The notes under the pieces: generated by a model
Seen by the model: only the letters and a program-made list of their open reading frames with translations
Told to the model about the DNA's origin: nothing
The model's database searches: none
Assembly (NCBI RefSeq): GCF_014202505.1
Contig: NZ_JACHGW010000001.1
Span: forward strand, 806,001-870,000
Direction: 5' to 3'
Length of the DNA: 64,000 nucleotides
Source: Armatimonas rosea
GTDB lineage: Bacteria > Armatimonadota > Armatimonadia > Armatimonadales > Armatimonadaceae
Shown here: piece by piece, positions 1 to 64,000 of the stretch
Layout: each line of letters opens with the position of its first letter
Numbering within the stretch: the first letter of the stretch is position 1
Program-made: the position numbers and the translations under genes

Positions 1-745
1 TGCCGATGCAGGCTTCCGTGCCCCCCCCGCCCCCATGAATGGGGGAGCTTTTGTAGAATCCGGCTACTTGGTGCGGGTTCTCGCCGTAGCGTAGATCCTG
101 GACTTTCTCAAAGCTCAGGCGCAGTGTGGTGGGCAGAATCGCCTCCGGCTCGACAAACTGCTTCTCGAAGTAGCTGGCGATCAGGGAGTCGTAGGCCGCG
201 GTGTGGGCGTAGGCCTTGGCCATCAGCTTGCGCCGCAGGGTCAGGCTCACGCCGTCGCCGTCGTTCTCGGACAGGAGCTGGGCGTAGTCGGTGGGATCGA
301 CCACAATCGCGACGCCCTGGTGGTTCTTGGCGGCGGAGCGCACCATCGCGGGGCCACCGATATCGATGTTCTCAATCGCGTCTTCCAGGGTCACATCGGG
401 CTTGGCGATGGTCTTGGCAAAGGGGTAGAGGTTCACGACCACGAGGTCAATCGGCCCAATCCCATGCTCCGCGATAGTCGCCAGGTGCTCCGGCTTGTCC
501 CGGTCCGCGAGAATCCCGCCATGGACATTGGGGTGCAGGGTCTTGACCCGCCCCTCCAGCATCTCGGGAAAGCCCGTCAGCTCGTCGATGGCGCGTACCG
601 CCAGTCCTGCGTCCTTGAGCGCCTTTGCCGTCCCGCCGGTAGAGACCAGCTCCACCCCACGTGCCGCCAGCGCCTGCGCCAGCTCGACGATTCCGGTCTT
701 GTCGGAGACGGAGAGCAGCGCCCGTTTAATCTTGATGTATTCCAC
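1..745 (-). CDS. purH: Bifunctional PurH (AICAR formyltransferase/IMP cyclohydrolase), N-terminal part
   Basis: PurH catalyses the last two steps of IMP synthesis in the cytosol. The visible part is the N-terminal MGS-like IMP cyclohydrolase domain: '[14 protein letters not shown]', '[10 protein letters not shown]', '[16 protein letters not shown]', 'HGGIL', followed by '[15 protein letters not shown]' at the entry to the formyltransferase domain. The gene runs off the left edge, so its C-terminus is not in the window. An ATG exists at 754, but a TACAAT box (753-758) overlaps it. The GTG at 745 lies exactly 7 nt after that box and is the better start for a leaderless mRNA ([15 protein letters not shown]). 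An 8-G run near positions 21-28 lies inside the coding sequence and keeps frame. The gene diverges from the parDE pair. Function is certain; the start is inferred. Confidence 0.95.
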
Positions 746-752
746 GGAGATC

Positions 753-758
753 ATTGTA
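753..758 (-). promoter_or_regulatory. -10 box (TACAAT) of purH
   Basis: TACAAT on the minus strand ends 7 nt before GTG 745 and overlaps the alternative ATG at 754. This spacing is that of a leaderless promoter, as at many other genes in the window. Confidence 0.5.
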
Positions 759-770
759 CCGCGATCTTGT

Positions 771-800
771 TTTGGCAAATTTTGCCAAAGGCGATAAAAT
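771..800 (+). promoter_or_regulatory. parDE promoter with palindromic operator
   Basis: A -35 like TTGGCA (772-777) and a -10 TAAAAT (795-800) are 17 nt apart. A perfect 9-bp inverted repeat TTTGGCAAA-T-TTTGCCAAA (771-789) covers the -35 and part of the spacer. Type II antitoxins of the ParD class usually repress their own operon, so this is the likely ParD operator. Confidence 0.6.
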
Positions 801-819
801 CTACTCAGGAGCAAGAGCA

Positions 820-1077
820 ATGGCAACCATGAATATCTCCCTTCCCGACACGATGCGGACGTTTGTTGAGGAAGAGCTTGTGGAGGGGGGGTATCAGACC
901 GCGAGCGAGTACTTTCGTGATCTCGTTCGGGAGCGACAGCAATACAAAGCCCAACAGAAGTTCGAGGCACTGATCGCTGAAGGGCTGGCTTCCGAAGCCG
1001 TTGTCACCACGCCTGAGTTTTGGGCGGAGCTAGAAACGAAGCTCTTTGGCAAAGAATCAGGCGAGATGGAGCGGTGA
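820..1077 (+). CDS. parD: ParD-like antitoxin (type II toxin-antitoxin)
   Basis: 85-residue antitoxin expected to bind and neutralise the ParE toxin encoded next, and to repress the operon. The N-terminus '[37 protein letters not shown]' is the ribbon-helix-helix signature of the ParD/CC2985 family; the C-terminal part (about residues 45-85) is the acidic toxin-binding tail. Start ATG 820 has AGGAG at 807-811, an 8-nt gap; a more upstream frame opening at 754 is rejected because it runs through the promoter. The stop codon overlaps the GTG of the toxin gene (1074), so the two are translationally coupled. Family assignment is firm from sequence; activity is inferred. Confidence 0.88.
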
Positions 1078-1403
1078 GCCTGACTGTCGTTGCGCGTCAG
1101 CGTGCCATCGAAGATTTATCCCAGCAAGTAGCGTTTTACAAACGCGAAGTCTCCGATACTGCAGGACAAAAGCTCTATAAGGCCGCCGTGCAGACCTTTG
1201 CTTTTCTCGCGGATCAGCCGGGAGTAGGTGCTCCTGCCGGGAGCCTTGCGGTTCCTGACCTGCGGCGCTGGCGCATCAAGGGCTACGAGAAAATCCTGAT
1301 CTTCTACCACTACGACGACCACAATCTCTATCTCATCCGCATCCTCCACGGCGCACGGGACTTAGACAGCCTGCTCGACGATGAGCACGAGTTTTCGGAG
1401 TAG
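1074..1403 (+). CDS. parE: ParE/RelE-superfamily toxin
   Basis: 109-residue toxin. Typical ParE features are 'ARQRAIEDLSQQVAFYKREVSDTAGQKLY' (helical hairpin, residues 7-35), 'LRRWRIKGYEKILIFYHYDD' (about 64-83) and 'LYLIRILHGARDLDSLL' (about 86-102), the conserved C-terminal strand with the 'HgaRD' motif. ParE family members usually poison gyrase; RelE relatives cleave mRNA; the sequence alone does not decide between them. GTG 1074 is chosen because it overlaps the antitoxin stop as GTGA, a usual arrangement for TA pairs. The 3' end abuts a truncated Rpn/DUF4351 remnant. Confidence 0.87.
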   Translation: MSLTVVARQRAIEDLSQQVAFYKREVSDTAGQKLYKAAVQTFAFLADQPGVGAPAGSLAVPDLRRWRIKGYEKILIFYHYDDHNLYLIRILHGARDLDSLLDDEHEFSE

Positions 1404-1417
1404 CTCCATGCCCAAAC

Positions 1418-1735
1418 CCTCGAACAGCGACCTATGTTTTGATGGGGCTTCGCTACCCCAAGGAGTTTATCGAAATGATCTTGAGTCAAAATATTCTGGA
1501 GCAGTCCACGACCTACCAGGACATTATTGCACGGGGGGCTCGGGAAAACAGCCGCAGCCTCGTTCTTGATCTGGGTAAGCAGAACTTGGGCGTCCCGACT
1601 TCTGAACAAGTGAAGCAGGTGGAGGCGATAGAGGATACAGAAGTGCTGAAGGGGCTCATCGGGCAGATTTTCAAGGTCAAGACCTGGAACGACCTCCTCG
1701 CCGCCCTTCCGGCCACAGTCGCTCCACAAAACTGA
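1418..1735 (+). pseudogene. 5'-truncated Rpn/DUF4351-type nuclease remnant
   Basis: The frame reads 'TATYVLMGLRYPKEFI', then 'ILEQSTTYQDIIARGA', 'SLVLDLGKQNLG' and 'IFKVKTWNDLLAALP'. This matches the C-terminal half of the Rpn family (recombination-promoting nuclease/putative transposase, DUF4351 tail), where a 'GLRY' segment is followed by a 'S.TYQ.I...G' helix and a short helical domain. The PD-(D/E)XK nuclease half is missing, and the homologous text already begins upstream of any good start (TTG 1439, ATG 1442 lie inside it). It is therefore read as a decayed fragment joined directly to the parE 3' end. Expression of a 97-98 residue product cannot be excluded. Confidence 0.6.
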
Positions 1736-1766
1736 GCGGAATTTCTCCCCTGGCTTCGCCGCCCCG

Positions 1767-2357
1767 TTATCGAAAGCGGTGAGGATCACTTTCAAGGATT
1801 GCTTTTCGCAACTCTTCCTCTGTCATTCCACTAGCTTCAGATTCTTCACCCGTATTTGGAAATATAGCATCTAATTCATCTTCGCTAAGAATCGTTTCTG
1901 GGTCTAATTGATTAAGTATTTTAAAAATAAATTCGTCAAATTTACCAAATTTAAAAACTCCGATATTTGAAAAAGAAGAAACTATACCGTCAGCATTAAT
2001 ATAAATTTCATCTGATCCATACACTTCATCATCGGTCCATTCATAATTTAACAAGCATAATGGTGAGTTGTTATGTCCTGATATACTATCCATAAATGAT
2101 ACAATGTTCGTTTTGAAGTTTTCCAAAAAAGTAAATTCTGCGGACATATAAGACTTTAATCTAAAATCAATTCGTATCTGCCCGTCTATATCCATTTTAC
2201 TTGCAAGTATATTTAACCCTCCAAATGATTCAAAAATAGTTTTATGGTAATCAAAAAACAGGAACTTCCGATTTCGGAAAATCTCCTCAAAAGGAGCGAT
2301 TTCTATTTTTCGTCCATCGTCCCATCCTGACTCTTTCAGTACGCTATAGATATTCAT
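1767..2357 (-). CDS. SUKH-3-family immunity-like protein
   Basis: 196-residue soluble protein. The N-terminus 'VLKESGWDDGRKIEI' followed by 'FFDYHKTIFESFGGLNI' (about residues 6-52) is the recognisable SUKH-3 pattern (W-x-x-GRK, then a helix ending in FGGL-hydrophobic). SUKH proteins are mostly immunity proteins against polymorphic toxins and also occur in cell-surface interaction loci. The rest is acidic, ending with 'MTEEELRKAILESDPHRFR'. The DNA is markedly AT-rich (runs such as ttaaaaataaattcgtcaaa) compared with the GC-rich neighbours, which suggests recent acquisition. No cognate toxin is visible in the window, so it may be an orphan immunity gene. Confidence 0.6.
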   Translation of the reverse strand: MNIYSVLKESGWDDGRKIEIAPFEEIFRNRKFLFFDYHKTIFESFGGLNILASKMDIDGQIRIDFRLKSYMSAEFTFLENFKTNIVSFMDSISGHNNSPLCLLNYEWTDDEVYGSDEIYINADGIVSSFSNIGVFKFGKFDEFIFKILNQLDPETILSEDELDAIFPNTGEESEASGMTEEELRKAILESDPHRFR

Positions 2358-2431
2358 GACAGTGCAGATTCTTTATACTTTAAACGGTCTTGTTTTGGGA
2401 AGCCCGAACTCGGCGCGGATGGGGCGGGTGG

Positions 2432-2596
2432 CTACTTTGTGGTAGGGCCACTGGCGTTGGCGGCGCGTTGGATGGTGCGGCGGGTCTTGGCGAGGTCTTC
2501 TAGGAGGGCGTTTAGCTCTTGGCAGGCCTGTTGCTTGTCCGAGATCGTGACGGTGTAGGGTTGGTCGCGGAGCGCGGCGGAGGCACGACGCCCCAT
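2432..2596 (-). other. Possible small or remnant ORF in the 2358-2679 gap
   Basis: Between the SUKH-3 gene and the response regulator lie about 320 bases. They hold a terminator (2621-2656) and one plausible short frame from ATG 2596, 54 residues, containing 'PYTVTISDKQQACQELNALLEDLAKTRRTIQRA', which looks like a protein C-terminus with an amphipathic helix. The frame stays open upstream through the terminator into the regulator gene, so a 5' truncation is possible. No family was recognised and no ribosome site seen. Confidence 0.25.
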
Positions 2597-2620
2597 AGCC
2601 GGACGATCTCCGTCCCGGCT

Positions 2621-2656
2621 AAAAAGAAAAATCCCCGCCGGAGAGGTCCGGCGGGG
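2621..2656 (-). terminator. Rho-independent terminator of the signalling operon
   Basis: A 9-bp GC stem CCCCGCCGG/CCGGCGGGG (2633-2641 and 2648-2656) with a 6-nt loop is followed on the minus strand by ATTTTTCTTTTT. It sits 24 bp after the stop of the HD-GYP regulator. Confidence 0.85.
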
Positions 2657-2679
2657 GAGATGTGATCTATTATTTTCTC

Positions 2680-4542
2680 TCAAACTGCGTAGGAGATCGC
2701 GCTGACGGGCAAATCGTCTGGCGGCTCCTCCGCGCGGCGGAAGCGGCGCTGCCACTCCACAATCTCGTCGAAGGCCTTGAGGGCGGCGTCCACGATCTTG
2801 GGATCGAAGGCTTTCCCGGACTCCTCTTTAAGCTTCTTCTTCGCATCCTCATTGGTGAGGGAGCGCTTTTTGTGGTTGTAGCTGGTCCATTGATCGAACG
2901 CGTCGGCGATGGCTACGATCCGGCCATAGAGGGGGATCTCGTCCCCTTCCAGTGCCTGCGGGTAGCCCCGACCGTCCCAGCGCTCGTGGTGGGAGAGGGC
3001 GATCAGCTCGGCGGAGCGCAGGAGCTCCGACGGTGACCCGGAGAGCAGGCGTGCTCCCAGGATCGCGTGCTGACGGTAGACCGATTCCTCGTACTCGTCG
3101 CGCTCGCCCTTCTTATTGACGATGCTATCCTCGATGGCGAGCAGGCCGATGTCATGGACTTGGCTGGCGTAGAGCAGCATCTCGGCCGCGTCTTCGTCCA
3201 GGCCCATCGCCTTGGCGATCACCATGCTGTACTGCCCGACCGCCCGGATGTGGGCGGCGGCGGTCGGTCCCTCGCGGAACTCCGCGGTGTAGGCCATGCG
3301 CTGCATTGCATCGAGTGCGGAGCGGCGTGCGGCCTCCTGGGACTGCTTGACCTCTTCCATGGCGTGGCGCAGGTCGGCGGTACGGCTGCGAACCGTCTCC
3401 TCCAGGTTGCGCTGGTGCTTCTTGAGATCGTCCTGTGCCCGCTTCATCTTCAGGAGCGAGGCGACACGGACTTGCAGCTCCGTGCGGTCTACCGGTTTGC
3501 AGATCCAGTCGTTGGCTCCTGCTTCGACGGCGCGGAGGCGATCCTCTTTGCCGGAGAGAGCAGTGACCATCACGATTGGGATATCGTTGAAGCGCGACTC
3601 CTCGCGGATTCGCTTGCAGACCTCGACTCCGTCCATGCCGGGCATCATGTAGTCCAGCAGGATCATGTCGTAGCTGGCATCGAGTTTCTCCAGCGCCTCG
3701 GGGCCGCTGCTCACCAGCTCGGAGTCGTAGCCCAGGGTGCGGAGCATCGCCGAGAGCATCTCGCGATTGATCTCGTCGTCGTCCACCACCATCAGGCGTG
3801 CACTGCTGTTGGCAGCCGTCGCAAAGCTCAGGCCACGCTTGCGGCGCTTGCCGCTGATCGGTTGCTCCACCGGTGGCGGAGCGACAGGAGTTGCCGGCAC
3901 GATAGGAGTCTTCACCAGCTCCAGAGTGGGGCGTGTGACGGGCTCCTCGATATCCAGGACGATGGGGGACATCGGCTCGCTGACCAGCTCCAGAACCACC
4001 GGCTGCTCGTCGTCCTGGGCCAGTGTCAAGAGCGAGTCGTCGCCCTCGGCAGCCAGCGTCAGCGGAGTATCGTCGGCCATCAGCGTGATCGCCGGCATCT
4101 CCACGAGCGTCTCGGTAGTCAGGAGTGGGGTGTCCAGCAGAGGCTCGTCCAGCAGGACGGGGGCTTCCGCGAGGGACTCCGCAAACTCTTGAACCATGCG
4201 GGGGAAGGAGCGGGTGTTGATCGGCTTCGTGATGTAGCCAATACAGCCCACTGCCAGCGCCCGCTCCTCATCGCCTTTCATCGCATGAGCGGTGAGGGCA
4301 ACAATAGCAATATGCTTGGTCTTCGGATTCTTCTTGAGGATGCTGGTAGCCTCCAGACCGTCCATTCCGGGCAACTGAATGTCCATCAGGATTAGGTCGG
4401 GGAGCCCCGCCTCCGCGAGCCGAATGCCTTCCTCTGCGGTCATAGCCATCTCAAAAGAGAACCCTGCTACTTCCAGGAGGTCGGTTACCAGCTCCATGTT
4501 CACTGGATTGTCTTCGACAACCAGTATTTTCTTTTCAGACAC
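2680..4542 (-). CDS. Double-receiver response regulator with HD-GYP domain
   Basis: 620-residue cytoplasmic regulator. Receiver 1 spans about 1-120, with acidic 'VVEDN', phospho-acceptor D54 ('LMDIQLPGMDG') and K in 'TKPI'. An acidic/Pro-rich linker (about 121-245) follows. Receiver 2 spans about 248-365, with 'VVDDDE', D297 ('LLDYMMPGMDG') and 'CKPVD'. A coiled-coil segment (about 365-410) leads to an HD-GYP domain (about 420-600) with H463-D464 ('VHDIG'), 'SHHERWDGRGYP' and 'IADAFD'. HD-GYP enzymes hydrolyse cyclic di-GMP. The usual lysine after HDIG is L467, so activity needs testing. It is the last gene of the Roadblock-kinase-regulator operon, 44 bp after the kinase, and is the likely output of that kinase. 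Confidence 0.92.
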   Translation of the reverse strand: MSEKKILVVEDNPVNMELVTDLLEVAGFSFEMAMTAEEGIRLAEAGLPDLILMDIQLPGMDGLEATSILKKNPKTKHIAIVALTAHAMKGDEERALAVGCIGYITKPINTRSFPRMVQEFAESLAEAPVLLDEPLLDTPLLTTETLVEMPAITLMADDTPLTLAAEGDDSLLTLAQDDEQPVVLELVSEPMSPIVLDIEEPVTRPTLELVKTPIVPATPVAPPPVEQPISGKRRKRGLSFATAANSSARLMVVDDDEINREMLSAMLRTLGYDSELVSSGPEALEKLDASYDMILLDYMMPGMDGVEVCKRIREESRFNDIPIVMVTALSGKEDRLRAVEAGANDWICKPVDRTELQVRVASLLKMKRAQDDLKKHQRNLEETVRSRTADLRHAMEEVKQSQEAARRSALDAMQRMAYTAEFREGPTAAAHIRAVGQYSMVIAKAMGLDEDAAEMLLYASQVHDIGLLAIEDSIVNKKGERDEYEESVYRQHAILGARLLSGSPSELLRSAELIALSHHERWDGRGYPQALEGDEIPLYGRIVAIADAFDQWTSYNHKKRSLTNEDAKKKLKEESGKAFDPKIVDAALKAFDEIVEWQRRFRRAEEPPDDLPVSAISYAV

Positions 4543-4586
4543 GATCTTTCTCCGTCTCGTATCGTCGGGCCAGAGATTGGCAGGGA

Positions 4587-6887
4587 CTACGCAGCAGCAC
4601 GCTCACTCCGACCACGGCGCGTGGGGGCGGCGGTGGGGGGGGCGGGGCTCGCTTCTTCGGTTTCCTGCTCAGAGGCGATCCGAACGGCACTGATCTCGCG
4701 GACATCGGTGAAGGTTCGCAGGAGGCTCTCGGCCTCCACGGGCTTCACCACGAACTCTGCGGCGCCCAGCTGGAGAGCGCGGTTGCGCTCTTTTGTCACC
4801 GAGACTACCACCACAGGCGTTGCCTTGAGGCTGGCCTCGGCCTTGAGCTGGCTGAGAAGCTCCCAGCCATCTTCCCCATTGAGCTCGACCTCCAGCGTGA
4901 TGATGGCCGGCTTGAGCTCTTGGGCGAGGGAGAGGGCATCCTTTCCGCTATTGGCGCGGGCCACATCGTAGCCGCCCTCTTGCAGGTGGTGGGTGAGCAG
5001 CTCTGCCGCGGAGGCATCGCTGTCGATCACGAGCGCCATGGACTTGGGAGCGCTGGCGGGTGCGGTGGTTGTCCGCTCGGTCTTGGTGCCGCGGCCGGGG
5101 CCGTTGTCCTCGGGGCCGAAGGGAACCGTGAAGCTAAAGGTGCTTCCCTGGCCCTCGCCCTCGGAGCTGACCCAGATGCGGCCGCCGTGCATCTCGATAA
5201 ACTTCTTCACCAGTGCCAGACCAAGGCCCGTGCCCTGCTGCTGGCGGGAGTAGGAGTTATCGACCTGCTCGAACTCGCGGAAGATGCGGTCCTGGTCCTC
5301 TTTCTTGATCCCGATCCCGGTGTCCTTGACATCCACCTGGAGGAAGCTGCCGTTGCCGGCGGTTGCCAGCACGACCGTGACTTTCCCGTTCTCCGGGGTG
5401 AACTTGATCGCGTTGGAGATCAGGTTGTAGAGCACCTGCTTGAACTTGGCCTGGTCGGCGATCAGCGGGGGCAGGGTGGTGCCGCCCTCCACCTCCAGAG
5501 TGATGTTCTTCTTCTGGAGAAGCGCCTTGACCAGGTTGTCCACCGTTCGCACGGCGGTCAGCGGGGAGAAGGCGGCGTAGTCGAGCTGGACGCGACCGGC
5601 CTCGATCTTGGAGAGATCGAGAATGTCGTTGATGAGCTGCAGGAGGTGGCGCCCCGACGACAGGATATTGCCGACATAGCGCTCCTGCTTGGGGGTGAGC
5701 TCGCCAAAGGTGCGGTCGTGGAGGATCTCGGAGAAGCCGATGATCGCGTTGAGCGGGGTGCGGAGCTCGTGGCTCATGTTGGCCAGGAACTGGCTCTTGG
5801 CGCGGTTGGCCTCCTCGGCGGCCTCTTTGTCGCGGCGCATGGCCTCGGCTTGGCGGCGCTCGGAGACATCGTGGGTGACCACGACGCAGCGCTTCTCGCC
5901 CGTGGCTTCGTCCTTCCAGCTTGCCAGGACAACCTCGATGGGGAACGCGCTGCCGTCTTTGCGGACACCGTAGATATCGAGTGTGCGCGGCTTGTTGGCG
6001 TCTTCGAGGCGATCGACTGCCTTCTTGAAGCTCTCGCGGCTATCGTGGGCGACCAGCAGGCCGGCCTCTAGGTCCAGAGCCTCGGCCTGACCGTAGCCGT
6101 AGATGGCCTCGGCGGCGCGGTTCCAGGTGATGACCTTGCCTTGCTCATTGATCACACAGACCGCATCGTGCGACGACTCCACGAGGGCGTTGAGGAAGAT
6201 ATCGGAGCCTGCGAGCGGGGTGGACGCCGGAGCGGCGCTTCCCTTGGCGGCCTCGGCGGCGGCGAGGGCCTCCTTGGTCTGCTTGAGCTCATAGGCGACC
6301 TTCTCGGACATCTGGGTGAGCTTATTGAGGCGCTGTTCGGCGCGCTCTTCCGACTTCAGGAGCTGGGCTTCGGCATCGGCTGCCTTGGCCTCGACATCCT
6401 TGAGCTGGCTGCGGGTCTCGTCGAGCTGGCTCTTGAGGGCGGTGAGCTCCTCGGTGCTTGCGCCCGATGCCGATGCGGTCTCCAGGCTTGCCTGTGCCGC
6501 GGCGAGGGCGCTGCTGAGGCTGGCCTTCTCGGCGTCCCACTGGGCGCGCTGCTCCTCAAGGGCCTTCTGGCCGCCTTCCAGAGTTCCCACACGAGCAACC
6601 TGGGTGGCCAGGTCCTTGGTGAGTCCCTCCGCACGCTGCTCCGCCTCTTTCAGGCGGCGCGCGGTCTCATCGAGCTCCTTGCGGAAGCTGGTCTCTTTCG
6701 CGGCGAGCTGCTGCTCGACCTCTTTTAGCTTCGCCTCCGACTCACTACTGCGGGAGGACTTCTTGTCGGATGAGGACTTCTTGGCAGCCTCGGCCATCAG
6801 TTGCTTCCCTTTGAGGTAACTCATCAGGCCACCGATGCCGCATGCTAAGCCTGCACCCATACCAATGATTCCAGACACGTCAGCCAT
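4587..6887 (-). CDS. Hybrid histidine kinase with coiled coil, PAS and a C-terminal receiver lacking the Asp
   Basis: 766-residue sensor kinase. The N-terminus has one hydrophobic segment ('IIGMGAGLACGIGGLM', about 5-20), a long Ala/Glu/Lys-rich coiled coil (about 30-210) and a PAS domain (about 225-345, 'ESSHDAVCVINEQGKVITWN'). HisKA follows with H373 ('NMSHELRTPLNAIIGF'), then HATPase_c with 'LISNAIKFTPENG', 'DTGIGI' and 'GTGLGLALVKKF'. The C-terminal receiver (about 640-750) keeps 'VIDSD' and 'VKPV', but the phospho-acceptor is E666 ('ITLEVELNGEDGW'), a D-to-E change. ATG 6887 is preferred over the TTG at 6911, since AAAGG lies upstream. It is co-transcribed with the upstream Roadblock gene and the downstream HD-GYP regulator. 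Confidence 0.92.
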   Translation of the reverse strand: MADVSGIIGMGAGLACGIGGLMSYLKGKQLMAEAAKKSSSDKKSSRSSESEAKLKEVEQQLAAKETSFRKELDETARRLKEAEQRAEGLTKDLATQVARVGTLEGGQKALEEQRAQWDAEKASLSSALAAAQASLETASASGASTEELTALKSQLDETRSQLKDVEAKAADAEAQLLKSEERAEQRLNKLTQMSEKVAYELKQTKEALAAAEAAKGSAAPASTPLAGSDIFLNALVESSHDAVCVINEQGKVITWNRAAEAIYGYGQAEALDLEAGLLVAHDSRESFKKAVDRLEDANKPRTLDIYGVRKDGSAFPIEVVLASWKDEATGEKRCVVVTHDVSERRQAEAMRRDKEAAEEANRAKSQFLANMSHELRTPLNAIIGFSEILHDRTFGELTPKQERYVGNILSSGRHLLQLINDILDLSKIEAGRVQLDYAAFSPLTAVRTVDNLVKALLQKKNITLEVEGGTTLPPLIADQAKFKQVLYNLISNAIKFTPENGKVTVVLATAGNGSFLQVDVKDTGIGIKKEDQDRIFREFEQVDNSYSRQQQGTGLGLALVKKFIEMHGGRIWVSSEGEGQGSTFSFTVPFGPEDNGPGRGTKTERTTTAPASAPKSMALVIDSDASAAELLTHHLQEGGYDVARANSGKDALSLAQELKPAIITLEVELNGEDGWELLSQLKAEASLKATPVVVVSVTKERNRALQLGAAEFVVKPVEAESLLRTFTDVREISAVRIASEQETEEASPAPPTAAPTRRGRSERAAA

Positions 6888-6938
6888 TCGTGGCACACAC
6901 CTTTCGCACAATCGGGTTCATTTGAGAAAATTTCATTC

Positions 6939-7298
6939 TTAGATCACGAGCTCCGCCTCAAGCTGGCTGAGCTTCTGGCGCGCTTCCAGGAGGTTAGCCT
7001 GTTGGCGCTGCATGTTGAGGTAGATCATCAGGCCCTGTGCTCCCCCGATACAGCGCAGAAGCTGGCAGCGCTGACCGAGCGTGATCACAATGTCCTCGAT
7101 GGTCTCTTTAGTGTCGAGAGAGGAGAGTACTCTGAACTTGGCCTTCATAAGATCCGTATTCGCCGCGGCCTCGATATCCAGGCTCGGGGTGTCCCCCGCA
7201 ATTCCTAGCATCTTGCCACTCTTGAGATCCACCAGCACAGCGCCGGTCACTCCCTGCAATCGCATCACTTCTTCAAGGCAGGTTCTAACATTTGCCAT
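6939..7298 (-). CDS. Roadblock/LC7 domain protein
   Basis: 119-residue single-domain protein. 'EEVMRLQGVTGAVLVDLKSGKMLGIAGD' (about 9-36) and 'DIVITLGQRCQLLRCI', 'GLMIYLNM' (about 69-96) follow the Roadblock/LC7 fold order, and a C-terminal helix 'ANLLEARQKLSQLEAEL' closes it. In bacteria such proteins (for example MglB) modulate small GTPases or act as dimeric scaffolds. No Ras-like GTPase is encoded nearby. Here it opens a three-gene operon with a hybrid kinase and an HD-GYP regulator, so it may tune that pathway (inference). AAAGGA stands about 8 nt before ATG 7298. Confidence 0.85.
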   Translation of the reverse strand: MANVRTCLEEVMRLQGVTGAVLVDLKSGKMLGIAGDTPSLDIEAAANTDLMKAKFRVLSSLDTKETIEDIVITLGQRCQLLRCIGGAQGLMIYLNMQRQQANLLEARQKLSQLEAELVI

Positions 7299-7392
7299 AG
7301 AACGTATCCTTTAACATGCTAATGGTCGGAGGAATTGCTGGTAGAACTTAGGGGTAATTTTAGAGAGAGTCTATGCTGTATAATCCGCCAAG

Positions 7393-7596
7393 ATGCTGCC
7401 CCCCCTCACCGACCCGACCAACCCGCCTCTGGTGGAGGCTCTGGGAAGCGCCGAGGCCCTGAGAATTGCGGCTCTGGGCTACCGCGTGCTCTGGATTGAG
7501 ACCACACCTGAGGCGCTCAAGGCCGCGCGGCGCCTGATGCTGGCGCAGCCGTTTCTGGTGCAGAATCGCATCGAAGGGATTGTCTTGCGACCATGA
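7393..7596 (+). CDS. Small hypothetical protein coupled to a sulfatase
   Basis: 67-residue protein of unknown family, 'LRIAALGYRVLWIETTPEALKAARRLMLAQPF' in the middle. A TATAAT box (7379-7384) ends 8 nt before ATG 7393, so the mRNA is leaderless or nearly so. The stop TGA overlaps the ATG of the sulfatase gene (ATGA at 7593), which predicts translational coupling. It has no signal peptide or membrane segment. It could be a genuine small partner or act mainly to bring ribosomes to the sulfatase start. Confidence 0.55.
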   Translation: MLPPLTDPTNPPLVEALGSAEALRIAALGYRVLWIETTPEALKAARRLMLAQPFLVQNRIEGIVLRP

Positions 7597-8960
7597 AGAA
7601 TGTTGTTTTTGTCTTCTCCGATCAGTGGCGCTGGTGCGACCATGGCTACACGGGCAATAAAGAGGTGGCGACCCCGCACCTGGATGCCCTTGCGCGGGAG
7701 AGTGTGCACTTCACCCACGCGATCGCGACCATGCCGGTGTGCTCGCCGTGGCGTGCGAGCTTTCTGACGGGCCAGTACCCGCTGACCCACGGGCTTTTCT
7801 TAAACGACCTGCGGCTCAACCACAAGGCCACATCGCTGGCGGAGGCGTTTGGGCAGGCGGGCTACGACACGGCGTGGATCGGGAAGTGGCACCTCGACGG
7901 CACGGGGCGTAGCCAGCGGATCCCGAAAGAGCGCCGCCAGGGCTTTGACCACTGGCGCGTTTTAGAGTGCACCCACAACTACCTCCACTCGGAGTACTTC
8001 GCCGGCGACGAGACCCAAAAGCGTACCTGGCCCGGCTACGATGCCTACGCCCAGACCGACGAAGCGCTTGCGTATTTACAGAGCCGCCCCAAGGACAAGC
8101 CGTTTCTGCTCTGTCTGTCGTTTGGGCCGCCGCACGATCCGTATAGAATGTGCCCCGAGGAGCTTCTTAAGACCTACGATGCCAAGACCCTGAGCCTGCG
8201 GCCCAATGTCCCCGACGCCAGCCGCGCCGATGCCCAGAAGACCTACGCGGGCTACTACGCCCATATCGCGGCGCTGGACCAGTGCGTGGGTAAGCTCCTC
8301 GCGGCCCTCAAGGCCAGCGGGCAGCTAGAGAACACGGTCTTTGTGTACACGTCGGATCACGGCGACATGCTGCACTCGCACGGGATGCTCAAGAAGCAGA
8401 AGCCTTGGGACGAGTCGATCCGGGTGCCGCTGCTGATCCGCCTGCCCGGTGGGAAAGCCCGCACGATCGAGGGACCCATCGGAACCCCCGACCTCATGCC
8501 AACCCTGCTCGGCCTCTGCGGCCTGCCCGTTCCCGCGACCGTGGAGGGCCGCAACCTCGCCGCCGTGGTCCAGGGCAAACGGACCTGGGACGACGACGCG
8601 GCGCTGATTCTCTGTGCGGTACCGTTTGGGGAGTGGCTCCGCAGGAATGGCGGGCGGGAGTACCGGGGGATTCGCACGGTGCGCTACACCTATGTCCGTG
8701 ACCTCAGCGGCCCCTGGCTCCTCTACGATAACCGGGAAGACCCGTATCAGCTTACGAATCGCGCCAACGACCCGGCGCTCAAGGGCGTGCAGGCGGAGCT
8801 GGAGAAAAAGCTCGCCGCCCGCCTCAAAGAGACCGGCGATGACTTCGCTAGCGCCGACACTCTGATCGCCCGCTGTGGCTACAAGACCGATGCCAATGGA
8901 ACGGTGGACTACGCCAACCCCCAGCGCTGGGGGCAGGAGACCGTCAAGGCGCGGGTGTAG
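7593..8960 (+). CDS. Sulfatase (arylsulfatase family)
   Basis: 455-residue sulfatase of the alkaline-phosphatase superfamily. The metal-binding 'VFSDQ' (about residues 7-11), the signature C-S-P-W-R with C50 ('VCSPWRASFLTGQYP'; C is oxidised to formylglycine in active enzymes), 'GKWHLDG' and 'YTSDHGDMLHSHGMLKK' are all present. The C-terminal subdomain has 'WLLYDNREDPYQLTN', as in iduronate-sulfatase-like and choline-sulfatase-like members. The substrate cannot be named. No signal peptide is visible at the coupled start, which is unusual for this family and suggests a cytoplasmic enzyme. It is co-transcribed with the 67-residue upstream gene and is followed by a long palindromic repeat. Confidence 0.92.
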   Translation: MKNVVFVFSDQWRWCDHGYTGNKEVATPHLDALARESVHFTHAIATMPVCSPWRASFLTGQYPLTHGLFLNDLRLNHKATSLAEAFGQAGYDTAWIGKWHLDGTGRSQRIPKERRQGFDHWRVLECTHNYLHSEYFAGDETQKRTWPGYDAYAQTDEALAYLQSRPKDKPFLLCLSFGPPHDPYRMCPEELLKTYDAKTLSLRPNVPDASRADAQKTYAGYYAHIAALDQCVGKLLAALKASGQLENTVFVYTSDHGDMLHSHGMLKKQKPWDESIRVPLLIRLPGGKARTIEGPIGTPDLMPTLLGLCGLPVPATVEGRNLAAVVQGKRTWDDDAALILCAVPFGEWLRRNGGREYRGIRTVRYTYVRDLSGPWLLYDNREDPYQLTNRANDPALKGVQAELEKKLAARLKETGDDFASADTLIARCGYKTDANGTVDYANPQRWGQETVKARV

Positions 8961-9009
8961 GTCGCGCCGTTTTCATCGCTCCCATGAACGCACCCAAGGG
9001 GTACCCGGT

Positions 9010-9146
9010 CTTGCTATCCTCGTGCCTCGGACACAAAGGGCTGCGCCCATAATTCGGTATGGCCGAAGGCCTTCGTGTCGGAGCTTGCGACGACAGCAAG
9101 ACGCCCCGCTCTAACCGGGGCGATACGAAACGGGGGCGATCTAAAA
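9010..9146. repeat. Dispersed long palindromic repeat, copy A
   Basis: This element lies between convergent genes (sulfatase and esterase). Left arm 9010-9041 and right arm up to 9100 are imperfect inverted repeats ('cttgctatcctcgtgcctcg' against the reverse complement of 'gagcttgcgacgacagcaag'). The core is 'gcccataattcggtatggcc'. The right end (9101-9146), 'acgccccgctctaaccgggg' and 'gggggcgatctaaaacgcg', matches the end of copy B at 61924-62076. It probably folds into a large hairpin that can end transcription from both sides. Confidence 0.75.
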
Positions 9147-9152
9147 CGCGAC

Positions 9153-9992
9153 CTACACCAGCCCCCGTGCCTTCAGCCACTCCTCGCAGCGCTTGGGCCA
9201 GGCGGTGGGGATGGGCTTATCTTTCTGGGGACGCATGCCGTAGCCATGCCCGCCGGACTCCCAGATATGGAGCTCTGCGGGGACACTCACTTTTCGGAGC
9301 GCGGTGAAGAGCTGGACACTGCTCTGGCACGTCACGCCATCGTCGGCGGCGTGGGCGAAGAAGAACGGGGGCAGGTCTTTGGTCACCATCGCGGCGTACT
9401 CGGGCTGGAGCTGGAGGTTGTTGTCGCAGAAGTACGCGGGGTAGACCAGCACCGCAAAGTCCGGGCGACACGAGAGCTTGTCCGTGTCGTCTTGGTCGTC
9501 GTAGAGCGATTTTCCATTCTGCAAGGCGGCCATACCGGCGGTCTTGCCGCCCGCAGAGAAGCCGAGGATGCCGAGCTTGTCGGGGGTAACGCCCCACTTT
9601 TGCGCGTTGGCACGCACCAGACGAAGCGCACGCTGGGCGTCCATGGTCGGTCCCTCCCAGTTGGGCTTGAGCGAGCCGGTGGGGACGCGGTACTTCAGCA
9701 CAAACGCGGCAATCCCTTGCTTATTGAGCCACTCGGCGATCTCGGTGCCCTCGAGGTTCCAGGCCAGGATGTTGTAGCCGCCGCCGGGGCAGATCACGAC
9801 CCCGGTGCCCGTGCGCTTCCCCGACGGCAGGTAGACATGCAGCTCGGGCTGGCTGACATTGCCGAGCCGGATCACGGGCTTGCCGCCGGTCATCCCGACA
9901 CCGGGCTTGGACGTATCGGCCTCGGGGCCGGTGACCAGGGGGGCGCCGCCGGGCAGCTTGCCGGGCCAGAGAGAGAGCGATTCGATCTTCAT
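9153..9992 (-). CDS. Alpha/beta-hydrolase, acetyl-xylan-esterase-like
   Basis: 279-residue esterase of the BD-FAE/lipase-like alpha/beta-hydrolase group. The oxyanion-hole 'VICPGGGYNILAW' (about 66-78), nucleophile S146 ('GILGFSAGGKTAG'), acid D217/D218 ('HAADDGVTC') and H249 ('WESGGHGYGM') form the triad. Homologues often deacetylate plant polysaccharides; the substrate here is not determinable. ATG 9992 is chosen over an upstream in-frame ATG at 10082 because TACAGT (9999-10004) ends exactly 6 nt before it and because the upstream residues are not conserved-looking. No signal peptide is seen. It diverges from the GT117 gene. Confidence 0.85.
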   Translation of the reverse strand: MKIESLSLWPGKLPGGAPLVTGPEADTSKPGVGMTGGKPVIRLGNVSQPELHVYLPSGKRTGTGVVICPGGGYNILAWNLEGTEIAEWLNKQGIAAFVLKYRVPTGSLKPNWEGPTMDAQRALRLVRANAQKWGVTPDKLGILGFSAGGKTAGMAALQNGKSLYDDQDDTDKLSCRPDFAVLVYPAYFCDNNLQLQPEYAAMVTKDLPPFFFAHAADDGVTCQSSVQLFTALRKVSVPAELHIWESGGHGYGMRPQKDKPIPTAWPKRCEEWLKARGLV

Positions 9993-10050
9993 GTGCCCAC
10001 TGTACCGCCACCTCCAGAGAAAAGACAAACTGCCCGACATTTCTACCAGG

Positions 10051-11778
10051 ATGCTCTCTAAAATTTCCTCGGATAGCCGCACGATGCTTGCGCTCGGCTT
10101 GGCGTTTTGGGCCCTCTATCTGGCGACCCTCTGTCCCACGGTCTTCCGCGGCGACTCGGGGGAGATTATCGCGGCGATCTGGGGGCAGGGGGTGATCCAT
10201 CCTCCGGGCTATCCTCTCTTCACCCTCCTCGGGAAGCTGTTTCTGGTGCTGGTGCCCTTTGGGGAGCCGGCCTTTCGGATAGGGGTGCTGGTGGCGCTCG
10301 GGGGGGCGGCGGCGGTCGCCTGCCTCTACCGGGTGCTCCGCGCTCTGGACGTGCCGGTGCGTGCGGCGCTGGGGGCAGCGGCGTTTTTCGGGGGGAGCCT
10401 GACTTTTTGGAGCCAGTGCAATCGGGTGGAGGTCTATAGCCTGCATCTCTTTCTCGTGCTCCTGGCGATCTGGCAGTGCCTCCGCTTCCGTGCCACCGGC
10501 GACGAGCGCGCGCTCTTTCTGGCGTGCTTCTCGGTCGGGCTGGGGCTTGCCCACCACCTGACAGTCGCGCTCCTGGTGCCGGGCTTACTGGTTCTCTGTG
10601 GGGCGCGCCTCTGGCAGGTGTCGGGGCTAGCGCGGCGTCTGCTGGTGGGAATCGGCTTGCTGGTGCTCAGTGGGCTTCCTCTCTACACCATCCTCTGGGG
10701 AAAGCTAGGGAGCCCCGAGGCCTTCTGGGCACATGTCACGGGGCAGAGCTACCGAATCTTCCTGGCTCCTCCCACGACTTGGAGTGCGCTTCAGAAGCCG
10801 CTCACGCTGGCGGGGGCGATCTTTGCGGAGAATGGGTTTGGGCCGCTCTGGGTGCTGACGGCTCTGGGGGGAGTGGCACTGGGCCGCCGACAGCCAGGGA
10901 CTCTCGCGGGGCTGGTGCTCATGGGCCTGGCCATGGCCGGGTACTGCCTCTGCTACACCATCGAGGACATCGCCTCCTACTACCTGGTGCCGCTCGCGCT
11001 TGTGGTCGTGCTGGTGGGGGTGGCTCTGGGGCAGGTCGAGCAGGCCCTGGAGCGCCGGCAGCGACCCCGTATCCTGGCTCTGGGAGCGTGCTTTGTTCTC
11101 CCTGCGTTCGGCTTGACACTGAGCTTTCCGGCCTGCAACCTCCACGCAGCCACCGGGATTCGGCAGCTGGCGGTGCAGAAGCTATTGGCCTGCGCGCCGG
11201 GCTCGGTCTTGCTCTGCCAGGGCGACGAAGACACCTACTCGCTGCGCTATGTCCACCAGATTCTAAAGCTCCGGCCCGATGTCACGGTTCTGGACCCGGA
11301 GCAGCTCGCCCAGAGGGGAGGGGCATCGCTGGAGGGGCGTCCCCTGGCCTCGACCTACTTTGGGACCTCGGCCCAGAACGCTGCACAGCTCGGGGAGTCG
11401 CTGGAGCTGGAGTGGCTCCGCACCCACTACATCCCCGTGCCCCGTGGGGTGATCCTGGTGCTGGTTCCTCTGGCGAGCCCCCCGGCCATGACCGACGTGA
11501 TCGCCCAGAGCAAGGCCGCCTGGGAGACTATCGACCTCCCCGAGCTTCCCGTCGCCGCCACGGCCACCGAGGTCGATGGGGACTACACCCGCCGCCACTA
11601 TGTCACCATGCTCTGCAACTACGCCTTCCTCTACGAGCAGGTGGGCCAGCCCGAGCAAGCGCAGAAAGTCTACCAGGTGGCGCTGGACTGGGCTCCCGAG
11701 CTCGCCCGCACGACGCTCAAGGGCATGGAGGCACGCAGCAAGGTGGCGGTGCAGCTCCTGAGTGCCACGAAACCTTAA
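10051..11778 (+). CDS. DUF2723/GT117-family membrane protein
   Basis: About 575-residue polytopic membrane protein. The N-terminal 'ATLCPTVFRGDSGEIIAA' and 'GVIHPPGYPLFTLLG' are the hallmark of the DUF2723 (GT117, protein O-mannosyltransferase-like, GT-C) family, with the Asp that is catalytic in GT-C enzymes ('GDSGE'). About ten hydrophobic segments span roughly 10-370, followed by a soluble C-terminal region (380-575) ending in a TPR-like 'YAFLYEQVGQPEQAQKVYQVAL'. It probably transfers sugar from a lipid carrier to an exported acceptor (family knowledge). Starts at 10051 or 10084 are both possible; neither has a clear ribosome site. Confidence 0.8.
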   Translation: MLSKISSDSRTMLALGLAFWALYLATLCPTVFRGDSGEIIAAIWGQGVIHPPGYPLFTLLGKLFLVLVPFGEPAFRIGVLVALGGAAAVACLYRVLRALDVPVRAALGAAAFFGGSLTFWSQCNRVEVYSLHLFLVLLAIWQCLRFRATGDERALFLACFSVGLGLAHHLTVALLVPGLLVLCGARLWQVSGLARRLLVGIGLLVLSGLPLYTILWGKLGSPEAFWAHVTGQSYRIFLAPPTTWSALQKPLTLAGAIFAENGFGPLWVLTALGGVALGRRQPGTLAGLVLMGLAMAGYCLCYTIEDIASYYLVPLALVVVLVGVALGQVEQALERRQRPRILALGACFVLPAFGLTLSFPACNLHAATGIRQLAVQKLLACAPGSVLLCQGDEDTYSLRYVHQILKLRPDVTVLDPEQLAQRGGASLEGRPLASTYFGTSAQNAAQLGESLELEWLRTHYIPVPRGVILVLVPLASPPAMTDVIAQSKAAWETIDLPELPVAATATEVDGDYTRRHYVTMLCNYAFLYEQVGQPEQAQKVYQVALDWAPELARTTLKGMEARSKVAVQLLSATKP

Positions 11779-11872
11779 CCCGTTTTTGCGGTAACCTGAG
11801 AGAGGTTTTTGGTATCATACAGCGTAGAAAAGCCTGCGCTGTCGGTCGCGGGCTTCTAGGAGCAACCAAACA

Positions 11873-13210
11873 ATGAAGCGTCTCTTTTTCGCAGCAGGGC
11901 TGATCGCCGCCCTCACCTCCGGGACCATGGCCCGCGAGGCTCGTCCCGCCGCCGTGTCAACGTCGTTTCTGCAAGAGCTCAGCGCCCAGCAGAAAGCGGC
12001 CCTGGGAACCTACAAGGCAGAGGCCCCTGGAGTCCCCACCATTGTGATCAAGGCCCAGGGGGCACAGCTCATCATGGCGGCAGAGGGCTTCCCCGAGATC
12101 AATGTCAAGCTCAACGACAAGGACCAGCTGATCGCGGAGGGGCTGCCGGAGGGCTTCAACTTCACCCTGGTGCGCGATAAGGACAAGAAGATCACGGGGC
12201 TGAAGGTCGATACCCCCATGGGCGGCGGCGAGCTCAAGCGTGTCGAGGAGCCCAAAGCAGCCAAGCCCGCTCCCAAGGAAGAGGCCAAGAAGGCCGATGT
12301 CCCCGATGTGCTGGGGGTCTACGAGTCCGATGAGATCCAGGGAATGCGCATCAAGGGCGAGATGGTCTTTGAGAAGGGCAAGCTGCTCCTGAAAACCGAG
12401 GGCCAGCCCGATCTTGAGGTGAAGCTCGGCAAGGACGACAGCATCAAGACCACGCCAGAGATCCCCGATGTGACGTCGATGAAGCTCGTCCGCGACAAAG
12501 ACGGCAAGGTGACCGGTAGCGTGGTCGAGACCGCGCAGGGCAAGCTGAACTTCACCCGCAAGACCTTCCCCAAGCCGCCCGGTGCCGAGGCGCCCAAGAC
12601 CGAGCTCCCCGATGTGCTGGGCAAGTACGAGGCCGAGGACAGCGCCAGCCCGGTTCCGGGGCTTGAGGTCGTTGTCAAGGAAGGCAAGCTCTTCATCATT
12701 GTCGAGGGGCAGCCGGAGATCGACTTCACGCTCGACAAGATGGACAATGTCGTCTCGACCCACGCGCCCGAGGGGATTACGTCCAAGTTCACCCGCGACA
12801 AAGACGGCAAGGTCACCCACCTGGTCGCCGAGACCCCCGTGGGCAAGCTCAGCTTCAAGCGCACGACCTTCCCCAAGCCCCCGGCCGCCGAGAAGAAAGC
12901 CGAGCCTGAGAAGAAGGCCGATGCCGCCGATCCCGCCGCCCGCCTGAAGGCACTAGAGGGAGTCTACACCAGCGACACGCCGGGTCTCCCCACGGTCACC
13001 ATGCGTGTCAAGGACGGCAAGCTGATGATCGAGGCCGACGGTAACCCCACTATCGAGGGGAAGCTCTCGGACAAGGACGAGCTGACGGGTGAGGGGCTGC
13101 CTGATGGCTTCACCGTGAAGATCACCCGCGACAAAGACGGCAAGGTCACCGGCATGAGCATCAGCACCCCCATGGGCGATGCCAAGTTCACCCGCGCCCC
13201 GCTGAAATAA
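11873..13210 (+). CDS. Secreted protein of four tandem DUF3471-like repeats
   Basis: 445-residue exported protein. A signal peptide (about 1-21, 'LFFAAGLIAALTSGTMA') is followed by four units of about 85-100 residues beginning near 42, 141, 242 and 358. Each has 'lG.Y......', 'v...dGkL.....g.p...', 'kDd.l' and 'RDKDGKVTGl..(e/s)TPmG..kf.R', the layout of the DUF3471 (lipocalin-like, beta-lactamase-associated) domain. The units are joined by Lys/Pro/Ala-rich linkers ('EPKAAKPAPKEEAKKA'). No catalytic domain is attached, so it may bind ligands. Start ATG 11873 has AGGAG at 11858-11862. Domain identity is by pattern recognition, not search. Confidence 0.7.
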   Translation: MKRLFFAAGLIAALTSGTMAREARPAAVSTSFLQELSAQQKAALGTYKAEAPGVPTIVIKAQGAQLIMAAEGFPEINVKLNDKDQLIAEGLPEGFNFTLVRDKDKKITGLKVDTPMGGGELKRVEEPKAAKPAPKEEAKKADVPDVLGVYESDEIQGMRIKGEMVFEKGKLLLKTEGQPDLEVKLGKDDSIKTTPEIPDVTSMKLVRDKDGKVTGSVVETAQGKLNFTRKTFPKPPGAEAPKTELPDVLGKYEAEDSASPVPGLEVVVKEGKLFIIVEGQPEIDFTLDKMDNVVSTHAPEGITSKFTRDKDGKVTHLVAETPVGKLSFKRTTFPKPPAAEKKAEPEKKADAADPAARLKALEGVYTSDTPGLPTVTMRVKDGKLMIEADGNPTIEGKLSDKDELTGEGLPDGFTVKITRDKDGKVTGMSISTPMGDAKFTRAPLK

Positions 13211-13220
13211 CTTGCCCCCC

Positions 13221-13290
13221 ATCCCCCGCCCGGCGGGGGGGATCTGTGGGAAATTTATATTTCCTTGATGTCCCCCCGTCGGACGGGGGT
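13221..13290. other. Two GC-rich stem-loops in the 13211-13313 spacer
   Basis: 'CCCCCGCC c GGCGGGGG' (13223-13239) and 'ccccccgtcggacggggg' (about 13272-13289) form short hairpins separated by an AT-rich stretch. Neither is followed by a U-tract, so they may slow but not classically terminate transcription from the upstream gene. Confidence 0.4.
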
Positions 13291-13301
13291 TAGGGGGTGG
13301 G

Positions 13302-13307
13302 TACAAT
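13302..13307 (+). promoter_or_regulatory. -10 box (TACAAT) of the aldehyde dehydrogenase gene
   Basis: TACAAT ends 6 nt before ATG 13314, with no Shine-Dalgarno site in between, predicting a leaderless transcript. Confidence 0.55.
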
Positions 13308-13313
13308 CCGTTC

Positions 13314-14804
13314 ATGACCGACGGAAAAACCAACTTCATCAACGGCGAGTGGGTGGCGAGCCAAGGCGGCGCGACATTTGCATCCACCAACCCGGCCAAC
13401 ACGGACCAGACTCTCGGAGTCTATGCCCGCTCCGACCAGCGCGATGTCGCGGCGGCGGTGGCGGCGGCCAAGGCGGCCTACCCTACCTGGCGCAAGACCC
13501 CCGCTCCCGCACGGGGAGCGCTTCTGACCAAAGTGGGGCGCTTGCTAGAGGAGCGCAAGGAGCTCTTCTCCCAGGCCATGGTCGATGAGATGGGCAAGGT
13601 ACTGGTCGAGGCACGCGGCGATGTCCAAGAGGCGATCGACATGGCCCACTACATGGCCGCGTTCGGGCGACTCCCCAACGGCAGTGTGGTCCCCTCCGAG
13701 CGCCCCGATATCCACTGCTCCGCCCGCCGGGTTCCCGTGGGCGTGGTTGGGCTGATCACCCCGTGGAACTTTCCCATCGCCGTGCCAACCTGGAAGATGT
13801 TCCCCGCGCTCCTGGCAGGTAATACCGTGGTCTGGAAGCCCGCCGAGGACACGCCCGGAATGGCCGTGCTCCTTGTCCAGCTCCTCGCCGATGCGGGGAT
13901 TCCCGCGGGCGTGGTCAACTTGGTGACCGGCTATGGCGAGGAAGCGGGCGCGGCGCTTGTGGAGGCGGAGGGGGTCGCGACCATCTCCTTTACGGGCTCC
14001 ACTTCTGTGGGCAAGCAGATCGCCGGGCGCTGTGGGCAGCTCATGAAGCGGGTGAGCTGCGAGCTGGGCGGCAAGAACGCGATCGTGGTGCTCGACGATG
14101 CCGATATCGAGCTTGCGATCAAGGGCTGCCTCTGGAGCGCCTTTGGCACCGCCGGCCAGCGCTGCACCGCCGCCAGCCGCCTGATCGTCGATAGCAAGAT
14201 CAAGGCGCACTTCACCGCGCGTTTGGTCGAAGAGACGGGCAAGCTCCGCATGGCCCCCGGGGCCGACCCAGCCGCACAGATCGGCCCCGTGGTGAACCGC
14301 ACGCAGCTGGAGCGCATCCAGGGCTATGTCGCGATTGGTCAAGCCGAGGGCGCAACCGTGCTCACCGGTGGGACGCCCCTCACCGACGCGCCGCTGGACA
14401 AGGGCTGCTTCTACGCCCCGACAATCTTCGACAACATGCGCCCGCCAATGCGAATCGCCCAGGAGGAGATCTTCGGCCCTGTCACGGGAATCATCACGGT
14501 CGATGGCCTCGACGAAGCCCTTGCGATCGCCAATGGCACCGGCTATGGCCTCTCGCTCTCGCTCTACACGGCAAACCTGCGGCGTGGGATGCGGGCCCTC
14601 GACGAGCTGGAGAGCGGGATTGTCTACATCAACCTGCCTACCAGCGGCGCGGAGATCCAGCTCCCGTTTGGGGGCGTCAAGAATACCGGCAACGGCCACC
14701 GCGAGGCGGGCTGGATGGCGATGGACTGGTGCACCGAGTGGAAAGCCGCCTACATCAACTACGCCGAGGGCAGCGAGCTGGTCCGCGCCCAGATCGACGT
14801 CTAG
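13314..14804 (+). CDS. NAD(P)-dependent aldehyde dehydrogenase
   Basis: 496-residue ALDH-superfamily enzyme oxidising an aldehyde to the acid. Present are 'ITPWNFP' and 'VWKPAEDTP' (cofactor binding), 'SFTGSTSVGK' (Rossmann), 'CELGGKN' (general-base Glu) and the nucleophile C284 ('FGTAGQRCTAASR'). 'EEIFGPV' and 'LPFGGVKNTGNGHRE' close the domain. Similarity is to the ketoglutarate-semialdehyde, succinate-semialdehyde and aminoadipate-semialdehyde groups. The next gene is a class III aminotransferase, so both may act in GABA, lysine or other omega-amino-acid breakdown (inference from context). The exact substrate is not decided. Confidence 0.93.
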   Translation: MTDGKTNFINGEWVASQGGATFASTNPANTDQTLGVYARSDQRDVAAAVAAAKAAYPTWRKTPAPARGALLTKVGRLLEERKELFSQAMVDEMGKVLVEARGDVQEAIDMAHYMAAFGRLPNGSVVPSERPDIHCSARRVPVGVVGLITPWNFPIAVPTWKMFPALLAGNTVVWKPAEDTPGMAVLLVQLLADAGIPAGVVNLVTGYGEEAGAALVEAEGVATISFTGSTSVGKQIAGRCGQLMKRVSCELGGKNAIVVLDDADIELAIKGCLWSAFGTAGQRCTAASRLIVDSKIKAHFTARLVEETGKLRMAPGADPAAQIGPVVNRTQLERIQGYVAIGQAEGATVLTGGTPLTDAPLDKGCFYAPTIFDNMRPPMRIAQEEIFGPVTGIITVDGLDEALAIANGTGYGLSLSLYTANLRRGMRALDELESGIVYINLPTSGAEIQLPFGGVKNTGNGHREAGWMAMDWCTEWKAAYINYAEGSELVRAQIDV

Positions 14805-14820
14805 ATCAGCGTTTTGGGCT

Positions 14821-14973
14821 CCGGCCGATGAGAACGGCCGGACTGGAGAGCCTTCGGCTGGAAAGCCCGTGCCGGGCATAATAATCGTGCCGGGCATAAT
14901 AATTGGGTATGGCCGGAACGGCCTTCGCAGCGCGGCGCTCTCCAGCCCCCCCGCTCTAACCGGGGGGGACGGA
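14821..14973. repeat. Dispersed palindromic repeat, copy C, with an internal 18-bp tandem duplication
   Basis: The 181-bp spacer between two co-directional genes holds a diverged copy of the palindromic family. The core 'cataataattgggtatggcc' matches copies A and B. Arms include 'ctggagagc' (about 14843) and 'gctctccag' (about 14937). The 18-bp unit 'cgtgccgggcataataat' is repeated exactly in tandem at 14868-14885 and 14886-14903. The right end 'ccccgctctaaccgggg' equals copy A. Confidence 0.65.
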
Positions 14974-14985
14974 AAGGAAAAATCA

Positions 14986-16290
14986 ATGGATAAGACACAC
15001 ATCCTAGAGCTCAACCAGGCAGGGTTGCTGGCGGAGGTTCTGGGGTTTGAGACCGACGAAGTCGCCGGTCAGACGGAAGGAAGCAATGTCACGACGCTGA
15101 GCGGGCGAGAGTTTATCGACTTCACGGGGGGGATCGCGGTGCATGCCTGCGGCCACTGCCACCCGGCAATTGTGGCGGCGATCCAGGAGCAGGCCGCGCA
15201 GGTGCTCCATACATCGGACACCATGCGCCACGCGCCGCAGCTGGAGCTTGCGGACTTTCTGCGCGGCAAGCTCGCTGATGCCGGGGTGGAGAACGCCGCC
15301 TTTGTCTTCATGAACTCCGGCTCTGAGAGCAACGATGCCGCGGCGAAGCTGGCGCTGAAGGTCACGGGACGCAAGAAGCTCGTGGCATTTGTGGGGGCGT
15401 TCCATGGGCGAACCATGCTCTGCTCGGCGCTGTCGCGCTCCAAGAGCCTGCACTGGCAGAGCCTGGAGCCGTTCCTAACGCCGCTCCGACAGCATATTCT
15501 CCACGCCCCCGCGCCGCGCTGCGCCGGCTGCACGATGGACTCCCCGAGCTGCTGTAGTGTCGGGCTGGAGGCGCTCTTTACTACCCATGGCGACGATATC
15601 GCGGCGGTGTTCTTCGAGGCGCAGCAGGGCGAGGGCGGCTATGTCCCGCGCACGCCCGAGTCTGGGAGGCGCCTGCGGGAGCTCTGCGACCAGTACGGTG
15701 CCCTGCTGATCGCCGATGAGATTCAGGCGGGAATGGGCCGCACGGGCCGCTGGTTTGCCTTCGAGCACCTCGGAGTGGTCCCGGATATTGTTGTCTTTGG
15801 AAAGGCCGTGGGCGGTGGGATGCCGCTGGCGGGGATCGCGGCACGTGCGGAGCTGCTGGCACGCTGGACACCCGGCGAGCACGGCACCACTTTTGGAGGC
15901 AACCCCGTCTCGTGTGCCGCGGGGCTGGCGGCGGTGCGCCTGATGGAGCGTGAGGGGCTGGTCGCGCGGGCGGCACGCCTCGGTGCGGAGGTCAAGGCGC
16001 GGCTGGGCAAGCGGGTCGGCACGCACGGGGTTGTCGATGTCCGTGGCAATGGCTTCATGCTGGGAATCGAGCTCCGCACCCCCGATGGCGCCCCGGACTA
16101 CGCCCGGCTGGAGCGGGTGAAAGATGCCTGCCGCGAGCGTGACTTACTGGTACTTACCTGTGGCGCCAAGCTCGGCGATCCCCACGCCGACTGCGCGGTG
16201 ATCCGGCTCATCCCCCCGCTGAATACCCCCGAAGACGTCCTCTGGGCCGGGATCGCGGTGGTGGAGAGTGTGCTAGCGGGAGTCGAGTGA
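14986..16290 (+). CDS. Class III PLP-dependent aminotransferase (GabT-like)
   Basis: 434-residue cytosolic transaminase of the 4-aminobutyrate/ornithine/acetylornithine group. 'DFTGGIAVHACGHCHP' (about 42-57), 'FMNSGSESNDAA' (PLP phosphate binding), 'GAFHGRT', 'LIADEIQAGMGRTG' (PLP-ring Asp) and K273 ('VFGKAVGGGMPLAG', Schiff-base lysine) are all intact, as is 'GTTFGGNPVSCAA'. GabT is the best guess and fits the preceding aldehyde dehydrogenase; other omega-aminotransferases are possible. ATG 14986 is preceded by AAAGGA at about 8 nt. Its 3' end overlaps the convergent translin gene by 18 bp. Confidence 0.9.
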   Translation: MDKTHILELNQAGLLAEVLGFETDEVAGQTEGSNVTTLSGREFIDFTGGIAVHACGHCHPAIVAAIQEQAAQVLHTSDTMRHAPQLELADFLRGKLADAGVENAAFVFMNSGSESNDAAAKLALKVTGRKKLVAFVGAFHGRTMLCSALSRSKSLHWQSLEPFLTPLRQHILHAPAPRCAGCTMDSPSCCSVGLEALFTTHGDDIAAVFFEAQQGEGGYVPRTPESGRRLRELCDQYGALLIADEIQAGMGRTGRWFAFEHLGVVPDIVVFGKAVGGGMPLAGIAARAELLARWTPGEHGTTFGGNPVSCAAGLAAVRLMEREGLVARAARLGAEVKARLGKRVGTHGVVDVRGNGFMLGIELRTPDGAPDYARLERVKDACRERDLLVLTCGAKLGDPHADCAVIRLIPPLNTPEDVLWAGIAVVESVLAGVE

Positions 16291-16887
16291 GCGCATCAGG
16301 CGGTCCTGCACCATCGCCATGGTCACATCACCGCGGGTGCGCTCGACCACGGCACGTAGGGCATCGCAGGTGCGCCGCAGGCCACTGGTGACCGCATCGG
16401 GGAAGTCCACGGTCGCAAGCGCCGAGAGGATCTCGTCCATGGCCGTGAGCATCGTCTCTGCGCGGGTGTGCTCCCCCTTGCGGAGCGCATCGAGCGCATG
16501 GCGGCGCCCCTCCGAGGCTGCCTCCGCAAGACCGTTGAGGTAGGCGGCGGCCTCGATCCCCAGCGACTCGGGCGTGGGAAGGTCCACTCCCTCGATCAGC
16601 GCCAGCAGGCACGCCGCCTCGGCCAGTTCTTTGTGTGCATCCTGGACATAGCCCGCGTAGAGCAGCTCCGGGTAGTCGGCCAGCGCCGCCGCGACCTCGA
16701 CCGCCTCGGCCTGTGCGCCCGCCACGGCCAGACGCGCCTCAGAGAGCTCGCCCCGGTGCATCGCGCGGATGGCGTTGGCGCAGGTGCGGGTGAGTGCGCG
16801 GCCATGGGCGAGGGCACGCTCACGGGACTGGTAGGTCGCCTCCAGCGCACCGCGCGCCTGGGAGACAATGGCATTCAAGTTCTGCAT
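16273..16887 (-). CDS. Translin-family protein
   Basis: 204-residue all-helical protein. Strong translin-family segments are 'YPELLYAGYVQDAHKELAEA' (about 90-109), 'LPTPESLGIEAAAYLNGLAEAASEGRR', 'AETMLTAMDEIL' and 'SGLRRTCDALRAVVERTRGDVT' near the C-terminus. Eukaryotic translin forms nucleic-acid-binding octamers and, with TRAX, an RNase; archaeal and bacterial homologues are poorly characterised. ATG 16887 is preferred to a longer frame that overlaps the upstream membrane-protein gene; 'GAGAGAG' lies before it. It follows the glycosyltransferase gene by 11 bp and is probably co-transcribed with it. Confidence 0.75.
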   Translation of the reverse strand: MQNLNAIVSQARGALEATYQSRERALAHGRALTRTCANAIRAMHRGELSEARLAVAGAQAEAVEVAAALADYPELLYAGYVQDAHKELAEAACLLALIEGVDLPTPESLGIEAAAYLNGLAEAASEGRRHALDALRKGEHTRAETMLTAMDEILSALATVDFPDAVTSGLRRTCDALRAVVERTRGDVTMAMVQDRLMRSLDSR

Positions 16888-16898
16888 GGGACTCTCTC

Positions 16899-18515
16899 TC
16901 ACGGACGGTGCCAGAGCACCTGCGGGGGGGCGATACTGGCGATAAAGGTCTTCTGGGCGGCACTGAGCTCGAGGCCTGCCAGCTGCTGAGCGCTGGGGAC
17001 GACCGAGTCGGGCTCCGCGACCACGGGCTGCCAGCCCGCCGCTTGAAGGGCCGTGTTCTGCGGCGCGGTCTTGGGAAGACAGACCCAGCGAGCCGCCTGC
17101 TTGGGATCGCTCAGGAGCGCTGTCAGCTCCGCCTCGGTCACGCCCACTGCCATCCGTCGCCCTGTGTCGAAGTAGCGTAGCTGCGAAAACGCGTAGTTCT
17201 CCAGCCCCAGGTAGTAGACCGCCTCTCGCTCGGGGACGAGCTTGGCAACCCAGCGCCAGCGTTGGTCGTAGTCCGTCAGGCTTCCGGGCATGAGCCAGAA
17301 CGCCTTGGCGTCTTTGGCGAGCAGGATCAGCAGGATCGCCAGGTAGCCCGGCCAGGCAGCGCGCTGCCAGAGCCCGCGGAGCACGGTCCTCGCCCCTACT
17401 GCCACATAGAAGTAGAGCCAAGGGAGGTACTGGAGGTAGTAGGCGATATTGATGAAAAACACCAGCAGCATCGCCGTGTGGAGCGCAAGATAGAGATCGA
17501 CAAAGTGGTGCTTCTTCTCACGCAGGCACCGCACCCAGCCCACCACCAGCAGAGTGGAGACCAGCCACTCCGAGAGGGTAGCCACCCAGGTGAGGCCGAG
17601 CTGCTGCAGAAAGGGCCAGGGAGCCCCCCCGCTGGCACGCGACCAGGGAAAAAGATGGTAGCCCATCAGCCCCGGCAGGTTCCGTAGCTCGGCCAAGAGG
17701 TGCCCCCCGAGCGAGCTGTCTCCCTCGATGCGGCCATCGATCTCCGCCTCGTACTCCCGGCTGATCCAGTTGCCCGTGGCCTGGTGGCTGCGCCAGAGCC
17801 AGGGAAAGCAGCAGGCAAACGTGAGGACTCCGACCAGAGCGGCTGTTCGCCACTGCCGCACGACAAGAGCAAGGTAGAGCACCACCCCAAGGCTGAGCAC
17901 TATTCCCATCCTGTGACAGTAGAAAAAGCCGGTGAGGAGCAGGCTAAGGATCACGGCCTGCTTCCACCAAGGCCAGTGGGTGGGCTTTCGCTCTAGTACA
18001 GAGATACTCCCCAGAATCAGTAGGGTCATGATCCCCCCGTTGCCCTCGAGGTTCAGGATGCGGAGCACGATAGGGTTTAGCCCAGAGACCAGCAGGAGCA
18101 GGAGCGCCAGGCGGTGCCCGGTGCGGGGGAGCAGGAGGCGGTAGAGCAGAGGGAGGCTCGCCAGGTAGGAGAACATGGAGAGCAAGCGCAAGGGCCGCAG
18201 AAAATCTCCGACAAGTCCCATGAAGGGGGCCATCAGCACCGACGCAAAGGGGGGGTACTTGGTGAGAAGGGGAGCATCGGGGCGGGAGATATCACAGTAG
18301 CCCTTGCCCTGTGCAATCGACCAGCCCCCAATGATCTTGAAGAAATCGTCGCAGCGCTGGAGCGGGATCTTCAGGGAGATCACATAGCCCAGGAAGATCG
18401 CCACGCACGCTACCCAGAGGCCGACTTGGGGGGAGCGAAGCCAGGGAAGCTCCGGCAGGGCGAGCGCAGGTTTTTCGTATTTGGCCCGGAGGGCTTGGCG
18501 CTCGGCTTCGTCCAT
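16899..18515 (-). CDS. Polytopic GT-C-type glycosyltransferase-like membrane protein
   Basis: 538-residue membrane protein with about eleven hydrophobic segments between 30 and 430 and a soluble C-terminal tail (about 430-538). The first periplasmic loop 'LQRCDDFFKIIGGWSIAQGKGYCDISRPDAP' has the paired acidic residues typical of GT-C enzymes (GT39/GT83-like), and 'LTKYPPFASVLMAPF' fits the following loop. It may transfer a lipid-linked sugar to an envelope acceptor (family inference). ATG 18515 lies 11 nt after a TACAAT box (18527-18532), giving a leader of only a few bases. It diverges from the thiamine pyrophosphokinase gene. Confidence 0.7.
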   Translation of the reverse strand: MDEAERQALRAKYEKPALALPELPWLRSPQVGLWVACVAIFLGYVISLKIPLQRCDDFFKIIGGWSIAQGKGYCDISRPDAPLLTKYPPFASVLMAPFMGLVGDFLRPLRLLSMFSYLASLPLLYRLLLPRTGHRLALLLLLVSGLNPIVLRILNLEGNGGIMTLLILGSISVLERKPTHWPWWKQAVILSLLLTGFFYCHRMGIVLSLGVVLYLALVVRQWRTAALVGVLTFACCFPWLWRSHQATGNWISREYEAEIDGRIEGDSSLGGHLLAELRNLPGLMGYHLFPWSRASGGAPWPFLQQLGLTWVATLSEWLVSTLLVVGWVRCLREKKHHFVDLYLALHTAMLLVFFINIAYYLQYLPWLYFYVAVGARTVLRGLWQRAAWPGYLAILLILLAKDAKAFWLMPGSLTDYDQRWRWVAKLVPEREAVYYLGLENYAFSQLRYFDTGRRMAVGVTEAELTALLSDPKQAARWVCLPKTAPQNTALQAAGWQPVVAEPDSVVPSAQQLAGLELSAAQKTFIASIAPPQVLWHRP

Positions 18516-18557
18516 TGTCTCTGGCGATTGTACCACCTTACGTGGGCCAAGAGACGG

Positions 18558-18563
18558 TAAACT
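18558..18563 (+). promoter_or_regulatory. -10 box (TAAACT) of the thiamine pyrophosphokinase gene
   Basis: TAAACT ends 7 nt before ATG 18571 without a ribosome site; leaderless arrangement. A minus-strand TACAAT for the divergent gene lies at 18527-18532. Confidence 0.5.
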
Positions 18564-18570
18564 ACACAGC

Positions 18571-19212
18571 ATGCACGCTCTTCTCTGTGCCAACGCGCCC
18601 TTCTCCGATTCGGCTGCAGCGCTCCTTTTAGAGGTGGCACAGTCGGCGGACTTGCTGGTCGGGGTGGACGGCGGTGCGCGGACTCTGTCTCGCTACAGCC
18701 TCCTCCCGCATCTTGTCACGGGCGATGGGGACTCCCTCTCCGAGCAAGAGTGTCAGGCGCTTCGCGCCGCAGGGGTGCAGCTTGTCCCTACCCCCGACCA
18801 GGACTACACCGACCTCGATAAGGCACTGGCCTACGTGATCGCGGAGCATGGGGCGACGGAACTCACGGTCTTTGGCGCGACCGGGGGGCGGCTGGACCAT
18901 AGCTACTCGGTCTTCTCGACACTCCTTAAGCACGGAAAACACACACGGGTCCAGTTAATCGACGAGACCGCGCGCTACGAGGCGATTCAGGGGCAATGGC
19001 ACTGCACTGGCCCCGAACTGGTGGGCCGGACTCTCTCCCTGCTGGCCTTTGGACGCGTGGAGGGAGTCACCACAACCGGCCTGCGCTGGCCCCTCACCGA
19101 TGACTGGCTCGCTCCGGGCCACCGCGATGGCACACTGAACCAGGTTGTGGAGAGCACGATCACCGTGCAGGTGGGCTCGGGGGAGCTGATTGTCATGCTC
19201 CACCATCTTTAG
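18571..19212 (+). CDS. Thiamine pyrophosphokinase
   Basis: 213-residue enzyme converting thiamine and ATP to thiamine diphosphate. 'VGVDGGARTL' (about 30-39), 'LVTGDGDSLS' (about 48-57), 'DQDYTDLDKAL' (about 73-83), 'VFGATGGRLDHSYSVF' (about 97-112) and a C-terminal beta region ('GLRWPLTDDWL', 'TLNQVVESTITVQVGSG') are the standard TPK catalytic and thiamine-binding parts. Length is normal for bacterial TPK. ATG 18571 follows a TAAACT box by 7 nt. Confidence 0.93.
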   Translation: MHALLCANAPFSDSAAALLLEVAQSADLLVGVDGGARTLSRYSLLPHLVTGDGDSLSEQECQALRAAGVQLVPTPDQDYTDLDKALAYVIAEHGATELTVFGATGGRLDHSYSVFSTLLKHGKHTRVQLIDETARYEAIQGQWHCTGPELVGRTLSLLAFGRVEGVTTTGLRWPLTDDWLAPGHRDGTLNQVVESTITVQVGSGELIVMLHHL

Positions 19213-19272
19213 CACTCTCTTTCTGCCTGGCGATAGAGCCGTTAACCCTGTCTGAACGAAAGAGGAATGTCT

Positions 19273-19815
19273 ATGTTTGGTCCTATCCTAGAGGGCGAGC
19301 GTGTGCGGCTTGTCCCCCTGACCCCCGAGCTCGCCCCGCTCTTCTGCGCCTGGTTCGCCGATACGGAGGTCACGCGCTACCTGAGCCTCGCCTATCCCCC
19401 GACCCTGGACTTTGAGAAAGAGTGGCTGGAGAAAGTGGGGCGCAGTAGCACGGAGGTTGTCTGGGCCGCACAGCTCAAGGAGAATGAGAAGGTGATCGGC
19501 ACCACCGGCCTCCATCAGCTCGACTGGCAGAACCGGAGCGCGGTGACGGGCAATCTTATCGGGGCTAAAGAGGAGTGGGGGAAGGGCTACGCCAGCGAGA
19601 TTGTCGCCCTGCGCACGGACTATGCCTTTGGAACCCTCGGGCTGGAGAAGCTCAAGACCCTGGTCTACACCGAGAACACCGCCAGCCGCCGGGCGCTGGA
19701 GAAGGCAGGCTACCAGACGGTCGGGGTCGCGCGCCACGAGCGCTGGCACTTAGGGCGCTGGCACGATGCCTGGCTGGGCGAGGCACTCCGCGACGACTGG
19801 CTCGCGCGGCAGTAA
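19273..19815 (+). CDS. GNAT-family N-acetyltransferase (RimJ/RimL type)
   Basis: 180-residue acetyltransferase. 'LEGERVRLVPLTPELAPLF' and 'GTTGLHQLDWQNRSAVTGNLI', 'EEWGKGYASEIVALRTDYAF', 'LEKLKTLVYTENTASRRALEKAGYQTVG' are the RimJ/RimL-like GNAT motifs, including the acetyl-CoA pyrophosphate loop. The acceptor may be an N-terminal amine or a small molecule; this cannot be told. AGAGG at 19261-19265 fits ATG 19273 (7-nt gap) better than ATG 19267. Confidence 0.88.
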   Translation: MFGPILEGERVRLVPLTPELAPLFCAWFADTEVTRYLSLAYPPTLDFEKEWLEKVGRSSTEVVWAAQLKENEKVIGTTGLHQLDWQNRSAVTGNLIGAKEEWGKGYASEIVALRTDYAFGTLGLEKLKTLVYTENTASRRALEKAGYQTVGVARHERWHLGRWHDAWLGEALRDDWLARQ

Positions 19816-19829
19816 GCTCCAGAGCGCCG

Positions 19830-19835
19830 TAAAAT
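19830..19835 (+). promoter_or_regulatory. -10 box (TAAAAT) of recX
   Basis: TAAAAT ends exactly 6 nt before ATG 19842, leaderless arrangement. Confidence 0.5.
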
Positions 19836-19841
19836 AGCGGT

Positions 19842-20324
19842 ATGACCGAATCTGAGGCCGCCAACTACTGTGTCTGGCTCCTGGGCCAGCAGCCGCGCAG
19901 TGAGAAAGAGCTGGGCGACCGGCTGACCAAAAAAGGGGCCGACGAGGAGACGATTCTTGCGGCCCTGGAGCGGCTCCGCGGCTGGGGCTACCTCGATGAT
20001 GCCGCCCTCGCCGAGCGCTGGGTGGCATCGCGCGGCAAGACCCGGGGCAAGTACCTCCTGCGCCAGGAGCTCAACCGAAAGGGGCTCGACTCCGCCGAGG
20101 CGCTGGAGAGCCGCACCGACGACGACGAGCGCACGGCTTGTTTGAGTGTGGCGGTCAAGCGGGTGGGCGACCCGCCCAAAGACCGAAGCCGTGAGGCCCA
20201 GGCGAAGCTCTCGGCGTTTCTACAGCGGCGCGGCTTTGGCTGGGACGCGATCCGGCCCGTGATGCGCCAGCTCTACCAGGGGATTGTCGCCGAGGATCTC
20301 GATGCCGCCGAGGTTGAGGATTGA
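19842..20324 (+). CDS. recX: Regulatory protein RecX
   Basis: 160-residue helical protein that in other bacteria binds RecA filaments and modulates recombination. 'YCVWLLGQQPRSEKELGDRLTKKGADEETI' (about 8-37), 'ALERLRGWGYLDDAALAERWVASR' (about 41-64), 'GKYLLRQELNRKGLD' and 'KLSAFLQRRGFGWDAIRPVM' are the three-helix RecX repeats. recA is not in the window. The stop overlaps the TTG start of the glycosyltransferase gene (TTGA), so they are coupled, an unusual partnership. Confidence 0.88.
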   Translation: MTESEAANYCVWLLGQQPRSEKELGDRLTKKGADEETILAALERLRGWGYLDDAALAERWVASRGKTRGKYLLRQELNRKGLDSAEALESRTDDDERTACLSVAVKRVGDPPKDRSREAQAKLSAFLQRRGFGWDAIRPVMRQLYQGIVAEDLDAAEVED

Positions 20325-21298
20325 TCCGAGTCGCGCATCTCCTGCGGCCTGCCCAAGGAGGAATGCTCCAGCAGGTGCGCTCCCTCCTGCACGACCCCGA
20401 GACCGAGGCGCTTCTCGCCGCACCCCCGCGTGAGCTCGCTGCACTCTCCGGCCACTTCCCCCTCCCCGAGAGCGATGGCCTCAAGGCGCAGCTCATGGGG
20501 GGCTGGGCGGCGGGACGCTGGGCGCGCTCGGTGGGGGCGCAGGTGCTCCATGGCCATGGCCTCAAGCGCCTGCCGCTCTATGTGCTCGCCGCAAGAGTCT
20601 CCCGGCTCCCGCTGGTGGTGACCCTACACAACCTCGCCCCTAAGACCCCCGCGCTGGCACTCCTAAAGCAAGCCCAAGCCGTGATCGCGGTCTCGGAGGC
20701 GGTGGCCAAGACCGCGCCCGTTCCCTGTCACGTGATCTACAACGGCATCGCTACCGAGAAGTTCTCCGGCTTGCCGACAAAGGCCGACGCCCGTGCCCGC
20801 TTGGGCTGGCCGCAGGAGCAAAAAATTATTCTGAGCGTCGCGCGGCTCTCCAAAGAAAAAGGCTTGGATGTCCTCTGTGAAGCCTGGCCCGGTGCCTATA
20901 TCGCCGGCGATGGCCCCGAGCGGGCGGCGCTCACCGGGGCAACGCTCCTGGGAATACGTGACGATATCCCTCTCTTGCTAGCAGCTGCCGATATCTACTG
21001 TCAGCCGTCGCGCTCCGAAGGGCTCGGTCTGGCCGTGCTAGAGGCGATGGCGGCGGGTAAGCCCATTGTCGCCTCTGCCGTGGGAGGAATCCCCGAGCTC
21101 CTCCCCGATGCCTCAGTGGGTTTGACGGTCCCCGCAGACGATCCCGCGGCGCTTCGAGTCGGCATCCAGCTCCTGCTCGACGACCCCGCGCGCGCTGCGG
21201 CAATGGGCACCTACGCCCGCCAGCGGGTCACCGAGCGCTTCACCGAGGCTGCAATGCGCACCGAGACGCGAAAAGTCTACGCGAGGCTCCTCCGATGA
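20321..21298 (+). CDS. Glycosyltransferase family 4
   Basis: 325-residue GT-B enzyme. 'LHNLAPKTPALALLKQAQAVIAVSEAVAK' ends the N-domain; the C-domain has 'ILSVARLSKEKGLDVLCEAW', 'YIAGDGPERAAL' and the nucleotide-sugar E-x7-E signature 'PSRSEGLGLAVLEAMAAGKPIVASAVGGIPEL' (about 229-260). A sugar is probably added to a cell-envelope glycan. Translation starts at TTG 20321 (overlap with recX) and the stop overlaps the next ATG (21295), so recX, this gene and the membrane-protein gene are coupled. Confidence 0.9.
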   Translation: MIRVAHLLRPAQGGMLQQVRSLLHDPETEALLAAPPRELAALSGHFPLPESDGLKAQLMGGWAAGRWARSVGAQVLHGHGLKRLPLYVLAARVSRLPLVVTLHNLAPKTPALALLKQAQAVIAVSEAVAKTAPVPCHVIYNGIATEKFSGLPTKADARARLGWPQEQKIILSVARLSKEKGLDVLCEAWPGAYIAGDGPERAALTGATLLGIRDDIPLLLAAADIYCQPSRSEGLGLAVLEAMAAGKPIVASAVGGIPELLPDASVGLTVPADDPAALRVGIQLLLDDPARAAAMGTYARQRVTERFTEAAMRTETRKVYARLLR

Positions 21299-22788
21299 AG
21301 AAAATCCTCGGCTGGCTGATGCTCGTCGCAACCCTCGTTTTCGGCTACACCCGCTCCTTGCCCCCGAAAGTAACCCCACTCCCACCGGCAAAGACATCGG
21401 TTGTCTATGTTGGAAATCTGTACATCAAAGACTGGCAGGGGAGGTTTTACTCCGAAGGTCTACGAAAAGGGGCAAGAGCGCTCTACCCAAGTAAAGCAGG
21501 CCGCGTGGGAGAGAAATGGGGGCTGCTTGAGGTGCTGGCAACCGGGAGCCGTAGCCCGCTTCCCCCCGACGCTCCCCGAATCCCCTTGGAGCGCCTCTAC
21601 ACCAGCCCCCCCGGCCCGCAGCTCAAAGATCGGATCGCTGCCCTGCCTGCGGGGGAGCGGCTTCTCGTGGTTGGGTTGATGACCGAAGGAGATCATGGGG
21701 CAGTCATTGGAGATGGGTGGAAGTTTCGTGAAGTAGTGCTACTGGGCAAGGACGTGCCCGAGGGCCTACTCACCTCGCCATCGGTGCGCTTTCGCCCGGG
21801 CCTGATCGCCGCCACAGATATTGCTGCCACCGCGCTAGGAGAGCCATTTGGTGCGGGCCGTCCCGCGGTTCTACTCCCGGGGAAGTCTCTGAACTTAGAG
21901 CGGCAAAGAGAGCTCTGGAAGCAGCAAGGCGCGAGCGGGCTGGTGGTGGTTCCCTGGCTCCTGACACCGTTGCTACTGCTGGCGGCGTGGAAAAAGTGGG
22001 AGCGCTTGGGGCGGCTTGTTCTGGCTATGCCGCTGGCAATGCTCCTTACCCCCTTGCTAGGAGCACCGCTCTATCCGTTTATTGGACTTGAGCTGATCGT
22101 GCTCTTTCTCGCGACGGTTGCGCTGGCGGTCTGGAAGCTGACAGTTAAGAAAATTGCCTTTGTGATCGCTCTGGTGCTCTGGGCGGGCGCGACCCTGGGC
22201 GTGCCGCTTCTTGAGTACAACAGCTTCTCCTACTCACTGGCGGAGGCGGCGCGCTTCTACGGGATCGGCAACGAGGGCGCGGGGCTGCTGATGGGCTGTG
22301 CGCTGGCCGCGGGCTTTGAGCTCCCGGCGCTTCTTGCGGTGGCGCTGGCGATTGGCCTGCCGACCCTCGGGGCCAACAATGGATGCTTTCTTGCTGCGCT
22401 GGCCGCGGTTGTGCTCGCTGCTCCCACGCGGAAGACCCGGCTCGGGGTGGCGGTTCTGGCGCTGCTCTTGGTGGGAGGGGTGGTGCGCTGGGAGGCGAGC
22501 CGCGCGCCACAGGTGCGCTCCCACCTGGGACAGGCCGTGACAAAAGGCGGCGGAGGGCTCGCGGAGCTGGCGGTGCGCAAGCTGGCGATGAGCGGCTACT
22601 TGCTGGTGCGAAGCCCCTGGATGCTCCTGCTGATCAGCACAGGGGGGCTGGCTTGGCGCAAAAAAAAGAAAAACGAGCTCTTGGTCGCGCTCCTCGCCTT
22701 GGCCCTCAACGACTCGGGGGTGCTGGCGGCGGCGACTCTGCTGCTGCCCGTTGTGGCGGACCAAAAAACAGACACCCCGCCTGAGTGA
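21295..22788 (+). CDS. Polytopic membrane protein of unknown function
   Basis: 497-residue protein, family not recognised. One N-terminal membrane segment (about 4-20), an extracytoplasmic domain (about 30-215, with 'GGLLEVLATGSR'-like and 'IAALPAGERLLVVGLMTEGDHG' segments), then about ten transmembrane helices (about 218-490). 'FYGIGNEGAGLLMG' and 'LGANNGCFLAAL' are Gly/Asn-rich helix breaks that resemble polymer or lipid-transport membrane proteins. It overlaps the upstream GT4 gene by 4 bp and probably serves the same envelope-glycan pathway (context inference). Confidence 0.65.
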   Translation: MKKILGWLMLVATLVFGYTRSLPPKVTPLPPAKTSVVYVGNLYIKDWQGRFYSEGLRKGARALYPSKAGRVGEKWGLLEVLATGSRSPLPPDAPRIPLERLYTSPPGPQLKDRIAALPAGERLLVVGLMTEGDHGAVIGDGWKFREVVLLGKDVPEGLLTSPSVRFRPGLIAATDIAATALGEPFGAGRPAVLLPGKSLNLERQRELWKQQGASGLVVVPWLLTPLLLLAAWKKWERLGRLVLAMPLAMLLTPLLGAPLYPFIGLELIVLFLATVALAVWKLTVKKIAFVIALVLWAGATLGVPLLEYNSFSYSLAEAARFYGIGNEGAGLLMGCALAAGFELPALLAVALAIGLPTLGANNGCFLAALAAVVLAAPTRKTRLGVAVLALLLVGGVVRWEASRAPQVRSHLGQAVTKGGGGLAELAVRKLAMSGYLLVRSPWMLLLISTGGLAWRKKKKNELLVALLALALNDSGVLAAATLLLPVVADQKTDTPPE

Positions 22789-22802
22789 GCCCAAGCGGGG
22801 TG
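22763..22802 (-). terminator. Rho-independent terminator (minus strand)
   Basis: Stem CACCCCGC/GCGGGGTG (22773-22780 and 22795-22802), followed on the minus strand by TCTGTTTTTT. It ends the 22823-23368 gene and lies across the 3' end of the convergent membrane-protein gene. Confidence 0.75.
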
Positions 22803-22822
22803 CCGACCGTGAAGGCGAGAGC

Positions 22823-23368
22823 CTACAGGCGGATGCCGTACATCACCTGAAGTCCACCAATGAACTTATCGTCGTACTTGGCAGGGTACAGGTAGCGTGT
22901 CTCTAGGAAGGTCGTCTCGGTCAGGTTCAGCCCGAGGACGAAGTGTGCACCGATCAGAGTCTTGGTTGCACCACTGGTGGTCTCGGTGCCGCCCAGGTTC
23001 AGACGCGCGGAGTAGATACCAAGGCCGTAGCCGTAGTAGTAGTCGTAGCTGGAGGTACGCTTGGCATCGTGGGTGAGCTGGCTCAGCGTGATAGGGATGA
23101 TGCGAAGGTTATCGCGCTCGATGTAGCCAACGCTCAGGACGCTGGTCTCGTTGCGCTCGGGTACATGCTGTACCACCGTGTCACCTTCAATGCTCAGGAT
23201 ATGGGTCCCACCCCCTGAGCGTGCCTGGCCACTACCTGGGCTGTAGAAACCCAGCTTGATCGCCGATGCATTTACTTCGTACTTGCTACGTGTTTGCGCC
23301 TGTGCGCTCCCACCGAAGGTCAAGAGCGACAGACCACAGATCGTCGCCACACGGAGAAGGTTCTTCAA
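22823..23368 (-). CDS. Small exported beta-rich (outer-membrane-like) protein
   Basis: 181-residue protein with a signal peptide (about 1-24, cut after 'GSAQA'). The mature part has alternating Tyr/Gly-rich strands ('SSYDYYYGYGLGIYSARLNL', 'LIGAHFVLGLNLTETTFLETRYLYP', 'FIGGLQVMYGIRL'), as in small outer-membrane barrels. It resembles its neighbour at 23413-23961: 'IKLGFYSPGSG' against 'IKLGVLRPSGS', and both close with 'GG(L/F).V.Y'-type strands. Start is TTG 23368 with AGGAGG 6 nt before it. Ligand and role unknown. Confidence 0.65.
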   Translation of the reverse strand: MKNLLRVATICGLSLLTFGGSAQAQTRSKYEVNASAIKLGFYSPGSGQARSGGGTHILSIEGDTVVQHVPERNETSVLSVGYIERDNLRIIPITLSQLTHDAKRTSSYDYYYGYGLGIYSARLNLGGTETTSGATKTLIGAHFVLGLNLTETTFLETRYLYPAKYDDKFIGGLQVMYGIRL

Positions 23369-23412
23369 TACAAGCCTCCTAAACCAGATTGGTTCGTAAT
23401 TTTATTTTTAAC

Positions 23413-23961
23413 TTAGTTTCGCCGACCGATAAACAGGGCGATCCCATTGGGCGACGCGCCATTGACGCTGCCGCTGACATAGTGATACTGGGCCTCGACG
23501 AAAAGCCCACCCGTGAGCCGCAGACCAGCCCCTATGTACCCCCCGAAGCGTGCTTTGAAACCAGAGCCCGCCGCGTCCACGAAGTAGGCACCGAACCCCT
23601 CCGAGGTGAAGAAGCCCGTCATGCCTGATGTCCCGGAGCTACTAGCGCTGCTGGTTTTTGTTACCAGTAGCGGGGCAACCCGGAACGATTTTCCCGCAGT
23701 GCTCCCCGTAAAGTAGCCTACGGTGAGGGTGCGGTCTGTCTCTGAGCGCGAGCTGCTCAGGTCAACCATCCCCCCTGGCACCTGTGAACCAGAGAGTGCT
23801 CGGGTGTCACTACCACTGGGGCGCAGAACCCCGAGCTTGATGCGTAGGGGAATTGTCTCCGCCACCGAGTTAGCGGTTGGGTTGAGCTGTGCCCGGACAG
23901 GTGCGCTCGCTCCTATCAGTAGCACGGTAGCCAGGACCGCCATTCGTACGAGGTTTTGCAT
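23413..23961 (-). CDS. Small exported beta-rich protein, paralogue of the 22823 gene
   Basis: 182-residue protein with a signal peptide ('MAVLATVLLIGASAPVRA') and a Gly/Ser-rich mature region ending in barrel-like strands ('FKARFGGYIGAGLRLTGGLFVEAQYHYVSG'). It shares the 'IKLGVLRPSG' opening and overall layout with the neighbouring 181-residue protein. TATAAT at 23969-23974 overlaps an ATG at 23970 but leaves exactly 7 nt to ATG 23961, so 23961 is taken as a leaderless start. Function unknown. Confidence 0.6.
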   Translation of the reverse strand: MQNLVRMAVLATVLLIGASAPVRAQLNPTANSVAETIPLRIKLGVLRPSGSDTRALSGSQVPGGMVDLSSSRSETDRTLTVGYFTGSTAGKSFRVAPLLVTKTSSASSSGTSGMTGFFTSEGFGAYFVDAAGSGFKARFGGYIGAGLRLTGGLFVEAQYHYVSGSVNGASPNGIALFIGRRN

Positions 23962-23968
23962 TGGGCTC

Positions 23969-23974
23969 ATTATA
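23969..23974 (-). promoter_or_regulatory. -10 box (TATAAT) of the 23961 gene
   Basis: Perfect TATAAT on the minus strand, 7 nt before ATG 23961, overlapping the upstream ATG 23970 that it therefore excludes. Confidence 0.55.
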
Positions 23975-24041
23975 AGGGTCTCACCCCCACGCGTCAAGCT
24001 TAGTTGCACAAAGGGGGGTGAGCATGCTACAATCGGCGGCG

Positions 24042-24350
24042 ATGGCAAGGCTGAAGCGACGCTATACAACGGTAAGTGGAACCGACGATTGGATCGTCTC
24101 GGTTTCCTACGATGAGGGGGCTCTGGCCCGCTCACACTGGTTTGAGGCACAGGTCAGTGCTGTCAACGAGGCGACAGGGGCGGCTTTCAAGCTACCCAAG
24201 GAGCTCGCCACCTACCGGGTTGGAGAGACAGAGCATCCCTTCCGTGACTATGTCCGGATGGACTGGGCGGGAGATACCGAGGCCGCGATCGCGCACCTGG
24301 TCAATACTCTCTACCGCCGTATCTACGCCTATATCGAGCGCGGCCACTAG
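24042..24350 (+). CDS. Hypothetical protein, 102 aa
   Basis: Small soluble protein of unknown family. It has no signal peptide; 'WIVSVSYDEGALARSHWFEAQVSAVNEATG' and 'VNTLYRRIYAYIERGH' suggest a mixed alpha/beta fold with a C-terminal helix. TACAAT (24028-24033) ends 8 nt before ATG 24042, so a near-leaderless transcript is likely. It converges with the corA-like gene with only 1 bp between stops. Confidence 0.55.
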   Translation: MARLKRRYTTVSGTDDWIVSVSYDEGALARSHWFEAQVSAVNEATGAAFKLPKELATYRVGETEHPFRDYVRMDWAGDTEAAIAHLVNTLYRRIYAYIERGH

Positions 24351-24351
24351 G

Positions 24352-25236
24352 CTACCAGTAGCCCCGGCGGCGGAAGTAGACCAGCGCCGTACCGCTGGCC
24401 AGCCCCATCACTCCCATCGCGGCCCACAGGCTCCACGACGGTGCCTGCTCGAAGTGGCCGATATTCATCCCGAAAAATCCCGTGATCGCGGTGATCGGGA
24501 GCGCCAGCGCCGCAATCGCCGTGAGCCGCTTCATCTGCTGGTTGAGCCGGTTGCTGGTCTGGGCCATGATCGCCTCCAAGACCCCCGAGAGAATATCGCG
24601 GTGGAGGTCGATCTGCTCAGTCAGGCGCAGGCAGCGGTCGAAGATATCCTGAAGCTGCGGCGTCAGCTGAGAATCCAAGACACGGTGCTGGAGACGAAGG
24701 AGCTGGTTCACCAGATCACGGAGCGGTGCGACTGTCTGGCGCAAGAGAAGAAGCTGTTTTTTGAGACGGAGCGCGGGGCCAATATCGACCATGCCCAAAG
24801 GATCGTAGGCCGCGAGCTCCAAGGCATCGATCTGCTCATCGAGGCGGTCCATTGCCGGGTAGCAGAGATCGATACACTCGTCGAGGAGCGTAAAGAGGAG
24901 CTGGCTGGGGGTTTGGACGCTTGGCGGCAAGACAGGGAGGGGAGGATCGGTGTGGAGAAGCACGATGTCGGCTCCAATAAAAAGATCCCACTCCCGGGTG
25001 ACGTCCTCCAGATCGTCGGCATCGGTTCCGGTCAGGCCGCTCCAGAGCCGTAGGGTTACCAAGAGGGCGGAGTCGCATAGAACCAGGCGCGAGCGCTGGT
25101 CACGCTCGCGGGAGCGCTCCAGGGTGGCCTCGGGGATACCGAGCTGGCGCGCTTCTTGCTCCCAGTCGTCGAGAGGTATCTCTTGCAGGCCAGTCGGGAG
25201 GCGCCAGATAGACGTGTTACAATGCGGGCTATTCAT
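24352..25236 (-). CDS. corA: CorA-family divalent-cation transporter
   Basis: 294-residue inner-membrane Mg2+/Co2+/Ni2+ channel protein. The cytoplasmic domain (about 1-235) is acidic with long helices ('DLVNQLLRLQHRVLD', 'IDLHRDILSGVLEAIMAQTSNRLNQQMKRLT'). Two C-terminal membrane helices flank the pore signature G-M-N ('ITGFFGMNIGHFE', about 250-262). ATG 25236 is the first start that leaves the usual N-terminal domain; upstream residues overlap the divergent YkgJ gene. 'GAAGAAG' lies just before it. Confidence 0.92.
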   Translation of the reverse strand: MNSPHCNTSIWRLPTGLQEIPLDDWEQEARQLGIPEATLERSRERDQRSRLVLCDSALLVTLRLWSGLTGTDADDLEDVTREWDLFIGADIVLLHTDPPLPVLPPSVQTPSQLLFTLLDECIDLCYPAMDRLDEQIDALELAAYDPLGMVDIGPALRLKKQLLLLRQTVAPLRDLVNQLLRLQHRVLDSQLTPQLQDIFDRCLRLTEQIDLHRDILSGVLEAIMAQTSNRLNQQMKRLTAIAALALPITAITGFFGMNIGHFEQAPSWSLWAAMGVMGLASGTALVYFRRRGYW

Positions 25237-25290
25237 GACTTCTTCACAAGCGAGCTCTAGACTCGGTCTGAACAGGAGGATACCCCAGCG

Positions 25291-25812
25291 GTGACAGAGC
25301 TGCTCAAGATGGCGGAGGAGACACACGACTCCCAGGCGAGCTGGGAGCGATTCCTAAGACGCCGCCAGGCCCTAGAGACAGAGATGGAGCTAGAGGTCTG
25401 TGATGGCTGTGATCACTGTGGGACCCGCTGCATCGCGGGTTTTGGGGTTACTCAGCAGGAGTGGGAGGACGTGTCCGCCTTTCTTGCCACACAGCCTGCC
25501 GAGGAGCTTGCTCGTATCGCCGCGCAGGAGAAGACAATCCCCTGGCCCGGTTCCGAGGAGCTTGGGGTGGACGTGACGGTCACGTACTGTCGCTTCCGTG
25601 ATAGGGAGCGCCAGCAGTGCTCGGTCTATCCGGCCCGTCCGACCATCTGTCGACTCTTTGGTCAGACGAGCTGGCTGCCCTGTCCTATTGAGGCTGTCTC
25701 TCGCTATCCCGAGGCAGCCGCCTCCGTCTGGAACGACTACCGGGAACAAAAAAGAAAAACCTGGGAAGAGTGGCAGGAGGAGGAGAACATGAGGAAGATG
25801 TCGAATCGGTAG
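25291..25812 (+). CDS. YkgJ-family zinc/iron-chelating cysteine-cluster protein
   Basis: 173-residue cytosolic protein. 'VCDGCDHCGTRCIAGF' (about 36-51) and 'YCRFRDRERQQCSVYPARPTICRLFGQ' (about 99-125) are the cysteine clusters of the YkgJ/UPF0153 family, thought to bind Zn or Fe-S. The reaction is unknown for the family. GTG 25291 with AGGAGG at 25274-25279 is the likely start; ATG 25309 is an alternative. Confidence 0.82.
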   Translation: MTELLKMAEETHDSQASWERFLRRRQALETEMELEVCDGCDHCGTRCIAGFGVTQQEWEDVSAFLATQPAEELARIAAQEKTIPWPGSEELGVDVTVTYCRFRDRERQQCSVYPARPTICRLFGQTSWLPCPIEAVSRYPEAAASVWNDYREQKRKTWEEWQEEENMRKMSNR

Positions 25813-25854
25813 TGTGCTAGAGAGGCATGGGATGGTGGGTAGGTTTTTTAGGGC

Positions 25855-25884
25855 TTGCCTTGCTTCCCAGCGCTATGTTATAAT
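25855..25884 (+). promoter_or_regulatory. Near-consensus promoter of the surface-protein block
   Basis: -35 TTGCCT (25855-25860), 18-nt spacer, extended -10 TGtTATAAT (25876-25884). It is the strongest promoter seen in the window and stands before the 6.3 kb gene at 26127. The first downstream codon of the leader frame, GTG 25891, starts 6 nt after it. Confidence 0.65.
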
Positions 25885-25890
25885 CCGCGC

Positions 25891-26106
25891 GTGTCTCTCT
25901 GCAGTGTCTGCACAACTGAAACAATCTCTGGCTATCCAGGGGTCCAACTAGGTACCGGGTGTGCAGGCCACAAGCGACATTGCGGGAGCGGGAGTCTGGG
26001 TAAGCTCACGCTCTTTACTGGCGGGACGCGGCAATGGTCATGCTGTCGTCTGTGCTTGCCCGGATGCTGTCTGTCGTGGTCCGATACGGGCTGCGGAACG
26101 GGCTAA
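25891..26106 (+). other. Possible leaderless leader reading frame upstream of the giant propeller protein gene
   Basis: GTG 25891 lies exactly 6 nt after TATAAT, as in the leaderless genes elsewhere, and opens a 71-codon frame ending at TAA 26106. The product would be Cys-rich ('CCRLCLPGCC') and resembles nothing known. GGAGG (26111-26115) then stands before TTG 26127, the proposed start of the large gene. The layout parallels the 23-codon frame before the 32577 gene. It may be a regulatory leader or chance; there is no codon-use evidence. Confidence 0.3.
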
Positions 26107-26126
26107 TCGAGGAGGTTGACCCCACT

Positions 26127-29100
26127 TTGAAGTTCGTGCCTACATCACGGCGATATGCCGCACTTGCTGTTTTTATGACCGCGCTGGTCGGGATAACAGC
26201 TGTGGCGAACGCGCAGCGCAGGGAACGGCAAACGCCGAGCCTGGGTAAATACACGGTTCCGTTACGCGCGTTTTCGGGCGTTGGCGATAACCGTTTTCTC
26301 TCGCCGAGCGTGACTGCTCGCGAGTTGAATGCGACGGGCGCTCAAACCAACGGCGGGACTAAGAATCCCACACGTGTACAGATCGGTGGTCCCAACGGAT
26401 CGAATGTCCAGGAAAAAGTGGTGGATGCGACTTTCTCGGAGACAACCGATGAGCGCATGCCTTACTGGACCGACGATGAACTGACGATCTACTTTGCTAA
26501 AAACTCGGGGACCGATGCCTCGAGCCACTACCAGCTCCATCGAATCGCTTCGAGCGTGGTCAATAACCCACAACAAAACGGAGCGGGAGTCAGTGTCGCC
26601 CTCACTAAAGAGTCGCTGGCAGATCACTGGTGGCCCACTCCGGATAAGTCGGGTGGCCGCCTGGCATTTGTCAAGTCTGTGGACAACCGTGTTCTCACAG
26701 ATCCCCTCAAGACATGGCAGCTGTACGTCGCGGTGACGCCCTCGCCAGGAAACACTATTGACATTGGTCCGGGGGGGAACAGTAACCTCCTCAACTTGAC
26801 GGGCGATCCCCAGACTTTCCGCGGCAAGAAGTTCGTCACTGTTGGACGGGCTTGCTGGATTGGGACAACCGATCTCTTGTTCTCGGGGCTACTGCAGGGT
26901 GATACGAACTACCACCTCTACACGGTGAACATCGTCTCCCGCCGCTTTACGCAGGTAACGGGTGGGGCTGCCGATGAGCGAAACCCAAGTATCTCGCCTG
27001 ATGGCCGGTACGTTGCCTTCGACTCTACCGCTCAGCCTACCGTCGCCGGTAATATTTATGTTGGTGGTGGAGTTCCTGCCACGGATGTAAACGTCGGTGG
27101 CGAGAACATCGCGGTTGCGACCGGGGTCAATGGTAGCGGTAAGCGCAATATCTTCGTGATGAGCGTTGCCAACGGGACCGTGACTCAGTTCACCAACCGG
27201 TATGCGGGTGCGCCGGACTCCGACGATGTTCAGCCCTCCTTCTCTGCGTCCCGAAGTAACCTCTACACTAACACGACGGGCGCAGCGTACTACATTGCTT
27301 TTGCCTCGACCCGTCAGCCCAATATTCCTGGGGCCCCGACTGCATACACCGCAGGTGGTAACACCCACGATATCTATGCGGTGCAGGCGACGGCGACGGC
27401 AACCACAACAGGCAACCTGCTAGTTGAGTCGGGTCCCAACACAGGGGCGCAAGCTGCCAAGCAGATCGACACGGCTGATCCCGGCTACATCTTTGATGAT
27501 CAGTACCCCACATGGTCTCCGTTCATCAATGCCACTCGGGTCGCGTTTCAGTCCAACCGTGTTGGAAGCCTTCAGTCGGGTAACTTCGGTGAAGGGTTCC
27601 GGACACCGGCCTCCCCGACCCCGTCAAACTACAGCGACATCTGCCTTGCAACCGTTCTGGATGTGAGTGCACCTACGCTGATTCGCTTCGACACCAGCAC
27701 GAGCTCGGGCGAGATCGTTCACATCAACCCCGTTCGGCCTGGCGATACTCGGCCGCAGCCCTTCGATGCGGACGTTTCATCGCGCAGTCGTGCAAGTGAC
27801 AGCCCGCTCTATCCCGGACAAGAAGCCTTCTTCACGGTTCGTATGGATGACCGCGAGTCGGGTGTTCAGTCCGTCTGGCTTCAGTTCAAGAACCCGAACT
27901 CAAAGTACCAGTCTCTTGCCCAAGGTGGCCTTGGGGTTGAGCACAAAGAGTACACGGGTACCCACTACGTTCTGTGGGAGGGCAGCCCGCCTCAGGTACT
28001 ACCCTGGATGTCTGCGGATGGCTCCAACCGTGTCGGCGTCGAGTACGAGGCACAAGTGGTTGGCCTCGATGGAGTGACCTACTTCAATCACCGCAACTCG
28101 GGTGGGCCTATCTACACTCCGGCAACAAACGACAGGTTTGCCTTTACGGGTGCTGCTAATCCTCCTCTAGATGGTAACGGTGGTCGTCCGAACGCTTGGT
28201 TACGTCTCCAGCCGCTTGTCGACATTAATGGTGACCCCATAAAGCCCGCCGACGGTCGTGGTGGTGTGCTTTACGGAGCGAAGTGGCGCATGCCTGCGGA
28301 GGCTTCGGACTGGATCATAGATGTCATTGCGTATGACAATGCTACTAACCCCTACGGTGGTGGCTCACGCAACTGGATCATCTACGACAATGTCTGGGGA
28401 TTCTCCACGGCTGCTATTCCCAACTCACCCGATGTTGATACGCTCTTTGTCTCTGACAATACTCTGGGGCAGAAGTTCTTCATTGCCCGTCCGGGTGAGA
28501 TCGCAGGAAACCCCGACAACGCGCAACCCGTCTCGTTCGGGGCAGAGTCCTACTACACGGACCCTGTCATGACCCGCTACCCGCAAGAGGTCAATCCTGT
28601 TGCACCTCCTGCGCCTGGCTCAACGACTCTTCGCTCCTGGTCTCAGGCTGGGCCGTTGCAGCTGACAGGGCGCTTCGGTGGACGTTATCTCAATGGGGTT
28701 GCGATCAACCCTGGTGTGATCCATCCACTTGGAGTGGGTTCCTACACGGATAGCCAGATCGACTTCTCGCCGGTCATCGAGACCAATGGTGAGACGTACG
28801 CTCTGCCGAACACGGGGCGCTACACCATCTGGCGTACGCTCTGCCGTGGGCCCGTTCCACAGGAGCTCATGGATGCTTATCTGCCCTACGCCGCGCCTTC
28901 GCCGGCAGACGTCGTGGCGGGTGAGAAGAGTGAGCGGACGGTTCGCGTTAAGAAGCGTCTCATCGTCTGGGCATCTCCCTTTATTGGTAACGTCTTTATG
29001 GGAGCAGGTAGCCTCGCTGACCTGAAGACCCAAGAGCGCCTTACCAACTACGTTAATAATGGTGGAGCTCTGTTCGTCTCCGGTATGGACATCGGTTTTG

Positions 29101-32100
29101 CTCTCGCAGGTAATGGCCAGAGCAACGCTTTCTACAGTGGAACACTGAAGGCTCAGTATGTCTCGGATAGTGGTGGGAGCGGGGCGGAGTCAATCGTTGC
29201 GGTTGGGACTACAACGCTCAACAATGACGCTTGGCCAGCAGACCAGCACCTCTACGGTACCTTCGACGGAAACAACTGGGTCTACAGCGCACCACGCTCT
29301 GCACCGCTCAGTGCCCGTTTCAATACAGGTACTGGCCCGGGAGATGGTGGTCGGACAAGTGACTCTACCACTGCCTACATTGACTCGATCAGCCCCCTCA
29401 CAGGAGCGACGCTTGAGTACAACTTCAACAACGGTGCTGGTGCCCTTATCTCCAGTACAACCGCAAACGGTGGTCGTGTCTACTATGCTTCCTTTGGTTT
29501 CGAGAGCCTCGGAAACGACTGGTATCCACAGACAGTAGGAAGCAATACGGTTCTCTTCAACCGTGCTCGCCGTGCTGAGATCATGACGAACTTCCTTCTG
29601 TCGAACCGTACGGGCACGATCTCGGGACGCATTATCGACGACAACGGCTCGCCGGTTGCTGACGCTCTGGTTCGTGCCACTCAGGGAAGTAATGTTGCGG
29701 TTGGAACTGCTCTTACGGATGCAAGTGGTAACTTTATCATCCAAGGGCTGCCGATTGGTCGCTACAACCTCTCTGGGTACCGACAAGGGTTCTACACCCA
29801 GCATGGAACGGGTTATCTAGTCCAAGCTGCAAACGATACGAAGGTATCGCTCCAGCTGAAGCGCGCTAACCCTGGCCAGCTCTCCAATATTCGAAAGCCC
29901 TCTGCTCCTCTCACTGAGGGAGGTGTCTTCGCACTGGACGGTAAGACGGGTATTGGTGGTGTTGAAGTGCAGGCTCGCCGCGTAAATGCGGACGGGACCA
30001 TGAATATCGCGAGTGCCATCTCTTCCGATGGAACAGACGGTCGTCGGCCAGGGGCATACCTGATCCGTGACCTTCTGATCTGGGATGATGGCTACGAGAT
30101 CCTGGTCAATAGCCCCACGAAACCTGACTTGGATTCCGCGGGCCGCCCACAGTACAACACGGATGGCACCCTCAAGACGGTTGTCAACCCTGCGTACCGT
30201 GCAGAACTCACAGATCTTTTGGTCGGTAAGCAGCCCCAGTCGGGTGTGGTGCTTGGATCCGGTACCCTGATTCAGAACCGACCCATTACTGGACAACCGG
30301 AGCGGTGGCGCTTGATCGTCGTTGAGGACCAAACCTCGCAGATGGACTTCCTTCTTGGTGGTCAATCTCAGAAGGTGACAGGAACTGTCCTCGACTCGAC
30401 CACCAATAGTCCTCTGGCAAATGCCTTTGTGACTGCTGTCGATGAAACGACAGGGGCGACGATTGCATCGGCCAAGACGGATGCTGCGGGGAACTACACC
30501 TTGCTGACCGTCGCGGGTTCGTTGGACAAGCTGCCTGCATCTACCTACACGATCACTGCGTCAGCGCTTGGATACAACACCGTCTCCTTTACGAAGGTGG
30601 TGGTGGGTGGAACGGGTGACCTCGTTCTCCCTGTATTCCGCTTGACTCCGTTGCCTGACGGTTCCGTCTCCGGAACGGTTCGTAAGGTAACAGGCGATGC
30701 GTTAGAAGCAGGTGTGACGATTCGGTTCTACATCGTGCAGAATGGGATCGTGAGCTCGACGCCGGCCAAGACAGTGGTCACCACACCGACTCTGACAAGT
30801 GATGCGACGGGGTACACCTATAACTTTAAGACCACTCTCTCACCAGGGCTCTACGAAGTTATTGGCGACAAGGTCGGTTTGACAACCGATCCGACACCTC
30901 TGCCGCGCCTTACCGTAACGTCGGCGACGGAGCGTCAGTCGTATAACTTCCGCATGCAACCTGCAAAGGTCTACAGTGATGGGGTTCAGCTGATCTCCAC
31001 ACCCGGCCTCTACAGCTACAGCGGTCCGTCTGCGATCACAACACGCGGTATCTTCGGGATCTCCGCCACTGGCGACAACGACGGTGACGGGACAGCCAAT
31101 ACTGCAAAGGATCAAGCTGTCTACAATCTCTTCAATGTCGCGGACTGGACGGGGACGGAGTACAACGTCAACCCAGACCTACAGATCCAGGTTGGTAAGG
31201 GGTACTTCGTGAGGTTCAACTCGCCTGTATCCGTGACCCAAGTTGGGACTGCTCTTCCTGGTACAACCTTTACCATTACGCTCGCACCCGGTTGGAACCT
31301 GATCGGACACCCCTTCGTGAATCCGACCAGCCCCAACACACCTGCTCCCGATCTCGACCTGTTTGCTCAGGGACAGATTCAGGAAGAAGGTGCGGCAGTG
31401 CTTAGCATGACGGAGGCTGTACGCCAAGGCAAGGTTCGCGGAGTCCTATTTGGCTACTCTGGGTCTAACAACGGATCCCAGTACTACCAGGCAAATGTCC
31501 TCAAGCCGTGGTTTGGATACTGGTTCCGCAACCTGACGAATCAGCCCATTAAGCTAATCCTTACCTACCCGTCGTCGAGAGCGGTGAGCACTGCTAAGAC
31601 GCCTGTAACTCGTGCTCAGCGTGATGCGGTTACCACACGCTCGATCGTGAGCCGCAGTGTGACGGACTGGAAGATGCAGCTAGGCGTGAAGCTAGGTACC
31701 TATATGGACACTGACAACGCCATTGGAGTATCTCCTAGCGCCAAGGATAGTTACGATAATCAGGATACGGAAAAGCCCTCACGGGTACGGGATGTTCCTG
31801 GTGTCTATCTCTCTATTGATGGGACCAATGAAACCGGTCGTGCGGCTGGCTTTGCAGACCTAATCCAGGCTGCAACACCAGGTACTAAGACATGGAACTT
31901 CACTGTTGAGTCAACAGTGACGGGCAAGGCAACTCTCTTTGCGCCAAATGCTGGTCAACTGCCGAAGGACGTCATCCCTGTCCTGATCGATAAAGAGACC
32001 AACAAGCGGTATGCGATGCGAGCTGCGGCTGCCTTTAGCTACCAAGCGATTGCCAACCAGCCTCACCGCTTCCAGATTGAGGTTGCTCCTGCGAGGACTC

Positions 32101-32408
32101 GCCTATTGGCAATCAACAACTTGCGGGTTGCGGCAAACAGCCGTGGTCAGCTTGGAACAAGCTATCGCCTGAGCTTCTCGTCTACACAAGACGCAGATGT
32201 AGAGTTTGAAGTCCAGGCCTTTAGCGGTCGCACGATGCGCCGCATCCAGACCCGAGCATCGGGTGTGGGTGAGACAAGCATCGTTTGGGACGGGCGTGAT
32301 GCCCAAGGGGCTAATCTCCCTGCTGGGGCTTACCGCCTAGTCATCACAGCGAAGGATATAACGGGGGCGACTGTTCGGCGCGAAGTGCCGTTTGGAAGCG
32401 TCCGCTAG
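26127..32408 (+). CDS. Giant exported protein: TolB-type propeller, carboxypeptidase-regulatory-like domains, FlgD-type Ig C-terminus
   Basis: About 2093 residues. Signal peptide 'TSRRYAALAVFMTALVGITAVANA' (about 5-29). PD40/TolB-like propeller blades lie at about 100-540 ('ADERNPSISPDGRYVAFDS', 'YPTWSPFINATRVAFQSNR'). An Ig-like region follows, then a Rossmann-like segment ('RLIVWASPFIGNVFMG', about 945) and three carboxypeptidase-regulatory-like beta-sandwiches (about 1160, 1415, 1510; 'GTISGRIIDDNGSPVADALV'). The shared C-terminus is 'GWNLIGHPF' (about 1721), 'WKMQLGVKLG' (about 1847) and an FlgD-type Ig domain (about 1990-2090, 'VWDGRDAQGANLPAGAYRL'). A longer frame from ATG 26034 exists, but TTG 26127 has GGAGG 11 nt upstream and puts the signal peptide at the N-terminus. 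Codon use favours T-ending codons (GGT, CGT, GTT), unlike flanking genes. It heads the surface-protein block. Confidence 0.8.
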   Translation: MKFVPTSRRYAALAVFMTALVGITAVANAQRRERQTPSLGKYTVPLRAFSGVGDNRFLSPSVTARELNATGAQTNGGTKNPTRVQIGGPNGSNVQEKVVDATFSETTDERMPYWTDDELTIYFAKNSGTDASSHYQLHRIASSVVNNPQQNGAGVSVALTKESLADHWWPTPDKSGGRLAFVKSVDNRVLTDPLKTWQLYVAVTPSPGNTIDIGPGGNSNLLNLTGDPQTFRGKKFVTVGRACWIGTTDLLFSGLLQGDTNYHLYTVNIVSRRFTQVTGGAADERNPSISPDGRYVAFDSTAQPTVAGNIYVGGGVPATDVNVGGENIAVATGVNGSGKRNIFVMSVANGTVTQFTNRYAGAPDSDDVQPSFSASRSNLYTNTTGAAYYIAFASTRQPNIPGAPTAYTAGGNTHDIYAVQATATATTTGNLLVESGPNTGAQAAKQIDTADPGYIFDDQYPTWSPFINATRVAFQSNRVGSLQSGNFGEGFRTPASPTPSNYSDICLATVLDVSAPTLIRFDTSTSSGEIVHINPVRPGDTRPQPFDADVSSRSRASDSPLYPGQEAFFTVRMDDRESGVQSVWLQFKNPNSKYQSLAQGGLGVEHKEYTGTHYVLWEGSPPQVLPWMSADGSNRVGVEYEAQVVGLDGVTYFNHRNSGGPIYTPATNDRFAFTGAANPPLDGNGGRPNAWLRLQPLVDINGDPIKPADGRGGVLYGAKWRMPAEASDWIIDVIAYDNATNPYGGGSRNWIIYDNVWGFSTAAIPNSPDVDTLFVSDNTLGQKFFIARPGEIAGNPDNAQPVSFGAESYYTDPVMTRYPQEVNPVAPPAPGSTTLRSWSQAGPLQLTGRFGGRYLNGVAINPGVIHPLGVGSYTDSQIDFSPVIETNGETYALPNTGRYTIWRTLCRGPVPQELMDAYLPYAAPSPADVVAGEKSERTVRVKKRLIVWASPFIGNVFMGAGSLADLKTQERLTNYVNNGGALFVSGMDIGFALAGNGQSNAFYSGTLKAQYVSDSGGSGAESIVAVGTTTLNNDAWPADQHLYGTFDGNNWVYSAPRSAPLSARFNTGTGPGDGGRTSDSTTAYIDSISPLTGATLEYNFNNGAGALISSTTANGGRVYYASFGFESLGNDWYPQTVGSNTVLFNRARRAEIMTNFLLSNRTGTISGRIIDDNGSPVADALVRATQGSNVAVGTALTDASGNFIIQGLPIGRYNLSGYRQGFYTQHGTGYLVQAANDTKVSLQLKRANPGQLSNIRKPSAPLTEGGVFALDGKTGIGGVEVQARRVNADGTMNIASAISSDGTDGRRPGAYLIRDLLIWDDGYEILVNSPTKPDLDSAGRPQYNTDGTLKTVVNPAYRAELTDLLVGKQPQSGVVLGSGTLIQNRPITGQPERWRLIVVEDQTSQMDFLLGGQSQKVTGTVLDSTTNSPLANAFVTAVDETTGATIASAKTDAAGNYTLLTVAGSLDKLPASTYTITASALGYNTVSFTKVVVGGTGDLVLPVFRLTPLPDGSVSGTVRKVTGDALEAGVTIRFYIVQNGIVSSTPAKTVVTTPTLTSDATGYTYNFKTTLSPGLYEVIGDKVGLTTDPTPLPRLTVTSATERQSYNFRMQPAKVYSDGVQLISTPGLYSYSGPSAITTRGIFGISATGDNDGDGTANTAKDQAVYNLFNVADWTGTEYNVNPDLQIQVGKGYFVRFNSPVSVTQVGTALPGTTFTITLAPGWNLIGHPFVNPTSPNTPAPDLDLFAQGQIQEEGAAVLSMTEAVRQGKVRGVLFGYSGSNNGSQYYQANVLKPWFGYWFRNLTNQPIKLILTYPSSRAVSTAKTPVTRAQRDAVTTRSIVSRSVTDWKMQLGVKLGTYMDTDNAIGVSPSAKDSYDNQDTEKPSRVRDVPGVYLSIDGTNETGRAAGFADLIQAATPGTKTWNFTVESTVTGKATLFAPNAGQLPKDVIPVLIDKETNKRYAMRAAAAFSYQAIANQPHRFQIEVAPARTRLLAINNLRVAANSRGQLGTSYRLSFSSTQDADVEFEVQAFSGRTMRRIQTRASGVGETSIVWDGRDAQGANLPAGAYRLVITAKDITGATVRREVPFGSVR

Positions 32409-32414
32409 ATCAAG

Positions 32415-32466
32415 AGAGATTGCCTGGATTCATCTCTTGACAAGAGAAGGAATCCAGGCAATCTCT
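32415..32466 (+). other. Strong stem-loop without U-tract
   Basis: Perfect 17-bp stem (32415-32431 with 32450-32466) and an 18-nt loop that can itself pair (ctctt/aagag), 7 nt after the stop of the giant gene. No T-run follows, so processing, mRNA protection or Rho-type ending is likelier than intrinsic termination. Confidence 0.6.
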
Positions 32467-32495
32467 GTCGAAGAATAGTAACAATACGTGCGGGG

Positions 32496-32501
32496 TACAA
32501 T
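32496..32501 (+). promoter_or_regulatory. -10 box (TACAAT) before the CsgG-like gene
   Basis: TACAAT ends 7 nt before ATG 32509, the first codon of a short leader frame, and not before the main gene. Confidence 0.5.
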
Positions 32502-32508
32502 GCGAACC

Positions 32509-32580
32509 ATGATCGAGCGACCAGTTTGCTCGTTGAAAGAGAGGCTGGCTACGACAATGGACGGAGGAAAAACGCGTTGA
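32509..32580 (+). CDS. Putative 23-residue leader peptide, coupled to the CsgG-like gene
   Basis: ATG 32509 starts 7 nt after a TACAAT box and encodes MIERPVCSLKERLATTMDGG plus KTR. Its stop TGA (32578-32580) overlaps the TTG start of the next gene (32577) as TTGA. The main gene's Shine-Dalgarno GGAGG (32563-32567) lies inside this frame. This predicts that a leaderless ribosome reads the leader and hands over to the main gene. No regulatory peptide motif such as a codon run is seen. Confidence 0.45.
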   Translation: MIERPVCSLKERLATTMDGGKTR

Positions 32581-34658
32581 GAAACTTGGTGCTTGGGAGC
32601 TTAGGGCGGCGCATCAGCTGGTCGCTGGTAACAGCGCTTCTGTTGCCTCTGCTCATTCTGGCGATGCCAAAGGCAGCGAAAGCGCAGACCACTCGAATCC
32701 CTTCAGTGGCAGCGATTGACTTTGGAGTTTTGTCAGGTGTTGGGGCAACTCAGATTGATGGCCGGACTGCGACGGATGCCGTAGCTCTGGAGATGACGAA
32801 TACCGGTCGCTACGAAATTACGCCGCGCACGGTTCTTAATCAAGAGATTCAGAAGCAAGGGTTGAGTGCGCCGTTTAATAATATCGGTATTCAGCGGCTA
32901 GGGCGGTCCCTGGGTGTGGACTATGTCCTTACGGGCGACATCGTTAACACAACCAGTGTTGACAACCGTGTTAAAGTGACCCTCAGTGTTCGCTTGACGG
33001 ATGTTGTCTCGGGTGAGTTTATCAATGGAGCTGTGGAGACAGGTATCTCTCCTGCGCCTCCTGCAGGCATTGAGCCAGATCGCCAGACCCAGATTGGGCA
33101 AGCGATTTCGAACGCTGCATTCCTTGCAGTTCGGACGATGAGCTCGTTCAGTTTGCCTGAAGCGACTGTTCTAAACACGACCAATGACAGTATCTTCCTA
33201 AACCGTGGAAGCCGTGATGGTATCTCCTCTGGTCTGGAGATGATTGTAACCCGTGGTCGCGAGCAGGTTGGTAAGATTCGCGTTACTTCGGTCCAGTCAA
33301 CGACCTCCGTTGCTAGTGTTACGGAAGCGAGTAAGGGGATTCGTCCTGAGGATCATGCACGCGCAATCGTGAAAATTCCAGGGGTGACGGTATCTTCGGA
33401 TGGGCAGATTAAGTCCAACGTGATTCCTGATATCGGAACGTATCGCCCACGGCAGAAGAACCAGAAGAGTGCGCTCAGTACTGTGATTGGTGTTGTGGGA
33501 GCCGTTCTTCTCGCAGGATTCTTGTTTAGTACGCGCAGTAGCAACCAAGGCGCTGGTGTTGTTGGAGTCGTTGCTCGTGCTTATGCGGATGGCTCCGTCT
33601 CTGCATCGCTTGATCCTTCGGCTGCTCGTGTCGAGCTTCGTTGGCAGGCTGCTCAAGACATTCCTGGTGGGAACATTATTGAGTATCATATCTGGCGCGA
33701 CGGTATCCTAATCGCTGCTGTTAGCCGGACACAAACTCGTTTTGTTGACGATCCGATTCGCCAGGGCACCCAAAACTATAACGTCGTTGACTACGGTAGC
33801 GATGTGACCTTTACGCTAACTCAGACGACCGCTGGTGGCACGACTGCTGGTGGTACGACCGCTGGCACGACCGCTGGTGGCACAACTGCTGGCGGCACGA
33901 CCGCTGGTGGTACGACTGCTGGTGGTACGACCGCTGGTGGAAACACTAGTAATCAGATTGGCTTTGGTACATCACTGAAGACTTTGAGCTCGACAGTTGT
34001 CCCAATGTCTGTTGGTGTAACGCACCGCTACGAGATTAGTGTGCTTTACCGTGCTGTCCAGGCTCCTGATCTTTCTCAGCAGTCAACTACCTCCGGTGGT
34101 GGTATCGGTGGTGGTATCGGCGGCGGTATCGGTGGTGGTATCGGCGGCGGCATCGGTGGTGGTATCGGTGGTGGTGGTGGTACGACCGCCGGTGGTACGA
34201 CTGCTGGTGGGAACAACAACAACTCGACCACCCTCTTCCGTGAGTCTGCACTGGAAGCACGCAGTGGGCCCGTGACTCCCTTGTCTCGTCCTGCGGTGAC
34301 CGGACCGGTTTCTGACCAGAACATGCAGCGCGTGACGGTTACGTATCAGACGGTCCCTGGTGCGAACGAGTACGTGGCGGAGTTCTCTTCAACACCTGAC
34401 TTCAAGACAAAGGTGCAAAAGGGACCGTTCTTTGCGAACTTTACGTTGGGAGCTGTGACTCGGACGGAGTCCTACGACCTGAGCACAGACTTTGCTTCGC
34501 TCAAGGCCGGAAGTCGTGTCTACTATCGTGTTGGTGCACGAAGCTCACTAGATACGCCTGGACCCATGGGACGGGATACAGCGAATGGGGACAACTACAT
34601 CTACTCACAGGAACTGACGTCCTTTGCTAAGATTAGTGTTCCGCCTGCGGCACCGTAG
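32577..34658 (+). CDS. CsgG/TolB-N-like exported protein with membrane segment, fibronectin-like part and Thr/Gly repeats
   Basis: About 693 residues. Signal peptide about 1-36 ('LLLPLLILAMPKAAKA'). A CsgG/LpoB-like domain (about 38-200) has 'VAAIDFGVLSGVGATQIDGRTATDAVA', 'RYEITPRTVLNQEI' and 'LGRSLGVDYVLTGDIV'. A small beta domain follows (about 210-275, 'FLNRGSRDGISSGLEMIVTR', as in FlgT C-terminal domains), then a transmembrane segment 'STVIGVVGAVLLAGFLF' (about 302-318). A fibronectin-III-like region is interrupted by TTAGG repeats (from about 417) and GGGI repeats (from about 507), then a second one ('VPGANEYVAEFSSTPDF'). TTG 32577 with GGAGG 9 nt before it is preferred to TTG 32526. CsgG is the curli export pore; no pore segment can be identified here, so export is inference. 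Confidence 0.7.
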   Translation: MRNLVLGSLGRRISWSLVTALLLPLLILAMPKAAKAQTTRIPSVAAIDFGVLSGVGATQIDGRTATDAVALEMTNTGRYEITPRTVLNQEIQKQGLSAPFNNIGIQRLGRSLGVDYVLTGDIVNTTSVDNRVKVTLSVRLTDVVSGEFINGAVETGISPAPPAGIEPDRQTQIGQAISNAAFLAVRTMSSFSLPEATVLNTTNDSIFLNRGSRDGISSGLEMIVTRGREQVGKIRVTSVQSTTSVASVTEASKGIRPEDHARAIVKIPGVTVSSDGQIKSNVIPDIGTYRPRQKNQKSALSTVIGVVGAVLLAGFLFSTRSSNQGAGVVGVVARAYADGSVSASLDPSAARVELRWQAAQDIPGGNIIEYHIWRDGILIAAVSRTQTRFVDDPIRQGTQNYNVVDYGSDVTFTLTQTTAGGTTAGGTTAGTTAGGTTAGGTTAGGTTAGGTTAGGNTSNQIGFGTSLKTLSSTVVPMSVGVTHRYEISVLYRAVQAPDLSQQSTTSGGGIGGGIGGGIGGGIGGGIGGGIGGGGGTTAGGTTAGGNNNNSTTLFRESALEARSGPVTPLSRPAVTGPVSDQNMQRVTVTYQTVPGANEYVAEFSSTPDFKTKVQKGPFFANFTLGAVTRTESYDLSTDFASLKAGSRVYYRVGARSSLDTPGPMGRDTANGDNYIYSQELTSFAKISVPPAAP
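33825..33940 (+). repeat. 15-bp coding tandem repeat (TTAGG)n
   Basis: About eight copies of acgacYgctggYggY encode Thr-Thr-Ala-Gly-Gly; one copy is shortened by a residue. Copies differ at third positions only, which points to selection for the peptide. The unit length is a multiple of three, so copy-number change would alter length but not frame. Confidence 0.85.
34095..34212 (+). repeat. 12-bp coding tandem repeat (GGGI)n followed by TTAGG units
   Basis: About seven copies of ggYggYggtatc encode Gly-Gly-Gly-Ile, followed by a Gly run and two more TTAGG units. Same gene and same synonymous variation as the 33825 repeat. Confidence 0.85.
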
Positions 34659-34674
34659 TCGCAAAAGAGGGAAA

Positions 34675-34697
34675 GGGGTGCGGTTCTGCCGCACCCC
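34675..34697 (+). other. Stem-loop without U-tract after the CsgG-like gene
   Basis: Perfect 9-bp stem GGGGTGCGG/CCGCACCCC with loop ttctg, 16 nt after the stop; followed by tcattacag, so it is not a classical terminator. Confidence 0.6.
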
Positions 34698-34779
34698 TCA
34701 TTACAGACCGATCGAGATTTGGTAGTGGGGTTTCGGCTAGCGGTTTAGCCCGACTTGTGCGTGACTCCTGAGAACAACG

Positions 34780-37700
34780 ATGAGGCAAATTAAACTTCGA
34801 GCCATTTTCAGTTTGGCAGCTGCGACGTTGCTAGGTGTTGCGGTTCCCGCAGCCCTTGCACAGACGCCGAAGGCTAAACCCGGGGAGATTGTAGTTAAGG
34901 TTCCTGATAACATGAACCCTGCTACGCTCGCCGCACAAGTCAATTGTGATGTAATTGGGCCTGTAGCATACTGTGACCATTACTGGGTCTTTGGGGTTCG
35001 GGGGCGAAATCTCCAGCTCTCAGAAGAAGCGCCTAAAGCCGATTTGCTCACTGCTGTTACTGCGCTTCGACAAGTGCCTGGTGTGAGTGCTGATCCCAAC
35101 TGGATGCAGTACATGCAGGATACTAAGCGTGATCTAAAGGGGGGGAAGTCTGCTCTGAGCCGGGCACAACAGCCTCCTGGTGCTCGTCTTCTTCCAAATG
35201 ACCCACTGTACTCAAGCCAGAAGTGGCATATGGAGATGATCCGAATGCCAGAGGCTTGGAACATCCAGTTCGGTGATGGCCAACCAACTCTAGTCGCGGT
35301 TATTGACTCTGGTATAGACGCAAACCATCCCGAATTTAAAGATTCTCTAGGTGTTTCAAAGGTTGTTGCGCAACAAGATTTCTCAGGGGCAACTAATCCT
35401 GGTTTGGATGTTGATGGCCACGGTACTCATGTGGCCGGTACGATAGCTGCAACGACAAGTAACGGGACTGGCGTGACTGGAATCGCCGGATGGAATCGCC
35501 AAGGCGTCAATATCAAGTTGATCAACGCTAAAGTTTTTCCTGGGGGCGGACTTGGCGCTTCATCTGCGACTGTTGCCAGTGCCATCAATTACTCTGTTAC
35601 GCAAGGCGCTCGTGTTATCAACATGAGTTTAGGCTATGCCGGAGCATCTGCTGCTCAGATCGAAATTGATGCAGTTAATAATGCTTTGAAAGCAGGGATC
35701 GTTGTTGTAGTTGCAGCTGGTAACGATTCTAACGATAACGATAACCCTCAAACAAAAGCTTGGCCGGCTGATATTGACGGGGTTATAAAAGTCACGGCGA
35801 TTGGTCCGACGAAGGTATTGTCATCATATTCCAACTATGGCGGTAATCCTCAGAAAATCGGAGCTCCGGGCGGAGATGATTTTAGCGTTGCAGGGCCGGG
35901 TGCTATCTGGTCGACTGCTCCGGTGGCCGGATCCTTTGACTTCTCCAATCCAAGCTACGCTCCCTCTAACGGGACATCGATGGCATGTCCACATGTTGCA
36001 GGAGCATCCGCACTTTTGATTGCGGCTGGAGTTCCTGCTGATACTGTTTACCAAGCGCTTTCTGATGGTGCTTCGCAAGCAGCGGATGGGGTAAACCCAA
36101 AGCGGTATGGTCCTGGTGTCTTAGACGTTTACTCTGCGCTCTATCCCTATACCCCAGGTATTACCCTGGAGGGCGGGGGAGACCGTGGTATCTCGTATTT
36201 TGGTTCGACTGGAATCTCCCTGACGATAAACCGTGCTGATCGAATCTACCAGAGTGGTCCTCCTGCAGGTACAACGGGCTTTTGGTCGCTGGAGAGCGAT
36301 CTGAGTGTCGAGGTACAGACTGTAGGGCGAACCCCTAGTATCGTCAGATCGTTTGTTGGTGGTCGCGGTGTTCTTGGTCAGGCTGGAAAGATTGAAATCC
36401 CACCCTTGCCTGCCGTGGGAACGCGTCCTTCTCAGTCAACTGGGATCCGAGTACCTGCTCGAAACACAGATGGAACCTACTCCCCGATTAATCTCTCACC
36501 TGGCCAGTATCGTATCGTTGCACGATTGAACCTACGAAATACGGCGGGGATTGTACAGACACTGGAGCAAGTGCAGTTCATCACCATTGTCGAGAAGCAA
36601 CTTAGTGCTGGTCGCACGATGTTTGCGATGCCCTTCAAGGCAGGAATTGCAACGCGCCCTGCAGGCTCTAACTTGACTCCAGAGGCTGCGGTGCTTGGAC
36701 AAGCAACTGTGTTTGGTCTGTCCCGTTACAACCCGATTCGAATGCCTAGTGATGATGACTATGCGCGCTTTCGCTCTGCTGATCCCTTCAACCTGAAGAA
36801 CGCAGCCCGGTTCGCCTCTGCCGATCAGCTAGACTCCACGGTCGTTGTGTACGATACGACAGCTCCTTCTGTCTCCATTGCTCCTATTGGGCTGGGATAT
36901 TGGTTGGACCTAGATCGTGCAGGGACGGTGAATACAACACTGTTGCCTTACCCGGGTCAGATTACTGGTGTAAGCCCCGTCGCAGAGAACTCTGTTGGCA
37001 TCAAGGCCTATGCCTCGGGTGGTGGCTGGAACATGATTGGAGCCCCGTTCACTTACCCGGTGGACTGGAGTGTGGTCACTGTTCGGGCTGATGGTGTAAG
37101 CTACTCCATTGCGGAAGCTGTCAAAGCAGGGATTGTTTCTCCTGCACTGATTGGCTTTGCAAATGGCGATTATGTCTACTCCGTTGCACCTGGCGGTCAG
37201 CTTGAGCCGTTCAATGCTTACTGGGTGCGTGTCTATCGAGACTGTCAGTTTAACGTTCCTCCCGTGCCCACAGCAAGCATTGCGACACGTAGTACGCTTA
37301 GCAATGCAGGGCAGCAAGGTGGATGGCAGGCACGCTTAATTGCAAGTGTTGGCAATGGTGTTGATGGCCAAAACTATATTGGTCAGCGCCCCGGAGCTGC
37401 CGATGGTGAGGATTTGGCAGATCTTCCGAAGCCACCTGCGGGTGCATCGGATGTCTATGTGACTCTCCTCAGCAAGGGAGCTAACGGTAAAAGCCGAGCA
37501 CTTGCCTATGACATGCGTCCTCTAAATGGCAACGCAGTTACTCAAGAAGAGTGGGTCGCAACGGTCCAGTCTGTGCGCCCCAATGCAAAGGTGGTACTAT
37601 CCTGGGACGGTATCCGTACCGCACCACGTAACGCTCGCCTAGTGCTAACGGATGTGCAAACAGGCGCTGTGATCCCCATGGCAAGCCGATCGAGCTATGT

Positions 37701-38073
37701 CTACCAGTCTGGTGATGCAGGCACGGTACATCGTTTTGTGATCAAGATGCTGCCGCAGACTAGCGGTGTTCTCGCGATCCGGAACCTAAAAACCGGCTCG
37801 ACGACCCGTGCTGCTGCAGGGCTGACGGTTCGCTTTAATACTAACCTTGAGGCAGATACTCAGGTAAGTATTGTGACAACGTCTGGCCGAGAGATTCGCA
37901 CACTAGCGAGCTCTGGTCGCGTACAGCCTGGTACTGAGGTCTCCCTCTACTGGGATGGTCGCGGAAAAGATGGTGCCGTTGTTCCTGCAGGTCCCTATGT
38001 TGTTAAGGTTAGCGCCAAGACAGCCGATGGTCAGCAGCAGAATATGCAGCGAATGGTTCAGATCCTAAAGTAA
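34780..38073 (+). CDS. Subtilisin-like (S8) exported protease with FlgD-type Ig C-terminus
   Basis: 1097-residue exported serine protease. Signal peptide about 1-28 ('AAATLLGVAVPAALA'), an I9-like pro-region (about 35-115), then the S8 domain (about 140-460) with complete triad D176 ('LVAVIDSGIDANHPEF'), H214 ('DGHGTHVAGT') and S400 ('NGTSMACPHVAG'), plus oxyanion N315 ('VAAGNDS'). The C-terminal half holds an unassigned beta region (about 480-720), 'GWNMIGAPF' (about 749), 'GWQARLIASVGNG' (about 848) and an FlgD-type Ig domain (about 1000-1090, 'YWDGRGKDGAVVPAGPYVV'). The last three parts recur in the 26127 and 38145 proteins. It may mature surface proteins of the same block (inference). The start region lacks a clear ribosome site. 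Confidence 0.9.
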   Translation: MRQIKLRAIFSLAAATLLGVAVPAALAQTPKAKPGEIVVKVPDNMNPATLAAQVNCDVIGPVAYCDHYWVFGVRGRNLQLSEEAPKADLLTAVTALRQVPGVSADPNWMQYMQDTKRDLKGGKSALSRAQQPPGARLLPNDPLYSSQKWHMEMIRMPEAWNIQFGDGQPTLVAVIDSGIDANHPEFKDSLGVSKVVAQQDFSGATNPGLDVDGHGTHVAGTIAATTSNGTGVTGIAGWNRQGVNIKLINAKVFPGGGLGASSATVASAINYSVTQGARVINMSLGYAGASAAQIEIDAVNNALKAGIVVVVAAGNDSNDNDNPQTKAWPADIDGVIKVTAIGPTKVLSSYSNYGGNPQKIGAPGGDDFSVAGPGAIWSTAPVAGSFDFSNPSYAPSNGTSMACPHVAGASALLIAAGVPADTVYQALSDGASQAADGVNPKRYGPGVLDVYSALYPYTPGITLEGGGDRGISYFGSTGISLTINRADRIYQSGPPAGTTGFWSLESDLSVEVQTVGRTPSIVRSFVGGRGVLGQAGKIEIPPLPAVGTRPSQSTGIRVPARNTDGTYSPINLSPGQYRIVARLNLRNTAGIVQTLEQVQFITIVEKQLSAGRTMFAMPFKAGIATRPAGSNLTPEAAVLGQATVFGLSRYNPIRMPSDDDYARFRSADPFNLKNAARFASADQLDSTVVVYDTTAPSVSIAPIGLGYWLDLDRAGTVNTTLLPYPGQITGVSPVAENSVGIKAYASGGGWNMIGAPFTYPVDWSVVTVRADGVSYSIAEAVKAGIVSPALIGFANGDYVYSVAPGGQLEPFNAYWVRVYRDCQFNVPPVPTASIATRSTLSNAGQQGGWQARLIASVGNGVDGQNYIGQRPGAADGEDLADLPKPPAGASDVYVTLLSKGANGKSRALAYDMRPLNGNAVTQEEWVATVQSVRPNAKVVLSWDGIRTAPRNARLVLTDVQTGAVIPMASRSSYVYQSGDAGTVHRFVIKMLPQTSGVLAIRNLKTGSTTRAAAGLTVRFNTNLEADTQVSIVTTSGREIRTLASSGRVQPGTEVSLYWDGRGKDGAVVPAGPYVVKVSAKTADGQQQNMQRMVQILK

Positions 38074-38082
38074 ATCCGATCA

Positions 38083-38110
38083 AGGGTGCGGAGATAGCTC
38101 TCCGCACCCT
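38083..38110 (+). other. Stem-loop without U-tract after the protease gene
   Basis: Perfect 12-bp stem AGGGTGCGGAGA/TCTCCGCACCCT with a TAGC tetraloop, 9 nt after the stop; no T-run follows. Confidence 0.65.
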
Positions 38111-38144
38111 AGAGACGCTGAAGAAGCAAAAGAGAGGTTGTTCG

Positions 38145-41100
38145 ATGGCGATTTTCGCTCTTCGGAAACAAGAATTAAAGAAGCACGTACCAGGAGCCTT
38201 TCGGTTACCTGCTGTCGCTCTGGGCCTGATGATGGCTCTGTCTGGCACGACCCGGTCTGCGCTGGCAGATACTCAAGGAGGGGTTATCTCTGTTCCTCTG
38301 CCAGGTCTCACTCTGGGCTCAAGCTTTCCTTGGGGACCATCTAGTACGACACCTTGGTATGCCTATATCTACAATGAGTATATTTTGGTGACGGTTGGGT
38401 GGACAGGGGCATGGGTTCCTCCGATTCCTCCCCATGTCACAGGTGATGTCGCTGGTCGAATCTCTTTAGGGACTATTGCAGGTAACCTTCGTTTGACTCA
38501 GGACAACGATCAGGCGTTGCTTGGTGGTGTAACGAAGGATCCCGCTACTTCCGCGCTAGGCGTGTTCGATGACGCACAGTTCCCGTTTGGATGGGGTGCA
38601 GGTCAGACTAGTACGGTTGGTGGGACAGAGGGAACGTATCAAGACTACCCCGCCTATCTCCGTGCACTAGTCGATGGTGCGACTCAGGTCAATGTCGGCT
38701 TTGATACAAATCAGGTTCGATTGTCCCCAACCTTCCGACTGACCGATGGTCTTCCTGGAAGTGCTGCAGATCGCCCACTTCTAATTGGTAGCTACAACTT
38801 GGGTGCAAACGGCAGTCTCTACCTTGAGCAGCGGATTCGCCTCTTGCGAAGCACAGCGCGGTTTGAATGGACCATTGTGAACACCGATACTCAGGCTCAC
38901 ACGGTCGGACTTCGCTGGACGACAAACCAGCGCGCTGCAAATAACTTCTACTTTGTCAACTCCGATCGCGGGATAAGCCCCCGTCCGGTGGTGCTGGGAA
39001 ATGATCCTTCTACTCCGGGTGCCGTCGTTCCGCCAATCCCTGATGCGCTTGATATCTATGCGCGCCGGGCAGATACCTCGACTGATCCCGGGTTTGACAA
39101 TCGCCAGACCTTCCGTGGCTTAAGTGATGTTACCCTGCCACTGTCGGTCTATATTGCCGATGCTGTGGAGTTGGCACCTGGGACAGCAACGCCAGCTGGT
39201 CAGTACCTGCCACGTGCACAAGGCATACGCGTTCCCACCTTTGAGACTGGTCTGGCAACAGCGGTCTACTATGGGAATACTCCTCAGGGTTACGTGATCC
39301 CTGCAGGTGGACGCCGTGTGGTTGTAGCGTATGTGGGCGAGGGTGGAACTAACGACCTGATTGCGGATGATCTCGTTGTTGGAACCGAGTCCCCGACTGC
39401 ACTTTCGTACTACCCTGGTGCCGCTACCCTTGCGGGTGTTGCAGGCAATACGTCTGCTACGCTCGTTGATGTCGCGTCCAAGTTTATTGGTGCTCCCACA
39501 ACAGGCACCGATGCAAATGGCAACGTGATTGTGACGGGGGTAGATAACAAGTTCCGTATCTACGCGAGCGTTTACAGCCAGAAGCAGCGCCTGCCTGACG
39601 CAGACGTGCCGCTCAGTGGTGTCTCTGCAAGCCTAACCTTGCCCCCTGGACTTCGCTTTGCGATTGATCCTACTACAGGACTTCGTGATGTAACCACGAA
39701 GCTGGTTACTCCGATTGGAAGTGCCGCTGGTAAAGCTGGTGAGCTGATCGGTGATCAAGACGGAGTTGCTTCCTGGTTGGTTGAGCCTACAGGTGAGGTC
39801 TTTGGACCCGTTACCTATCAGGTCGCTGTGGGTGTGGCTCGGCCAAACCCGCTCTCCCGATCGATTGGCCGCACGATTACGATCCCTGCAACTCCTCTGG
39901 TTGAGCTGCAGTCGGGGACGTTCCAGATGGTGGGCTTCCCGTTCCAGTTTGATGCGAGCCTTTCCAATAATGGCGATCCTGATACCGTCATTAACTCCTT
40001 GAGCCGCCCGATTGATGAGCCGGTTATCCTTTACCGCTGGATGCCTGATCCCCTCTCGGATACGGGAGCAGGGCGCTACATCAAGGAAACTAAGATCGAG
40101 CCTGGTGTTGCGTACTTCTATCGTCCGAGCCAGGGTAGCGCTGGAAAGCGCCTGCTCTACATCAAGGGAGCAGCACCTGAGTCCCTTCAGGCACCTACCG
40201 GAAACACGCTTCCTGTTCCGCTCCAGAGAATTCTGGACAAGGGCTGGAACATGATTGCGAACCCTTACGTCTACGATATCCCGCTAAACTATCTGCGTGT
40301 TGTTCCTCTTGAGGGCAATCCGTCGCTGAGCTCGATCTCGTTTGGTGAAGCTGTTCGTAATAACGTCATCAAGGGTGGAGTCTTCTACTTCGACCCGAGT
40401 CAAGGTGGGTACGCCTTCTTCGAGGATCTGACCGCTCCACTGAAGCCCTGGCAGGGATACTGGATCTACGTCAACACTCGGGTTAGCGTCCTGTTCGCTA
40501 CGCCGACACAGCGTGATGCGGTGGTTCTGCCGGATCCTGTTAGCTCTACTCCTGAGCCCGCTACCCGTGTGGTCAAGGATTCCTCTACCTCTAATTGGAC
40601 GCTGGACATCATTGCACGGCGCGCCGACGGGACGATGGATCGTGCGACTCGCATTGGAATGTCTCCCAATACTGCGGATAATCGCGGAAATATGCCTAAG
40701 CCTCCTGTCTTCGAGCAGCAGAAGTATGTTCGGATGGAGATTGCAAATGGCAATAGCCGCTACGCCCAGGTTCTTAAGAATCCTAGCAATAAGGCAACTT
40801 GGAACCTTGAGCTGACGAGCAGCGAAGACGGCCCTGTCAATGTGATGCTCTCTGGTTTGAATAGTGTTCCGAAGCGTATGCGGTTAACCATCACCGATCA
40901 GCAGACGGGACAGACGACAAACCTGCGAAACACCTCCGCACTGAAGGTCAACGTCCGGAAGGGAGCGGTCAGCCGCTTCGTCCTAACGGCAGTCGCTGAT
41001 GTGACCCGACCGCTGGCAATTACCCGCTTGGTTTCTACGGGTGGTGGGAGCCGTGCGGCTGGTAGTAGCTATGCCTACCTCCTTGGCATGACCCAGGACA

Positions 41101-41324
41101 ATGTTGCGATCGATGCTACGCTCACTACGGTCTCGGGCTCGCCGATCTCTGTGCTTGCCGCCGGAAGCCGCGCCTCTACGAATGGAGTGGCCAAGCTTTC
41201 CTGGAACGGCCGTAGCCAGAGTGGGGCACCTGTTCCTGCGGGTAGCTACATCCTCAAGGTCCGGGTAACAAACGACAGTGGTGACTCTGACACACGGACG
41301 TTGCCTGTGACGGTAACGCGCTAA
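38145..41324 (+). CDS. Large exported surface-type protein with FlgD-type Ig C-terminus
   Basis: 1059 residues, N-terminal function unknown. A long n-region precedes the signal peptide ('FRLPAVALGLMMALSGTTRSALA', about 19-41). Residues about 45-450 are beta-rich ('YLEQRIRLLRSTARFEWTIVNTDTQAHTVGLRW' region about 226-260), followed by Ig-like segments (about 480-580, 'LTLPPGLRFAIDPTTG'). The C-terminal module set is 'GWNMIANPY' (about 698), 'NWTLDIIARRADG' (about 817) and an FlgD-type Ig domain (about 955-1059, 'SWNGRSQSGAPVPAGSYIL'), as in the two other large proteins of this block. AGAGG stands 7 nt before ATG 38145. It is probably displayed on the cell surface. Confidence 0.7.
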   Translation: MAIFALRKQELKKHVPGAFRLPAVALGLMMALSGTTRSALADTQGGVISVPLPGLTLGSSFPWGPSSTTPWYAYIYNEYILVTVGWTGAWVPPIPPHVTGDVAGRISLGTIAGNLRLTQDNDQALLGGVTKDPATSALGVFDDAQFPFGWGAGQTSTVGGTEGTYQDYPAYLRALVDGATQVNVGFDTNQVRLSPTFRLTDGLPGSAADRPLLIGSYNLGANGSLYLEQRIRLLRSTARFEWTIVNTDTQAHTVGLRWTTNQRAANNFYFVNSDRGISPRPVVLGNDPSTPGAVVPPIPDALDIYARRADTSTDPGFDNRQTFRGLSDVTLPLSVYIADAVELAPGTATPAGQYLPRAQGIRVPTFETGLATAVYYGNTPQGYVIPAGGRRVVVAYVGEGGTNDLIADDLVVGTESPTALSYYPGAATLAGVAGNTSATLVDVASKFIGAPTTGTDANGNVIVTGVDNKFRIYASVYSQKQRLPDADVPLSGVSASLTLPPGLRFAIDPTTGLRDVTTKLVTPIGSAAGKAGELIGDQDGVASWLVEPTGEVFGPVTYQVAVGVARPNPLSRSIGRTITIPATPLVELQSGTFQMVGFPFQFDASLSNNGDPDTVINSLSRPIDEPVILYRWMPDPLSDTGAGRYIKETKIEPGVAYFYRPSQGSAGKRLLYIKGAAPESLQAPTGNTLPVPLQRILDKGWNMIANPYVYDIPLNYLRVVPLEGNPSLSSISFGEAVRNNVIKGGVFYFDPSQGGYAFFEDLTAPLKPWQGYWIYVNTRVSVLFATPTQRDAVVLPDPVSSTPEPATRVVKDSSTSNWTLDIIARRADGTMDRATRIGMSPNTADNRGNMPKPPVFEQQKYVRMEIANGNSRYAQVLKNPSNKATWNLELTSSEDGPVNVMLSGLNSVPKRMRLTITDQQTGQTTNLRNTSALKVNVRKGAVSRFVLTAVADVTRPLAITRLVSTGGGSRAAGSSYAYLLGMTQDNVAIDATLTTVSGSPISVLAAGSRASTNGVAKLSWNGRSQSGAPVPAGSYILKVRVTNDSGDSDTRTLPVTVTR

Positions 41325-41331
41325 AATTGCC

Positions 41332-41356
41332 TCCGGGGGTGCTGGGAGCCCCCGGA
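41332..41356 (+). other. Stem-loop without U-tract before the small CsgG-like gene
   Basis: 8-bp stem TCCGGGGG/CCCCCGGA with a 9-nt loop, directly between the 38145 gene and the Shine-Dalgarno of the next gene; the 3' arm touches GGAAGGA. Confidence 0.5.
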
Positions 41357-41367
41357 AGGACAGTGAA

Positions 41368-42114
41368 ATGGAAGGACATTCGAGCAAACCTATGATGAGC
41401 CCGAAAACGACGCGTCGCGCACTTCTTACAGGGGGACTCCTGCTCATCGCAGGCATGGCGGTCTTGCCAGGTAAAGCCCAGGCACAGACTAACAGTGTGC
41501 TGCTCTTCCCTGCAGTCGTAGATGGTAATCGGAATGAGAGCACAAAGCTTGTCGAAGAGATTGTGACTGAGTCTGTGCGTACTCAGCTGGCAAAAGTTGG
41601 GATCACGGCGGTTGTCTATAACAAGCGTCTTCCCAGCGTGCAACGCGCTCTGAACGAAAGCGATAAGATTCTCACAGAGAAGGACATCGATGCAGGTCCA
41701 GGCGACGATACTCGTAAGGCACAGCGCTTTGCTGAGGTTGTAGGGGCCAGCGAGTATGTCACGATCTTTGTCGATGACTACTCCTTCGATGCCGCGACAC
41801 GTACGGCGAAGTTCAACCTCTCGCTCTCACGCTACAACACGGCCGCGGGAAAAGCCCTCGGCACCTTTGCCAATGGACAGCAGGGTATCGCACCCGCTGA
41901 TGTTGCCAAGGCTCGGCAAGAAGGGTCTGCGACCGCTCGTGCGGCAGATACGGGAGCTCAGCAGGGAGTGACTAATCTCTTCCCACAGCTGGCGAAGGTT
42001 GCGACCGTAGCTAAGGCAAAGCCAACCAAGACAACAAAACCCCGCTCTAACGAAAAGAAGGTCACGACGATCTTCGGTGTGCTTCTTGGTGTTTTGTACC
42101 TCTCAACACGCTAA
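41368..42114 (+). CDS. CsgG/LpoB-like small exported protein
   Basis: 248 residues. The N-terminus 'TTRRALLTGGLLLIAGMAVLPGKAQA' has a twin-arginine-like RR before the hydrophobic core and an AQA cleavage site (about residue 40). The mature domain ('SVLLFPAVVDGNRNESTKLVEEIVTESVRTQL', 'AQRFAEVVGASEYVTIFVDDYSFD', 'KFNLSLSRYNTAAGKALG') follows the CsgG/LpoB-like alpha/beta order, like the first domain of the 32577 protein but shorter. The C-terminus is Lys/Thr-rich and ends in a hydrophobic 'VTTIFGVLLGVLYLSTR' that may sit in a membrane. GGAAGGA lies 7 nt before ATG 41368. It is the last gene before a true terminator. Confidence 0.55.
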   Translation: MEGHSSKPMMSPKTTRRALLTGGLLLIAGMAVLPGKAQAQTNSVLLFPAVVDGNRNESTKLVEEIVTESVRTQLAKVGITAVVYNKRLPSVQRALNESDKILTEKDIDAGPGDDTRKAQRFAEVVGASEYVTIFVDDYSFDAATRTAKFNLSLSRYNTAAGKALGTFANGQQGIAPADVAKARQEGSATARAADTGAQQGVTNLFPQLAKVATVAKAKPTKTTKPRSNEKKVTTIFGVLLGVLYLSTR

Positions 42115-42125
42115 GCTGACGCTGA

Positions 42126-42165
42126 AACGCCCCGCTGCACCATTGAAGTAGCGGGGCGTTTTTTT
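42126..42165 (+). terminator. Rho-independent terminator of the surface-protein block
   Basis: 11-bp stem AACGCCCCGCT/AGCGGGGCGTT (42126-42136 and 42150-42160) running into seven T residues. It is the only classical terminator in the 26-42 kb block. Confidence 0.9.
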
Positions 42166-42179
42166 ATTCTAAATCAACT

Positions 42180-44225
42180 GTGGATTATAACCTTCTTCTC
42201 CCTGTCTTAGCCCTTGCTCACCCCAACCCTCTGATCGCTGTTGAGCTTCAGCCCGAGCGCACGACGCTTCGTGCGGATGGTCGCGCTACCAGTATCATCA
42301 CCGCACGTGTCTTTGATGACCGGGGCTCGCCCGTGGCCGACGGAACCCGCGTTCAGTTCTCCACGACACAGGGACGCCTCGATACTCTGCTGGCGGAGAC
42401 ACGGGGAGGAATCGCGCGGGTTACGCTCACGGCTGCCGACCAGCCTGGCATTGCAACCATCACAGCCAACCTTGAGGCGGGGGGAGCCGTGCCCGCACGT
42501 ACCCAGGTGACCTTCAGCAACGATGCTCAGGTCACCGAGCTCGTCAATCCCTGGCTTCGTTTCTCGGGGAGCGCTTATACCTCCTTAGCGTTGCTGGATC
42601 AACGCACCCGTATCTTCGATGTTCTTGGGAAAAATCATGACGCCCGTGCTACCTACGGCGATATCGTCATCACTGCGGACCACCTTCAGTACAAGCTAGG
42701 TGTGACACGTCTCTACGCTGAGGGGAATGTGGTGCTGGAGATCGGGAAGCAGCGAAAGCGCTTTCATCGCCTTGCCTTTGATCTGATCCAACAAACCGGA
42801 ATTGGGGAGACCGCGTCGGGGCGTGTTGAGCTTCGCCGTGGGCTTGTGGAGCAGCCTCTGCCTCCCAGCGATACCCCCGCTTGGCAGTTTGTTGACCTTG
42901 GAGATGCCTCCCTTGTCATCTCCGCCCAGGCGATTGGGATCAATAACGATGGCTTGGTTCAGTTCCGTAAGGCCACGTTCTACTTGGATGGGCAGAAGGC
43001 CTACTCAACTCCCTATCACATCATGACGTTGCGCCAGCAGTCGCTCTACAGGGAGCAGCTGGTTGGAGTTGGGGCAAGCGGGATGTGGCTGAACCTGCCG
43101 TACTACTACAATGTCCAGCCTCGTGGCGTCGGAACCGTGTTCCTGCGCAGGGGAGCGCCCTTTGGTTCATCGGTCTACTCCCAGCGACAAGGCTGGACCG
43201 TGGACCTAGAGCAGACCTACAACAGCCAGGGAGCGATTGAGGGACAAGTCCAAGTGCTCAACCTCGCCAATGCGAACCGTGGGCTACGCTTGCAGCACAA
43301 CCAGAAACTGGATACCAAGACAGATGCCAATGTCTTTATGGATCTTGTGGGGGGTAAGGATCTCTTTGGCTCGACCCAGATCGGTCATAACTTCCCGACA
43401 TTTCGGGTCAATGTGAGCGCTGCGCTCAACCGGTATCGAGGCATCACCGATACTGTCTCGGGGATCACTGCGCCCGCGAGTGGCGACTGGCGGACCCAGA
43501 CCACGGCGGAGTCGTATCCGAAGCTTCTGCGGCCAAAATCGGGGGTGAACTATACCCTGACAGGGGCGCACACCGACCAGCGCTTCTTTGGAGGAACGTC
43601 TGCTCGCCCAGGGGTTCAGACCGACAATCTAGGAACCCGGCTCTTTGCGACACCAATCAAGCTCAATCCACGAACTACGCTGACTCAGTCTGCGGTGCTC
43701 GGTTATACCTGGGTGAAGGCTGCGCCCGAGACCACGGGAATTGGTCAGTCAGGGGTCTCGGTCCAGACCACGACAGCGCTTGCCCAACCGGTGAAGTGGC
43801 GCAAGCAAAACTTAGGCTTCGCCCAGCTGAGCTACGACTTCTTCCAGACCCCACCATTGTTTGTCCCCACGGCGGGAACGAGTACCACGGGGGGGGCAAC
43901 AGGCGGGGTGACGACAAGCCAGCGGCAGGGACGACAGCGGCTGACGGCGACGACTTACCTCAACCAAGACGAGAAATGGAACTTCTCGCTGAGTGGCTCA
44001 CGAGGGATTGATACGTCGCAGAGTACCCTGTTTACCGAGGCCAAGACACAGCTCAATGGCCCTTGGTACGGACGGATTCGCTTGAGTGACACCCAGTTTT
44101 CGGGTACAGGCTACCGCGACTGGGAGTATGCGCTGATTCGAATGGTCAACGGGCGCGAGGTTGCCCTCTACTACTCCACCAGTGCCCGCCGTTTCCAAGT
44201 GGACCTGACGGGACTTAGCTTCTAG
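42180..44225 (+). CDS. Outer-membrane protein: Big_1 Ig domain, OstA-like domain, LptD-type barrel
   Basis: 681 residues. A short hydrophobic N-terminus (about 1-17) is followed by an invasin-type Ig domain (about 20-120, 'LRADGRATSIITARVFDDRGSPVADGTRVQFSTT'), then an OstA/LptA-like beta segment (about 155-250, 'ITADHLQYKLGVTRLYAEGNV'). The remaining 400 residues are amphipathic strands ('YYYNVQPRGVGTVFLRRGAPFGSSVYSQRQGW' region about 300-340) that end in a terminal Phe ('VDLTGLSF'), typical of the outer-membrane barrel signal. Similarity is to LptD, but the fused Ig domain is not normal for LptD. It could be the LPS translocon or a dedicated porter for the surface block just upstream. GTG 42180 is the only start before the Ig domain. 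Confidence 0.65.
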   Translation: MDYNLLLPVLALAHPNPLIAVELQPERTTLRADGRATSIITARVFDDRGSPVADGTRVQFSTTQGRLDTLLAETRGGIARVTLTAADQPGIATITANLEAGGAVPARTQVTFSNDAQVTELVNPWLRFSGSAYTSLALLDQRTRIFDVLGKNHDARATYGDIVITADHLQYKLGVTRLYAEGNVVLEIGKQRKRFHRLAFDLIQQTGIGETASGRVELRRGLVEQPLPPSDTPAWQFVDLGDASLVISAQAIGINNDGLVQFRKATFYLDGQKAYSTPYHIMTLRQQSLYREQLVGVGASGMWLNLPYYYNVQPRGVGTVFLRRGAPFGSSVYSQRQGWTVDLEQTYNSQGAIEGQVQVLNLANANRGLRLQHNQKLDTKTDANVFMDLVGGKDLFGSTQIGHNFPTFRVNVSAALNRYRGITDTVSGITAPASGDWRTQTTAESYPKLLRPKSGVNYTLTGAHTDQRFFGGTSARPGVQTDNLGTRLFATPIKLNPRTTLTQSAVLGYTWVKAAPETTGIGQSGVSVQTTTALAQPVKWRKQNLGFAQLSYDFFQTPPLFVPTAGTSTTGGATGGVTTSQRQGRQRLTATTYLNQDEKWNFSLSGSRGIDTSQSTLFTEAKTQLNGPWYGRIRLSDTQFSGTGYRDWEYALIRMVNGREVALYYSTSARRFQVDLTGLSF

Positions 44226-44230
44226 AGCGC

Positions 44231-45247
44231 TTAGAACTTCTCTTGCGGGCCAAGACGGCGAAGCTTCTTGATCGCCCGGAGCTCGATCTGGCGCACCCGC
44301 TCGCGTGTCACGTGGAGCTGCTGCCCGACCTCTTCAAGGGTGCATGGCGCATCGCCTTCCAGTCCGAAGCGCAGCGACAGCACCTCACGCTCGCGGTCAG
44401 AGAGCTGAGACAGTACGCCCTCAAGCTCCTCGCGGCGGATCAGGTTCATCGCCACATCGGACGGAGTGGGGGTGGATTGGGCCTGGAGAAAATCACCCAG
44501 CTGCGACGACTCACGGTCCCCGATGGGAGCTTCCAGAGAGAGGGGCTCTGCCGCCGCCCGCAGGATCTCATCGACTCGCTCTGGGGCCATGGAGACGGCT
44601 GCGGCGATCTCCTCTAGGCTGGGCTCACGGGCGAGCTCTTGCCGCAGAGTTCCTGCCGTGCGAGAGACCTTGTGGATCATGTCGGCGACATAGACCGGGA
44701 TGCGGATGGTGCGCCCTTGGTTGATCACGGCACGGGCGATAGAGCGGCGAATCCACCAGGTGGCGTAGGTGGAGAAGCGGAAGCCACGGTCTGGGTCGAA
44801 TTTTTCAACCGCGCGGATCAGGCCGATGGTCCCTTCCTGGATGAGGTCTGCGAGGGCAACCCCCGGCACCGAGTAGCGTCGCGCCACCGAGATCACGAGG
44901 CGTAGGTTTGACTCAATGAGCATGTCCTTGGCCTGCTGATCACCCCGCGCAACACGCCGAGCAAGGCTCACTTCCTCTAAGGCGGTCAGGAGCCGTGAGG
45001 AGCGCGAGTGGCCCAGGTAGCGGCGGAGCTGTTGTTCGTGCTCACGAGCATCTAGCGCACTGGCACTCTCTTTTTCCTCGTCGAGGTCGTCCGAGAACGT
45101 CAGAGTGGGGGCGGTGAACTCATCTTCCTCTTCGGAGAGAGGTGAGGAGAACTCCCGATTTGAGTCGGGTAGAGAGGTTGCTCGGCCACGGTTCATCGTG
45201 GAGAAAACCGGGTGATCCTTGAGAGGGAGACTTCCCATCCTGGACAT
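44231..45247 (-). CDS. RNA polymerase sigma-70 family factor (RpoD/group 2 type)
   Basis: 338 residues. An acidic N-terminus (about 1-75) lacks region 1.1. Region 1.2 'DALDAREHEQQLRRYLGHS'-like, region 2 ('NLRLVISVARRYSVPG', 'DLIQEGTIGLIRAVEKFDPDRGFRFSTYATWWIRRSI'), region 3 ('EIAAAVSMAPERVDEIL') and region 4 ('LSDREREVLSLRFGL', 'TLEEVGQQLHVTRERVRQIELRAIKKLR') are all complete. Region 2.4 and 4.2 are close to the housekeeping type, so it should read TATAAT-like promoters. ATG 45238 is an alternative start: TAGCAT lies 7 nt before it. It converges with the barrel gene (5-bp spacer). Confidence 0.92.
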   Translation of the reverse strand: MSRMGSLPLKDHPVFSTMNRGRATSLPDSNREFSSPLSEEEDEFTAPTLTFSDDLDEEKESASALDAREHEQQLRRYLGHSRSSRLLTALEEVSLARRVARGDQQAKDMLIESNLRLVISVARRYSVPGVALADLIQEGTIGLIRAVEKFDPDRGFRFSTYATWWIRRSIARAVINQGRTIRIPVYVADMIHKVSRTAGTLRQELAREPSLEEIAAAVSMAPERVDEILRAAAEPLSLEAPIGDRESSQLGDFLQAQSTPTPSDVAMNLIRREELEGVLSQLSDREREVLSLRFGLEGDAPCTLEEVGQQLHVTRERVRQIELRAIKKLRRLGPQEKF

Positions 45248-45364
45248 GCTAGACTTTGCCTTAACTTCCGTCTGCGTTAAAATGGGCAGCTTGCGCCACC
45301 CACTCTATTAAACAGTAAAAATGGGTAAAATGGTTCCCGTTTTTAGGACTATTTTGCCCAAACT

Positions 45365-46807
45365 TCAGAGCTTTGCGAGCTCCTCTTCTAACAACCGGTT
45401 TACATCATCGGGCCGTGCCTGGCCCTTGGCTTCTTTCATGACCTGGCCCACCAAGAAGCCCTTGCTCTTGTCGTTGCCCGCCTTGATCTTGGCGACAATA
45501 TCGGGGTTGGCGGCGAGGACTGCCTGGACAATTCCACGGACTGCACCCGCATCGACCACCTTGATGCCACGCTCCTGAATGAGTTGTTCCACACTCTTGC
45601 CCTCGGCATGCATGGAATCAATCAGCTCTTTGGCGATCTTGCCGGTGATCGTCCCCTTGGCAATGGCACTCACCAGGCCCACAAGGTGCTCCACGGTGAC
45701 GGGGGTGGCATGGACGGCTTGGCCGGCGGCGTTGGCGAGGCGGGTGAGGTCGCCCAGCATCCAGTTTGCGACCTGCTTGGGGTCGGCGTTCTGGGCCGCG
45801 GCCTCGAAGAAGTCTGCCGTCGCACGCTCGCCCACGAGCTGTGTCGCATCGGTGGCAGGGAGGCCGTACTGCTCGATAAAGCGGCGCTTACGGGCGATCG
45901 GAAGCTCGGGGAGGCTGGCGCGCAGGCTCTCGATGTACTCCTCCAGAAACTCGATGGGAATGAGGTCCGGCTCGGGGAAGTAGCGGTACTCCTGCTCGCT
46001 CTCTTTGATGCGCTGCAGGACGGTCTCGCCCTTCTCGGAGTCCCAGCCGTAGGTGGCCTGGAGCACGGCCTCGCCTTTCTCAATCGCGGCGATCTGGCGC
46101 TTGGCCTCGTACTCGACTCCCTGCTGCACAAACTTAAAGGAGTTGAGGTTCTTGAGCTCTGTTTTGGTTCCGTAGACCTCGCTGCCCTTCTCGCGGACCG
46201 ACGGGTTGGGCTCGACACGGAGCGAGCCCTGCTCCATCTTGCCATCGCTGACCCCTAGGTAGAGCAGGATCGAGCGTAGGGTCTCGGCGTAGAGACGTGC
46301 CTCCTCGCTGCTCTCGACATCGGGGGGGAAGTCGGTGACGATCTCCATCAGCGGCACGCCGGCGCGGTTGTAGTCCATCACGGAGTAGCCCAGCCCATCG
46401 ACATGGAGCGACTTGCCCGTGTCTTCCTCTAGGTGCACACGGGTGATGTGAATCTTCTTGAGCGTGCCGTCGGCCTCTTCGATCTCCAGATACCCATTGA
46501 TCCCAATCGGCGTGTTGCCGTACTGGCTCACCTGGTAGCCCTTGGGGAGGTCGGGGTAGAAGTAGTTCTTGCGGTGGAAGATGGTCCGCATGGAGATCTC
46601 GCAGTTGAGCGCGAGGGCGGTGCGCACCACATGCTCGACCGCTTGCTTGTTGAAGACAGGAAGCGTCCCCGGCAGCCCCAGGCAGATCGGACAGCAGCGG
46701 GTGTTGGGCTCTCCTCCAAAGGCGTTCTCACACCCACAGAACATCTTGGACTTTGTCAGAAGCTCGGCATGGCACTCCATCCCGACTGCGACAACATACT
46801 CAGGCAT
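45365..46807 (-). CDS. gatB: Asp/Glu-tRNA amidotransferase subunit B
   Basis: 480-residue GatB of the GatCAB complex, which converts Glu-tRNA(Gln) or Asp-tRNA(Asn) to the amide forms. '[19 protein letters not shown]' with '[14 protein letters not shown]' (zinc-binding Cys), '[19 protein letters not shown]', '[17 protein letters not shown]', '[13 protein letters not shown]' and the YqeY-like tail ('[16 protein letters not shown]'-type end) are standard. gatA and gatC are not in the window. TACAAT ends 6 nt before ATG 46807. Confidence 0.96.
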
Positions 46808-46813
46808 GATGCT

Positions 46814-46819
46814 ATTGTA
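46814..46819 (-). promoter_or_regulatory. -10 box (TACAAT) of gatB
   Basis: TACAAT on the minus strand, 6 nt before ATG 46807; leaderless arrangement. Confidence 0.55.
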
Positions 46820-46866
46820 TCGCGTCTGGGCCGGGTGGCATTACCGGTCGGGTGCAGAAAGAGGCC

Positions 46867-47079
46867 TCAGCGTTTCTGCTTGCTCCAGCCTTCCCAGACA
46901 GCCGTGGGCTTTTTGGCATAGAACTCGGTAAATCCGCAGTCGGCGCACATATTGGCGGTAAAGGTTGAGGCACTCTTGGCAAAGATCTCTGAGGGATTTC
47001 CCCAGGCCTCCAGCCGTCCTCCGACATGGACCTGGGTCATCCAGCGCTCTGATCTACATTTAGGGCAGGTTGGTTTCAT
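46867..47079 (-). CDS. Small zinc-ribbon protein
   Basis: 70 residues with two CxxC pairs: 'CPKCRSE' (residues 5-11) and 'CADCGFTEFY' (about 45-54), the usual knuckle pairs of a zinc ribbon, separated by a beta segment. Short ribbons like this often accompany unknown-function proteins; no reaction can be named. GGAGG stands about 10 nt before ATG 47079, 6 bp after the rhomboid gene stop, so it is co-transcribed with the rhomboid gene. Confidence 0.7.
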   Translation of the reverse strand: MKPTCPKCRSERWMTQVHVGGRLEAWGNPSEIFAKSASTFTANMCADCGFTEFYAKKPTAVWEGWSKQKR

Positions 47080-47085
47080 GTGTTT

Positions 47086-48495
47086 CTATCCTCCGATAGG
47101 CCGTAGCCCGCTCGCCTCTGCGCTCTTGCCTTCGTCGTTGTAGCCAGGCTTGGGCGTATCGCCCTCAGCCTCGGGCTTGCGGCGGGGGGCTTGGAGTGTG
47201 GGCATGGTGTTTGGTGCAACTTCTGGTGCGGGAGCCCCTGTGGGTTTTGTGCTGGGTGCCTGGGGAGTGGGCATGGCTCCCGCGGGAGGCAGGGGGCTTC
47301 CGAGGCGCTGGAGGGCGGTGCGGGCGTAGGTGGACTGGGCACCGTTGGGGAAGCGGATCAGCTGCTCGGTGTAGAGCTGGACGGCGCGGGCCTTGTCGCC
47401 CATGCTCTGCTCGGTCAGGCGGGCGAGGCGCGCCCAGACCATCTCGGCATCGGGGCCGCTATCGCCAAACGACAGGACACGGCGCAGGAGCTGTTCCGCC
47501 TGGCCAAAGTCGCCCTCGCGCTCCTGGCGGGCCGCGAGGCGCAGCAGAATGCCCGTGGGGACCTCACCGGGGCCTGCTGCGAGCAGGAGGGCGAGGCGGG
47601 TGACGGTGTCAGGATCGCCCTCTTGGACAAGCTTATCGGCCTTTTCCAAAAAGAGCGAGCGAGCAAGCGGTGCGGTGTTGCCGAGGGGGCCAAAGAGCGC
47701 TTTATGGCAGAAGGTGGTCACTAGATCCAGATTATCCGGCTCGCGCTGGACGAGGGCTTCGAGGTCCTGGAGGGGCAGACCGTGGTAGTCGCCGCCGTAC
47801 TCCGAGCGCAGGGCCTGGGCCTCCGATGCCTCGTGGGTGTCGCGGCGCTCACGGAGGGCGAGCACCAGCAGAAAGCCCGCCCCCGCCCCGCCGATATGGG
47901 CGAAGTTGGCCACGCCGCTCGCCATCCCAACCGTGGTGGTGAGGAAGCCATTGAGGATATCGAAGCCGAGGTAGTAGAGAATCACCCACTGCGCCTGCCA
48001 CTCCGATGTCCAGCCGAGGCCCGCCGCGAAGCGCCAGTAGTTCCAGCCCCAGAAGATGCAGATACGGGCAAAGGGAAAGAGGTAGAGATAGGCCCCCGCT
48101 AGCCCCATGATCGCCCCCGATGCTCCCAGGCTGAAGCGCTCGGGCTGGAAGAGGCCGACCATGACCTCGTGCAGGCCATCGCCCGCAAGGCCGCAGAGTA
48201 GGTAGACCAGGAGGTACTTGCCAATCCCCAAGCGGCCCTCGACCGCCGCCCCAAAGAGCCAGAGAAAGAGCATGTTGCCCAGCAGGTGCATCAGGCTCCC
48301 GTGGAGGAACATGGAGCTGACCATGCGGACGGGCGAGAACGTGTTGTGGGAGAGCGCCCAGTCGTGGACAACGCCCTCACGAATCACGATAGCGTACTGG
48401 CTGGTGCAAAAAAAGATCAGTGAGTTGATAACGATCAGGCCGATCGTGGCGTAGGGAAATCTCTCGGGCGGATTCTTAGCGCGGTAGGGGATCAT
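47086..48495 (-). CDS. Rhomboid intramembrane serine protease with TPR-like C-terminus
   Basis: 469 residues. A rhomboid core of about six to seven helices (about 15-215) has 'HGSLMHLLGNMLFLWLFG' (about 65-82), catalytic S126 ('LGASGAIMGLAGAYL') and H200 ('NFAHIGGAGAGFLL'). The cytosolic C-terminal region (about 240-400) is TPR-like and ends with a Pro-rich tail (about 400-469). Such enzymes cleave membrane proteins within the bilayer; the substrate here is unknown. AAGGAGG (48504-48510) lies 8 nt before ATG 48495, one of the best ribosome sites in the window. Confidence 0.9.
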   Translation of the reverse strand: MIPYRAKNPPERFPYATIGLIVINSLIFFCTSQYAIVIREGVVHDWALSHNTFSPVRMVSSMFLHGSLMHLLGNMLFLWLFGAAVEGRLGIGKYLLVYLLCGLAGDGLHEVMVGLFQPERFSLGASGAIMGLAGAYLYLFPFARICIFWGWNYWRFAAGLGWTSEWQAQWVILYYLGFDILNGFLTTTVGMASGVANFAHIGGAGAGFLLVLALRERRDTHEASEAQALRSEYGGDYHGLPLQDLEALVQREPDNLDLVTTFCHKALFGPLGNTAPLARSLFLEKADKLVQEGDPDTVTRLALLLAAGPGEVPTGILLRLAARQEREGDFGQAEQLLRRVLSFGDSGPDAEMVWARLARLTEQSMGDKARAVQLYTEQLIRFPNGAQSTYARTALQRLGSPLPPAGAMPTPQAPSTKPTGAPAPEVAPNTMPTLQAPRRKPEAEGDTPKPGYNDEGKSAEASGLRPIGG

Positions 48496-48572
48496 GCATC
48501 CTGCCTCCTTGAGCGAACTGACCCATTATAACGAGGAATAGTTGCGCAAAGAGGCAGAAAGGCCCGAAATAA

Positions 48573-49412
48573 CTACCGGGCGTTGGTGAACCTATCGGTG
48601 GTGCGGTGGCCGTCTTTGTCGGGCTCGCCCTTGACAAGGTGCAGGTGGGCACGGCGGCCAACCGTGAGCTTCTCGAAGAGCTCTGCCGAGGTGCTGGCGA
48701 TCTGGAGCGTGCGGACCGCGCCATCGTCGCGCTTGAGGGTGATGAGGCCGTCTTTCTTCTCGGTGACCTGTCCGGTCCAGGTGGAGAGGGCATCGTTCTT
48801 GGCCTGCTCGGCGGCGCTGGCGGAGTCGGCGACGATGCTGGCGAGCAGGTTGCCACTAGCCGACGACCGGGCGATCACGGCGACAGGGTTGTCAAGTGCA
48901 AAGTCGGTGGGCTTGGCGGGCTTGCCGCCCTTGAGAAAGCTCGTCTTTTCGGAGATGCGGAAGCGGGTTGTCTTGCCGTCTTTGTCCTTCGCATCGAGGT
49001 TGGTCAGCGACGACGTGACGACCGTGCCGGTGTAGATCGCTGTGGCAGTCTTCTTGGTCTCCGCGGCGGTGTCGGCGTCTTTCATGGCCCTCAGCACGCC
49101 CTCCGCGGGCCGGTCCGGGCGGATCGAGAGCCGCGCCGAGACATGGTCGTCGGGCTTGAAGTCCGTGAACTTGGCGAGCTCGTTTTTCTTGGTAAAGGCG
49201 GCGTCGGGTGCGATCGTCACCGAGAGAGCGGCCGTCCCATTGTCCGGCTGGAGGGTGAGGGTGTTCTTGGTGGCATCCAGCGCCGTGATCACCCCGACCA
49301 CGGTCTTGGTCTGGGCGGCAGGGCGCTTTGTGCTGACGCGCTGGGGTGGGGTCTTTGTGGTCTCCTGTGGTGTGGAGAGACAGAGCAAGGTAAGGGCAAG
49401 AAGTGGGTTCAT
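48573..49412 (-). CDS. Exported protein with repeated small beta-barrel (DUF5666-like) units
   Basis: 279 residues with an N-terminal signal-like segment ('MNPLLALTLLCLSTPQ') and a Thr/Pro/Lys linker. Three similar beta units begin with 'VVGVITALDATKNTLTLQPDNG' (about 38), 'YTGTVVTSSLTNLDAKDKDGK' (about 125) and 'WTGQVTEKKDGLITLKRDDG' (about 210), each continuing into '.F.....(V)..R.' strands, the pattern of DUF5666-type modules. Function unknown. It follows rarD by 3 bp and is in one operon with rarD and the OYE-like gene. Confidence 0.55.
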   Translation of the reverse strand: MNPLLALTLLCLSTPQETTKTPPQRVSTKRPAAQTKTVVGVITALDATKNTLTLQPDNGTAALSVTIAPDAAFTKKNELAKFTDFKPDDHVSARLSIRPDRPAEGVLRAMKDADTAAETKKTATAIYTGTVVTSSLTNLDAKDKDGKTTRFRISEKTSFLKGGKPAKPTDFALDNPVAVIARSSASGNLLASIVADSASAAEQAKNDALSTWTGQVTEKKDGLITLKRDDGAVRTLQIASTSAELFEKLTVGRRAHLHLVKGEPDKDGHRTTDRFTNAR

Positions 49413-49415
49413 GGG

Positions 49416-50255
49416 CTATCGTGTCGGGCGGTTCTTGATCGAGTCAAAGATATAGACGATAATCGCCAGCCAGACGGTTCCCAGGAGCGCGGCGCGGTGC
49501 CAGGGAATCGGCTCGGGGGCGATCAGCTGGCCGCAGATAAACGTGATGGTCGGCCCTAGATACTGCAAGAGCCCGAGCGTGCTGAGCGGGACGCGGGGCA
49601 CGGCGTGGCCAAAGAGCAGGAGCGGCGCGACCGTCACCGGGCCCGTGCCGATCAGCAGGAGCGCCTCGCGCGGGCTTCCCAGCGCGGCGTGCCGAACGAG
49701 CAGAAAGCCGAGGGCAAAGGGAAAGGCCACCGCGGTCTCCGCCGCCAGCGCGACCGTCCCCTCGACCCCCACGCCCTTGCGGACAAAGCCATAGAAGCTC
49801 CAGAGCCCCGCGATCAGGAGCGCCGCCCAGGGAAAGACCCGCAGGTCACCCAGGAGTGGGAAGAGCAGCGCCACCCCCGCCAGTGCGATCGAGACTTTTT
49901 GCAGGGGCCGGAGCTGCTCGCCCAGAAAGGCAACCCCTAGCAACGTATTGAGGAGCGGCACAATAAAATAGCCCAAGCTCGCCTCGACAAAGCGCCCGTT
50001 GATGGTCAGCCAGATGTAGAGCAGCCAGTTGGCCGTGAGCAAGAGAGTCGTGCCCCAGAGCTTGGGATTGCGGAGCGCGCGGAGAAACTCCTGGCCGCGC
50101 CGCTGGGAGAGCACCACGCCCAGGAGCAGGGGAAACGACCACGCCGCCCGGTGCGCGACGAGCTCCCAGGGATTGTGTCCATTGAGCTGCTTCCAGAAGA
50201 GCGGCACGAGCCCCCAGAGAACAAACGCCAGTACCCCCGACTGAATCCCAGTCAT
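49416..50255 (-). CDS. rarD: RarD-type EamA transporter
   Basis: 279-residue inner-membrane protein with about ten helices. 'GLVPLFWKQLNGHNPWELVAHRAAWSFPLLL' (about 15-45), 'LLTANWLLYIWLTINGRFVEASLGYFIVPLLNTLLGVAFLGE' region (about 73-115) and 'LLQYLGPTITFICGQLI' (about 228-244) are RarD hallmarks. It belongs to the drug/metabolite transporter superfamily; the substrate is unknown. Its ATG overlaps the stop of the upstream OYE-like gene by 4 bp, so the two are coupled. Confidence 0.9.
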   Translation of the reverse strand: MTGIQSGVLAFVLWGLVPLFWKQLNGHNPWELVAHRAAWSFPLLLGVVLSQRRGQEFLRALRNPKLWGTTLLLTANWLLYIWLTINGRFVEASLGYFIVPLLNTLLGVAFLGEQLRPLQKVSIALAGVALLFPLLGDLRVFPWAALLIAGLWSFYGFVRKGVGVEGTVALAAETAVAFPFALGFLLVRHAALGSPREALLLIGTGPVTVAPLLLFGHAVPRVPLSTLGLLQYLGPTITFICGQLIAPEPIPWHRAALLGTVWLAIIVYIFDSIKNRPTR

Positions 50256-51295
50256 GCGCCGGGGTCCGTGCCCTGGTTGATCACCCGCCAGCTATCGTCG
50301 AGGACGGGCCGGGGGAGCTCGCCCTTTTGGGCCTTGTTGGCCCACTGGGAATCGACAATCAAGGCGCGGGCCAGCGCGACCGCTTCCGCATGTCCCTCAT
50401 TGATGTAGTCCGTGGCTTCTTGGGGCGTGAGGATATTGCCCGCGACGATCCGGGGCTTGCTCGAAAACTGCCGTACCCAGTCCGAGAGCAGGGTCTCGGT
50501 GCCGAAGTAGCCACGCCGGGACTCGCGCCAGCAGGAGATGTCCCACGCATCCACTCCTGCGGCCTCCAGGGCGACCAGAAACGCTTGCAGGCTCTCAGGC
50601 GTGACCGGGGCATTGGGCGCATCGGGGGCATCGGCATGAATGGAGAAGCGGTAGAGGAGCGGGATCTGCGGGCCGATCGCCGCCCGCACGGCCTGGGTCA
50701 CGGCGACGGGAAAGGCCAGCGGGTCGCCCCACTTGTCGGTGCGCTTGTTGACATCCTGTCGCCAGAACTGATGGAGAAGATAGCCGTGCGCGCCGTGGAG
50801 CTCCAGAAAGTCGCAGCCGGCCTCGATCGAGCGACGGGCACCCGCGGCAAAGTCGTCGATAATCTGCTCGATCTCGCCTTCTGTGAGCGCCCGCGCGGGA
50901 TCGAAGCCCTCGCGTGTCCAGTCCGAGGCGCTGACGGGCTGCTGGCCCAGGAGCTTGTTCGAGCTGGCCGCGCCGCCGTGAAAGAGCTGTGTCCCAAAGA
51001 GCGCGCCGTGGGCATGGGCCACGTCGACACAGCGCCGCCAGCCGTCGGTGTAGCTATCGTCGGCGATTCCGACCGCATTTGCCCAGCCGCGCCCGCCCTG
51101 GGAGACAAAGACCGCCGCCCCGATCAGCGTGCCCGTCCCCCCCGCCGCCCGTCGCTCGTACCAGTCCACGATCCAGTCGGTGATGTGCCCCGACTCCGAG
51201 GCTTGGTTGAGGGTCATCGGGCCCATCACGACACGGTTGGGGAGCGCGGGAAAGTCGCCGCCAAGCGGGAGAGGGGAGAAGAGGGAGGTGTCCAT
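50252..51295 (-). CDS. NADH:flavin oxidoreductase, Old Yellow Enzyme family
   Basis: 347-residue FMN-dependent TIM-barrel ene-reductase. 'LPNRVVMGPMTLNQASESG' (about 18-36), 'GTQLFHGGA' (about 99-107), 'FAAGARRSIEAGCDFLELHGAHGYLLHQF' (about 150-178), 'NKRTDKWG', and a C-terminal FMN-phosphate region ('IVAGNILTPQEATDYINEGHAEAVALARALI') are family standards. It would reduce activated C=C bonds; the physiological substrate is unknown. TAAACT (51302-51307) ends 6 nt before ATG 51295, and the gene is divergent from the deacetylase gene. Confidence 0.92.
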   Translation of the reverse strand: MDTSLFSPLPLGGDFPALPNRVVMGPMTLNQASESGHITDWIVDWYERRAAGGTGTLIGAAVFVSQGGRGWANAVGIADDSYTDGWRRCVDVAHAHGALFGTQLFHGGAASSNKLLGQQPVSASDWTREGFDPARALTEGEIEQIIDDFAAGARRSIEAGCDFLELHGAHGYLLHQFWRQDVNKRTDKWGDPLAFPVAVTQAVRAAIGPQIPLLYRFSIHADAPDAPNAPVTPESLQAFLVALEAAGVDAWDISCWRESRRGYFGTETLLSDWVRQFSSKPRIVAGNILTPQEATDYINEGHAEAVALARALIVDSQWANKAQKGELPRPVLDDSWRVINQGTDPGA

Positions 51296-51301
51296 GAGGG
51301 G

Positions 51302-51318
51302 AGTTTACCCGGTAAAAT
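51302..51318. promoter_or_regulatory. Back-to-back divergent leaderless -10 boxes
   Basis: Minus-strand TAAACT (51302-51307) and plus-strand TAAAAT (51313-51318) sit within 17 bp and include the near-palindrome TTTACC-C-GGTAAA. Each ends 6 nt before its own ATG (51295 and 51325). The start codons are only 29 bp apart, so each promoter's upstream part lies in the other gene. Confidence 0.6.
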
Positions 51319-51324
51319 CGCCCT

Positions 51325-52032
51325 ATGAGCCTTCCTGTGGTCCACCCAAGCGCCCGAAGAGCGCCGCGCACCCTGTTTCTGGTCTGGCACGATATCGTCC
51401 CCCGCGAGAAGCTTGTCTGGTTTGACACGACTCTTGCGGAGTTTCAGGCGCAGCTTAGGGCGCTGGAGAAGGCGAAGGTGCATCCTATCGCGCTGCCCCA
51501 AGTCGAGGCCTGGCTCACCACGGGGCAGAGCCCACCCCCGCCCAAGAGTGTCGTACTCTGCTTCGATGATAACACGCAGGGAATCTTTGACCTTGCTCTG
51601 CCTGAGCTGAAGCGCCGCGGCTGGCCCTTTGTGGTCTCGGCACACACCGCGTTTGTGGGTGTCAGGACCGGCAAGATGCACAACGACTGGGCGGCCCTCA
51701 AGGAGCTGGCACAGAGCAGCGCGACCATCGTCTCGCAGACCCACTCGCACCCCCCGGACCTGCGGACCTTTCCCGATACGAAGCTGGCCAAGGAGTTTGC
51801 GCTCTCGAAGGCCTCGATGGCAAAGCACCTAGGAACCACGCCGCGCTATGTCACGTATCCGTCGGGGAAGTGGGACGCACGGGTCGCGGCGGCGGCGCAG
51901 GCGGCGGGCTACACGCTGGGCCTCACGGAGGACTTTGGCTGGGCGGAGCGCTCCCCCCATCGCCTGGGAATCTTGCGCTACTCCACCCACCGCCGCTGGG
52001 CGGAGGCACTCCAGGCGCTTACGACAAGATAA
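51325..52032 (+). CDS. Polysaccharide deacetylase-family protein (NodB/CE4)
   Basis: 235 residues, no signal peptide. The NodB fold shows 'VVLCFDDNTQGIFDLALPELKRRGWPFVVSAH' (about 73-104; D-D of motif 1), 'IVSQTHSHPPDLR' (about 134-146; metal-binding H-x-x-x-H-type motif 2) and 'YVTYPSGKWDARVAAAAQAAGYTLGLTEDFG' (about 175-205). CE4 enzymes remove N- or O-acetyl groups from glycans. Lack of an export signal is unusual. The start is leaderless. Confidence 0.82.
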   Translation: MSLPVVHPSARRAPRTLFLVWHDIVPREKLVWFDTTLAEFQAQLRALEKAKVHPIALPQVEAWLTTGQSPPPPKSVVLCFDDNTQGIFDLALPELKRRGWPFVVSAHTAFVGVRTGKMHNDWAALKELAQSSATIVSQTHSHPPDLRTFPDTKLAKEFALSKASMAKHLGTTPRYVTYPSGKWDARVAAAAQAAGYTLGLTEDFGWAERSPHRLGILRYSTHRRWAEALQALTTR

Positions 52033-52075
52033 TGATCTCTATATCCGTCTTCGGCGTGCCAATAATCTGCCTAGA

Positions 52076-53176
52076 ATGAATGACTCGGCTCTCAGGGAGC
52101 TTCCGAAACCTCGACGTAAAGAAGCGGAGGCAGTCTCGTTTGATCCGGAGACGACAGCACTCTTGGCGCGACTCGGCTCCCCGGAGTGGCAGGAGCGGGT
52201 GCAGGTTGCGGAGCTTCTGGGAGAGCGGCAGGAGCCGGCTCTGGTGCGGCACCTGGTTCAGCAGCTCGCCGCCCCGGACTTCCGGGTGCGCCGTGCGGCG
52301 GCCGAGGCACTGGGGCACATGGGGGCGTTCGCGGCCGACGAGCTTCTGGGAGCGCTTACCCACAAGAGTGACCTGGTGCGTCAGTCCGCGCTGGCTGGCC
52401 TGCGTGTGGCGGAGAAGGCGGCCTACCCGGCTCTCTTTGCGGCGGCGCGGGGCAAGCAGGTCACACGCCGCCGGGCCGCGATCGAGGCGCTGGGGGCGCT
52501 GCGTGTCTTTGGAAGTGTGGCGATCCTCAAGGAGTGTCTCCTAGACCCCGATGCAGAGTCACGCTGGCGAGCGGCGGCGGCCCTAGGCGAGCTCCGGGCG
52601 CTCCAGGCGGTTCCTGAGCTCTTGGACGTGCTCCTCGACGACGATGACCAGGTGCGCTGGGCGGCGGCGACCGCGCTGGGGCAGCTGGGGGACCGGCTTG
52701 CCGTCGAGTCGCTCTTGGGGGCGCTACAGGATAGCAGTGAGGGCGTCCGCAGCGCGGCGGCATGGGCCTTGGGCGAGATCGGGGATGCCCGCGCGATCTT
52801 CTCCCTCACCCCGCTGGCACAGGCAGGTGCCCCCGATGTCCGGCGTGCCGCGATTCTGGCCCTCGGAAAACTCAACGACCCCGTGGGGCAGGCCGTGGTC
52901 TTGGCCCTGCTCCACGATCCCAGCACCGAGCTCCGGCTGGTCGCGATCGAGGCGCTTGCCCTCATGGGAGGAAGCGAGGGCCTACGAGCGCTCCTAAACT
53001 TGCTCGGGGAGAGCGATGCGACCGTGCGCCACGCGGCTCTGGAGGCTGTGGTGGGCTTTGGTCACACGGCGGAGGCTCCCCTGAAGACCTACTTAGCCCG
53101 CTCCACGGGCTGGGCCGCGACAACCGCCCAAGAGGCACTGGATCGTCTCTGGCGGGAGCGCCGCCGGGCCGCGTGA
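52076..53176 (+). CDS. HEAT-repeat protein
   Basis: 366-residue solenoid of about ten HEAT/PBS-lyase-type repeats of 31 residues ('VRRAAAEALGHMGA', 'SRWRAAAALGELRAL', 'VRWAAATALGQLGD', 'VRSAAAWALGEIGD', 'VRRAAILALGKLND'). Such proteins act as scaffolds or as phycobilin-lyase relatives; no catalytic residues are seen. ATG 52076 lies 7 nt after TAATCT (52063-52068). It follows the deacetylase gene by 43 bp and converges with the lptCA operon. Confidence 0.85.
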   Translation: MNDSALRELPKPRRKEAEAVSFDPETTALLARLGSPEWQERVQVAELLGERQEPALVRHLVQQLAAPDFRVRRAAAEALGHMGAFAADELLGALTHKSDLVRQSALAGLRVAEKAAYPALFAAARGKQVTRRRAAIEALGALRVFGSVAILKECLLDPDAESRWRAAAALGELRALQAVPELLDVLLDDDDQVRWAAATALGQLGDRLAVESLLGALQDSSEGVRSAAAWALGEIGDARAIFSLTPLAQAGAPDVRRAAILALGKLNDPVGQAVVLALLHDPSTELRLVAIEALALMGGSEGLRALLNLLGESDATVRHAALEAVVGFGHTAEAPLKTYLARSTGWAATTAQEALDRLWRERRRAA

Positions 53177-53180
53177 GCCG

Positions 53181-54212
53181 CTAGCCCCAGTGACGAATCT
53201 GCTCTTTGACCGGCGCGACTCCCTCGGGTACGACAATCACCCCGGCGACCCCACGCTCTAGAAGCTCCTCTAGTCCCAGAAGCTGCCCAAAGACCCACTC
53301 CACGCGCACTCGAAGCGGCACTTGCTCCCAGGGGGGCGTCTCAGGGTTGGGGGCGTCGAAGTCCCCCGTGAGGCTGATGGTCTCCTCAAAGCCCGGGAGC
53401 TCCCCGGCCAGCGAGGCAAGGCGTGGGAGCTCGGCGCGCTGGTTTTCCTCTTGAAGCTCCTCGACAAGCTCGCGTAGCTCGGTGCGCAGGGTCTCCAGAG
53501 AGAGCGGGAGCTCGTCGGGGTGGAGGCACCAGCGCAGGCGCGAGCGTGCCGCCAGCCGCACAACTCCCTCGGGATCGAGACTCTCAAAGGGCAGGGCTAG
53601 GGCTAAGTCCCCTCCGCCCACCAGTGCCTGCGCTGCCCAGAGCGCCTCTTCTTCCCAAGGCCCGTCGGTGAGCAGTAGGCCGTCGGCACCCGCTGCCATC
53701 GCGGCCTCGGCCTCCGCGAGGCTCGTGGCGTGGCCCCAGACCGCGATGGCGACCCCCTCGGTGGTGAAGGCGGGGAAGTTCTGCTCATCCAGGAGGACAC
53801 GCGGCTGGTGCTTTGCCTGGAGCCGGGCGACCTCAAAGGCGCTGGGCTCGACCGTCACGCGGCCCCGTTCGGGCTCCAGGAGCAGGAGCTCGCCCTCGCC
53901 CACCGCGAGCAGGGCCTCGTCCACTCCCGCGATCAGGACGACCCCTTCGGGGAGCTGTGGCGGACGTGTGGGGAGCCGCTCGGAGATCACTCCATTGAGG
54001 GCTGCGCCTTGTGGCAGGGGCAGCAAGAGGGCCGTGGCCGGGTCCTCCGCGACCAGCACCAGGCCCATCGGGACATCCTCGCGCCGTCGCCAGCGGTCCA
54101 GCTCGACCAGCAGGGTCTCATCGAGGGTGGCGCGTCCCCCTGCAAGATCGAGCCGGGCGGCACGGCCCATCGCATGGCCCGTTCCAAAGCCCTGCCCCGT
54201 TAAGGTCTTCAC
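53181..54212 (-). CDS. Degenerate PEP-utilising-enzyme (PtsI-like) paralogue coupled to lptCA
   Basis: 343 residues, unknown function. The order of parts resembles PTS enzyme I: 'TGQGFGTGHAMGRAARL' (about 4-20, like the PtsI opening), a swivelling-domain-like segment ('GLVLVAEDPATALLLPLPQG', 'LLAVGEGELLLLEPERGRVTV', about 50-122) and a TIM-barrel-like C-terminus ('AEAAMAAGADGLLLTDG', 'LALALPFESLDPEGVVRLA'). Where enzyme I has the G-x-x-S-H active histidine, this protein reads 'NGVISERL', with Glu. It is therefore probably non-catalytic. Its ATG overlaps the lptA stop by 4 bp. The assignment is by eye and needs a profile search. Confidence 0.45.
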   Translation of the reverse strand: MKTLTGQGFGTGHAMGRAARLDLAGGRATLDETLLVELDRWRRREDVPMGLVLVAEDPATALLLPLPQGAALNGVISERLPTRPPQLPEGVVLIAGVDEALLAVGEGELLLLEPERGRVTVEPSAFEVARLQAKHQPRVLLDEQNFPAFTTEGVAIAVWGHATSLAEAEAAMAAGADGLLLTDGPWEEEALWAAQALVGGGDLALALPFESLDPEGVVRLAARSRLRWCLHPDELPLSLETLRTELRELVEELQEENQRAELPRLASLAGELPGFEETISLTGDFDAPNPETPPWEQVPLRVRVEWVFGQLLGLEELLERGVAGVIVVPEGVAPVKEQIRHWG

Positions 54213-55099
54213 GGCAGGCCGTCTCCGTCGTCTTTCTCGCCCTTGATCTTCGTGCCCAGCTTGACCGGGGAGAAGTCCAGGGTCTCGGCGCCCTCTTTGA
54301 GGATGGCATCGGCGAGGTCGCCCAGGATCTGATCGCCCTTGTCACTCACCGCGACCACGTTGCCCTTGATGATCACGTGCTCCTCGGTACCGAAGTACTC
54401 CAGGCTGCTGCCGGTGATGGTCCAGTTTTTCTCTTTGTGCTTGAAGGTGATCTTGACATTGGTGTCGGTGAAGCCGTGTTTTTGCTTCCACCAGTAGCGC
54501 AGCTTGTCGCAGGTGATGGTCACGGGGCTCTTGAAGTCCTTGCGGGGGGAGTTGACCGTGGCCTTGGGGTTGTCCTGCTTGGGCCGCGCCACAATCTTGA
54601 CATCGCCCGTCAGGTCGGCGTAGCGTAGCTCGTTTTTATAATAGGCGACTCCACTATTACTGTTGAGCGTGTTCTGTGTATCTTCGATTCTGAGCTTGCC
54701 GGGGGCGCTGGCAATCCTTGTTTTCTCATTGTAGAGGACTGTATCGGAGACAAATTTGACATCTTTGTGGGAGAGCTGGGCATCGCCCTTGAGGGTCCAG
54801 AGTTCTCCTTGGGGGGTCGATCTCCAGGTCATGAGCTTGCCATAGGGGTAGTAGTCCGGGTCCTGACTATTTTCGGGCTCAGGAGGAGTCGCCGGTGGAG
54901 TAATCTGTACTTGCTTGGGAGCTGTGGGAGGTGTTTTGGGCAACAGCACGGGGGCGACTCCAGCAGGTTTATTGGCCGGAGGTTTTGGGGTTTGGCCTGT
55001 GGGCTTTGTGCTTGAAGCTGGGGGCTTGGTTTGAGCGAAAAGACCTGCTGTGGTTAGAGCACAGGCGACAGTAAAAACCAGGCTGGGATAGGCTTTCAT
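54209..55099 (-). CDS. lptA: LptA/OstA-like periplasmic protein
   Basis: 296 residues. Signal peptide about 1-22 ('SLVFTVACALTTAGLFA'), a Pro/Lys/Thr-rich linker (about 23-80), then OstA-type beta-jellyroll strands: 'GELWTLKGDAQLSHKDVKFVSDTVLYNEKTRIASAPGKLRI' (about 98-138), 'ELRYADLTGDVKIVAR' and 'ITCDKLRYWWKQKHGF', 'SSLEYFGTEEHVIIKGNVVAV'. LptA proteins bridge LPS from LptC to LptD across the periplasm. The gene is coupled both to the upstream lptC-like gene and to the downstream PtsI-like gene by ATGA overlaps. Confidence 0.75.
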   Translation of the reverse strand: MKAYPSLVFTVACALTTAGLFAQTKPPASSTKPTGQTPKPPANKPAGVAPVLLPKTPPTAPKQVQITPPATPPEPENSQDPDYYPYGKLMTWRSTPQGELWTLKGDAQLSHKDVKFVSDTVLYNEKTRIASAPGKLRIEDTQNTLNSNSGVAYYKNELRYADLTGDVKIVARPKQDNPKATVNSPRKDFKSPVTITCDKLRYWWKQKHGFTDTNVKITFKHKEKNWTITGSSLEYFGTEEHVIIKGNVVAVSDKGDQILGDLADAILKEGAETLDFSPVKLGTKIKGEKDDGDGLP

Positions 55100-55827
55100 A
55101 GGGTATCAATTTCATCTTTACGGGCACGGATTCGCCCCCGAAACTCCGTCAGGGAGAACTCATGTGTTTCAACATTTAGAGTGAGATCACGTCCATAGAC
55201 TTCATCATTCTTCTCTGTCAAGAGCTTAATCTCACCGTCGCAGGTAACCACTTTCGAGCCGACTTCGTAGCGCAGGTGGCTGCTGCGGATCGTGAGCTTG
55301 CCGAGCGAGGCGGGGAGCTCGCCGCGGGTGGGCTTGTCGGGGGGGAGGACGATGACCTGGATCGAGCCAGTGGCGAGAAAGACCTTTGCCTTGGTATCAA
55401 AGGTCGCGGTGGGGGCGGAGAGGGTCGCGCGGGGCTTGCCTTTCTGCAGGAGAGTCGTCTCTAGGCCGCGCGGGAAATCGAGCTTGGTCTGGTCGGTGAA
55501 GACGGCATCAGGGGCGCTGAGCTGGGCGGCGGGCTGGTTCTGGTCGAGGAGGGTGACCTTGAGGCCCTCGGGGAAGCGCATGGTGCGCCGGTCCCGCTCC
55601 GTGTCGATAACGGTCGCGGCCAGGACCCAGGCGCGCTGCGCGTTTTCGTAGCCGGTGACCTGGACCCCGCGGAAGCGCACGGAGACATTGGCGCTGGGGG
55701 GCGGTGCGATCGCGGCCGCGAGGTTGAGGGCACCGCTCTGCTGGGCTCGGCGCAGGGCGAGGCCCGTGCCCAGGGTGAGCAGGAGGGCTACCAGGACTAG
55801 CAGGAGGCGCTGTACTCGCTCACTCAT
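55096..55827 (-). CDS. lptC: LptC-like bitopic membrane protein
   Basis: 243 residues. One N-terminal membrane anchor (about 7-25, 'LLLVLVALLLTLGTGLALR') and a periplasmic beta-jellyroll ('VSVRFRGVQVTGYENAQRAWVLAATVIDTERD' region, about 47-80; 'LSAPDAVFTDQTKLDFPRGLETTLL', 'ATFDTKAKVFLATGSIQVI', 'KVVTCDGEIKLLTEKNDEVYG'), the layout of LptC, which receives LPS from the LptBFG transporter and passes it to LptA. It is longer than E. coli LptC (about 190). It is the first gene of the lptC-lptA-PtsI-like operon. lptB is not nearby. Confidence 0.72.
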   Translation of the reverse strand: MSERVQRLLLVLVALLLTLGTGLALRRAQQSGALNLAAAIAPPPSANVSVRFRGVQVTGYENAQRAWVLAATVIDTERDRRTMRFPEGLKVTLLDQNQPAAQLSAPDAVFTDQTKLDFPRGLETTLLQKGKPRATLSAPTATFDTKAKVFLATGSIQVIVLPPDKPTRGELPASLGKLTIRSSHLRYEVGSKVVTCDGEIKLLTEKNDEVYGRDLTLNVETHEFSLTEFRGRIRARKDEIDTL

Positions 55828-55842
55828 GGTTCCGAAAGAACA

Positions 55843-55866
55843 ACTCCCGACACAAAGGCCGGGAGT
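55843..55866 (-). terminator. Likely terminator of the lipoprotein gene
   Basis: 7-bp stem ACTCCCG/CGGGAGT with a 10-nt loop, followed on the minus strand by TGTTCTTTC; 22 bp after the lipoprotein gene stop. Confidence 0.5.
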
Positions 55867-55887
55867 CTGTCGGTGTAGTGCTCGTCG

Positions 55888-56349
55888 CTAGTCAAGCGGC
55901 GGCGGTGGTGGTGGGCCATCCTTGCTGAAGAGCTTGATGACACCTAGATTACGTGTCTGCCCCTCAGCGGTTGCTCCCACTGCGATACCGGGACTGACAA
56001 CATTGACTGCGACACCATTGACAGTGGCGCTGTTGTAGAAGTTATTACTCGGCCCCACGACGGTTGCGTAGAGAGTCCCGCCCGTTGCAGGAGCTTTCAG
56101 GCTGAAGTTACCGTTCACATCGGAGGCAGTATTAACTCCATTGAAGGAGACAACCGCACCCGCGACGGACTGATCTCCGTTGTAGGAGTCAACCACTCGC
56201 CCCGTAAGAACCGCGAGCTTGCTTGGGTCGGGTGTTGGGCTTGCTGGTGGATCGCCACCATCACCCCCACCACAACCTACCAACGGCACTATCAGGAGCG
56301 CACTGAGCGCTAGGACAACCGCGTAGCGATGGCTCTTGCCAAAGATCAT
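55888..56349 (-). CDS. Lipoprotein with a carboxypeptidase-regulatory-like domain
   Basis: 153 residues. Signal with lipobox 'LLIVPLVGC' and lipidation Cys about residue 25, followed by a Gly/Asp/Pro linker. The beta-sandwich 'LTGRVVDSYNGDQSVAGAVVSFNGVNTASDVNGNFSLKAP' (about 46-85) is of the carboxypeptidase-regulatory-like class, as in the 26127 protein. The C-terminus is Pro-rich ('GPPPPPPLD'). GGAGG lies 6 nt before ATG 56349. A TATACT box at 56398-56403 predicts a normal leader of about 40 nt. Confidence 0.7.
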   Translation of the reverse strand: MIFGKSHRYAVVLALSALLIVPLVGCGGGDGGDPPASPTPDPSKLAVLTGRVVDSYNGDQSVAGAVVSFNGVNTASDVNGNFSLKAPATGGTLYATVVGPSNNFYNSATVNGVAVNVVSPGIAVGATAEGQTRNLGVIKLFSKDGPPPPPPLD

Positions 56350-56397
56350 TCCCATCCTCCAGGCCGCACCGATAGGCCAGCCAAAATGACAGTAGAG

Positions 56398-56403
56398 AGT
56401 ATA
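56398..56403 (-). promoter_or_regulatory. -10 box (TATACT) of the lipoprotein gene
   Basis: TATACT on the minus strand, about 48 nt before ATG 56349, which has its own Shine-Dalgarno site; a leadered promoter, in contrast to the leaderless ones. The rest of 56350-56551 holds only this and the promoter of the next gene. Confidence 0.4.
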
Positions 56404-56538
56404 GCCGAAAGCCGGGCCTCTTTGCAACCCGCTCTACTCACTATAGATTGACCATTCCTCTGCGATGTTCCTTCATGCCCCCCAGAAAATTTATTGGGAC
56501 GGGGAAGGCGTGGGGTGCAGAGGGCAAGGGAAGTGCCG

Positions 56539-56544
56539 TATATT
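56539..56544 (+). promoter_or_regulatory. -10 box (TATATT) of the nitronate monooxygenase gene
   Basis: TATATT ends 7 nt before ATG 56552. GAGGGAG fills the gap, so Shine-Dalgarno use cannot be fully excluded. Confidence 0.4.
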
Positions 56545-56551
56545 GAGGGAG

Positions 56552-57370
56552 ATGAGCTCTCTGCGACTGCCCCTCGTGGCTCCGATTGTCCAGGCTCCAC
56601 TGGGAGTCTGTGATGGGCCACGGCTTGCGGCAGCGGTCTCACGTGCGGGGGGGCTGGGGACGCTTACCTTCTGTGCTCCGTCGGTCGAGGTGACCCGAGT
56701 GCGTCTCGCGCGACTGCGGACACTCACGCACCGTCCGGTTCTGCTTGCTTTTACCGCGGAGTGGGAGAAGGAGCAAGTGCTGGAGCTCTGTCTGGAGCAG
56801 GGGTTTCGCCACTTCCAGGTCTTCTGGTGGAACGGACCACGCCTGATCCGCCGGATTCACGCCGGTGGCGGTGTTGCGCTCTGGCAGGTGGGCACCGATG
56901 GCCAGGTCGAGGAGGCGCTCCACCACGGGGCCGATGGGCTGGTTCTTCAGGGAACCGAGGCCGGTGGCCAGGTTCGGAGCCCCCATACCCTTGATGATTT
57001 TATTCCCCGTGTCCGCACGAGTGTCGGCCCTGCGTTTCCGCTGGTGGCGGGAGGGGGGCTGGCGACCCGCAGTGATGTTCAGGCGGCTCTCGCACGTGGG
57101 GCCGATGCCGCACTTCTAGGGACGCGCTTCCTTCTCACCGAGGAGGCCTTGGCCCCGCGCGTCCACAAGTACCGCCTTCTTCGTGCCCAGAGCCACCAGC
57201 TCGAGCTCGACACGCGCCTTGTGGGGCAGTGGCCCTGCTCCCCGCGCCGTCGCCTACCGACCGCCACGCTCCCCGACACGCCCAGCCTCTACGCCGGCGA
57301 GGGGCTCTCGCGCATGCACGAGCTCCCCACCGCCGCCGCGGTCGTCCGTCGGCTTAGTGCGGGCCTTTAA
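56552..57370 (+). CDS. Nitronate monooxygenase-family flavoprotein
   Basis: 272-residue FMN TIM-barrel enzyme that oxidises alkyl nitronates. 'IVQAPLGVCDGPRLAAAVSRAGGLGTLTF' (about 12-40), 'QGFRHFQVFWW', 'HHGADGLVLQGTEAGGQ' (about 123-139, FMN site), 'PLVAGGGLATRSDVQAALARGADAALLGTRFL' (about 161-192) are family hallmarks. It is a little shorter than usual (about 320-350). A longer frame from 56465 is rejected because the -10 box lies within it. The 3' end overlaps the convergent PhyH gene by 17 bp. Confidence 0.88.
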   Translation: MSSLRLPLVAPIVQAPLGVCDGPRLAAAVSRAGGLGTLTFCAPSVEVTRVRLARLRTLTHRPVLLAFTAEWEKEQVLELCLEQGFRHFQVFWWNGPRLIRRIHAGGGVALWQVGTDGQVEEALHHGADGLVLQGTEAGGQVRSPHTLDDFIPRVRTSVGPAFPLVAGGGLATRSDVQAALARGADAALLGTRFLLTEEALAPRVHKYRLLRAQSHQLELDTRLVGQWPCSPRRRLPTATLPDTPSLYAGEGLSRMHELPTAAAVVRRLSAGL

Positions 57371-58178
57371 CCTCCATCCACGTCCCACCGCAGGGGCCGC
57401 CCATCGTGGACTCCGGGAAGCCGACCGGGTTACCGTCGAAGTCGAGGCAGTTGTAGTAGTGCGAGAGCTCTGCGGAGGCCTTGGGGACATAGTGGCAGAT
57501 AAAGGCGCGCCGAAACCGGTCCTTGCTGGTGTTGGGGTAGGAGCCATGGATCACCGAGCCATTGAAAAAGAGCGTGTCGCCCGCCTTCATATTGATCGGA
57601 ACCGCCTCCATCCCCTCGGGGATATCGACATGCTGGTCGGTGAAGAAGAGGGTCTTGTCGGCGGGGGTGGGGCAGAGCACCGGGAGCGTGTGTGAGCCGG
57701 GAACCGCGACCATCCCCCCGTTTTCCTGGTCCACATCGTCGATTGCGGTCCACGCGGCGTAGCACGTATCCGGGGCGACACGGAGGTAGTAGTTGTCTTG
57801 GTGCAGGTCCTGGCCGCGCGCTCCGGCGGGCTTGAAGTAGAACATGCTCTGCGCCGCGACCGGCTCTTCGTCCATCAGCAGGTGCAGAAACTCCTCCACC
57901 CGGCTATCCAGCATGTAGCGCATCGAGAGCGGCCCCACCAGCTTATCCGTGTGCTTGTGGGGGTGCATCATCCGGGGATAGAACGCCAGTGGGTCGCTCT
58001 CCGAGTAGCCGTCCTTACCCCCCCGCCGAATCTCCGAGAGCCCCTCCACCGGGCCGTCGGCGTTCTGCGCCATAAACGTCGTCTTGATGCTCTCCACATC
58101 GTCGGGAGAGAAGAGGCCCGGCACCACCACAAACCCATCGCGGTGAAATGCCTCCGCCCATACAGCTAGGTTTTCCAT
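57354..58178 (-). CDS. Phytanoyl-CoA dioxygenase (PhyH)-family Fe(II)/2-oxoglutarate oxygenase
   Basis: 274-residue cytosolic oxygenase. Iron ligands are H126 and D128 ('LHQDNYYLR') and H211 ('FFNGSVIHGSYPN'); an Arg in 'KDRFRRAFICHY' (221-224) would bind 2-oxoglutarate. 'FHRDGFVVVPGLFSPDDVESI' is the usual PhyH opening. The substrate is unknown. TATCTT (58185-58190) ends 6 nt before ATG 58178. The divergent AraC regulator gene starts 43 bp away and may control it. Confidence 0.9.
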   Translation of the reverse strand: MENLAVWAEAFHRDGFVVVPGLFSPDDVESIKTTFMAQNADGPVEGLSEIRRGGKDGYSESDPLAFYPRMMHPHKHTDKLVGPLSMRYMLDSRVEEFLHLLMDEEPVAAQSMFYFKPAGARGQDLHQDNYYLRVAPDTCYAAWTAIDDVDQENGGMVAVPGSHTLPVLCPTPADKTLFFTDQHVDIPEGMEAVPINMKAGDTLFFNGSVIHGSYPNTSKDRFRRAFICHYVPKASAELSHYYNCLDFDGNPVGFPESTMGGPCGGTWMEVKGPH

Positions 58179-58184
58179 AGTGAT

Positions 58185-58200
58185 AAGATACGGCTAGAAT
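58185..58200. promoter_or_regulatory. Divergent promoters of the PhyH and AraC genes
   Basis: Minus-strand TATCTT (58185-58190), 6 nt before ATG 58178; plus-strand TAGAAT (58195-58200), 21 nt before ATG 58222. The AraC gene has GGGAG in its leader, the PhyH gene has no leader. Confidence 0.4.
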
Positions 58201-58221
58201 TTTTTAGAGAAAAGGGAGAGC

Positions 58222-59055
58222 ATGGCTGAAAACTTAAAATATTCTGCTAGTCGCCGCGATGACTATACTCCCAGCGCGGCTCCGATTGTCACCGGCGTTT
58301 TGCAGGGCGACTCGCGCTACACGACCTGGCGTGCGCGAGGGACACAGGACTACCTCCTGATGCTCACGCTCACGGGCTGCGGCCGCGTGGGCCATGCCCG
58401 CGGCGAGGTGCGGGTCGAGCCGGGCGAGCTGGTGCTGATCCGTCCGGGCACACGCCACGACTACGGCACGGCGCGGGGGGCGTCCCACTGGGAGCTGGTC
58501 TGGGCACACTTTCAGCCGCGGCCGCACTGGCTGGAGTGGCTCACCTGGCCCGAGCCGGCTCCCGGAATCCTGCACCTTGCTCTGACCAGTGAGCAGAATG
58601 CGCTCGTGGAGAGTGCTCTGCGCCTCATGGACACCCGCGCACGGAGCGCGGCACCGCACCGCGCCGCGTGGGCGATGCACGGCCTGGAGGAGGCTCTGCT
58701 CCACTGCGCGGCGGCCCTGCCCTCGGCCCAGCGCCACGACTCCCGGGTCGCGGCCGCGATGGCCTACCTGATCGAGAACCTGGCGCAGCCCCTCACCCTC
58801 ACCGAGGTTGCCGCGTCCACGGGGCTCTCGGTCTCACGGCTCTCGCACCGCTTCAAGGACGAAGTCGGGATCACGCCGGGGCAGTTTCTGGAGCGGGAGC
58901 GCCTCGCCCGCGCCGCGCAGCTGCTCCAGCTCACCACGCGCCCCATCGCCGCCATCGCCGAGGAGGTGGGCTTCGCCAGCCCGATCCACTTCTCCCTGCG
59001 CTTCAAGAAAGCCTTTGGCCACAACCCACGCGCCTTTCGCAAGCTCGTCCCCTGA
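58222..59055 (+). CDS. AraC-family transcriptional regulator
   Basis: 277 residues. An N-terminal cupin ligand-binding domain (about 25-110, 'GRVGHARGEVRVEPGELVLIRPGTRHDYG') and two C-terminal helix-turn-helix motifs (about 175-275, 'LTLTEVAASTGLSVSRLSHRFKDEVGITPGQFLERERLARAAQLL', 'IAAIAEEVGFASPIHFSLRFKKAFGHNPRAFRK'). Members usually sense a small carbon compound and control an adjacent operon, here possibly the divergent PhyH gene. GGGAG lies just before ATG 58222. Confidence 0.93.
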   Translation: MAENLKYSASRRDDYTPSAAPIVTGVLQGDSRYTTWRARGTQDYLLMLTLTGCGRVGHARGEVRVEPGELVLIRPGTRHDYGTARGASHWELVWAHFQPRPHWLEWLTWPEPAPGILHLALTSEQNALVESALRLMDTRARSAAPHRAAWAMHGLEEALLHCAAALPSAQRHDSRVAAAMAYLIENLAQPLTLTEVAASTGLSVSRLSHRFKDEVGITPGQFLERERLARAAQLLQLTTRPIAAIAEEVGFASPIHFSLRFKKAFGHNPRAFRKLVP

Positions 59056-59057
59056 GG

Positions 59058-60404
59058 TTAGGGTTTTCGGTAGAGAATGAGGTAGCTGGCGAAGGTGTGG
59101 TTGGCGGGGAAGCCTTTCTCGGGGGTGGGGTTGGAGTAGGGCTGGAGCTCGTAGGCGAGGCGCAGGGACTTGCCCGGAGCGACGGCGGAGGTCAGATCGA
59201 CGATCCACGGCGCGACCACATCGCCGGGTGCCCAGCCGGCGCGGGAGAACTTCCAGGTGCCGCCCTGGGGGCGACAGGGATTGAGGTAGACATCCTCTTT
59301 CCAGAGCCGGTTGGTGAACGTCCGGCCATCGCAGTGGAGCTTGCGCCAGAGCGGGTGGAACTCCCCCGCATTGAGCGCATTGGGCGAGCCGCCGTGCCCC
59401 GTAACAATCGAGTAGAACGCCGCTCCCGTGGTCTCGCGGTCCAGCGGGACGGTCTGGGGAACCAGAAATCTCTCAATGGGATCGTCGGCGAGCCCGATCT
59501 TGGCCACGCCGTTCCAGAGCTTGACCACTTTATAGGGCTCACGGGCGATGGCTCCGGGATAGAAGTCAAAGTCAATCGAGACCAGCCAGCCCTCGGAGTA
59601 GGTCTCACAGGCGAGCTCCAACGTCTGCTTGCCGCGTAGCAGGGGCAGGAAGTCCGTGAGATCGACCCGCCACTGCCAGGCCTTTCGGTAGGGGGTGATC
59701 CAGCGCAGGAGCTCGTAGCGCTCCCCGGACTCGTCGGTGAGGAAGAGCTGGGCGAGGCGGTCCCACGGGTCGATCCCCTTGGGGGTGTTCTCCAGGATGA
59801 GCGTGCAGACCACCCGCCCGATCCCCGCGACCGAGTCCGGGAAGGCGACGGTGCTCTTGACTTTATGGTGCTGGGCATCGTTGAGGGCCTTGGTGAAGGC
59901 CGCGACACGCACGGGCTTGCTCCGGCGCAGGGGCGCGCCCACCCGCCGGCTCACCAGCACCGCGTTGTCGGCGCCCAGGAGTGTGGGCTGGAGCCCGATT
60001 ATCTCGACATCGGGGATAAAGTAGCGCTCGTAGAGGGCGTCTGGCCCGACCGTGAGGGTGAGCTCAATCCCCCCTACCACCTCTTCGAGCACGAGCGAGA
60101 GCGGCTCGCTCAGGGGGCGAGGCGCGAGGCGGTTGGCCAGCTCACGCCCGTTGTGGTGGAGCGAGACCTCGCGCTGGGGGTGGTTCTCGATATTGCCCAG
60201 CGGCCCAAAGTAGATCTCGCGCTGGCTGGCTCCGGGCGGGGGCGGCGGGTTGAAGAGGTCGAAACCCAGCGCAAAGACACCCGGAAGGTTCGGCTCTGCG
60301 GGATCGTCGAGTGTGGGCAGTGTCGCGTTTTTGGGCAGGAGCGCGAGGGCATAGCCTTTTGAGTTGGGTGGGGAGTCGATCCGCCACTGGGCTTCGAGTC
60401 GCAT
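59058..60404 (-). CDS. PNGase F-like protein
   Basis: 448 residues. The C-terminal half has the PNGase F pattern: 'IVTGHGGSPNALNAGEF' (about 335-351), then 'LWKEDVYLNPCRPQGGTWKFSRAGWAPGD' (about 372-400), where the reference enzyme has 'GHG...CAEF' and 'NPvyPQgGTW..dRagWcPG'. Several cysteines of the secreted enzyme are replaced, which fits a reducing compartment. The N-terminal half is a beta region of unknown type. PNGase F cleaves N-glycans from asparagine; bacterial relatives of this kind are uncharacterised as far as I know. TATAAT (60411-60416) ends 6 nt before ATG 60404, and there is no signal peptide, which is odd for a glycoamidase. Confidence 0.7.
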   Translation of the reverse strand: MRLEAQWRIDSPPNSKGYALALLPKNATLPTLDDPAEPNLPGVFALGFDLFNPPPPPGASQREIYFGPLGNIENHPQREVSLHHNGRELANRLAPRPLSEPLSLVLEEVVGGIELTLTVGPDALYERYFIPDVEIIGLQPTLLGADNAVLVSRRVGAPLRRSKPVRVAAFTKALNDAQHHKVKSTVAFPDSVAGIGRVVCTLILENTPKGIDPWDRLAQLFLTDESGERYELLRWITPYRKAWQWRVDLTDFLPLLRGKQTLELACETYSEGWLVSIDFDFYPGAIAREPYKVVKLWNGVAKIGLADDPIERFLVPQTVPLDRETTGAAFYSIVTGHGGSPNALNAGEFHPLWRKLHCDGRTFTNRLWKEDVYLNPCRPQGGTWKFSRAGWAPGDVVAPWIVDLTSAVAPGKSLRLAYELQPYSNPTPEKGFPANHTFASYLILYRKP

Positions 60405-60410
60405 AGGGGC

Positions 60411-60416
60411 ATTATA
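60411..60416 (-). promoter_or_regulatory. -10 box (TATAAT) of the PNGase F-like gene
   Basis: Perfect TATAAT on the minus strand, exactly 6 nt before ATG 60404. Confidence 0.6.
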
Positions 60417-60456
60417 CTTTGAAGAAACCCGGACAACGAGGTAAACCCGGACAACG

Positions 60457-60485
60457 AAAAGCCCGCACAACGAGTGTCCGGGCTT
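60457..60485 (-). terminator. Terminator of the 60818 gene, with flanking short direct repeats
   Basis: Stem AAGCCCG/CGGGCTT (60459-60465 and 60479-60485, with extra GTG/CAC pairing), followed on the minus strand by TTTTCGTT. Two exact copies of aaacccggacaacga (60425-60439, 60443-60457) and a diverged third lie next to it. Confidence 0.55.
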
Positions 60486-60521
60486 GAGAGGGCTACGGCT
60501 GCCTTCGCAGCCATTAAACTG

Positions 60522-60818
60522 TTACTCGCTGGTGGGGCGCACCGTGAGCTTGTGCTCGCGCTCTAGGCGCTCTGCCTGCTCCAGGCACACCTGGGCGGCC
60601 TGGGGGCGGTGCAGGACATTGGCATAGACATGGGCCTGGGCACGGTAGCCCCGGATCGTCTGAAGCAGCCGCTGCTCACGGGTGAGGGGGCTCACCCGCG
60701 CGACCTGGCGTCGGAGGGGCGGCAAGGTGGGGTCGGCGGGGGGCTGCAGGTAGCGGGTCAATCCGGCGGCGACACAGGGGACGCTCAAATAAAACAACAC
60801 TGACTTGGGTATACGCAT
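60522..60818 (-). CDS. Small membrane-anchored or exported hypothetical protein
   Basis: 98 residues, family unknown. A hydrophobic N-terminus ('SVLFYLSVPCVAAGL', about 6-20) is followed by a basic, helical region with TPR-like spacing ('LLQTIRGYRAQAHVYANVLHRPQAAQVCLEQAERLEREH'; about 52-90). AGGAG lies about 8 nt before ATG 60818. A longer frame from 60917 is rejected because the promoter-like TATATA and the ribosome site lie inside it. Confidence 0.6.
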   Translation of the reverse strand: MRIPKSVLFYLSVPCVAAGLTRYLQPPADPTLPPLRRQVARVSPLTREQRLLQTIRGYRAQAHVYANVLHRPQAAQVCLEQAERLEREHKLTVRPTSE

Positions 60819-60912
60819 TTTGGATCTCCTTATATAGAGAGACAGCTCTCTCCTACTCTTAGATACGCTTGGTGCCGAATTAATCATCGGCAGCGCCAAG
60901 AATTTTTCCAGG

Positions 60913-60918
60913 TACACT
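60913..60918 (+). promoter_or_regulatory. -10 box (TACACT) of the aldo/keto reductase gene
   Basis: TACACT ends 7 nt before ATG 60926; leaderless arrangement. Confidence 0.45.
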
Positions 60919-60925
60919 GAGCGCT

Positions 60926-61915
60926 ATGGAATATCGTAAGCTGGGCCGGACGGGCCTCTTTGTCTCGGAGCTGTGTTTAGGGACCATGCAGTTTGGCTGG
61001 TCAACCGACGAGCCAACGTCGCATGCGGTGATGGATGCCTATGTGGAGGCGGGCGGGACCTTCCTGGATACCGCCGATATCTACACGACTTGGGCGGGTG
61101 ATGCGAGCTACGGCGGCAAGACTGAGGAGATCATGGGGCGCTGGTTTGCGGCCCGTGGCAACCGGGAGAAGGTGATCCTGGCGAGCAAGGTCCGTGGGCG
61201 CATGACCCCCGGCCCCAACGGCGAGGGACTCTCACGCAAGCGGGTGATCCAGTGCTGTGAGGAGTCGCTCCGCCGCCTCCAGACCGACTATCTCGATCTC
61301 TACCAGTGCCACTGGGTGGACCTCAACACGCCCATTGAAGAAACTCTGGCGGCGATGCAGACTCTGGTGGAGCAGGGGAAAGTCCGCTATATCGGGGCGA
61401 GCAACTACCCCGCGTGGCGGCTGATGGAGGCGCTCTGGCACTCCGACAAGCGCAGCTACCCGCGCTTTGATAGCTACCAGCCCGAGTACAACCTGATGGA
61501 CCGCCAGCTCTTCGAGTACGAGGCGATGCCGCTGTGCAAGCACTATGGCCTGGGCGTGATTCCCTACTCGCCTCTCGCGGGGGGCTTTCTGACGGGCAAG
61601 TACCGTGCAGGCTCCGAGAAGCCCAATAGCGTCCGCGCCGATGGCGCACTAAATCGCTACGGCAACGAGCGCGGCTGGGCCGTGATCGATGCCCTGGAGC
61701 AGATCGGCAACGACAACGGCAAGACAGTCGCACAGACCGCGCTGGCGTGGCTACTGACCAACCCTGTCGTGACCTCGCCGATCATCGGGGCCAACAACCC
61801 GGAGCAGCTCAAAGACAGCTTGGGCGCGGCGGGCTACCGCCTTAAACCTGAGGAGCAGAGCCGCCTGAGCGAGCTGACCAAGTGGGTGCGCAACGGCCGC
61901 CCGATCTGGGATTAA
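60926..61915 (+). CDS. Aldo/keto reductase
   Basis: 329-residue NADPH-dependent (beta/alpha)8 oxidoreductase. The catalytic tetrad is D48 and Y53 ('FLDTADIY'), K88 ('VILASKVRG') and H129 ('LYQCHWVD'). 'YIGASNYPAWRLMEA' and the C-terminal cofactor clamp 'TSPIIGANNPEQLKDSLGA' fit the AKR family near the YghZ/Tas and auxin-induced-like groups. The substrate is unknown. The gene is followed by a long palindromic repeat and the convergent fumarase-beta gene. Confidence 0.93.
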   Translation: MEYRKLGRTGLFVSELCLGTMQFGWSTDEPTSHAVMDAYVEAGGTFLDTADIYTTWAGDASYGGKTEEIMGRWFAARGNREKVILASKVRGRMTPGPNGEGLSRKRVIQCCEESLRRLQTDYLDLYQCHWVDLNTPIEETLAAMQTLVEQGKVRYIGASNYPAWRLMEALWHSDKRSYPRFDSYQPEYNLMDRQLFEYEAMPLCKHYGLGVIPYSPLAGGFLTGKYRAGSEKPNSVRADGALNRYGNERGWAVIDALEQIGNDNGKTVAQTALAWLLTNPVVTSPIIGANNPEQLKDSLGAAGYRLKPEEQSRLSELTKWVRNGRPIWD

Positions 61916-61923
61916 TCGCCGCA

Positions 61924-62076
61924 TTTAGATCGCCCCCGTTGTAGGGGGGCGTCTAACTGTCGTCGCAGGCTCCGACACGAAGGACGCTACGCGCCCATAA
62001 TTCGGTATGGCCGGAGGCCTTTGTGTCCGAGGCACGAGGACAGCAAGACGCCCCCCTCCCACGGGGGCGATCTAAA
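61924..62076. repeat. Dispersed long palindromic repeat, copy B
   Basis: This element fills the space between convergent genes. Arms of about 63 bp (61924-61986 and 62013-62076) are imperfect inverted repeats: tttagatcgcccccgt at the left end pairs with acgggggcgatctaaa at the right end; inner arms carry 'gtcgtcgcaggctccgacac' and 'gtgtccgaggcacgaggac'. The core 'gcccataattcggtatggcc' is identical in copy A. The arms match copy A in swapped orientation, as expected for a palindrome that has inverted or recombined. Confidence 0.8.
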
Positions 62077-62087
62077 ACGCGGACGCT

Positions 62088-62681
62088 CTACCCCAGCGCG
62101 GCTTTGAGCTTATCCAGCGAGCTCGCTTGGACTTCCTCGTGGAGCGAGCCGCCGTGGGAGTCCATGGTGACGATGCAGGGGAAGTCTTTGACCTGGAGCA
62201 CCCAGATCGCCTCGGGGGAGCCGAACTCCTCTTTGAAGTAGACATCCTCGACCCCTAAGATGCACTCCGCGTAGACCTGGGCCGCGCCACCGACCGCGTG
62301 CAGGTAGACCGCGCCCTCGCTCTGGCAGGCACCGAGGGTCTTGAGGCCCATTCCGCCCTTGCCAATCACGCCGCGCAGGCCGTACTTGGCGATCAAGTCG
62401 GCCTGGTAGGGCTCCTCACGGATCGACGTGGTCGGGCCCGCCGCCGTGATCCGATACGTCTTCTTGCCGCCTTCTTCGCCCTCGACCACGACCGGGCCGC
62501 AGTGGTAGATAATCCCGCCGCTGAAGTCCACACCCTCGGGGAGGGCACCGCCGCTGGCCAAGTACTTGTGGACCGCATCACGACCCGTAAAAATCCGCCC
62601 CGAGATTAAAACCTCGTCGCCTGCCTTGAGCTGCCGGATGCTCGCTTCGTCTACCGGCGTTGTTAGTCTCACCTGCGCCAT
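62088..62681 (-). CDS. Fumarate hydratase class I, beta-type subunit
   Basis: 197-residue swivelling subunit of a two-part class I fumarase or tartrate dehydratase. 'LKAGDEVLISGRIFTGRDAVHKYL' (about 19-42), 'IIYHCGPVV', 'AAGPTTSIREEPYQADLIAKYGLRGVIGKGGMG' (about 80-112) and 'KEEFGSPEAIWVLQVKDFPCIVTMDSHG' are typical. The Fe-S alpha subunit gene is not in the window. TATACT (62689-62694) ends 7 nt before ATG 62681. Confidence 0.9.
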   Translation of the reverse strand: MAQVRLTTPVDEASIRQLKAGDEVLISGRIFTGRDAVHKYLASGGALPEGVDFSGGIIYHCGPVVVEGEEGGKKTYRITAAGPTTSIREEPYQADLIAKYGLRGVIGKGGMGLKTLGACQSEGAVYLHAVGGAAQVYAECILGVEDVYFKEEFGSPEAIWVLQVKDFPCIVTMDSHGGSLHEEVQASSLDKLKAALG

Positions 62682-62688
62682 AGACCAG

Positions 62689-62694
62689 AGTATA
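62689..62694 (-). promoter_or_regulatory. -10 box (TATACT) of the fumarase-beta gene
   Basis: TATACT on the minus strand, 7 nt before ATG 62681; leaderless arrangement. Confidence 0.5.
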
Positions 62695-62853
62695 CCCGCT
62701 TCGCCTCCCCGAGGCAGTGGCGACACTTTGCCAACGTTTTGCCGGTAGAGTAGGAGGCGGTATATAGATTTTTAGTGTTTTGTGTGAGATTTACCACAGT
62801 GGGAGCTACCTGCCGAACAAAAGCTTGGTCTAAACCGACAAAGGTTTGGGGAC

Positions 62854-63069
62854 ATGCAAAACGATAAGCCAGAAAAACCGTGCCACATTGCACTTCAGCT
62901 CAACCCGCACGAGGCGGATGCGCTGCTGAACCTGCTCCTGTGTGCCCCTGAGACAGACGAGGTCTCCGAGGAGATGACCTCGAACCTGCTGCGCCGCATC
63001 GCGGAGGCACAGCGCGCCCTGATGCGCCCCCACGGGGTAAACTCAGGCAATGAAGACCCAAGCGCCTAA
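62854..63069 (+). CDS. Hypothetical protein, 71 aa
   Basis: Small acidic protein with a helical middle ('[41 protein letters not shown]'). No family recognised. Its end overlaps the next gene's ATG (63050) by 20 bp, so it heads a three-gene coupled unit (this gene, DUF2256, M20 peptidase). An AAAGG is about 11 nt before ATG 62854. Confidence 0.55.
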
Positions 63070-63220
63070 GGCCGCGTCTCCCTGCCGAAATCCCCACAAC
63101 CTCCCCACGAAGGTCTGCCCCACCTGCCAGCGTGCGTTCACCTGGCGCAAGAAGTGGGAGCGTGACTGGGAGAGCGTCCGCTACTGCTCCGATGCCTGCC
63201 GGAGGAAGAAAGATGCCTGA
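63050..63220 (+). CDS. DUF2256-family zinc-finger-like protein
   Basis: 56-residue protein. '[38 protein letters not shown]' (about 17-54) is the DUF2256 signature: CPxC, FxWRKKWERxW and YCSxxCR. It probably binds one zinc ion; the cellular role of the family is unknown. ATG 63050 lies inside the end of the upstream frame, and the stop region overlaps the M20 gene start (63213). Confidence 0.85.
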
Positions 63221-64000
63221 GACACTCTCCCAAGCGCTCGCTGCTGCCCTTCCGACGGTTCTAGACGAGCTGGCGGAGCTGGTCGCCATTCCCTCGGTCG
63301 CGGCCAAGCCCGACTCACCGATGACTCTCTGTGCGGAGAAGGTGGCCGAGCTCTACCGCAAGCGTGGCCTCACGGCGCAGCTCGTCCCCACCGACGGTGG
63401 CCCGACCGTGGTCTATGCCGAGGACCGGAGCGCGGGGGTGGAGGCCCCGACCGTGCTCTTCTACAACCACTACGATGTCCAGCCCGCCGAGCCCTTTGCG
63501 CTCTGGGAGAGCGATCCGTGGATCCTCCGGCGCGACGGCGACTTTCTCTACGGGCGGGGGAGCTCCGACGACAAGGGGCATATCGCCTGCCGCTTGCTGG
63601 CGCTGGATGCCCTGAAGACGCTCCATGGCGGCACGCTACCGGTCAATGTGAAGGTGCTGGTCGAGGGCGAGGAAGAGGTAGCCAGTGTGCACCTCGTGGA
63701 CTGGATCGAGCGGCATCGCGCGCTCCTCGCCGCTGATGTCACGCTCTGGGAGTTTGGGGGAGTAAATGCCGCGGGGCAGCCGGAGCTGATCTGTGGCCTG
63801 CGTGGGATCGCGACCTTTGAGCTCCGCGCCAAGACAATCGCCCACGATGCCCACAGCGGGGTGGGGGGGACCATTCTCCCCAACGCGGCCTGGCGGCTGG
63901 TGCACGCGCTGGCGAGCCTCAAGGGTCCCGATGAGCGCATCCAGATCCCCGGGCACTACGACTTAGCGCTGCCCGCCACCCCCGCCGACCTGGATCTCCT
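63213..64000 (+). CDS. M20-family dipeptidase/metallopeptidase, N-terminal part
   Basis: Cytosolic di-zinc peptidase of the ArgE/DapE/CNDP group; the first 262 residues are in the window. '[13 protein letters not shown]' (about 87-99; H-x-D metal site), '[22 protein letters not shown]' (about 110-131; bridging Asp), '[18 protein letters not shown]' (about 146-163; catalytic Glu pair) and the start of the lid domain ('[23 protein letters not shown]', about 211-233) fit carnosinase-like dipeptidases. ATG 63213 overlaps the DUF2256 stop by 8 bp. The C-terminus lies beyond the window. Confidence 0.9.

Follow-up and report, generated by a model that had tools for sequence, protein, structure and literature searches.

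The type IX secretion system (T9SS) has been described as exclusive or specific to the Bacteroidetes (PMC4793230, PMC5445135), and PMC7463736 likewise presents it as restricted to that group. In published T9SS C-terminal domains (CTDs), PxGxY and KxxxK motifs are conserved within the last 22 residues (PMC5445135), and a Lys near the C-terminal end is present almost without exception and matters for function (PMC10994853). The entry 8GL6, which proved useful for comparison here, is one of the substrate-translocon structures of the SprA study (PMC10994853). We found no report of a T9SS in Armatimonadota among open-licence papers. The domain types that make up the locus described below are already known; what is new is their combination and the phylum in which it occurs.

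The locus lies in a window from Armatimonas rosea, by which we mean the whole stretch of 64,000 nucleotides that was analysed, and includes three giant proteins, all on the forward strand. Protein A (2124 aa; 26034..32408, +) combines a PD40 propeller-type repeat and CarboxypepD_reg repeats with a C-terminal tail; position 26127, previously taken as its start, marks a later start codon of this reading frame. Orthologues of its head were found on 47 tail proteins among the fetched loci. Protein B (1097 aa; 34780..38073, +) bears a subtilase domain (PF00082, 154 bits, residues 169-431) followed by its tail. Motif regexes had raised the idea that this head is a pseudoenzyme, which was ruled out by an alignment in which the Asp-His-Ser triad (D176/H214/S400) is intact in 39 of 40 orthologues. 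Protein C (1059 aa; 38145..41324, +) has an all-beta head, is present in 65 loci and persists where A and B are absent. Its AlphaFold model (mean pLDDT 77.7, pTM 0.75) returned only generic beta-sandwich matches in a fold search, with a TM-score by query of at most 0.16.

The sequence-only reading had proposed that these three proteins, with unrelated N-termini, end in the same three-part order, and both halves of that proposal stand. Judged by sequence comparison, the tails of A, B and C are homologous pairwise over about 365 residues (the last 350-380 or so of each protein), with BLASTP identities of 28% over 370 aa for A and B (E 1e-26), 25% over 385 aa for A and C (E 1e-25) and 27% over 378 aa for B and C (E 8e-25), while no significant BLASTP match links the heads to one another (best E 0.01). 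The tail occupies 31269..32405 (+) in A (residues 1746-2124; profile 345 bits), 37021..38070 (+) in B (residues 748-1097; 338 bits) and 40233..41321 (+) in C (residues 697-1059; 308 bits). All three parts are found in the alignment: a first module with GWN(L/M)I(G/A).P(F/Y) that closes with (K/E)P(W/F)..YW, a second of the form W...(L/I)...D...IG..P..(A/K)D followed by KP, and an FlgD-type Ig domain ending in W(D/N)GR...GA.(L/V)PAG.Y, which begins at about 32157 in A, 37816 in B and 41067 in C. The FlgD_ig model (PF13860, cut-off 27) recognises this last domain in A (38.8 bits) and B (30.2) and scores 21.4, below the cut-off, in C. In the AlphaFold model of C the tail resolves into compact beta units at residues 693-784, 818-965 and 974-1057; the linker at 789-813 is modelled with low confidence. 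Two findings would have spoken against the shared-tail idea, namely unrelated tails or an occurrence mainly in cytoplasmic proteins; instead the tails are homologous, and A, B, C and a fourth tail protein encoded elsewhere in the genome (protein 4) each start with a Sec signal peptide, as read by eye.

A, B and C are members of a conserved operon rather than a sample of unrelated cargo. Across the phylum the gene order is A, an LpoB-like protein D, subtilase B, C, E and an LptD-like protein F, of which A, B and C carry the tail; many Fimbriimonadales and Chthonomonas genomes retain just D, C and F. Protein D (710 aa; 32526..34658, +) matches LpoB (PF13036, 32.1 bits, cut-off 22.3), has MreC/FlgT-like and fn3-like parts as well, lacks the tail and keeps its place between A and B by synteny. 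Protein E (248 aa; 41368..42114, +) is a small secreted protein without the tail, matched no Pfam family and has orthologues at the same position in other loci. Protein F (681 aa; 42180..44225, +) comprises an N-terminal Big_1/invasin Ig region (PF02369/PF09134), an LptD-like jellyroll and an outer-membrane barrel; its profile matches LptD 7omm (E 7.5e-7), and its AlphaFold model matches LptD structures by Foldseek (E 1e-14). This fusion of an invasin/intimin-type Ig domain with an LptD-like barrel is unusual and conserved in the phylum. Upstream in the window, two adjacent genes on the minus strand (22823-23368 and 23413-24150) encode small secreted proteins which, on inspection by eye, resemble outer-membrane barrels of small size. 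No flagellar genes were recognised among the window neighbours.

A tail profile built from 44 tails (350 positions) was used to search the genome, and after 49 candidates had been scored exactly four copies were found. The further cargo that such a search was proposed to look for came down to a single extra copy, protein 4 (1036 aa), whose tail lies at G000:C1:946156-947235 (-). A CarboxypepD_reg lipoprotein with GCGGGGG after its signal (L006:7258-8139, minus) adjoins the protein 4 gene and is kept in many relatives. Because the tail sits on just four conserved proteins, the genome by itself is not decisive as to whether the tail is a sorting signal. Beyond it, the tail is present in 274 of the 291 Armatimonadota genomes searched, and the nearest tail loci belong to Armatimonadota MAGs. 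Among the fetched loci, 189 of the 207 tail proteins have an A, B, C or protein 4 head. Some relatives yield many more matches, 56 in genome G246, 48 in G275 (many of them to the Ig domain only) and 14 in G183, and the heads examined there include subtilase S8, M6 peptidase, NHL, WD40, beta-helix and LVIVD types. Such a spread over unrelated heads is what one would expect if the tail were a signal for C-terminal sorting or anchoring.

These counts bear on one alternative, in which the tail is an assembly module: the tails would bind each other or barrel F, so that A, B, C and protein 4 would form one envelope complex, and no export signal would be involved. The restriction of the tail in this genome to four conserved proteins, three of them encoded in an operon with an LptD-like barrel, is what such a module would predict, and tails that are only 25-28% identical within the window are about as divergent as paralogues with separate roles. 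We nevertheless regard this explanation as unlikely, given the dozens of tails that G246 and G183 carry on heads unrelated to one another, an exact C-terminal Arg ending that fits recognition of a chain end better than packing, and homology of the whole tail to an exported T9SS substrate.

That homology emerged from a comparison of the tail profile with the PDB. Positions 10-299 of the 350 align with the substrate chain of 8GL6 (deposited as RemA; Flavobacterium) at E 6.6e-7, a match that covers the GWN and middle modules and extends into the start of the CTD. The suggestion that a GWN segment and a similar Ig tail occur next to type IX sorting domains is supported by this alignment and by the tail homologues of FCB-type genomes outside Armatimonadota, whose Por_Secre_tail scores reach or approach the cut-off. 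Lys-rich CTD ends prevail among these homologues, which come from Neomarinimicrobiota, Zixibacteria, KSB1, Caldithrix-type and other genomes outside the phylum. Homology of the tail to a T9SS cargo C-terminus over all three parts is well supported by these alignments. Counting against a T9SS-type reading, the window tails miss the CTD models and the FlgD Ig scores best: no tail in this genome matched PF18962, TIGR04183 gave weak matches in 10 of the 44 tails with none over the cut-off, and the best-scoring relative in the PDB is the FlgD Ig (7eh9, E 3e-11), the PorU Ig following at E 1e-3.

The end of the tail is strikingly regular. Among the 205 Armatimonadota tails that have the last domain, 192 (94%) terminate in Arg and 4 in Lys (R/K in 196/205), 175 stop exactly at the end of the profile model, and 169 have P.G.Y or a close variant 29 residues from the stop. 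Over all tails, an R/K end is found in 205 of 217, against 20% of other ORFs. Such regularity matters for a second alternative, according to which the tail is a relic or borrowed domain set, an extracellular GWN sandwich and an FlgD-type Ig shared by descent, on proteins that leave by another route or stay bound in the periplasm or at the outer membrane. That the hook-cap Ig of FlgD is the best-scoring relative would agree with this, as would T9SS machinery that is nowhere over the cut-off in the Armatimonadota searched and the fact that some protein 4 copies have lost the Ig. A relic would hardly be expected, however, to keep its Ig end so strictly constrained in 205 tails, nor to coexist with a compact SprA homologue that is found phylum-wide and is often encoded next to a tail gene; we consider this explanation quite unlikely. 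The Ig loss concerns protein 4 of several Fimbriimonadaceae (L136, L137, L155, L161), in which the first two tail modules are kept.

The search for genome-encoded type IX components, which had been proposed as a follow-up, did not recover the known machine. Full-length SprA was over the cut-off in 0 of 201 Armatimonadota genomes, PorV in 0 of 61, with nothing in the A. rosea genome, and PorU in 0 of 19, the best match in A. rosea having E 1.5e-4. In the window proteins, the PorU model matches the Ig alone. Weak PorV-family matches were found in 25 of the 61 genomes (best 68.6 bits, cut-off 90). As controls we used nine FCB-type genomes, distantly related and drawn from several phyla, chosen solely for carrying tail homologues, and there the same models exceeded their cut-offs in 9/9 (PorV), 7/9 (SprA) and 6/9 (PorU) genomes. 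The GldM model, with 0 of 61 in Armatimonadota, was silent in every control genome too, so that its silence does not count as evidence of absence. At the sequence level, none of the standard T9SS parts full-length SprA, PorV and PorU can be recognised in the Armatimonadota genomes searched.

Two C25 peptidases, G246:C33:5034-7118 (L176; 299 bits) and G203:C172:21426-23561 (L177; 254 bits), score below the PorU cut-off of 420; they resemble the catalytic part of PorU and gave no match to its C-terminal part. A third alternative holds that a full T9SS is present and so diverged that PorV, PorU and the motor parts fall below detection. The weak PorV-family matches and the likeness of these peptidases to the PorU catalytic part could be read in this way, but the same models match strongly in the distant control genomes, and the A. 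rosea genome has no PorV match and at best a weak one to PorU. A complete, strongly diverged machine appears very improbable.

What Armatimonadota do encode is a compact homologue of SprA, about 850-1150 aa long where the T9SS protein has about 2000-2400. In A. rosea it is a real gene of 1040 aa (L007:5628-8750, minus, on contig C6) beside csaB and DUF5693; in most loci read, the gene lies downstream of DUF5693 and csaB, and this trio recurs across the phylum. The SprA model (TIGR04189) recognises only the region corresponding to SprA 590-690, with 35 bits in A. rosea. Direct comparison with true SprA gives E 1e-15 to 1e-18 over the whole sequence and aligns colinear segments, residues 48-183 with SprA 158-305 and 193-273 with 628-708. 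A PDB profile search with the compact protein returned no match, which leaves the SprA model and the direct comparison with SprA genes as the basis for linking it to SprA. A second family of about 1100-1165 aa with the SprA 590-690 domain (L166:5624-9118, L167:9242-12733, L171:4213-7530, L173:8262-11609) occurs in Armatimonadota and in FCB-type genomes, and in L166 lies beside an anti-sigma-like gene.

A profile of the compact protein finds a match in 261 of the 291 genomes; by hand count, the match is strong (E at most 1e-40) in 215. Of the 274 genomes that carry the tail, 214 have a strong match, against 1 of the 17 that lack it (Fisher p 2e-9, a value that ignores shared ancestry); the 60 remaining tail genomes, some of them incomplete, have a weak SprA-like match or none. 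The protein 4 gene adjoins that of compact SprA in G208, G203, G009, G134, G112 and G246, and the two are also neighbours in 6 of 20 additional genomes that had been selected for the SprA-like gene alone; the adjacency spans at least seven families. In A. rosea the two genes are unlinked (L007 and L006), and in several Fimbriimonadaceae the Ig-less protein 4 nevertheless adjoins compact SprA.

Taken together, we favour, with modest confidence, a reading in which the tail is a C-terminal sorting or anchoring module of the T9SS-cargo type, serving a divergent SprA-type route of export or anchoring at the outer membrane. The tail looks like such a signal because of the 8GL6 alignment, the roughly 50 tails on unrelated heads in some relatives and the terminal Arg. 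Of the earlier proposal that a shared tail on unrelated heads marks a sorting or anchoring signal, the part that finds support is the homology to T9SS cargo, the unrelated heads in relatives and the basic end at the stop codon; the part that finds none is a T9SS of known type encoded in this genome. In outline, tail proteins would cross the inner membrane by Sec export, after which the C-terminal Ig and the terminal Arg would be recognised at the outer membrane. Compact SprA may be the exporter, acting as recogniser or pore through which the tail protein would pass or to which it would attach, and the head would then be displayed on the cell surface. Lacking roughly the second half of SprA, the compact protein may be too small to form a protein-conducting pore. 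A, B and C could, with the LptD-like F and the LpoB-like D, constitute a conserved surface or envelope complex delivered by the tail route, and subtilase B might, more speculatively, process other tail proteins.

With no recognisable T9SS machine and only a half-length relative of SprA, the phylum may rely on another, or a simpler, form of this export route. More specifically, and tentatively, Armatimonadota would possess SprA-type export that relies on a half-length, compact SprA and on tails ending in Arg, and that dispenses with PorV, PorU and full SprA; it would represent either an ancestral or a strongly reduced T9SS outside the FCB group. If this were true, the T9SS signal and pore would be older than the other parts of the machine or would have survived them, and the phylum would provide a minimal system for asking which T9SS parts export needs. 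The tail also offers a route to predicting the surface proteome of the little-studied Armatimonadota.

Compared with known systems, protein F is like LptD in its OstA-like jellyroll and large barrel, and differs from it in the N-terminal invasin/intimin-type Ig domain and in its place within a tail-protein operon. The tail shares with the FlgD hook-cap protein an FlgD-type Ig as last domain (PF13860), but the tail proteins lack the FlgD N-terminus and reach 34 bits with the FlgD equivalog models against a cut-off of 230. Compact SprA resembles SprA/Sov (TIGR04189) in two colinear segments, including the DYxIDY-type domain at SprA 590-690, whereas it scores 35-47 bits where the cut-off is 200, lies beside csaB and DUF5693 and has no PorV partner that we found. 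Armatimonadota tails depart from T9SS cargo in ending with Arg, not Lys, in scoring as FlgD_ig rather than Por_Secre_tail, and in a distance of 29 residues from P.G.Y to the end, which in the FCB-type homologues is mostly 24-25. Yet like T9SS cargo with a type A CTD, their proteins combine an N-terminal Sec signal with a P.G.Y close to the C-terminus and a basic final residue, and, again like T9SS cargo, the tail is carried in some genomes by many unrelated heads.
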